The notes under the pieces were generated by a model that saw nothing but the letters and a program-made list of their open reading frames with translations, had not been told where the DNA came from and did not search any database. A stretch of DNA of 29,931 nucleotides, taken from positions 1 to 29,931 of IMG/VR virus record IMGVR_UViG_3300025698_000033; one strand, 5' to 3'. Shown here one piece after another: positions 1 to 29,931 of the stretch. A program made the position numbers and the translations under genes. This DNA is from a virus. Within the stretch, counting starts at the first letter, position 1. Every line of letters starts with the position of its first letter.

Positions 1-2465
1 AAAATTTTTGTTTCTCCTACCTCAATAGTTTCTTGATAAGTTAACTCATCTCCATCATGAGCATTCCAATAATCACTTTTGAAGTCCATAGAATTCGTTG
101 ATGAATCATATACAGTGAAATCTAAATCTTTAACAGGATTAATTCCCAATAAAGATACGTATAATGGATAAACGTCATACGCCCACCAAATATTGTCTTG
201 ACCTATATCTATTTCATAATCAGTTATAATTATGGAATTTTCATATTGAGTAGTTGGATCATCTACCCATTGATATTGATGTGAAACTCCTGCGCTTATA
301 TCCCAATTATTAATTAATCTATTCCACCCATCGATCGCATTATATAATACATTTTCAGTAAATAATTCTACCATAGTTGAATCAAATGAATAAACATTAT
401 ATTCATCTGAATTTATCATATCTAATATTAAAGAAAATCTATCACCATATAATTCAAAATCAATAGGACCATAAGATGCATCATAAGGGATTCTAGTGAA
501 GTCTGAAGCATCTGGAGTTAATACCCCAAAGAAACTTATATCTCCAGGTGCAGAGGCATTGTTAAATAAACTAGCCGGATCTCCTATCGAATAGGCTATT
601 TGTGAAGTTAATCTTTGGAACAAATATTCATCGACATCATCAGCATCATTAAGTATTAAGCTTAATCCATCTTCTTTTGCAAATCCAACTTTAAATGGAG
701 CAAATTCATAATCAGAAAACATTGTGAATGCGTTTCTAATAGATTCTGCTTGATCACTTATATCTCCTAATACAGAAAAAGACGTTCTATAAAGATTAGG
801 ATAACCAAGTGATGGTTCATTATGAGAAACATATGGTCCAGCTTCACCTACATTTAATACTTCTGTTTCGGATCCATAAACTTCCCATATAATGTTTTGG
901 GTTTTGTTTATAACTCTTAAATGTTCGCCTTGTTTTAAAATGCTGTTAATTTTTAAAGATATGAAAGTATTTAGATCTTTCTTAATTATAGGTGTGTTAA
1001 AAATATTTTTGCCTAATTTATTTACATATTCTTCTATGTATTCATTTGTATCATTAAACTGACTTATAGAAGTTATTCTTTCTAATTCTACCCCATCATT
1101 TAATACAAATAATCTATTTTCATAAGTTTCATTTACTACACCAGTAGATGAATCAAATACGGAAGAATCTGCAAAGTTTAATACATCTTTTCCATCTAGT
1201 GAAATGATGTTTATACTTGAATCTGGTTCATCACTATAGTATGAAAATTCATATAATTCATTTTCAGAAAGATACAAACCAAAATATCTTTGCATCGTAT
1301 AAGCACTTACATCTGAATCATTAAAGGCAAATTCAATATTTAATAAGTTTGGACATAATAAGTTATTTCTTTCAAATCCTTGCGAAACAAAGGCATTCAG
1401 ATCAGTAAAATTATGAGCAGTTTTATTAAAGAAATAAGGTACCTCAGATCTTCCTGCAATAATTCCTTTATCAACCGTCATACCATTCCAAGTATTTGGG
1501 TCATATTCATTTAATGAAAGAGTTACAGGAGATTCAACTTTTAGCAATTCGCTTAAATGATTATTAAGATATGTTCCTAGTGGTACATTTGATTTCATGT
1601 TCCAACTTTCTATCAATTCGCCATTTGTAATATATTTATGCGCTAATTCATTTAAAGAATCTCCATCATAAGTTTCTTGATTAAAATTTCCATCTAATCT
1701 AAATACTGCAAAATGATCGGGAAGTTTATTATTTATCCATAACGGAGCTAATATAGAATATTCTTCTGAATATAATTCATCTATTAAAATTCTTGCACCG
1801 TAATTATATCTTGTGTTGTATTGATCAAAATAATCAGTTTTGGGATTGGATATATTTAATGTGTCAATTGCTGCGACTCTGAAAATTTCTCCAGATGGTA
1901 AACTTGAAAATACTCTTCGTATATCACCAGATAAAAAACTATTTCCAGATACTGCTTGTCTTCTATATTTTTTGTTAGATAAAATATCAGAAACTTTAAA
2001 GGTATCTAAGAACATATTTTCACTAACATCGACCATTAATTTAACATTTCCAGAATATTTAGGATTTGTTCTTAATAAAAGATATGAAGCCTCATTATCA
2101 ACCAATGGAGAAAAGTTTTCAAATGCATTAAATTCATTTTCATCTAGTAAAAATGGCCTGTTATAAATGGAAACGTCTATATTTCCATCAGGTGTAATAA
2201 AAGTTAGATTATAATCAAAATCTTCTACTGAATCTGTGAATAAATGAAATACTGCATTTACCCCGCTTTCATATAACACTGCAGCAGAACCATCAGCTGC
2301 AGAAATAGTTTCTGTATCCCATCCGTTTACATATAAATCAATAGCTGATAAATTAATAGATGGATCAACATAACCTGGGGTATCTGCCCCTTCGAATTCC
2401 ATTACTAAAAATGCCTCTGGATTTTGAGAGGTTAAAACTACATTATCTTCAAAATATTTTATCAT
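1..2465 (-). CDS. Large virion structural protein, 3' end outside window
   Basis: An open frame runs on the minus strand from an ATG at 2465-2463 to the window edge without a stop, giving 821 visible residues; the C-terminus is missing. The protein begins MIKYFEDNVVLTSQNPEAF. It is acidic and rich in Asn, Asp, Ser and Tyr, with no signal peptide or membrane segment. A segment near residues 115-135 (YLLLRTNPKYSGNVKLMVD) and a later stretch containing SILAPLWINNKLPDHFAVF look like a large conserved structural protein I associate with T4-like phages of environmental Bacteroidota, but I cannot name its place in the virion. It starts 5 nt after the stop of the 770-aa gene, so the two are co-transcribed with the tail-fibre block. 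A peripheral baseplate or tail role is inferred from neighbours. The coding call is firm; the function is not. Confidence 0.8.
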   Translation of the reverse strand, partial: MIKYFEDNVVLTSQNPEAFLVMEFEGADTPGYVDPSINLSAIDLYVNGWDTETISAADGSAAVLYESGVNAVFHLFTDSVEDFDYNLTFITPDGNIDVSIYNRPFLLDENEFNAFENFSPLVDNEASYLLLRTNPKYSGNVKLMVDVSENMFLDTFKVSDILSNKKYRRQAVSGNSFLSGDIRRVFSSLPSGEIFRVAAIDTLNISNPKTDYFDQYNTRYNYGARILIDELYSEEYSILAPLWINNKLPDHFAVFRLDGNFNQETYDGDSLNELAHKYITNGELIESWNMKSNVPLGTYLNNHLSELLKVESPVTLSLNEYDPNTWNGMTVDKGIIAGRSEVPYFFNKTAHNFTDLNAFVSQGFERNNLLCPNLLNIEFAFNDSDVSAYTMQRYFGLYLSENELYEFSYYSDEPDSSINIISLDGKDVLNFADSSVFDSSTGVVNETYENRLFVLNDGVELERITSISQFNDTNEYIEEYVNKLGKNIFNTPIIKKDLNTFISLKINSILKQGEHLRVINKTQNIIWEVYGSETEVLNVGEAGPYVSHNEPSLGYPNLYRTSFSVLGDISDQAESIRNAFTMFSDYEFAPFKVGFAKEDGLSLILNDADDVDEYLFQRLTSQIAYSIGDPASLFNNASAPGDISFFGVLTPDASDFTRIPYDASYGPIDFELYGDRFSLILDMINSDEYNVYSFDSTMVELFTENVLYNAIDGWNRLINNWDISAGVSHQYQWVDDPTTQYENSIIITDYEIDIGQDNIWWAYDVYPLYVSLLGINPVKDLDFTVYDSSTNSMDFKSDYWNAHDGDELTYQETIEVGETKI

Positions 2466-2470
2466 AATTA

Positions 2471-4783
2471 TTATGGAATTAATGTTTCAAACTCATCGTA
2501 TATTCCAGGTGTAGTATTCACCATCGCCTGTATTAATAATTGAAGAGTTCCTGTTAATTGGGGAGTCGTTGATGAAACTGCTCCACCGGGATTTGTTAAA
2601 GTTACATAAGTATTTGGTGCTAAATTAGCTATTTGAGTTTGTAAATCAGTTGTATTTGTCTCGGTAATAATTCCCCCTTCATCTTTTTTAGAAAGATCAT
2701 ATGCTAAATTAACAGCTTGATGTTTAAAGTATGTACCATCTCCTGTATTAGGATTTGGAATACTATCAGATAAGTGAGTTGTTACTCCGGATGCGCTTAA
2801 TGTTTCTTCTAATTTTATTTGATTCTCTTCAGAAACTGCATCAGTTAAGATATTAGTTACTTGATCCGAACCTGATAAGTTTGGTGGAAAATCAATTATC
2901 ACTGTATCAGAATATAATGATTTCTTTGGGTTAGTCGGCCACCCAGCTTCAGAAATAGATCTAAGTTTAAATTCAACCTTTTCTCCTTTTCTTATTGGGA
3001 TATCCACTTGATTGATATTCACCCAATCTCCATCAGCTATACTAGGTTGTTCCCATACATACCTATTTAAAGATGAATCATAAACTCTTTCTTTAATTAA
3101 TGAAGGAACTATCGTCCAATCGCTATATACTCCTCTTTTTACTTTACCTGTACTAGGATCAGTATTTGTAAGAGTTTTTAAATCAGTGCCAGTATTATCT
3201 AATTTTAAATAACGATATGCTATTTCAAATTGAATTATATCTTGTGGTTTTTCATATACACTATTAGCTTTGCCATTAGGAATATCAAAGAATCCTCTTA
3301 CTCTATATTTTGGAGAAGCATTAACTGCATCACTTTCATATGCTAACGTAGATAAAGATCTAACAAGAGATTGATATTCAACTGTTCTTTCTGATAAATC
3401 TCTAACATTATTAGCAATTTTAGAATTTAAGTCTTCTCTTTGAGCAGTATCAGTAATTGAAACTAATTCAGCTTTTTGCTGAGAAATTGTGTTCTTAAGA
3501 GAATTAATAATAGTCTTAGTACTTTCAATTTGTGTTTGAGCATTTTTAACTTCATCTTTATCTAATGCAGCATTTAATTGAGTATTGATTTGAACTACTT
3601 GAAAAGCTTGTGTCTCAGGTGTTGGTGGGTCTGGAACAACACCAAAAAAAGCTGGAATAAATTTTTCCTTGGCTTGCCCTTGAAATTGTTTTCCAAAATC
3701 ACTAACATATTCATTATAATACTCTTCTAATGTTAAAACATTATCTTCTAATATTAAATCATTAGTATAAAATGAAATACTATTTCCCCAATTATCAGCT
3801 AGAATATTATAGTCATCATTAACTCCTTTTATGAATATTACATCGCATTCATCATATCCAATTGGAATATCTGCAATCTTAGTACTAAACGGAGCACTAT
3901 ATATTTCAAAACTGTAACTTACTGATGGATGATCAAATCCAACTGTCGCAATCAAATGTACTCTTTTTTCTGTTACTTCAATTTCATCAACTTTATAAAT
4001 AGAGTTGTTGAATCTTAGGAAATTACCTTTAGCCAATTCAAGATTTTTTACAACTGGTTCATCAGAAGGAATTCCATAATTTAGGGTATCTAAATAATAC
4101 CATTCTTTACTATCAATTGTTCTTTTATCAAGAATTGTGAAATATCCAGTAAATGGTTCAGTTGATAACGGAAGATCTAGAACCTCATCATCTTGCCAAT
4201 ATTTTTTATTATTTTCATTCAAAAGTGTAATTGTGTCATAATATGTTAATTCTTCTCCAACAATATTATCTAAGAACCATTGAGTTTCAGTAGTATCAAA
4301 ATTATCAAAAATAACTCTTCTTACAGAAATTCTATCTGACCGGTCATCTATTTTGTTTTTAAGATCAAAAGACACAGTTAATTGAGGAAACATCATATCT
4401 TCGAAGAACCAATTATTCTTTGCGTTGAATTGGGAAGGAATTCCTACACCTACAATCTCCTCCGGAGAAACAGGTACTGGAATAGTAAGAACTTCTCTAT
4501 AAGTCCCATCCTTTAATAATACTTTCCCCTGACCTTTTACGAATATATCTACTGTATCAACTGCATTATTTACCTTATTAATCATAGTGTTATATGATGG
4601 TATTGAATACGTAACCATAGATGGATCGCCTGTTACTAAATCAAATGATTCAATCTCCATATCAACAGTATCTTCCTGCGTTGTTAAACTTTCATTTGTT
4701 TTAACAGCAAATTCGGTAGCAATATTAACTTGCTCAACTAATTGATTAACCGTTTCAGTAAATGAATTTATTTTATCTCCCAT
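2471..4783 (-). CDS. Virion structural protein with coiled coil and FN3-like domain
   Basis: This 770-aa protein has three visible parts. Residues 1-390 are mixed beta-rich sequence beginning MGDKINSFTETVNQLVEQVN, with an amphipathic helical start. Residues about 392-481 form a long Gln/Lys/Glu-rich predicted coiled coil. Residues about 488-630 look like a fibronectin type III-like beta-sandwich (YRVRGFFDIPN through VEFKLRSISEAGWPTNPKKS, with a conserved Trp-Pro near the end). The last 140 residues are Thr/Asn/Gly-rich. FN3-like domains are common on exposed phage tail and baseplate proteins, so a baseplate-peripheral or fibre-connector role is inferred. The gene lies 20 nt after the 179-aa gene, and a TATAAATA octamer lies 11 nt before its ATG. 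I do not recognise a specific T4 counterpart. Confidence 0.85.
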   Translation of the reverse strand: MGDKINSFTETVNQLVEQVNIATEFAVKTNESLTTQEDTVDMEIESFDLVTGDPSMVTYSIPSYNTMINKVNNAVDTVDIFVKGQGKVLLKDGTYREVLTIPVPVSPEEIVGVGIPSQFNAKNNWFFEDMMFPQLTVSFDLKNKIDDRSDRISVRRVIFDNFDTTETQWFLDNIVGEELTYYDTITLLNENNKKYWQDDEVLDLPLSTEPFTGYFTILDKRTIDSKEWYYLDTLNYGIPSDEPVVKNLELAKGNFLRFNNSIYKVDEIEVTEKRVHLIATVGFDHPSVSYSFEIYSAPFSTKIADIPIGYDECDVIFIKGVNDDYNILADNWGNSISFYTNDLILEDNVLTLEEYYNEYVSDFGKQFQGQAKEKFIPAFFGVVPDPPTPETQAFQVVQINTQLNAALDKDEVKNAQTQIESTKTIINSLKNTISQQKAELVSITDTAQREDLNSKIANNVRDLSERTVEYQSLVRSLSTLAYESDAVNASPKYRVRGFFDIPNGKANSVYEKPQDIIQFEIAYRYLKLDNTGTDLKTLTNTDPSTGKVKRGVYSDWTIVPSLIKERVYDSSLNRYVWEQPSIADGDWVNINQVDIPIRKGEKVEFKLRSISEAGWPTNPKKSLYSDTVIIDFPPNLSGSDQVTNILTDAVSEENQIKLEETLSASGVTTHLSDSIPNPNTGDGTYFKHQAVNLAYDLSKKDEGGIITETNTTDLQTQIANLAPNTYVTLTNPGGAVSSTTPQLTGTLQLLIQAMVNTTPGIYDEFETLIP

Positions 4784-4794
4784 TTTGTATCTTT

Positions 4795-4802
4795 TATTTA
4801 TA
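4795..4802 (-). promoter_or_regulatory. Candidate late promoter, TATAAATA
   Basis: On the minus strand the octamer TATAAATA lies 11 nt before the ATG of the 770-aa gene, within a 20-nt gap. It is identical to the core of the T4 late promoter. The gap before the start matches that of the 14-mer upstream of the 599-aa gene (11 nt). In such AT-rich DNA a single match is weak evidence. Confidence 0.4.
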
Positions 4803-4803
4803 T

Positions 4804-5343
4804 TTATTTATCGTAGTTATTACTGATATAGAATTTTTGTTTAAGAAAATATTCTTCTCCATCAAATCCATAACTTACATCTGGATCTGAACATATCATA
4901 TATAAAGTATCTACTGGAATGTATATAGAACCATCTATGAATTCTTTAACATTTATTGAACCATCTACTAATTCAGTTCCATTCCAAACTGATCCATCTT
5001 CTACTGTTATATTTCCAGTCCATACTTTTGCAGCTCTTATATCTGCCCAAGTAGATATATCTCCAGGATCATATATTCTTGTCCTATCCTCTATTTCACT
5101 TAAAGCCGTAATGATACTATCTCCCATTATAAATGGTAGAAGTTCATAATCATCAGTCACTGTTATAGTTATTTCATCTCTATCATAAATATCTCCAACT
5201 ACCTTTAATCCTTTTTCGACATTTATAAATTTAGTATTTTCTAATTTATCTGCATCAAAAATTCCAATTGATGGATCTATCAAGGCTAATATTCTTGGAT
5301 GCTGTGATAATTGATCTTCTATGTCTTTTATTATGTTTCCCAT
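4804..5343 (-). CDS. Unrecognised 179-aa tail-region protein
   Basis: The protein begins MGNIIKDIEDQLSQHPRILA. Its start resembles that of the 770-aa gene product (MG followed by a short amphipathic helix). It is acidic and carries the D-x-S motifs typical of this block (DPS, DGS three times, DVS). The middle contains a valine/isoleucine-rich beta segment followed by an alternating stretch (VEDGSVWNGTELVDGSINV) that suggests a small beta-solenoid or beta-hairpin repeat. I do not recognise the family. It sits between the 363-aa tip-like gene (16 nt upstream) and the 770-aa gene, so it is probably a small structural or connector protein of the baseplate periphery. The minus-strand leader reads AAATATAAAACA directly before the ATG. 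Confidence 0.75.
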   Translation of the reverse strand: MGNIIKDIEDQLSQHPRILALIDPSIGIFDADKLENTKFINVEKGLKVVGDIYDRDEITITVTDDYELLPFIMGDSIITALSEIEDRTRIYDPGDISTWADIRAAKVWTGNITVEDGSVWNGTELVDGSINVKEFIDGSIYIPVDTLYMICSDPDVSYGFDGEEYFLKQKFYISNNYDK

Positions 5344-5359
5344 TGTTTTATATTTAACT

Positions 5360-6451
5360 TTAACATGCCGTTTTTCCTGGAGTTCCAGGGAAAACTACGC
5401 TAGATACTGTAACTGAAAATGTTTCGTCATAACTCATACTTCCACCAGAGATAGTTAAAGTCTCATTAAGATAGTGTGGACTATAATTATACCAACCACT
5501 CGAAACAGTTTTAGATTGTGTTGAACCACCTTGTGAGATATTTATAACTGCCGAAGATACTTGTAAAACATACATTTGATAATCTGAAGTAGATTGAGCA
5601 AATATTTTTACATAACAAGTAACTGTAGTTGTTCCAACACTTCTAGTAATCGGAGAATTACTAGTACAATTGGCTGTATTACTAGTAGCAATTATCATTA
5701 CTGCATTTTGATATCCGGAAGGAGCAGTAATATTATTGTAATATCCAGAGATTTTTGGTAATTGTTGTTGGTGAGCAGTGAATTGAGTGTATGCTCCCGC
5801 TTTACTAGTTCCTAAATTCATTTTCCTGGCACCTGTTGCTGCGGCTCCTAGCCATACATCGGTATATACTATTTGATTAGGAGTTGAAAATCCAGCTACA
5901 ACTGGATTAACAGTTAATGCATTTCCAATTTGTGTGCTTCCTGCCACTTTATTAGATGTTCGAGAATGTCCAGATGGTGGAGTTACAGTAGAATATGTTA
6001 AATTTTTAATAGCAGTCCCGGATGCAGCAATTGGATTTGCTCCAGTAATTCTATCCGCTGCAGATTTATACATTCGATGATAAAAGGTATCCGCTTGAAA
6101 AGCATACGACCAAATATTCATTGCCTCGGGTAACGCCACCCCCACCAAATTAGAAATAGATCCAGATCCAATATAATTTTTGGTTCCACTACTTCCATAA
6201 GCAGATGGTACATTAGCCGTGTGATTATATAATCTAAAATCTCCAATTTTCTTATTAGTAGCAGGTGGTGTGACAACTGTATCACTATTTGAATCAACAC
6301 CCAAAGCTCCCGGTGCAAATCTAGCCCACTTATTGATACCACTATAACTGGTTAAGGTTGACCAAGTAATGTTGGAACCTGTAGAAGGTGCTGGAAGTCC
6401 AGCTTGCGCCATTACTGCTGATATGGATATATTTGTAGTTCCTAACGCCAT
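5360..6451 (-). CDS. Probable tail-fibre tip / receptor-binding protein
   Basis: This 363-aa protein begins MALGTTNISISAVMAQAGLP and is rich in Ser, Thr, Gly, Asn and Ala with few charges, typical of beta-rich adhesins. The segment GINKWARFAP near residue 35 resembles an INKWS(K/R)-type segment I know from structural proteins of Bacteroidota phages. It ends in a Gly/Ser/Thr-rich beta domain and a terminal Cys (PGTPGKTAC). Its start codon is 1 nt after the stop of the 1094-aa fibre gene, so the two are probably translationally coupled. A tip or adhesin bound to that fibre is the natural inference. No enzymatic motif is visible. Confidence 0.75.
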   Translation of the reverse strand: MALGTTNISISAVMAQAGLPAPSTGSNITWSTLTSYSGINKWARFAPGALGVDSNSDTVVTPPATNKKIGDFRLYNHTANVPSAYGSSGTKNYIGSGSISNLVGVALPEAMNIWSYAFQADTFYHRMYKSAADRITGANPIAASGTAIKNLTYSTVTPPSGHSRTSNKVAGSTQIGNALTVNPVVAGFSTPNQIVYTDVWLGAAATGARKMNLGTSKAGAYTQFTAHQQQLPKISGYYNNITAPSGYQNAVMIIATSNTANCTSNSPITRSVGTTTVTCYVKIFAQSTSDYQMYVLQVSSAVINISQGGSTQSKTVSSGWYNYSPHYLNETLTISGGSMSYDETFSVTVSSVVFPGTPGKTAC

Positions 6452-6452
6452 T

Positions 6453-9400
6453 TTATTCTTTATTTTTAATTACTTCTTCAAGTTCTTTAACTCTATCAGT
6501 TAATTCTTTAATACCTTCTAATAATAGAGGAACTAAATTCTCATAATTAACTGTTAAATAATCTTCACCTGATATAGATTCTCCTAATTCATCTCTATCA
6601 AATGGGGCAAATCTTATTGCTTCTGGTAAAACACTTTGAACATCTTGCGCGAAAACCCCTATTCTTCTTATATCTTCTTCATCTTCGTTATATTTTGGTG
6701 CTAATTCGTTAGGCGTATATGTCATACCAGTAATTTGAGATATTTTATCTAATGGAGATTCAATAGGTAAGATATCCGTCTTTAATCTTTTATCAGAATA
6801 AAATCCGGTGATTTCCCCAGTAACTGTTGCAGCTCCAGTTACACTTAATGTGCTTCCATTATATTGTAAACCAGAACTTGTTGTTACCGATGATCCACCT
6901 CTTAAAATATGATTAGCTGATAAAGAAGAAACTCCTGTTCCTCCTCTGGCTACGGGTAAAGTCCCTACTGTGATATCAGCAGTATTGATCAATCCAAGCG
7001 CATGTGAATGCGTACCAGTCCCTGCATTATTGCTAGAAGTTGATGTTACGGTAGATGGCGTAGCCATTGAAACAAGACCCGATAAATTTATAGTAGTAAA
7101 ATTCATTCCATTTCCGGAACCAACTGAAGTTACTGTTCCACTTCCTCCACCACCAGCTGGTTGCCAAGTACCATCAGCTCTAAGGAAATTAGTTGTTCCT
7201 CCACCAGATGCAGGAGCTAAACCACCAACAGTTGATGTGAAATCATTTATTGTATGAGTATGACTTGATGCAGAAACAGAATTAGAAGTACTTCCAGTTA
7301 ATGTTCCCGGAGTACCCATAGTAATGGTACCTGTATTTGTTATAGGTCCTCCTGTTAATCCATTTCCTGTCGCTATTGATGTTAATGTCCCAGCATTAGA
7401 TGTCCAACCTTCATCATTAGTAAATTTACTAAGCCCTATGCCTGAAATTACTTGTCTATTTGCGGTGCCCCCATTACTCGCTATTAACCAATCTGTTGCT
7501 AATAATGGATCCCCGAGACTTAATCCTGTTACATCAGTTTGTTTGTTATTAAAGGTATTCCAATTTGCACTTGTAAGATAACCATCAGAACTAGTTGTAG
7601 CTTGATCAATACCTATTGAGCCATCAGATGTAATTATTCCTCCAGTTATAGGAGATAATGTTGATATTGTAGTAATACCTCCACTTCCTCCTCCAGAAGT
7701 AGAAACATCTAATAATCCAGCATTCCATATAAGTCCAGTTCCTATTGAAGATTCTTTAAAATATCCATCAATTTGTATACCGGCTCCTTCCATACTTACA
7801 TTTCCGGAAACATCTAAATCACCAGTAATTATAAGAGATTCATTAATACTTACATTACCGGAAACATCTAAGCCATTATTAATTATAACAGATCCATCAA
7901 TATTAACAGCATTGTTATCATAAACAGTTATTCCTGGTGTTATTCCACCTGTATAAATATTTACTTGTCTGTAATTAGTAGATGAACCAATTTGTAAAGG
8001 TGAACCATATCCTAAAAGAATATTTCCACTTGTATCTCTTATAGCATTTTCGATAGTAATATCCATAGCTTTCATACTGGAATCAACATGGAATGGAAAT
8101 GAAGGATCTGGAGTAAAAACACCAATCCAATCATTTGGCCCATCAAGATTCATATAAATAGATGAATCAATTAATGGATCATCTCCTTCTGCATACATTG
8201 CTAATGAACCAGGTGTTCCATCACCAATATAACTATCAATACTATTTATTTGATTTTGAACATCGGTTAAAGTATTTCCTTGTTGAGTTTGAATACCTGA
8301 AATATCCATGTATTGCTCAGTGATATAATTTATTGTACCGGTATGTTGATTTAATATACTTAACGTTTTTTCTAAATTAGCGAAAACTGATGTCCAGTTA
8401 TAAAGTGCAGTTTGAGATGAGGTAGACTCATCGAAGATAGTCGCTTGAGTATCATCAATCATATTATCAGATTTGATATTAACTCTGAATGAGTATGATG
8501 AACCAAATCCTGTTGCAGTACTTTGTAATTTAGTTAATTGAGGAATAGCGATTTCCATTTCGGGGAATCCTGATGTATTACCAGCGGCAGCATCTAAAAA
8601 TAAAACTCCTAATAAGTTAGTCGCTAATACTTTGTCTAATGTTTTATTATAGACTGTATAATAAATAAGAACAGCATTAAATTGGAATTCATCATCAACA
8701 GAATCTTCGATCGCCATTTTATCCCATGTAAGGGTTGAATCTCCAAATATATTTTTAAGATTGTTTAGATTATATTCAATCCCAACAGCATCCACATTAG
8801 ATCTTTGGAATTCAATTTCATCAGCTCCATTGTCATATTTAATATTGTAATTATATGTACTTGGATCATCTAATATTGCAGATGAATCAGTAGCATACCA
8901 ATTTTCATCAACAAACGATTGTCCCTGACCAGTATACCATGTTCCAGGTTGATAACTAGATCCATCATGGACATCAACAAACATGTCATATGTTCCTGCT
9001 ACAGTACTTGAATTAAGAACATCATAATCCGCTATCATACTTAATCCATCTGGATGAGGTTTAGTATAATTTTCTCTTCCTTTAATGTTTATCCCACCTT
9101 CTCCTAATTTCATTTTCGGGAAGTAGTTATCATCAAAAGTTTGTTTAAAATAAGTCCTTGTTTGGCCGTGTGAAGTTGGAACTAAAACGTATGTCTCGTT
9201 ATATGTTCCAAAAGTATCAGTTCTTACAGAACCGGCGCTAATTTCACCAACATATTTTACAACCGAGTTATAACCAACAGAAGAATCTGTGTCAATTTCC
9301 TCGATAAAATATCCATTATTAGAAACGTCCTTAGTCCAACGAACAGAACCAGTTTCCTTCATCCATTTCCAGAACACTCTTTCAGAAACAGTTCTTAATA

Positions 9401-9737
9401 AAGCAGGATTATAATCATCCTCTGAAAGTAACCAAGTTTCTAAGTTAAGAGCATAATTTTGAAAAGATTCAGCCACAATAACACGACCATCCTTAATACT
9501 TGCAGAATCTTCAAAATTCTCCAATCCACCACTAATAGCAAATGGGTTAAATCTATTTTGCTGTAAATTAGTAGGGGCTGTAATTTCGGGAATATCAAGC
9601 AAAGCAAAATTAGACATCTTAACAATGTTATTTCGCTCATTTATGTTCAGGCCAATATCCTCAACAGCAGAACTAAATGTATATAAAGTTCCACCCTGGG
9701 TTCTCATTCGTTTAACAAAAGGCGTAATTTGTGACAT
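6453..9737 (-). CDS. Tail fibre with C-terminal S74 intramolecular chaperone
   Basis: This 1094-aa protein appears baseplate-attached through a conserved-looking N-terminal half (residues 1-450, starting MSQITPFVKRMRTQGGTLYT). A central part has D-x-S repeats and beta segments. A Gly/Thr/Ser-rich shaft follows, with the DGYLTSANWNTFNNKQ-type repeat and a THSHALG metal-site-like motif common in phage fibres. Residues 978-1094 form a peptidase S74 / intramolecular chaperone auto-processing domain: SDKRLK at 981-986, GVFAQDVQSVLPEAI at about 1027-1041, and a terminal coiled coil. Ser981 and Lys986 have the five-residue spacing of the endosialidase catalytic dyad, so self-cleavage just before Ser981 (codon at 6795-6797) should release the chaperone after trimer folding. 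The start follows an AT-rich leader containing AAATATAAAAAATT. Confidence 0.92.
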   Translation of the reverse strand: MSQITPFVKRMRTQGGTLYTFSSAVEDIGLNINERNNIVKMSNFALLDIPEITAPTNLQQNRFNPFAISGGLENFEDSASIKDGRVIVAESFQNYALNLETWLLSEDDYNPALLRTVSERVFWKWMKETGSVRWTKDVSNNGYFIEEIDTDSSVGYNSVVKYVGEISAGSVRTDTFGTYNETYVLVPTSHGQTRTYFKQTFDDNYFPKMKLGEGGINIKGRENYTKPHPDGLSMIADYDVLNSSTVAGTYDMFVDVHDGSSYQPGTWYTGQGQSFVDENWYATDSSAILDDPSTYNYNIKYDNGADEIEFQRSNVDAVGIEYNLNNLKNIFGDSTLTWDKMAIEDSVDDEFQFNAVLIYYTVYNKTLDKVLATNLLGVLFLDAAAGNTSGFPEMEIAIPQLTKLQSTATGFGSSYSFRVNIKSDNMIDDTQATIFDESTSSQTALYNWTSVFANLEKTLSILNQHTGTINYITEQYMDISGIQTQQGNTLTDVQNQINSIDSYIGDGTPGSLAMYAEGDDPLIDSSIYMNLDGPNDWIGVFTPDPSFPFHVDSSMKAMDITIENAIRDTSGNILLGYGSPLQIGSSTNYRQVNIYTGGITPGITVYDNNAVNIDGSVIINNGLDVSGNVSINESLIITGDLDVSGNVSMEGAGIQIDGYFKESSIGTGLIWNAGLLDVSTSGGGSGGITTISTLSPITGGIITSDGSIGIDQATTSSDGYLTSANWNTFNNKQTDVTGLSLGDPLLATDWLIASNGGTANRQVISGIGLSKFTNDEGWTSNAGTLTSIATGNGLTGGPITNTGTITMGTPGTLTGSTSNSVSASSHTHTINDFTSTVGGLAPASGGGTTNFLRADGTWQPAGGGGSGTVTSVGSGNGMNFTTINLSGLVSMATPSTVTSTSSNNAGTGTHSHALGLINTADITVGTLPVARGGTGVSSLSANHILRGGSSVTTSSGLQYNGSTLSVTGAATVTGEITGFYSDKRLKTDILPIESPLDKISQITGMTYTPNELAPKYNEDEEDIRRIGVFAQDVQSVLPEAIRFAPFDRDELGESISGEDYLTVNYENLVPLLLEGIKELTDRVKELEEVIKNKE

Positions 9738-9780
9738 ATTTTATTATTTCTTTTTTAATTTTTTATATTTATCTATTATA

Positions 9781-9799
9781 CTCGGGAAAGCCCACTGAG
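9781..9799 (-). other. Imperfect hairpin between the 102-aa and 1094-aa genes
   Basis: On the minus strand, CTC and GGG pair with CCC and GAG around a CTTT loop, with an AGT bulge. It lies after the stop of the 102-aa gene and before an AT-rich leader. No U-tract follows, so it is at most a weak terminator or an RNA-processing or stability element. Confidence 0.3.
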
Positions 9800-9811
9800 A
9801 ATCAATTTATT

Positions 9812-10120
9812 TTAATCTAATTGCACTCCATCCACATAAATATCAGGCTCAACTAATTCAGGATATTTTATTCTCATAACTTCTTTTATTGCTAAAAAAT
9901 CTGAAAGATCTTCACTGTTATAAGATTCTCCATCATTAAATGATTGTGTTAATGATTCTTGGAACAATTTAAATAAGTTAAATATATCAACATCATTATA
10001 ATACACATATTTTTCCATTAATAATCCATAATCATTTTCATCCTGAATTTCGGAATCTTTATGTACTTGAATTATATTAAGTACTTTTGTTTCTCTTTCT
10101 TCTAATGTTCCAAAACTCAT
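9812..10120 (-). CDS. Small acidic protein, unrecognised
   Basis: This 102-aa acidic protein begins MSFGTLEERETKVLNIIQVH. It looks alpha-helical, with aromatic-rich helices (YVYYNDVDIFNLFKLFQ) and an Asp/Glu-rich C-terminus. It has no signal peptide or membrane segment. Its ATG overlaps the stop of the beta-propeller gene by 4 nt (ATGA type), which indicates translational coupling. The next gene is the 1094-aa fibre. Small helical acidic proteins placed between fibre genes are often fibre-assembly chaperones. That role is only suggested by position, and I see no family signature. Confidence 0.7.
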   Translation of the reverse strand: MSFGTLEERETKVLNIIQVHKDSEIQDENDYGLLMEKYVYYNDVDIFNLFKLFQESLTQSFNDGESYNSEDLSDFLAIKEVMRIKYPELVEPDIYVDGVQLD

Positions 10121-11265
10121 ATCAAATTATCTTTATTTGGTTTCAATCGGTATCTTCCTACTTCATTGTAATTAGATGGAGTGCTATCGTGTAATGATGC
10201 GATTATATCATCTGTTTCTTCTATAGCTTTAAATGATTGCATATATAAACCGGATGCTAATGTTGTTATTTGATAACTTTCCATAAACAAACCGTCCGAA
10301 GCTCTATATTTTCTAATGTATTCTGTTGCCGTTGAATTTGCAGTACCTACCCTAAGTTGTACCCATACATTTCCGTCATCGGCCATGACACATCCTAAAG
10401 CTCTATTATAATTATCTGCTGCAGAATTTGTAGATAAATCAATTGACCATAATAAATTCATAGCATTAGTTCCATCAAGTTTGATTAATTTATTTGTAAG
10501 CACACCTGCAGTACCATCATATTTAGTAGAATATACAGCATTATCATTATCTATAGCTGGTCTGTTATACCTAGTATTCGCATTACTATTAGTATATGTC
10601 CAATTTGTTGAACCATCTGCATCTAATCTTACAATATAACTTCTACCTGTCACAATTAAATATTCCTCATCTAAATCTAATTCTATATATGAAGAACCAA
10701 GAGTTCCTAGTGAAACTGCCCATTCTTCTCCTCCATCTGAAGCTCTAAGTTTACGTATTGGATATCCTGATGTCGATCCATATCCTTCAAGGGTATAAAT
10801 CATAGTCCCTGATTTATTTATTCTTTCTCTTAATTGATCACCGGTTTTACTTACTTTCCATTGCTGTGCAAACGCTGAATTAGTTTTTCCTGCCTGTCCG
10901 GCTGCATACCCATCACCCCAATAATAATTATCAATAGAACTATCTGCTGTAATAAAAGTAGGATACCCGCCGGAACTTAAAAGACTTTTCCAATTTTCAG
11001 TACCATCCGAAAGTTCTAAAGATAGAAAATCAGCATTAGAAGAATTGCTAGAATAATTAGCTAATAATACTTTATCTTCCACAATACTAAGTCGTGCCGG
11101 CCCATTATCTGCCCATGAAGTTTTATTGGTCCAGATTGAAGCATCATGAATGTCATAAAATTTTGGATAAGGAATATTCCCTGACATTATTATACTTCCC
11201 ATACCTAAAGGATTTATAATTGCATCCCCTGTAGAACCTGGTTTTATATTAAGTTTTCCACTCAT
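10117..11265 (-). CDS. PQQ-like beta-propeller virion protein
   Basis: The 382-aa protein has a short N-terminal strand segment (MSGKLNIKPGSTGDAIINPLG) followed by at least four to five repeats of the PQQ/WD-like propeller blade type. Each pairs a D-G or D-x-G turn with a Trp: DGTENW, DGGEEWAVSLG, DADGSTNWTY, then NLLWSIDLS, and KYRASDGLF near the end. It has no N-terminal signal peptide, unlike periplasmic PQQ enzymes, and no metal-site or quinoprotein residues that I can identify. It lies between two fibre genes and overlaps the 102-aa gene by 4 nt. A propeller used as a structural or carbohydrate/receptor-binding head is the likely role. The fold call is moderately firm; the ligand is unknown. 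Confidence 0.8.
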   Translation of the reverse strand: MSGKLNIKPGSTGDAIINPLGMGSIIMSGNIPYPKFYDIHDASIWTNKTSWADNGPARLSIVEDKVLLANYSSNSSNADFLSLELSDGTENWKSLLSSGGYPTFITADSSIDNYYWGDGYAAGQAGKTNSAFAQQWKVSKTGDQLRERINKSGTMIYTLEGYGSTSGYPIRKLRASDGGEEWAVSLGTLGSSYIELDLDEEYLIVTGRSYIVRLDADGSTNWTYTNSNANTRYNRPAIDNDNAVYSTKYDGTAGVLTNKLIKLDGTNAMNLLWSIDLSTNSAADNYNRALGCVMADDGNVWVQLRVGTANSTATEYIRKYRASDGLFMESYQITTLASGLYMQSFKAIEETDDIIASLHDSTPSNYNEVGRYRLKPNKDNLI

Positions 11266-11286
11266 GATATTAATTTAATTGTTATT

Positions 11287-13827
11287 TTATCCTGCAAACG
11301 CGCCTTTATATGTCCATGTGCCAGCAATTCTTCTTTCAAATACTAAACTACCATCTGTGTCCGGGTAAAATCTCCATGATCCATTAGAATCTGGTGGACC
11401 CATATATTGAGCATCTGCTTCTACAACAAATCCTGTTATGCTAGCATCTCCCGCTCCATCAGCTTTTGCATAAATTTTAGCCACCGGATTACCTGCTATG
11501 TCAAAGGAATATGATTCTATAGTATTTACTGCAGGAACTGATGAAATCCCCATATCTACAAGTGATACCTCTCCGGCATCTTCTTCAACATTAATAGAGT
11601 TTAATTGTACATCATAATCATCATTAACTATTTGTATTAAACTTGAATCAACGTACCATTCTCTTTGTTCATTTATCCAAGTTGAAGTATCTGAGTCATA
11701 ATTAAGAGTATCATATATTGATGCATCTGATATTGATACATCTGTTAGAGTACTTAATGATGCTTCAATTAAATCATCTAGAGTATATGTAGTTAAGGTT
11801 CCATTTTCTATTCTTTTAAATGATAATTGAGTATCTTCTATTCCGGTACATACATCTACTAGATCTAGATACATCCCCCCACCTTCTTTCACTTCTGGTG
11901 TACCAGCATCATTATAGAAAAATGCCGCCACAGTTCCTATTCTATCACCATCACTAGCTGTTTGCCCCGTTCTTTTCTTAATAAGTGCTAGTTTTGGGCC
12001 TTGTTGGTTATCAGCCGAGTTTTCAATAACTATACCACCATTTGTTCCCACGTCTGATGAATGATAGAATGTTGTATTTCCTGGTTGAAGGGAAGATATT
12101 TTAGTCCCATCTACATAAGTATCTAGAGAATATCCGGCCTGTATGTATGTAGTATAAAATGGTGATAATGTTATTCTTTGGTTATCAAACTTAATTTTTT
12201 CTATTGTAACTCCCCCAGTTCCATTTTCTATGATATTACTAGCATAAATAGATGAATCCACTTTTAATGCTCCACCTATTGAACCGTCATTAGTTACAGA
12301 TAGGCTATCAAAAGGTTGTAATACATTATTAAAAAGATAATTAATAGACCCATCTCTTGTTGCTAATGAACCATCAACATATGAGAATGATGTGAATAAG
12401 GTAGCTCCTTCAATTGTATCATTTAATGAAGCATCTATTCTTTCAATTGAAGCATCTTGAATATTATTTTCTAAATATAACGCTGTGATTGAAGCATCAT
12501 AGTCTTTTCCTGTACTAATCGTATCATATGTAATTTTTCCATTTAATGTATTGTAATAAAGAACTTGACCGGTCGATCCATCACCAATACTTGGGCAATA
12601 TACTTCCCCAGTTTTTCCTATTTTAAATATCGAAGTAGTTGAACCGCCAAACCCTTTTATATCTAATATATTGGATTGCCCACCAGTATCTGAAATAGTA
12701 AAGTATGTAGATCCTGCTGCAAAAGAACCTAATGCTATTTGAGTATTACTAACTCTGGATATAGTACTACCTGCGAAGAACCCCTTTGACCCCGTTCCGG
12801 GGCTAGTTAATGAAGCATTTGTTCCACCTGCAGTTATAAATGTATTATTATCATTTTTTATGACAGTAGATCCAGTGGAATCTAGGATTCTAGAAATTCC
12901 TACGCTTAGTTGTCCAGTGCCATTATAAACAAGTCCTATTGATGTATCATACCTATTTTTTATATTATTCCAATAGGGAACTCCATTAGTTGTTGGATTA
13001 TCTTCTCTAGTTGCAACAGCTTGTGTATTTCCTGGTAAATTTCCCTCATTTGTTTCAGATCCAACTCTAAATGTATCATCTGCTTCAGAGAAAATAAAGT
13101 AATAATCGGAAGCATCTCCTCTATTAATTTTTAATCCAGAAACCATTGTTCCTGGTGGAGTTCCACTCATTCCTGTATTAATATAAATGATATTATCAGA
13201 AACATCAAGATTAGTGGTATTTATATAAGTAACAGAGCCATCGATTGTTAAATCTTTAGAAATTGTTAATGAACCATCAATAGTTAGAATTCCAGTAAAT
13301 GTATCTGTAGTATTATCGAGTTTATTAATTTCCAAATTACTTATTGAAGTATCTCTTTCTTCAAGAGAAGCATCAACATATGAGAATGTTGGAAACAATG
13401 TTGCCGCTTCGATTGCATCATTTAGTGATACATCAATTCTAACGATTGAAGCATCTAGTTGAGCAACATTTGTTGTATGAGTCTGAGTTAACGTATCTAA
13501 ATCCCCAATTGAGGTATCTAAATTATCAGTTATAATAACTAAATTAGCTATAGAAGCATCTCTGGTTCCCAACGATCCATCAACGTATTCTTTAAAATCA
13601 GCCAGTGCTGAAGAATCAGATCCCACCACATCCCAAACAGGCGCGACTGCATCTGTTAAGATGTAAAGCGTTTTGTCTGATTCCACATAAATCTGTATCC
13701 CCTCATAGGCTCTGCCGACCGTTAGGATTGCATCTCTTGTAGCTATATTTGTTGCTATATAACGATCATAGTCTATTGGATCATTATTTGCTATTCTTAC
13801 ACCAAATGGTAAATTAAATTCTGCCAT
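11287..13827 (-). CDS. Tail fibre protein with internal D-x-S repeats
   Basis: This 846-aa protein begins MAEFNLPFGVRIANNDPIDY. Its N-terminal domain (residues 1-70; TRDAILTVGRAYEGIQIYVE, then TLYILTD and a Trp) is of a type often found at the start of phage tail-fibre proteins. Residues about 70-165 and 458-500 are helical/beta repeats with D-A-S-I and Y-V-D-G-S-L elements. A roughly 40-residue unit is present twice in nearly identical form, with a third partial copy near residue 75. A Gly/Ser/Thr-rich shaft follows. The C-terminus ends in a compact Trp/Phe/Tyr-rich domain (RFYPDTDGSLVFERR, TWTYKG). I count 27 D-x-S motifs. It is probably a trimeric fibre or receptor-facing protein. The ATG is preceded by AAATATAAACA. 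Confidence 0.85.
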   Translation of the reverse strand: MAEFNLPFGVRIANNDPIDYDRYIATNIATRDAILTVGRAYEGIQIYVESDKTLYILTDAVAPVWDVVGSDSSALADFKEYVDGSLGTRDASIANLVIITDNLDTSIGDLDTLTQTHTTNVAQLDASIVRIDVSLNDAIEAATLFPTFSYVDASLEERDTSISNLEINKLDNTTDTFTGILTIDGSLTISKDLTIDGSVTYINTTNLDVSDNIIYINTGMSGTPPGTMVSGLKINRGDASDYYFIFSEADDTFRVGSETNEGNLPGNTQAVATREDNPTTNGVPYWNNIKNRYDTSIGLVYNGTGQLSVGISRILDSTGSTVIKNDNNTFITAGGTNASLTSPGTGSKGFFAGSTISRVSNTQIALGSFAAGSTYFTISDTGGQSNILDIKGFGGSTTSIFKIGKTGEVYCPSIGDGSTGQVLYYNTLNGKITYDTISTGKDYDASITALYLENNIQDASIERIDASLNDTIEGATLFTSFSYVDGSLATRDGSINYLFNNVLQPFDSLSVTNDGSIGGALKVDSSIYASNIIENGTGGVTIEKIKFDNQRITLSPFYTTYIQAGYSLDTYVDGTKISSLQPGNTTFYHSSDVGTNGGIVIENSADNQQGPKLALIKKRTGQTASDGDRIGTVAAFFYNDAGTPEVKEGGGMYLDLVDVCTGIEDTQLSFKRIENGTLTTYTLDDLIEASLSTLTDVSISDASIYDTLNYDSDTSTWINEQREWYVDSSLIQIVNDDYDVQLNSINVEEDAGEVSLVDMGISSVPAVNTIESYSFDIAGNPVAKIYAKADGAGDASITGFVVEADAQYMGPPDSNGSWRFYPDTDGSLVFERRIAGTWTYKGAFAG
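12338..12455 (-). repeat. Intragenic repeat, copy B (846-aa fibre)
   Basis: This encodes QDASIERIDASLND... through YVDGSLATRDGSI. It is nearly the same at the protein level as the unit at 13336-13455 and is still recognisably similar in DNA, so it is an in-gene duplication rather than convergence. Confidence 0.75.
13336..13455 (-). repeat. Intragenic repeat, copy A (846-aa fibre)
   Basis: This encodes LDASIVRIDVSLND... through YVDASLEERDTSI and pairs with 12338-12455. A third, shorter relative (EYVDGSLGTRDASIANL) lies at about 13545-13605. Confidence 0.75.
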
Positions 13828-13833
13828 GTCTAT

Positions 13834-13841
13834 TGTTTATA
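13834..13841 (-). promoter_or_regulatory. Weak late-promoter-like octamer TATAAACA
   Basis: TATAAACA on the minus strand lies 6 nt before the ATG of the 846-aa gene. It differs by one base from the T4 late core TATAAATA. It is listed only because other gene starts in the window share a similar element in the same place. Confidence 0.2.
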
Positions 13842-13846
13842 TTTTT

Positions 13847-15646
13847 TTAGCTAATTGTAACTCTATAAGTTGCTGTTCCTGGATATCCACCACCACCGAT
13901 AGTTGCTGTCCATGATTCATATGATTGTGCTGCGGCACCTGCATCATTTACTGATATTGGAACTGCCGTAAATGAACTAGTAACATCAGCCATAGATGAC
14001 TGAACATAATTTACTAATACTGTTTTTCCAATTGGAATGAAAAAGTATACATTAGGTGTTGAAGGAGCAATAGTTATATCAAATGTTCCGGTATCTGATC
14101 CACCCAAGAAACTTTTTGATGATAAAGCTCTTACCTGGGTAGAATTTATTGGAACTGGTAATCCTGTACCTCTCCATGCGTATCTTCTAGCTGTCACAGT
14201 GCTCGAATTATCAGTTTTTATACCTGCTACTCTTAAAGCATCTAAATTAGTACCAGCGTTTGATTTATTATCATAATATGCTCCTGTACCAGCGTCATAA
14301 CTAATTGATACATCCCATATGTTAGAACCAAATATTAAATTATATGAACTAAATACATGAGCTTGTGAATCTCCTGCAGTAGCATAGGTTCCATCAATAG
14401 TTCCATTTGGTAATTTAAATGTATAGTAATTTCCAGAACCAGTTAAATCCGGTCCATTTGTTTCATCTCCATTATTAATGTCTCCAGGGTTATAAATTCC
14501 AGTTGTAGATGGTGTCATTGGTAAACCAACTTCTAAAGTAGCGGTACTAATTCCACTTAATGTTGCATTATTTGTAGTTTGTATATATGCCATAACTGTT
14601 GGAAATAATAAATCATTAAATAATTGGTCATAAGTTTTTCCTCTTAAATCAGCTACTGTAGTTCCTGCTAAAATCCCCCCAACATCCACCGGCATTTCTA
14701 ATGCATCTGATAATGTAGGATCATATTTACTTAAACCAACTTCTTCTCCATTTACATATAAAGATCCATCTATTCTAGTATCTCCATAAATAGAAACATC
14801 TCTTCCTGATTCAGGATTATTAATTTGCACAGGTGATCCATATCCTATTAAAATTCCTCCAGAACTATCTCTTACTGCATTATGAATTTGAATATCTCTT
14901 GTTACAAGAGTGCTTCCACTCATATAAATTGAAGAATCACCGATATTATTTATTGTATCAAAAACTGGAATAGTTCCTATAGTTCCTGGCCCAACTGTAC
15001 CTGATCCACCAGATGAGGAATCATCTGCTCCATATTTAAATTGTGTCCATGTAGAACCCCAAGAAGGATCATAACTAGTAGATATAAATTCCATATAAGC
15101 GATTCCTGAAGAACTAGCATCTACAGTATAATTTAAAAAAGTACATGGATCCAGTAAAATTTCAAAATCATCAGTACCACTAGCATCCCCAAAAAATATC
15201 CCCACAACTTGAGATAAATTATCATTTGATAAATTTATTGGATTCTCATTTGTTATTTTATAATAAGGTTTATTGACATCAATAACTTTAAATCCTGCAG
15301 GTTCATAAGGAACGTTCCACACTGATGTATCAATTCCATAAGTACATGGATCTCTGGGCACAAAAGCAGGGGTAGTGTACATTACATAATAATCGTAATC
15401 TGCAGTGGTTGAATTTTCGTAACGATTTGTCCACTGATTTTTTACAGTTAAGTTATCTACAACTACATTAACGAATTCACCGGTGGCACCTTTGACTCTT
15501 CCTGTTGTATGTAGTGGTTTTACAAGAATATCTCCTACCTCATCATAAAAAAGATCCAAGTAAAGTTGGAAAGCAGTGAAATTGTCATTTACGATTTTAG
15601 GAATTTGTGGTACTAGCGTATTTAAGGATAATGGTGTCCAGTCCAT
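13847..15646 (-). CDS. Baseplate-attached fibre/structural protein (first gene of minus block)
   Basis: The 599-aa protein begins MDWTPLSLNTLVPQIPKIVN. Residues 1-180 form a conserved-looking attachment domain (NDNFTAFQLYLDLFYDE, VVVDNLTVKNQWTNRYEN, then aromatic-rich TTADYDYYVMY), similar in style to baseplate-anchored proteins of T4-like environmental phages. A short module (DSSIYM... NAVRDSSGGILIGYGSP) is shared with the 1094-aa fibre. A distinct C-terminal part starts at VDVGGILAGTTVADLRGKTY and DQLFNDLLFPTV, a domain opening I associate with Bacteroidota phage structural proteins, and continues as beta-rich sequence to the end (GGGYPGTATYRVTIS). It is the promoter-proximal gene of the minus block: an exact copy of the 14-mer motif lies 11 nt before its ATG. 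Confidence 0.85.
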   Translation of the reverse strand: MDWTPLSLNTLVPQIPKIVNDNFTAFQLYLDLFYDEVGDILVKPLHTTGRVKGATGEFVNVVVDNLTVKNQWTNRYENSTTADYDYYVMYTTPAFVPRDPCTYGIDTSVWNVPYEPAGFKVIDVNKPYYKITNENPINLSNDNLSQVVGIFFGDASGTDDFEILLDPCTFLNYTVDASSSGIAYMEFISTSYDPSWGSTWTQFKYGADDSSSGGSGTVGPGTIGTIPVFDTINNIGDSSIYMSGSTLVTRDIQIHNAVRDSSGGILIGYGSPVQINNPESGRDVSIYGDTRIDGSLYVNGEEVGLSKYDPTLSDALEMPVDVGGILAGTTVADLRGKTYDQLFNDLLFPTVMAYIQTTNNATLSGISTATLEVGLPMTPSTTGIYNPGDINNGDETNGPDLTGSGNYYTFKLPNGTIDGTYATAGDSQAHVFSSYNLIFGSNIWDVSISYDAGTGAYYDNKSNAGTNLDALRVAGIKTDNSSTVTARRYAWRGTGLPVPINSTQVRALSSKSFLGGSDTGTFDITIAPSTPNVYFFIPIGKTVLVNYVQSSMADVTSSFTAVPISVNDAGAAAQSYESWTATIGGGGYPGTATYRVTIS

Positions 15647-15657
15647 AGTAATTTATT

Positions 15658-15671
15658 TTTATTTTATATAT
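15658..15671 (-). promoter_or_regulatory. Candidate phage late promoter (14-mer copy 1)
   Basis: The minus strand reads ATATATAAAATAAA, preceded by G, 11 nt before the ATG of the 599-aa gene. The same 14-mer occurs at 17057, 23327 and 23710 in front of plus-strand genes. It resembles the T4 late core (TATAAATA) but is longer and fixed. Here it would drive the whole minus-strand tail-fibre block. Confidence 0.6.
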
Positions 15672-15744
15672 CTACATAGATTAGTTTAATGACTGGAGAA
15701 TTAAACTTTTTTCCGGAACTACACAAACTAACATTTACATGAAG

Positions 15745-15754
15745 GATATATAAT
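15745..15754 (+). promoter_or_regulatory. Possible promoter for the S1-domain gene (GATATATAAT)
   Basis: In the divergent intergenic region 15647-15784, GATATATAAT lies 30 nt before the ATG at 15785. It matches nine of ten bases at the start of the recurring GATATATAAAATAAA motif and contains TATAAT. No convincing -35 box is seen at normal spacing. The rest of the 138-bp region holds no gene. Confidence 0.35.
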
Positions 15755-15784
15755 CTAAATTATTCACTTTTAAAAATTAAAATA

Positions 15785-17017
15785 ATGTTCGAGCAAGTAA
15801 AAGATTTTAATTGGGAAATGTATGAAGACGGTTACACAGGAGCTTCTAAATTAACACCCAATATAAAGATATTAGGATCAGACCACAAAAATAAATGCTT
15901 CTCTCGAGAGCCCTACGCCCAAAAGTTATTCGACTTATATTCGGGCCAAGATTCCAAAATAGTTAAAAAAGATTTATCCAAAGGAGATTGTGTATTAGTC
16001 TTAGACATCTTTAATATTAAAGATACTGAAATTGATTTAGAAATAGCTGGCGGATTAACTATATCTATTGACCTTAAGAGGGAGAAGAGATTTGTACAAA
16101 TGTTTGGTTATAATAACGTTGAGGAATTTACCTCACAATTAAATATCAAAGAATATAAAGATAAATTAATCGAAGAGAATCTCATGGCATATGTCATTGA
16201 ATCTAATCCAGTTAAAATATCATTATGGCAGGGTTATTTAATGAGTATCAGGCAGGAATTCATGCAGGAATTAGAAAATCCAACACAGGCATATAAATGT
16301 AAAGTAATATCAGCTAATAAAGGTGGATTCTTTGTAGAAGTTCAAGGTATTGACGCATTTATGCCAGGGTCACTAGCCGCTGCTAATAAGATACAAGATT
16401 TCCAATCTTATGTAGGAAAAGAAGTTATTGTAATGATAGAAGACTATTTAAAGGACATGAAGTCCTTTATAGTGTCCCATAAAAAGTATATCGCCCATAT
16501 ACTTCCGCAAAAACTTAGAGAAATTGATTTAATGGACAAATATACCGGTACTGTAACAGGTGCTTCGAAATATGGTATCTTTATTGAATTTGGATCAGGG
16601 GAAGAATTTATATTTACTGGTTTATTGCACGTTTCTAAAATGACTGAAGAAACCAAGGCTTTATTCAAAGCATGGCATTTTAAGCCAGGTGATCCAATCG
16701 AATTTTATGTAGGAGAGGTTACTAAAGATAATAGAGTTATATTAACTGAAGAAGATCCACAAGAAAAATTGAAGAAAATGCAGCAATTTATTTTTGATTC
16801 TAAGGATAAAATTTTAGAATCTGAAATAGCAGCAGTTATGAAATTTGGTGTAATTGCCAATGTTGGTGATATCACTGGATTGATTCCTCTGAAAGAATTT
16901 AAGAAGCACCGAATATTTTTAAACAACTTTGTAGTCAAGGATAAGTTAAGGGTTATGTTTGACGAATATAAAGATGATAAAGTGGTCTTTCGGTTAGTAG
17001 GTAAAGAAGATATATAA
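15785..17017 (+). CDS. S1-domain RNA-binding protein (ribosomal protein S1-like)
   Basis: This 410-aa protein has three S1-type OB folds in its C-terminal two thirds: residues about 168-235 (YKCKVISANKGGFFVEVQGI, FMPGS), about 251-323 (YTGTVTGASKYGIFIEFGSG, GLLHVSKM, GDPIEFYVGEV) and a degenerate one at about 343-405 (AAVMKFGVIANVGDITGLIP). The N-terminal third includes a VLVLDIF and LTISIDL segment that could be a further worn copy. S1 repeats bind single-stranded RNA, and in bacterial bS1 they recruit mRNA to the 30S subunit. The protein is shorter than bS1 of Proteobacteria (about 550 residues). It is a monocistronic unit ended by a strong terminator. Roles in favouring phage mRNA translation or in RNA handling are inferences. 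The A-rich leader lacks a Shine-Dalgarno sequence. Confidence 0.88.
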   Translation: MFEQVKDFNWEMYEDGYTGASKLTPNIKILGSDHKNKCFSREPYAQKLFDLYSGQDSKIVKKDLSKGDCVLVLDIFNIKDTEIDLEIAGGLTISIDLKREKRFVQMFGYNNVEEFTSQLNIKEYKDKLIEENLMAYVIESNPVKISLWQGYLMSIRQEFMQELENPTQAYKCKVISANKGGFFVEVQGIDAFMPGSLAAANKIQDFQSYVGKEVIVMIEDYLKDMKSFIVSHKKYIAHILPQKLREIDLMDKYTGTVTGASKYGIFIEFGSGEEFIFTGLLHVSKMTEETKALFKAWHFKPGDPIEFYVGEVTKDNRVILTEEDPQEKLKKMQQFIFDSKDKILESEIAAVMKFGVIANVGDITGLIPLKEFKKHRIFLNNFVVKDKLRVMFDEYKDDKVVFRLVGKEDI

Positions 17018-17024
17018 AAAATTT

Positions 17025-17051
17025 AAAGGAGCTTTTAAAAGCTCCTTTTTT
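17025..17051 (+). terminator. Intrinsic terminator after the S1-domain gene
   Basis: A perfect 10-bp stem (AAAGGAGCTT / AAGCTCCTTT) with a TTAA loop is followed by a T-run, 7 nt after the stop codon. The stem is A/T-flanked and nearly palindromic, so it may also work weakly in the reverse direction. The 14-mer promoter motif begins 5 nt downstream. Confidence 0.9.
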
Positions 17052-17056
17052 ATTGA

Positions 17057-17070
17057 ATATATAAAATAAA
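17057..17070 (+). promoter_or_regulatory. Candidate phage late promoter (14-mer copy 2)
   Basis: This is an exact ATATATAAAATAAA, 12 nt before the ATG at 17083 and directly after the terminator at 17025-17051. Here the preceding base is A rather than G. It would drive the 17083-23267 gene run. Confidence 0.6.
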
Positions 17071-17082
17071 TGTTATAACTAA

Positions 17083-18507
17083 ATGAATAAACCAAAACAT
17101 TATAATTTACCAGAAGTTTTTAATAACACGAACATGGGTTATGTGTTTGAGTTTTATTCTTCAAAAGATACAAACTTTATTGTTAAAGAATTAAGTGAGT
17201 TAACTTCCAAAAGCGTAATGCTTACAAATGGGACTTCTCATTCTCCAAGTTTTGCCCGAGCTATTTTAGTAAAAGAATATGAAGGGGATAGACCTCGTTA
17301 TTCTTTTCATATGGGTAGACAAAGATATGATTCAGCAATTCCGTTAATGAAAGAGGTCCTAGGGTGGATCTCAGAGACCTCTGTTTGCACTAGTGATACT
17401 TTGATGAGGGTTAATATGTCTTTTGATCATAGTCATTTAAAGACACTCCAGAGTATCTCCAGTATGAATGTTCAAAAACTTGTTCTTAAAATAGATGAGG
17501 AATTTATTTATGAGAAATTTCCATTACAAGAAGATTCACCTTATTGTATGTCAATAAAAACATTACTCCCAGTAACAGAAGCTGTTTATGTTCCTGATTT
17601 AGTCAAGAATGTAAATTATGTTATTGGAATTCCAAAAAAGAATTTTTATGGAGTTAATTTTAAAGATCAAACCCAAGGAGTTTTAGAGTTTAATTATATT
17701 GGTGGAGATGATTATTCAGAAATGAGTAAAGAAATTTTAGAAGTTCTTCAATATTATGTTATTAAGACTTATCAAAGTCTTAACGAAGTTGAGTTCACAA
17801 AACCTGAATTACTAGAACTTCAAACTATGACCGATGAATTTTACAAAATTCAAGAGGCTTATTATGAACCAGAAAAATTTACTGAATTATTTCCGGAGAT
17901 AAAAGTTGGAATTGATATGAGAAGAGATACTCAAATGATGAAAGCTTATTGGCCAAAAATTAGAAATACTTTATTCCAGAGTGTCATAAATAATAACCTT
18001 AGAGAAGGAGAATTTAATTTAGACACAGAATATGGAGTTTATCAATTAAGAAGAGCTGATATAAACTGCACTAATCTAAAAGGATTTGATTTAGTATTAT
18101 GTAATGTCCAAGGAGTTTTAGAACAATGTAACATGATATCATGTACAATAAATAATGCAAGAATATATAATTCAAAGGTGGTTAAAGGAACTACAATTTC
18201 GGATTCTTATTTACAAAGAATGACTATAGAAAAAGAGAATACGATTAATAATTGTTTTGTTGAGAATAACTGGGAATTATTAAATTGTAATATAAATGAT
18301 AGCATAATAAAATTTGCAGGTATTGGAAAATCAGCAAGAATAGATGAAAGCTCAGTACTTATAGATAGGGAAGAGAAAAACAGAGCTCCGGCAGTTGGTG
18401 TAGAGGTTGAAGAAATGAGAGATTATAAGTGGATTAAAAACCTAACCGGCAAAAAATCAGATGAACACGTATTTGGAAACGAATACATTAAAAAAAGATA
18501 CATATAA
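17083..18507 (+). CDS. 474-aa protein with C-terminal pentapeptide-like beta-helix
   Basis: The N-terminal 300 residues are a mixed domain with MGYVFEFYSSKDTNFIV at 18-34, a conserved-looking NMSFDHSHL at 111-119, CMSIKTLLPV at 155-164 and YGVNF...GVLEFNYIGGDDY at 189-211. That last pairing resembles a phage family sometimes labelled putative amidoligase, but I cannot confirm the fold or the active site. Residues about 320-427 are short repeats with A-D/N-I/L and C-N-x patterns (RRADINCTNLKGFDLVLCNV), consistent with a right-handed, pentapeptide-like beta-helix. There is no signal or membrane segment. The gene is first after a terminator/14-mer pair, and its stop is 1 nt before the SiaC-like start. 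The function is unknown; a fusion of an enzyme-like domain with a beta-helix is unusual. Confidence 0.8.
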   Translation: MNKPKHYNLPEVFNNTNMGYVFEFYSSKDTNFIVKELSELTSKSVMLTNGTSHSPSFARAILVKEYEGDRPRYSFHMGRQRYDSAIPLMKEVLGWISETSVCTSDTLMRVNMSFDHSHLKTLQSISSMNVQKLVLKIDEEFIYEKFPLQEDSPYCMSIKTLLPVTEAVYVPDLVKNVNYVIGIPKKNFYGVNFKDQTQGVLEFNYIGGDDYSEMSKEILEVLQYYVIKTYQSLNEVEFTKPELLELQTMTDEFYKIQEAYYEPEKFTELFPEIKVGIDMRRDTQMMKAYWPKIRNTLFQSVINNNLREGEFNLDTEYGVYQLRRADINCTNLKGFDLVLCNVQGVLEQCNMISCTINNARIYNSKVVKGTTISDSYLQRMTIEKENTINNCFVENNWELLNCNINDSIIKFAGIGKSARIDESSVLIDREEKNRAPAVGVEVEEMRDYKWIKNLTGKKSDEHVFGNEYIKKRYI

Positions 18508-18508
18508 A

Positions 18509-18877
18509 ATGATATTTACAGGAAACCATGAATTACCAAGTCTTGAATTCATTGAAGATGAAGGTAGGTTAAAAATTTGGGGTAGATCAATTGCGACGGA
18601 AGCTAGAGCAGATTTTTGGCAGCCACTAATTGATAAACTAGAAGAATACCTGGAAGATCCTAGAGATATGGCTGTTACTATAGATCTGGATTATTTCGCA
18701 ACATCCTCTGCAAAATCTTTGCTAGTAGTATTTAACCTATTAGCTGATAAAGCAATAATAAAAAATCGTAAAGTCATTATTAAATGGATTTATGAAGATG
18801 AAGATATGAAAGAAGCCGGAGAAGATTATATGTCAATGGTATCTAAATTAGAATGGAAATTTATAGAAAAAGAATAA
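18509..18877 (+). CDS. SiaC-like (DUF1987) regulatory phosphoprotein
   Basis: Starting at the ATG at 18509 gives 122 aa (MIFTGNHELPSLEFIEDEGR). The frame extends upstream to 18461, but that extra part overlaps the previous gene and lacks family similarity. The sequence follows the SiaC/DUF1987 pattern closely: PS-x-x-F near the start, LKIWGRSI, then FWQPLIDKLEEYL, then IDLDYFATSSAKSLLVVF, then IKWIYEDEDMKEAGEDY. In Pseudomonas SiaC the Thr of the (N/A)-T-S-S motif is phosphorylated by the SiaB kinase and dephosphorylated by SiaA, controlling a diguanylate cyclase. That Thr is kept here. No SiaA or SiaB partner is visible in the window. It probably acts in the host cytoplasm as a mimic or decoy, which is inference. 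Confidence 0.85.
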   Translation: MIFTGNHELPSLEFIEDEGRLKIWGRSIATEARADFWQPLIDKLEEYLEDPRDMAVTIDLDYFATSSAKSLLVVFNLLADKAIIKNRKVIIKWIYEDEDMKEAGEDYMSMVSKLEWKFIEKE

Positions 18878-18878
18878 T

Positions 18879-19277
18879 ATGTCAACAAAGATTCCAAACA
18901 CCGCCCAACATAATTTTACAGTAGAAGAAGGTATAGCAGCCTATAGTAAATACCCTGCAACTAAATGGATAAAATTTGCATTTAAATATTTCTCTAAATC
19001 AACAGAGAAAGAAAATTTAAAACCAAGTAAAACCATCACAGGAATATTATTAGTACTTTTCCTTAGTGGATTTTTAGCTACAGTAATTAAATTACCAAGA
19101 GCAATCATAGGTCCTATAACATGCGCATACGCGAGTATATTATCAGTGTTAGTTCTATTTTTATTAGCAGCTACATTAGCAAATAATAGAAGAATTAAAA
19201 AAGTTATAAAAGAACTTGGATGTTCCATAGAAGAATGGAATAAATTCGTAAATTCTCACAGAGATGAATTAAAATAA
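18879..19277 (+). CDS. Small membrane protein (two helices)
   Basis: This 132-aa protein starts 1 nt after the SiaC-like stop. It has a 50-residue soluble N-terminus with a basic FAFKYFSKSTEKENLKPSK stretch, two hydrophobic helices at about 52-70 (ITGILLVLFLSGFLATVI) and 75-101 (GPITCAYASILSVLVLFLLA), and a 30-residue basic/acidic tail (NNRRIKKVIKELG). It has no signal peptide cleavage site. I recognise no family. The tight coupling to the SiaC-like gene suggests the two act together, for example at the host membrane. A lysis (holin-like) role is possible, but the long N-terminal domain is not typical of holins. Confidence 0.8.
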   Translation: MSTKIPNTAQHNFTVEEGIAAYSKYPATKWIKFAFKYFSKSTEKENLKPSKTITGILLVLFLSGFLATVIKLPRAIIGPITCAYASILSVLVLFLLAATLANNRRIKKVIKELGCSIEEWNKFVNSHRDELK

Positions 19278-19285
19278 AAAGTTAA

Positions 19286-20020
19286 ATGACTAAACAAGAA
19301 CTTATAGATGAAGTAAAAGGTGAATTAACTGCCTCTTGTTCTCTTCCTTTTTCACCTCCTGATAAGGAAATTACACGTATAATCGATTTAGAATCTAGAT
19401 GGTTATTCAGAGAATACAGAGATGCTTTGGAAACTCGTTGGTATATCTTAGATAAAAAATGGTATGGCACTCCAGAATGGAAAGCGACTAGAACTTTTCA
19501 ATTACCTGAATGCTGTGTAGGTATTCAAGTTGTTTATGAATTGACTGGTGGCTCAAGAGTATTTGGTATTCATGACCCCGACCTTCAATTTGATAGATTA
19601 ATGGCTGCTGACCTTTATTTGACTCCATTATCTTCAGATCAGATTACATATCGTACTATTCAGTGGTCATTTTGGGATTTATCAAGAGCCTTTAATCTTA
19701 GAGATATTCAAACAAAATTTAACTTAAACACTCACAGAATAGCTATACTTGGTAGAGATCCAGTTGAATCTTTATTTATTACCACAATGAATACTATTCC
19801 ACACGAAGAATTTTATGATGATCCACTTGTTATTAAATGGATGATTGCAAAAGGAAAAATTTCATTAGCAAGAATTTTAGGAACTTTCAGTTATACTCTT
19901 CTTGGAAATGTTACAATTAATTATGCAGATATTAGAGCCGAAGGACAAGAAGAATTAAAGGAGTTAAAAGAAAAGATTGCAAGCGACAATACTCCGGACT
20001 GGTTCCACATGTTCAACTAA
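19286..20020 (+). CDS. Neck protein, T4 gp13-like
   Basis: The 244-aa protein begins MTKQELIDEVKGELTASCSL, a short helical start followed by an EYRDALETRWYILDKKWY helix-rich part, much like the KELKDVILRRLG opening of T4 gp13. The C-terminal segment (IKWMIAKGKISLARILGTFS, then LLGNVTINYADIRAEGQEEL and KELKEKI) matches the gp13 pattern of a helix, a (P/L)GG-type turn with V-T-I, and a Glu-rich helix. gp13 helps form the T4 neck and caps the filled head for tail joining. T4 gp13 is 309 aa, so this version is shorter. The gene is not next to other recognised head genes. The assignment comes from memory of the T4 sequence and needs a profile check. Confidence 0.65.
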   Translation: MTKQELIDEVKGELTASCSLPFSPPDKEITRIIDLESRWLFREYRDALETRWYILDKKWYGTPEWKATRTFQLPECCVGIQVVYELTGGSRVFGIHDPDLQFDRLMAADLYLTPLSSDQITYRTIQWSFWDLSRAFNLRDIQTKFNLNTHRIAILGRDPVESLFITTMNTIPHEEFYDDPLVIKWMIAKGKISLARILGTFSYTLLGNVTINYADIRAEGQEELKELKEKIASDNTPDWFHMFN

Positions 20021-20041
20021 CTAAAAATAAACTACTTAGAG

Positions 20042-22081
20042 GTGAAAGTTGTAAGAAATAAATTATTTGAAGATCCGGATCAATCATTTGCTAAAGGTGG
20101 CCAACCTTTGGATTGGTCAGTAGATTTAGCTCATCCATTTGGCGTTGGATCAAATGGAAAAGTTGAAGTGGGACCACCAAGTACATCTCATGAAGAAGTT
20201 GGAGAAAAATCAGCTTTTGCATTTAATAATTATGAGGGAAGGATATGGCCACTGGCCGGAGTAATTGCCTTTTGGGAAGCTCCAACAAAGGGATATCTTA
20301 TGGAAATTCTTCAGGAACTTATAATGCATGATGAAATATTTGTATATGAATTAGAAATGGAAGATTTTGATGATTTTCTATTTGATATTCCCAATCCTGA
20401 TTTATCTGCTGATGATGAAGACTTAATAGTCACATTAAAAGAATATCCAGCTAATCCGAAATTAAAATTATCTCATTTAAACAGACCGGAACATACAAAA
20501 TCTCCGATGGATCCAACTAAGAAAACTCCTAATCAAAAGGTAACAGATAAAGTTGGTCAGAAAATAGATGATAAAAATACATGGAAGAGAAATCAACCAT
20601 TTGAATCAGTAGTTAGAACATCTTTAACTGAAAGTCCAGATACAATGTGCGCTAATCCACGAATAACAGTTGGCGCATGGGGAGAATATCATGATAGTTG
20701 GCATTGTGCAACCAGGGATGAAAAAGTCGCAGCTTATAATGATGATGACGCTAGAGCTTTTGGAATAATTAATAAAGATGTCCATATGGGTAAAAAATTA
20801 GATAATGGAAGCTTTTGGATGTCAACCCCTGGTGAAACCCATTTAATAAGTGGAAGACATGATTATAAATTTGCAGGACGAATATGGCTAGGCAAAGGTC
20901 TTATCTCATTTTGGGAATACCCAAAACCCGGTGAAATGGCAAAATTTTTAGATAAAATGGCCGAATACATGGAGAATAAACGATCATCTGAGAGTGATTT
21001 TATAAAAGATGAGAATAATAAGAAAATTTTCAACAAACCTATTAGAAACGCGTTGGATGATTTTCTTGTAGAAGTTATTGAAAAGGATGATAAAATTGTT
21101 AATGATACTAAAAATTATGATAAATCTGAAAAAGCTGTTTGGAAAACCAAAGAAGGACAGTGGGACACTTGGGGAAATGATCCTCATATTAGATTTTCTA
21201 CAAAGTATATAAAACTTAAAAATTATGATAATCTTACTAGTGTTAAACAATTAGCACCAGAAGATATGGCTGGAGAACATGGTAAATCTCCTATGGATCC
21301 AACTAAGAAAAAAAGGAATGTTCCTACAGGATTTGGCTCTAAACATCCGGATGCTGAAGCAAAAGCAGAAGAAAGAAGAAACAAACCATTCGAATCCCTT
21401 ATAACAGAAAGTCCTGATAAATTTGAATATGACGGAAAGGAATGGGGCGTTTTTGGATCAGGAGCCCTAGCGTTTGAAGTTGTTATAAATGATAAAACTG
21501 ACGAAATTATCGATGTAAAATTCAATCCTAAAGAAGGATATCATTGTGATTTCTCAGAAACTACTAATGGACATGATAGAATATATCCAGGAAGAATATA
21601 TCCCAAACCAAAAGTAATTACTTTTTGGGCATATCCCAGTTCAGATGAATTTGATAAAATTATTAATCTGATGGAAAAATCTCTTGATCAGGATTTATGG
21701 AATAAGGGATGGAAAGTTGAAGTTTATTTAGGACAAAACAGTAAGCCAATTCATGCAGGAGATAGACGATATGGTAACAACTATGATAGGAAATCTGATT
21801 TTAAAGAATTCATACCAATTGAACAATATATGGGTTCCCATGGGCCTCCAGCAGAAGAAAAACAAAAACATTTAATGTCTTATAAAGAAAAATTAGATCA
21901 TAAAAGATCTACTGGATGGGGCAAAGGGTCCGGTTCTGATAAATATGGTAAGAAAAAACCCTTACCTTATAGACAAGCTATGCAAGCAGAAAGTTTCTAT
22001 CCTGGATTAAATGAAAATCCCAACGCTACAATAGATCCAAAGGTTTGGGCAAAATATAAAAACCCTAACGCTACTCCATAA
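20042..22081 (+). CDS. Modular repeat protein, possible head-internal polyprotein (modules A-C)
   Basis: The start is a GTG at 20042; no ATG fits the N-terminus. The 679 residues hold three modules, each with the core G-R-I-(W/Y)-x4-(V/L)-I-x-F-W-x-x-P (residues 66-81, 279-294 and 517-532). A and B are followed by near-identical linkers (KSPMDPTKK, then RN(Q/K)PFES). The linkers end in LTE|SPD (E197) and ITE|SPD (E456), which fit the (L/I)-x-E specificity of T4-type prohead protease gp21. A third boundary, QAMQAE|SFYPGL (E650), is a looser match. Processing would give fragments of about 197, 259 and 194 residues. T4 packages and injects small head-internal proteins cut at such sites. I know no homologue for the module, so function is inferred. 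The stop at 22079-22081 is in frame with a fourth module. Confidence 0.75.
   Translation: MKVVRNKLFEDPDQSFAKGGQPLDWSVDLAHPFGVGSNGKVEVGPPSTSHEEVGEKSAFAFNNYEGRIWPLAGVIAFWEAPTKGYLMEILQELIMHDEIFVYELEMEDFDDFLFDIPNPDLSADDEDLIVTLKEYPANPKLKLSHLNRPEHTKSPMDPTKKTPNQKVTDKVGQKIDDKNTWKRNQPFESVVRTSLTESPDTMCANPRITVGAWGEYHDSWHCATRDEKVAAYNDDDARAFGIINKDVHMGKKLDNGSFWMSTPGETHLISGRHDYKFAGRIWLGKGLISFWEYPKPGEMAKFLDKMAEYMENKRSSESDFIKDENNKKIFNKPIRNALDDFLVEVIEKDDKIVNDTKNYDKSEKAVWKTKEGQWDTWGNDPHIRFSTKYIKLKNYDNLTSVKQLAPEDMAGEHGKSPMDPTKKKRNVPTGFGSKHPDAEAKAEERRNKPFESLITESPDKFEYDGKEWGVFGSGALAFEVVINDKTDEIIDVKFNPKEGYHCDFSETTNGHDRIYPGRIYPKPKVITFWAYPSSDEFDKIINLMEKSLDQDLWNKGWKVEVYLGQNSKPIHAGDRRYGNNYDRKSDFKEFIPIEQYMGSHGPPAEEKQKHLMSYKEKLDHKRSTGWGKGSGSDKYGKKKPLPYRQAMQAESFYPGLNENPNATIDPKVWAKYKNPNATP
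20237..20284 (+). repeat. Module core A of the repeat protein
   Basis: It encodes G-R-I-W-P-L-A-G-V-I-A-F-W-E-A-P, the first of four copies of the core. Confidence 0.85.
20498..20525 (+). repeat. Linker DNA repeat, copy 1
   Basis: It encodes KSPMDPTKK and is nearly identical (one mismatch) to 21284-21311 over 28 bases. A more diverged third copy lies at about 22538-22562, in front of RKKKRK. It is part of the modular array. Confidence 0.8.
20876..20923 (+). repeat. Module core B
   Basis: It encodes G-R-I-W-L-G-K-G-L-I-S-F-W-E-Y-P, the second core, 213 residues after the first. Confidence 0.85.
21284..21311 (+). repeat. Linker DNA repeat, copy 2
   Basis: It encodes KSPMDPTKK and pairs with 20498-20525. 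High DNA identity in the linker but lower identity in the modules suggests recent exchange or selection on the linker. Confidence 0.8.
21590..21637 (+). repeat. Module core C
   Basis: It encodes G-R-I-Y-P-K-P-K-V-I-T-F-W-A-Y-P, the third core, 238 residues after the second. Confidence 0.85.
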
Positions 22082-22108
22082 TCAATCAAATTTGATGAAC
22101 AAGGAAAT

Positions 22109-22663
22109 GTGACATTTGGATATTATGGAGGGAAGCTATATACAAGGAAAGGAAATTCCACTCATCCTCAACTTTTCCAAATAGCCATGCACGATCCTAA
22201 TAATGAATTAGATGCCAAAGAAGATAAAGAAAGAGGGAAAAATTCTGGAAGGATTTATACTAATTACAAACTTTTAACATTTTGGGTATTTCCCAAAGAC
22301 TATGAGGAACTGGAAAAAGTTATTAAAGATTTAGAAAAGAAACTAAAAATAAATATTTTAAATGATCCGGAATGGAAAATAGAAATTCCTGCCGGAGAAT
22401 TCAAAATGGCATTAGGCAAGGATTCCGGAAGTTGGGGAAGTTGGTACCCAAGAGTTGGCCAAATAGATATGATCCCTATAAAGGATTACAAAGGAGGTCA
22501 TACAAGATCTGAAGAAGATATGGGACAACAACACGCATTTTCTCCTATGGATCCAAGAAAAAAGAAAAGAAAGGTTTGGAAATCAAAAGCTCCTCAAGGA
22601 ATAGACAGGTTAAAAATTAGACAGGCAATGCAGGCTGAGAGTTTTTATCCTAGACTAAAATAA
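22109..22663 (+). CDS. Fourth module of the repeat protein, split off by an in-frame TAA
   Basis: This 184-aa frame starts at a GTG at 22109 with a weak AAGGA five nt upstream. It contains the core G-R-I-Y-T-N-Y-K-L-L-T-F-W-V-F-P at residues 47-62, an IPIKDYKGGH element like IPIEQYMGSH in module C, the FSPMDPRKKKRK linker and the ending IRQAMQAESFYPRLK. That ending closely matches the C-terminal part of the preceding 679-aa protein. The frame is the same as that gene, and the nine codons between TAA (22079-22081) and GTG read as plausible module sequence (SIKFDEQGN). It is therefore either a gene split by a nonsense change, an independently initiated fourth module, or a readthrough product. 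It is annotated as coding because the frame stays open and conserved after the stop. Confidence 0.7.
   Translation: MTFGYYGGKLYTRKGNSTHPQLFQIAMHDPNNELDAKEDKERGKNSGRIYTNYKLLTFWVFPKDYEELEKVIKDLEKKLKINILNDPEWKIEIPAGEFKMALGKDSGSWGSWYPRVGQIDMIPIKDYKGGHTRSEEDMGQQHAFSPMDPRKKKRKVWKSKAPQGIDRLKIRQAMQAESFYPRLK
22247..22294 (+). repeat. Module core D
   Basis: It encodes G-R-I-Y-T-N-Y-K-L-L-T-F-W-V-F-P, the fourth core, within the separate 184-aa frame. Confidence 0.85.
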
Positions 22664-22671
22664 CAAACATC

Positions 22672-22899
22672 ATGAAATTTTTAAATTTAAAAAACCCTTG
22701 GTTGTGGACTGCAATACTAGCATTAATATCTATAGCTTTTGCATTTATTCATAAATTTACTGGGAGCGATTGGTCTTATATTGCTACATTTGTCCCATGG
22801 ATTCCAGTAGGAATATTCGCTGTCGCTGCAATAGTATTTGCATTCATTATTAATCCAGTTAGAGCTCTTATTAGAAAGATAAAAGAAAAGAAAAAGTAA
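22672..22899 (+). CDS. Small two-helix membrane protein
   Basis: This 75-aa protein has two hydrophobic helices, at about 10-27 (PWLWTAILALISIAFAFI) and 43-61 (WIPVGIFAVAAIVFAFIIN), joined by a short loop, and a strongly basic tail (RALIRKIKEKKK). Size and layout fit a class II holin-like or other small phage membrane protein. No endolysin is visible beside it, so the lysis role is unproven. Its stop overlaps the start of the next membrane gene by 1 nt (TAATG), which suggests that the two proteins are made together and may form a pair. Confidence 0.75.
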   Translation: MKFLNLKNPWLWTAILALISIAFAFIHKFTGSDWSYIATFVPWIPVGIFAVAAIVFAFIINPVRALIRKIKEKKK

Positions 22900-23267
22900 T
22901 GTGGTGGATAAGTGTCATATTAATGATAATTGCAGGAATTTTAAATGCAACTATGGATGTTCTAAAAACTCGTTTTAAAACTTCTATCTTTAGATTTTGG
23001 AAAAATCAACAATGGATTAACCCATCTCTTTCGTGGCATAATAAATGGAAACCAAAAACTAAATTTGGTGATTTAATAATGTCTACTGTTTTAGTATGGG
23101 TTACTGATATGTGGCATCTGGCTAAAATGTTAATGTTAATGTGTATAGCTTTTGCGATCTCATTTTATGATCCAGCAATATCATGGTGGTTAGATGTACT
23201 TATTATGTATTTTTCTTTTACTGTTCCTTTTGAGATATTCTATAGTAAAGTATTAATTAAGACTTAA
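22899..23267 (+). CDS. Membrane protein typical of Bacteroidota phages
   Basis: The 122-aa protein begins MWWISVILMIIAGILNATMD with a first membrane helix. A Trp-rich cytoplasmic or interfacial segment follows (NPSLSWHNKWKPKTKFG), then two more hydrophobic stretches, at about 73-90 and 96-113 (WWLDVLIMYFSFTVPFEIF). The G-I-L-N-A-x-M-D opening with a later S-W-x-N-K-W is a pattern I recall from short membrane proteins in Bacteroidota phages and prophages; the function is unknown. The TAATG overlap with the 75-aa gene couples them. It is the last gene before the terminator at 23291. Confidence 0.78.
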   Translation: MWWISVILMIIAGILNATMDVLKTRFKTSIFRFWKNQQWINPSLSWHNKWKPKTKFGDLIMSTVLVWVTDMWHLAKMLMLMCIAFAISFYDPAISWWLDVLIMYFSFTVPFEIFYSKVLIKT

Positions 23268-23290
23268 CACCAAATAAAATCATAAAAATT

Positions 23291-23321
23291 AAAGGGGACT
23301 CAGCGTCTCCTTTTCTATTTT
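23291..23321 (+). terminator. Intrinsic terminator before gp25
   Basis: A 9-bp stem (AAAGGGGAC / GTCTCCTTT, one G-T pair) with a five-base loop is followed by a T-rich tract. It ends the 17083-23267 transcript. The 14-mer motif starts 5 nt later, repeating the terminator-motif-gene order seen at 17025-17083. Confidence 0.88.
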
Positions 23322-23326
23322 CTTAG

Positions 23327-23340
23327 ATATATAAAATAAA
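23327..23340 (+). promoter_or_regulatory. Candidate phage late promoter (14-mer copy 3)
   Basis: An exact ATATATAAAATAAA with a preceding G lies 5 nt before the gp25 ATG. If it is a -10-type element, transcription would start at or next to the ATG, giving a nearly leaderless message. Confidence 0.6.
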
Positions 23341-23345
23341 ACTAA

Positions 23346-23708
23346 ATGATACAAGAGATTTATATACGAAATCCTGAAGATCCTAACTTCAAAGTGAACG
23401 TGTTAGATCACTCAGATCCTATAGAAAGTATTATTTCCAAGATTAAAGTTATTTTTGGCACCCGCCAAGGACAAGTAATGGGTGATCTTAATTTTGGAGC
23501 TGGAATAGAGGATTTAGTATTTGAATCAAGAATAAACAAATTACAATTAGAAGAGGACATCAAGAGACAAATTGATGAATATGTTTCAGAATCTGCAGAA
23601 TATAGAATTAGACCAAGTGTATCATTTGGAAGAGCTGAGGGATATGATTATTGTGTCATTGACATATTCATTGATGATCAAAGAACTTTTGGAATACTTA
23701 TCAAGTGA
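23346..23708 (+). CDS. 25: Baseplate wedge protein, GPW/gp25 family
   Basis: The 120-aa protein is close to T4 gp25 (132 aa). It has the family layout: an N-terminal strand with YIRNPEDPNFKVNV, a helix (DPIESIISKIKVIFGTRQGQ), the conserved turn (GDLNFGAGIEDLVF) and a long helix (INKLQLEEDIKRQIDEYV) before C-terminal strands. gp25 belongs to the baseplate wedge of contractile tails and starts sheath assembly at the wedge core. It is first after a terminator and a 14-mer motif. In T4-like phages gp25 usually lies near gp6; here the homing endonuclease lies between them. Confidence 0.9.
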   Translation: MIQEIYIRNPEDPNFKVNVLDHSDPIESIISKIKVIFGTRQGQVMGDLNFGAGIEDLVFESRINKLQLEEDIKRQIDEYVSESAEYRIRPSVSFGRAEGYDYCVIDIFIDDQRTFGILIK

Positions 23709-23709
23709 G

Positions 23710-23723
23710 ATATATAAAATAAA
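23710..23723 (+). promoter_or_regulatory. Candidate promoter carried by the homing endonuclease (14-mer copy 4)
   Basis: An exact ATATATAAAATAAA with a preceding G starts right after the gp25 stop and ends 1 nt before the endonuclease ATG. The closeness to the ATG makes either a leaderless transcript or a translation-enhancer role possible. Confidence 0.5.
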
Positions 23724-23724
23724 A

Positions 23725-24534
23725 ATGAATTATATTTACATTACAACTAATTTAAAAAATGGTAAACAATATATAGGTTCACATAAAGGAACTCAAGATG
23801 ATAATTATTTAGGAAGTGGAAAATTATTGTTATATTCTGTTAAAAAATATGGTAAAGAGAAATTTAAAAGAGAAATATTAGAAGAATGTAAGGTGGAAGA
23901 TAATTTAATATTAGAAACTAAATATATTAAAGAATATAATACTCTTACACCAAATGGCTATAATATTTTAGAAAATGGAGGTCATATTATTTGGACAAAT
24001 GAATTAAGAAAGAAAATAAGTGATAAACAAAAAGGGAAAACTCTTTCTACAGATCATAAAAAAAATATAGGTAATTCATTAAAAGGAAAAAAACGAGATC
24101 CTAAAATTGGAAAAAAAATAAGAGAAACACGAATAAAAAACGATTCGTATAAAGTAAAAGATTCAACTAAGGAAAAAATAAGAATTGCAAATTTAGGAGA
24201 AAAAAATCCTAATTGGGGAAAGATTAGATCTAAAGAAACAAAAGAAAAGATAAGACAATCTAATTTAGGTAAAAAAAGATCTGAAGAAGTTAAAAAAAAT
24301 ATGAGTATTGGACAAATTGGAAAAAAATTATCAAAAGAGCATATTAAACAATTACAAAAAAATGGTAAAAAAAATAAAGGGATAAAACATTCAGAAAAAT
24401 CTAAAGATAATATGAGTAAAGCACATATTGGCATAAAACAAAAAAGAATAGTTTGTAAATATTGTAAAAAGGATATAGCAGTTAATATATATACAAGATT
24501 TCATGGAGAAAAATGTAAAAATAAACTAATTTAA
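23725..24534 (+). CDS. GIY-YIG homing endonuclease (free-standing)
   Basis: The 269-aa protein starts at the ATG at 23725. An upstream extension to 23572 would overlap gp25 and is not family-like. Residues 1-90 form the GIY-YIG nuclease: Y-I-Y at 3-5, Y-I-G at 16-18, the SHKGTQDDNYLGSGKLL stretch, and a probable catalytic Glu at about 64 (ILETKYI) followed by N-G-Y-N. Residues 94-238 carry about four to five NUMOD3-like DNA-binding motifs (S-x-x-T/H-K-x-x-I-x-x-x-x-x-G-K). The C-terminus has a C-x2-C-x12-H-x3-C zinc-finger-like site (C244, C247, H260, C264). Base use is even more A-rich than in its neighbours, with many AAA Lys codons. It lies between gp25 and gp6, as expected for a mobile intergenic gene that cuts sites in these conserved genes. 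Confidence 0.92.
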   Translation: MNYIYITTNLKNGKQYIGSHKGTQDDNYLGSGKLLLYSVKKYGKEKFKREILEECKVEDNLILETKYIKEYNTLTPNGYNILENGGHIIWTNELRKKISDKQKGKTLSTDHKKNIGNSLKGKKRDPKIGKKIRETRIKNDSYKVKDSTKEKIRIANLGEKNPNWGKIRSKETKEKIRQSNLGKKRSEEVKKNMSIGQIGKKLSKEHIKQLQKNGKKNKGIKHSEKSKDNMSKAHIGIKQKRIVCKYCKKDIAVNIYTRFHGEKCKNKLI

Positions 24535-24535
24535 T

Positions 24536-26455
24536 ATGGCTAGAACACCGAACATATTTAAAACACAACGAATTCGCTTATCCGAGCTATATCAGGATTC
24601 AATAAATTTCCTATCAACAACTTATGGTAATGTAGGACAATACTTTACTATGGCATCTCCTATGGGGCAGCTGTTACAAGTTATGTTGAATTATGGTAGA
24701 ATGATTTTGTTTTATATCGAAGATTCAATTACAGAATTAAACATTAAAACTGCATCTCGACCTAATAGTGTTAAAGGTTTAGCTAGTTTAACTGGCCATA
24801 ATCCTTCTAGGGCTATGGCTGCCAGAGGGACTTTAACTTTTAATTGGAATGGTCAAAAATTAGATACTTATTCAAGTGTAGTAGTTGTTCCAAATTATAC
24901 AACTCTTACTAACCAATCAAATGGATTAACTTATACTATTGTTCTTCCTGGTGAGGAGGCAAGACTTAACTTAACTAGCATTAAGAATATTTTGAATTGT
25001 AATATAATGCAAGGAACTATTGAGTACCAACAAGCAACTGGTACAGGAGATCCATTACAATCATTTAATTTTGCAACTAAAAAGGGGGCTTCTATTGATA
25101 ATTATTTTGTAAACGTTTATGTTAATGGAAAATTATGGCCCATGCAAGAATCTATTTTAGATATGACATTTGATTTAGAAGGATGTTTAGTAAAAACAGG
25201 GCAGACTGGTGGACTCGATGTATTCTTTGGGAATGGATATAACGGAAAGGTACCTGCATTAGGTTCTACTATTTTAGTTGAATATCTTATAACTGATGGA
25301 GAACCTGGAAATATAACTACCCAACAAGCAAACGCCCAGGATCAATGGAAATTTACATCTACTGGATATGCTCTTAATGGAGAGCAAATTGACTTAAATA
25401 AAATTTTAAATATTTCAGTTAAGAACACAATATTATTTGGAACATTAGAAGAGCCTTTGTATCTAACAAGGTTGTTAGCCCCTCATATGTCAAGAAGCTT
25501 TGTTCTAGCAAATGTAAATAACTACATTTATTTTTTACGTAAGCTAAATATGTTTACGATTATTGATGCAATACCAGGTTTTGCAACATTCGAAGATCAA
25601 TTTGCACTAGATAAATATAATCAATCTAAGGGCGCATACGAACAACTTCAACAACAATATTTAAATCTTACTGCAACATATGGAGTTGGATCTACACAAG
25701 CTATATCTAAAAAGGAAGAATTAGATGTAGCTAATCAACAATTATTCATAAACCAACAAATATTAGAAGAACAAAAGAAAGATGATAACGTAATTTATTT
25801 GTTCTTAATTCCTGATGTCAATAAAAGAATTGCACCAGGAATAAATTATTTTGATGCTCCGATTGAATCTTTTCAATTATCAAGTGACGAAGAAACTGCC
25901 ATTCTTGATTTAATTGAAGAAAGTGGCCAAAGAGTTGTTACTGTAGATAATGCAATCTTAGATATTCAATATCCAAGATTTGTTCTTAATATGTCCCTTA
26001 TTTTATGGGAAGGATATGAATATGATAACGTTAGAGAATCTATAATTTCTGCAACATCTGATTATTTTTTGAAAAACACAAGAAGAGATAGAATTCCAGT
26101 TTCTGATATTGTAAGAGTTATTGAAGGCGTCGATGGAGTAGACTCAGTAAATGTATGGTTTGATGCCGACAAAGATAATTTTAATATTTATAGAACTCAT
26201 TATGGAATAGATGATTACGGAGATATCATATTAGAAAGAACTGTTAAAGATGCTTGGAATAATAGCGTACCAGTTAAAGATGTATATGCTATGATAAGAG
26301 GTGGTTGGGAAAGTTCTAATGGAGTTTATTATGAAGATGGAACAGATAAAAGTAAATTATCAACAATAAATATTCAGGTTAGGGGTTATACTTCTAAAGA
26401 TTTAAATGAGGAAAATAACCAAGCAATCTTAAATAATGTAGGAACTAACGTATGA
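24536..26455 (+). CDS. 6: Baseplate wedge protein, gp6 / baseplate J-like
   Basis: At 639 aa it is close in length to T4 gp6 (660). It begins MARTPNIFKTQRIRLSELYQ, followed by helices, then PVG-like SRPNSVKGLASLTGHNPSRA at about 75, the usual J/gp6 region linking helix to beta domain (GTLTFNWNG). Residues about 365-415 form a Gln-rich coiled-coil insertion (EQLQQQYLNLTA, KEELDVANQQLF) that I would not expect from the core fold. The C-terminal domain has the family signature RDRIPVSDIVRVIEGVDGVD. gp6 dimers form the continuous ring that holds the wedges together around the hub. Its start lies 1 nt after the endonuclease stop, and its stop overlaps the next start by 4 nt. Confidence 0.88.
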   Translation: MARTPNIFKTQRIRLSELYQDSINFLSTTYGNVGQYFTMASPMGQLLQVMLNYGRMILFYIEDSITELNIKTASRPNSVKGLASLTGHNPSRAMAARGTLTFNWNGQKLDTYSSVVVVPNYTTLTNQSNGLTYTIVLPGEEARLNLTSIKNILNCNIMQGTIEYQQATGTGDPLQSFNFATKKGASIDNYFVNVYVNGKLWPMQESILDMTFDLEGCLVKTGQTGGLDVFFGNGYNGKVPALGSTILVEYLITDGEPGNITTQQANAQDQWKFTSTGYALNGEQIDLNKILNISVKNTILFGTLEEPLYLTRLLAPHMSRSFVLANVNNYIYFLRKLNMFTIIDAIPGFATFEDQFALDKYNQSKGAYEQLQQQYLNLTATYGVGSTQAISKKEELDVANQQLFINQQILEEQKKDDNVIYLFLIPDVNKRIAPGINYFDAPIESFQLSSDEETAILDLIEESGQRVVTVDNAILDIQYPRFVLNMSLILWEGYEYDNVRESIISATSDYFLKNTRRDRIPVSDIVRVIEGVDGVDSVNVWFDADKDNFNIYRTHYGIDDYGDIILERTVKDAWNNSVPVKDVYAMIRGGWESSNGVYYEDGTDKSKLSTINIQVRGYTSKDLNEENNQAILNNVGTNV

Positions 26456-26745
26456 ACAAGTATGAATTAAATGTAGACGATCAACAAAGAAATCAGTCCT
26501 TTAAAGTACGAGCTTCTTATATGAATCAAGCTAAACACTTAAACGATAATTTTAAGAATCTTGGCTATGATTATCTTGGAAATATGCTTAAAAATGGTAC
26601 ATCACCAGAATTATGGGCAAACCCTCAGCAAATAAATATGTATGGGAAATTAGAAGGTCTTATTACTTATGTTCTGGAATCTTCGAAAATGATTAAAAAA
26701 TGGTTTTCTATCGCACATTCTAAAAACACAACAATGATTAACTAA
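26452..26745 (+). CDS. Small protein between gp6 and the large wedge protein
   Basis: This 97-aa protein begins MNKYELNVDDQQRNQSFKVR and looks helical and basic/aromatic. It has repeated Asn-rich segments (MNQAKHLNDNFKNLGYDYLG) and no membrane helix. It overlaps the gp6 stop by 4 nt and is followed 1 nt later by the >1061-aa gene, so all three are translationally coupled. T4 has small wedge proteins such as gp53 that bind near gp6, gp7 and gp25. The position suggests a similar role, but I cannot show sequence similarity to gp53. Confidence 0.7.
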   Translation: MNKYELNVDDQQRNQSFKVRASYMNQAKHLNDNFKNLGYDYLGNMLKNGTSPELWANPQQINMYGKLEGLITYVLESSKMIKKWFSIAHSKNTTMIN

Positions 26746-26746
26746 T

Positions 26747-29700
26747 ATGCAATTAAACAATTGGAAATTATTCGATAAACACGGCAGCCCATTAAATTGG
26801 TATGCCGATGACTATTTAAGATTAAATTTTGTAGGCGATGTTAGTTCAGCATCTGCTGCGGGATATTTAATAACAGATCCATCTGGGATAGTTACCGATG
26901 CTGAAATAACTAATAGTGGATTCTATTATTATGACCCAACATCTATAAATTATGATTATGTGTTTGGAGAAAAAGGAGTTGATATATCATCGGATGTTTC
27001 TATTGTATACACAGATGTTTCTATATTTAATCCAGATCCAGTAAATACACAAGGAATCGGATCATTAGAAGATATTGATGTTTCGGGTAATTTCTTATAC
27101 CCTTCCACAGTTTATTCCTCAGCTTTATTTCTAAAGCCTGTTTCTCAAGGTCTTGTTGAAACAGAACACTTATATATTTTAGAAGACTTTGGAAATGATG
27201 TAGTCGGTAGACCATTTGATCCTTCTACTTCATCATTAGTATTTAGAATGTTGGGAGATGAGGATGAAATCAAATTTTTCACAGTAGATGCAGATTTAGA
27301 AGATATAACATGGACTGATGAATTAGTATTTGATGTAAGTACATATTCAGTATCTACACCTCTTACTATAAATGTAGGATTTAGATCAGATACTGAAGGA
27401 GTTTTTGAAAGAAGTATTAGAATCTATAATGTCATTGATGGTATTTATTATACTATGGGTGAAATTGTAGTTAATGCTGAAGCTATTGGTGAAGATGAAA
27501 GATTCAGAACTCTATTAGGAAACTTTGGGTTGCCCGATCCAAAAGATTTCCCTCATATGTTTAAAGAAGCTGATATTAATGAAGCTTTGCCTGATTATGA
27601 AATTATCAATCCCAAATCAAAATATATGATCCTGGAACATGCGGAAATCACCCCGTATATCGGAACATACAAAGCACTTATAAATGCTCTTAAATGGTTA
27701 GGGTATGATGATATTTATGTCAGAGAATGGTTCAAAAATGTAAAAGAGAATAAAAAACTTTCTCTTATAGTTCCTTATGAAGCAAGAGATAGAACTAAAA
27801 CTATTCTTATGTTTTCTCCAGATGAACGAAGAGCTCTTAAAAAATTAAATCAATTATCTCTTAATTATTGCATCACAAAGGAAACAGGCACTATAGATGC
27901 ATGGGGAACCCCCGAAACAGAAAATTGCTATGAATATAATATAGAGGAGTTATTTATTAAACTAGTTGCTCTTAAAAATTGGTTAGAGAAAAATATCATT
28001 GGGGTTAATGCTAGAATTATAGATATTACAGGTGAAGGTGTATATTTCGAAAGATATATTAATCTTATATGGTCAACCGATAATATGGAATATGACTATT
28101 CTGGTTATCAAACTCTAACTCCGGAAACTACTCCTGATTTTTCTGAGTTAACTACTGGTGAAGCATCTATTAATATGACATTAAAAGAATATGCATTAAC
28201 TACTATCGGTACTCAAAAAACTAAAATATCTGATTATATTAACTATGTCTGGGATCCTATTACTGGAGAATCTTTATCTCCATCTGATCCATCATATTTA
28301 GCAGATCCGGATCATTATTTAGAAGTTGGAGCTCCTTTATCACACCCATTTGTAGAAATTAATGATATTCAATGGAAGGCAACTGTTTCTAAAACAGATT
28401 CTGGAGTATTGACATCTACCCATGTTACAAATCCTCTATGGATTTATGAGAATCAAATCAAATTTTATAATTTATTTGACACATCTACAGTATTTTATGA
28501 TACATCTATTAATTTAGGAATAATTTTAGAAGAAGGTTATATTAGAGACGCAAGTAGCAATGATTGGCCAGGATCTGCAGCTTATCATATTTATCCCGAA
28601 ACTGACCCATCTCTTGCTGGTGGTTATATATTAGAATCCTCCACCGGAGAAATTTATAGATACGATGACTATGTTTGGTTATCAGATAATAGTGTAGGCT
28701 CCGGATCTTTATTACAATACGCATTTGATGAAACTTATAGAGTTCCATTATTAAGTTTTAAGAATTTTAGAACTATCGATGCTAGTAATATTGTCCACAC
28801 ATTTGATACTGATAAATTATATCACCTTGATATTTTAGATGGTAAGATTTTCATGGATAATTTAGATCCATCTACTGCAGAACCAGTAGATGATGTTCGA
28901 TCATATATTAATTTCCATTACGATACTAGTTCATTAGAACAAAATATAGAATTGAACATAGAATATATTTCACCTCGAATGCCATTGTATGTTATTGACC
29001 CAAGCGAATATTATTGGGCTGATCCATCCGGTTTAACTGGTGGTGATTCTTTACTGGCATTAGATAATAGTATTTATACGATGAATGTAAATTATTCAGG
29101 TGATTATAATATTGAAGTATTTGCATGGGATGGTTATAATATCTTATATTCAAATCATATAAGAGAACCTCACGATGTATACGTTAAATCACCTACAATT
29201 TATACTATCACATCACATTATTCAGATGTATCTATTACTGAATTAGATGTTAGTACTTTATTATTTGAAAATAATCTTCCAATATATGAAAGAGAAGTTC
29301 CATATTTAGGATTATCATTAGAAGAAGACGCAAGTGGAAATAACTACATCAGTATTCCTTCTATTACATATTTCCAGGATGTTCCACAACCAGGAACAAT
29401 TGATAAATTTTATCTTGCTTCTGAACAAATATCTAATATTTCTGGATCTAATGTAGATATTGTTAAACTATACGAAGAATTTTCAACAAATGATGATGTA
29501 GTTCTTATCAAAACTTATAAAGGATCTTATATGGCAGTAGATGAAGCCACTACTTTTATTACAAGTGGAGGTCCAACAACATATACCTTAGATAGTATTC
29601 CATCAGATTTTATATTAGACGGTTCTCATAACATTTACATTCATAATGTTACCGAACGATCTACAAGTGATCCTTCTAATAACTTAGCCGCTGTTACATT

Positions 29701-29931
29701 TTCATTAGATGTTAGTAACTACACATTCTTAGATAATCAATTAGTGAATTTAATAGTTAAAGATCTTTCTACTGGATATCAATGGGGATCAAGTTATAGG
29801 GTTATTGACGTTTCAAATGCAACACATACATTTGATATGAATTTCCCAGAATTTATAGTAAATGATCCTAGCCGATATGATATAAAAGCAAGACACGCTT
29901 ATGCTTCTTTTGCTAATTATGAATTAGATGT
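26747..29931 (+). CDS. Large baseplate protein, gp7-like by position, 3' end outside window
   Basis: The frame is open from ATG 26747 to the window end (1061 codons, no stop). It begins MQLNNWKLFDKHGSPLNWYA. Residues 1-250 are beta-rich. Residues about 257-440 form the most conserved-looking part, with helices such as FGLPDPKDFPHMFKEADINE, PYIGTYKALINALKWLGYDD and EELFIKLVALKNWLEKNIIG. The rest is a long beta-rich region full of D-x-S motifs (DASSND, DPSEYY, DVSNAT). Length and location after gp25 and gp6 fit a T4 gp7-type wedge protein (1032 aa in T4), but the C-terminal D-x-S region resembles the opposite-strand fibre proteins, so it may have an adhesin-like extension. The gp7 assignment rests on gene order, not sequence. 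Confidence 0.8.
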   Translation, partial: MQLNNWKLFDKHGSPLNWYADDYLRLNFVGDVSSASAAGYLITDPSGIVTDAEITNSGFYYYDPTSINYDYVFGEKGVDISSDVSIVYTDVSIFNPDPVNTQGIGSLEDIDVSGNFLYPSTVYSSALFLKPVSQGLVETEHLYILEDFGNDVVGRPFDPSTSSLVFRMLGDEDEIKFFTVDADLEDITWTDELVFDVSTYSVSTPLTINVGFRSDTEGVFERSIRIYNVIDGIYYTMGEIVVNAEAIGEDERFRTLLGNFGLPDPKDFPHMFKEADINEALPDYEIINPKSKYMILEHAEITPYIGTYKALINALKWLGYDDIYVREWFKNVKENKKLSLIVPYEARDRTKTILMFSPDERRALKKLNQLSLNYCITKETGTIDAWGTPETENCYEYNIEELFIKLVALKNWLEKNIIGVNARIIDITGEGVYFERYINLIWSTDNMEYDYSGYQTLTPETTPDFSELTTGEASINMTLKEYALTTIGTQKTKISDYINYVWDPITGESLSPSDPSYLADPDHYLEVGAPLSHPFVEINDIQWKATVSKTDSGVLTSTHVTNPLWIYENQIKFYNLFDTSTVFYDTSINLGIILEEGYIRDASSNDWPGSAAYHIYPETDPSLAGGYILESSTGEIYRYDDYVWLSDNSVGSGSLLQYAFDETYRVPLLSFKNFRTIDASNIVHTFDTDKLYHLDILDGKIFMDNLDPSTAEPVDDVRSYINFHYDTSSLEQNIELNIEYISPRMPLYVIDPSEYYWADPSGLTGGDSLLALDNSIYTMNVNYSGDYNIEVFAWDGYNILYSNHIREPHDVYVKSPTIYTITSHYSDVSITELDVSTLLFENNLPIYEREVPYLGLSLEEDASGNNYISIPSITYFQDVPQPGTIDKFYLASEQISNISGSNVDIVKLYEEFSTNDDVVLIKTYKGSYMAVDEATTFITSGGPTTYTLDSIPSDFILDGSHNIYIHNVTERSTSDPSNNLAAVTFSLDVSNYTFLDNQLVNLIVKDLSTGYQWGSSYRVIDVSNATHTFDMNFPEFIVNDPSRYDIKARHAYASFANYELD

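Follow-up and report, generated by a model that had tools for sequence, protein, structure and literature searches.

The internal proteins IPI-III and Alt of phage T4 are cut by the prohead protease gp21 and have diverse bodies behind a common short leader that ends in L/I-x-E (PMC3012670, PMC7411985, PMC12373910). The T4 prohead protease gp21 cuts after L/I-X-E (PMC9026906), and the T4 capsid targeting sequence (CTS) is about 10-20 residues long (PMC7411985). Each of the proteins Ip1-3 inhibits one GmrSD variant (PMC12373910). The inner-body or ejection paralogues of phiKZ and SPN3US form families of variable number, with cleavage after x-x-E by a protease resembling S77, and the N-termini of two SPN3US paralogues are identical (PMC5694885). 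Polyvalent proteins of phages and conjugative elements join many domains, lysozyme and 2H domains included, in one virion-borne polypeptide; their authors liken them to polyproteins and propose release via an embedded peptidase (PMC5512222).

The DNA analyzed here (the window) is a linear virus record of 29,931 bases, whose baseplate protein is about 44% identical to that of Lak megaphages across 98-99% of its length. Its plus strand contains an array of four related modules between two conserved genes, one encoding a head-tail adaptor-like protein (19286..20020; phrog_211, E 2e-5) and the other a baseplate wedge (gp25-like) protein (23346..23708; weak PHROG match, E 0.0026). An earlier note had read the array as one protein, but it comprises two open reading frames (ORFs) in the same frame, both with a GTG start: array ORF 1 (20042..22081, 679 aa) encodes modules 1-3 and the first 24 residues of module 4 and ends at a TAA, and array ORF 2 (22109..22663, 184 aa) encodes most of module 4. 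The four G-R-I-(W/Y)...F-W-x-x-P cores that the note had recognized are present at codons 66, 279, 517 and 736 (20237, 20876, 21590 and 22247). Pairwise identity among the four modules is 27-36%, and the joints are indeed more alike than the module bodies (RNQPFES/RNKPFES, SPMDPTKK twice plus SPMDPRKK, and QAMQAESFYP twice). These joint motifs are conserved, but not all of them occur at each joint, as SYKEKL replaces SPMDPTKK in module 3. At the DNA level, SPMDP(T/R)KK corresponds to a 37-nt direct repeat on the plus strand with a reference copy at 20489..20525 and further copies at 21275..21311 (89% identical to the reference) and 22529..22565 (70%).

The most telling joint element had escaped the earlier note: L/I-x-E directly before (S/N/D)-P-(D/N). 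In the window, the predicted cut sites, all on the plus strand, are LFE|D (20063..20071, codons 8-10), which closes a 10-residue leader, LTE|S (20624..20632, codons 195-197), ITE|S (21401..21409, codons 454-456) and LNE|N (22007..22015, codons 656-658). Measured from joint to joint with their trailing linkers, module 1 (SPMDPTKK ... RNQPFES) spans 20072..20632 (187 codons), module 2 (SPMDPTKK ... RNKPFES) 20633..21409 (259 codons) and module 3 (RQAMQAESFYP) 21410..22015 (202 codons); module 4, as an interrupted frame, spans 22016..22660 (216 codons). Module 3 is about two thirds identical to module 4 of contig L003, and the closest relative of module 4 is module 3 of contig G002 (46%).

The start of module 4 (LNE|NPN, codon 656, nt 22007) precedes the in-frame TAA (22079..22081). 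This stop is also present in contig L002, which is the same DNA as the window; contig L006 begins downstream of it. The matching module of the syntenic relative G002 is open, reading TPSYTIEYDEEGNI where the window reads TP, stop, SIKFDEQGNV. Module 4 is thus split off in the window; re-initiation at the GTG at 22109 would be possible, and a module made in this way would be leaderless and may therefore be decaying. Lak relatives recode TAG. Recoding of the window TAA is unlikely and was dropped as an explanation, because TAA is the usual stop of window ORFs (18 of 21; TGA 3, TAG 0). Reading TGA as tryptophan opens the broken array frames in L063 and in the L031 group; this recoding is inapplicable to the window. 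In all, six phage contigs (L063, L031, L037, L051, L056 and L068) have arrays that are open only under this reading, and the S77 protease genes of two TGA=W contigs (G028, G029) also contain two internal TGA codons.

That the repeats exceed chance is borne out by a profile of eight modules, which recovers this domain from dozens of further phage contigs. The core DNA pattern occurs in 84 stretches of the viral collection, two of which are copies of the window's own DNA and were excluded; all 82 examined contain the module family (82/82, with the profile iterated on the hits), and the first pass with the eight-module seed profile missed no ORF bearing the core pattern. Bacterial genomes yielded eight stretches with one real member, on a Bacteroidales MAG contig (L096, 193 bits), the other seven scoring below 15 bits or being unscored. 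In the standard code, 88 ORFs carry the domain, 25 of them in two to five copies; under TGA=W, six modules are present in the L063 frame and five in that of L031. Among the matches listed, tblastn with four members as queries found the module in 0 of 50,697 phage records, the best 20 of 29 matches of one query covering only a C-terminal WYL_2-like part, and a profile search found none in six described megaphages. The family is broad, including stand-alone genes as well as fusions with other domains: lysozyme (L011), cytidylyltransferase-like (L017, L047), 2'-5' RNA ligase-like (L018) and WYL_2 SH3 (L003). In L011, a 1659-residue frame (4916-9892) comprises one module, copies of a second repeat behind similar joints and a C-terminal phage lysozyme. 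The modules belong to an unnamed phage protein family, and both the family and its tandem form look new.

The statement in the earlier note that the modules match no described family agrees with searches of 88 modules in Pfam, PHROG, NCBIfam and PDB. These gave nothing convincing: one weak Pfam match (TEX19), three single PHROG matches, one NCBIfam match and, from PADLOC, four weak memberships, with 0 matches among PDB sequences. The PF12699 domain of phiKZ/SPN3US inner-body proteins is found in 0/88 modules, and no embedded peptidase of the kind proposed for polyvalent proteins was detected, with 0 Pfam families in the window's array ORFs. Fold modeling, which the note had suggested, was done for window module 4 (pLDDT 79.6, pTM 0.69) and the L022 core (pLDDT 85.1, pTM 0.81), and neither model matches a known fold: the best Foldseek E-values against PDB are 0.64 and 0.87, the best BFVD value is 0.24 (window module 4 model only), and the best VIA-align Z-scores are 3.2 (gelsolin-like) and 2.7. 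The absence of a fold assignment for these models does not show that the fold is new.

Among 92 distinct module starts, 86 have E-x-P within the scanned stretch; three of the remaining six have E-x-P too close to the ORF start and three are without it (two in L050, one in L045). At the 86 scored joints, position P3 is L in 57, I in 20, M in 6, and K, V or F in one each (L or I in 77/86), and P1' is S in 47, N in 28, T in 6, D in 4 and H in one. To avoid the circularity of scoring joints with a profile that contains them, the joint columns were removed and the profile was rebuilt. With this joint-stripped profile, applied to 12 arrays chosen by the analyst, 41 of 44 modules have [LI]xE[SAGTND] in the 40 residues upstream. 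The density of this motif, whose next-residue set S/A/G/T/N/D was picked after the joints had been inspected, is 45 sites in 1,760 pre-module residues versus 6 in 6,749 residues of module bodies. The window has four occurrences, one ahead of each module. Without a next-residue rule, L/I-x-E is found there nine times, including five within modules 1-3, a total similar to the shuffled mean of 7.4. The joint is separate from the module, as it also precedes other domain types: two unrelated stretches in G020 (LHE|S, LFE|A), a GGAYGHM domain in L063 (LQE|G) and the second repeat of L011, where eight copies of [LIMV]xE precede S/A/T-F, one per repeat copy. Just 9 of the 14 [LIMV]xE[SAGT] matches in L011 are at joints, and P3 is V or M in three.

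Module bodies contain [LI]xE 122 times versus 178 by shuffling (z -5.1); the count in 58 diverged modules is 85 versus 114.5 expected, and 64 of 89 modules have fewer matches than expected for that module. No depletion of [LI]xK, [LI]xQ, [VF]xE or [LI]xD is found in module bodies, while [LI]xD[SAGN] is mildly depleted too (24 versus 38). [LI]xE is in excess in the G001 and G004 proteomes and in baseplate proteins (95 versus 65.8). This avoidance is not calibrated, as mature capsid proteins, which are presumed substrates, show no depletion (40 versus 36.2).

First modules and stand-alone members begin with a leader that runs from the initial Met to the Glu of the motif. Forty distinct leaders, a few of them from frames truncated by contig ends, are 5-38 residues long (median 11) and have L or I at P3 in 37 cases; the Met-to-Glu rule gives no leader for eight members, including the window with its GTG start. 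The family thus possesses a leader of roughly 10-20 residues ending in L/I-x-E, as T4 internal proteins do. In G004, a leader of the type L(K/R)xLLxE occurs six times at N-termini and at 0 of 48,749 other positions, and is borne by four kinds of protein: the module gene product, three paralogues with a YKNPKS stretch and two other proteins. The pattern is less clean in G001 (four N-terminal occurrences versus three elsewhere) and has no occurrence in the scanned proteins of G012. The rate of the motif per 1000 residues at residues 5-25 versus the rest is clearly raised in G004 (7.3 versus 2.8) and weakly so in G001 (4.0 versus 2.8) and G012 (3.8 versus 2.9). At the G014 locus, leaders ending in VxE are found on two ankyrin proteins, an AAA_5 ATPase and a lysozyme. 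The leader genes of G014 and G004 have no match in phage records.

Peptidase_S77 is above the cut-off in 9 of 20 contigs. An alignment search found it in 6 of 14 further contigs and gave no match in 11 contigs of the first set that were searched again, bringing the total to 15/34 contigs and to 9/13 of those longer than 90 kb, with fewer lineages than contigs because the S77 set includes near-copies (G004/G010, G028/G029). The 19 of 34 contigs in which S77 was not found are fragments. Neither S77 nor the gp23-type capsid protein was found in G003, G006, G008 and G009 (125-235 kb), and the 30-kb window contains neither gene. All six described megaphages have S77, three of them above the cut-off. 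The gp23-type capsid protein is found in 10 of 20 contigs, and thirteen such proteins have [LIM]xE ahead of the presumed mature part, where the final match within residues 1-110 was used as the site; in the closest large relative, G002, this site reads HALNE|A. An aligned [LIV]xE|[SA] follows at the end of the catalytic domain in 8/8 S77 proteins. The gene ahead of the LR745206 capsid gene (L164:3-1163) contains tandem YLAE|N / YIAE|N repeats, as would be expected of a multiply cut scaffold.

At one syntenic locus the copy number of the module varies from 1 to 6. Between the adaptor and gp25 genes there are two modules in G023 and G024, three in G002, three plus one in the window and six in the near-identical pair G020/G025; G014 has a one-module gene (212 aa) ahead of gp25, and nothing in this stretch matches the adaptor. 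The neighboring genes of the window and G002 are 56-77% identical, versus 33% for their first and 46% for their last modules. In a tree of the modules, in which the L063_m4 entry is a fragment of module 3 produced by a false joint, window module 3 groups with module 4 of L003 (support 100/96), a contig whose gene context differs, window module 4 pairs with G002 module 3 (100/99), and window modules 1 and 2 pair with each other (96/89), module 1 being on a long branch. The array is therefore a mosaic. The L003 and L007 arrays adjoin nucleotide-metabolism genes rather than virion genes; visual inspection of the translations suggests that these neighbors resemble ribonucleotide reductase and IMPDH/GMP reductase. 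In L007, the ribonucleotide reductase-like and IMPDH-like genes (2278-5937 and 8634-10897) seem, by eye, to be interrupted by intein/homing-endonuclease-like insertions. Other genes near the window array encode a protein with three S1 RNA-binding stretches (15785-17017; PF00575), which is also a conserved neighbor of the array locus in relatives, a SiaC-family regulatory phosphoprotein inside the phage structural region (18461-18877; PF09345, E 6.8e-24) and a GIY-YIG/NUMOD3 homing endonuclease (23572-24534) that overlaps the end of the gp25-like gene and has relatives in L003.

The earlier note had proposed a processed head-internal polyprotein. The single ORF has to be given up, whereas a processed head-internal polyprotein is well supported, by inference, by the gp21-type joints, the leaders, the presence of S77 and gp23-type proteins in relatives and the turnover of modules. 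Judging from these sequence features, the locus probably encodes head cargo made as a precursor and then processed. By analogy with the T4 capsid targeting sequence, the short N-terminal leader would take the array into the prohead, where the S77 protease would cut after the Glu of L/I-x-E at the leader and at every joint. Cutting would free separate modules of 190-260 residues with flexible basic tails, a feature suggested by the joint residues and by low-confidence tails of the models. The modules may then remain with the DNA and be ejected into the host, where their most likely role, and the least certain step, would be to block a variable target such as a defense system. Copy number and the tree show that the array gains, loses and exchanges modules between phages.

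The conserved position of the array, flanked by the head-tail adaptor gene and the baseplate wedge gene (window, G002, G020/G025, G023 and G024), would also suit a multidomain structural component of the neck or baseplate that stays uncut, with modules as beads and L-x-E-S-P-D as a structural N-cap. This is unlikely, however, because the L003 and L007 arrays are distant from such genes, G014 has a single-module gene at the same locus, an identical L/I-x-E stands ahead of unrelated domains, and 1 to 6 copies would be odd for a structural part. The modules could otherwise be non-virion proteins produced in the cell during infection, such as host-takeover or DNA-bound proteins, with uncut arrays that arose by duplication; the metabolic gene context in L003 and L007 and the WYL_2 SH3 domain fused in L003 point this way. 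Leaders that end in L/I-x-E, the head-gene neighborhood in G004 and joints identical to the sites of the capsid protein and protease make this quite improbable. There is also a very slim chance that a cargo polyprotein is cut by a different protease, either of the host or acting after injection: S77 is missing from 19/34 contigs and modules of several relatives also end in A-x-x-E-S, unlike L/I-x-E, but the joint motif agrees with the S77-type sites of the same phages.

If the locus does encode processed head cargo, the T4 internal proteins appear, by analogy, to be its nearest mechanism. Relatives of the array encode a gp21-type protease and a gp23-type capsid protein as T4 does, and no recognizable sequence similarity to T4 internal proteins was found, these being themselves diverse. 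Unlike in T4, the array has several modules in one frame, each joint carries a site, and the leader or joint serves other domains too; this tandem form looks new. The phiKZ/SPN3US paralogues differ in their site, S/A-x-E, and in being encoded by separate genes rather than a tandem frame (PMC5694885). Whereas release of polyvalent proteins is proposed to rely on an embedded peptidase, the array joints fit a prohead protease acting in trans, and such joints are not among the features described in the cited part of that work (PMC5512222). A literature search, mainly of freely accessible papers, found no tandem head-cargo polyprotein with prohead protease joints. T4 Ip1-3 are the best precedent for function; an anti-defense role for the modules is rated lower than head cargo, at somewhat under even chances. 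More tentatively, the prohead protease of Lak/T4-related giant phages might be a general splitter of cargo polyproteins: with a common leader and L/I-x-E joints, any domain (lysozyme, ankyrin, 2H phosphoesterase, nucleotidyltransferase or the module described here, among others) could be plugged in, packed, freed and injected, and the modules would be a diversifying set of inhibitors, exchanged among phages, that target variable host defenses.

If processing occurs as proposed, giant phages would load many effectors together via polyproteins that the capsid protease cuts apart. A sequence rule based on joint and leader would then allow head cargo to be listed in uncultured phages, which otherwise offer no view of their injected proteins, and the modules, as a new family with no assigned fold, could be tried against host defenses.
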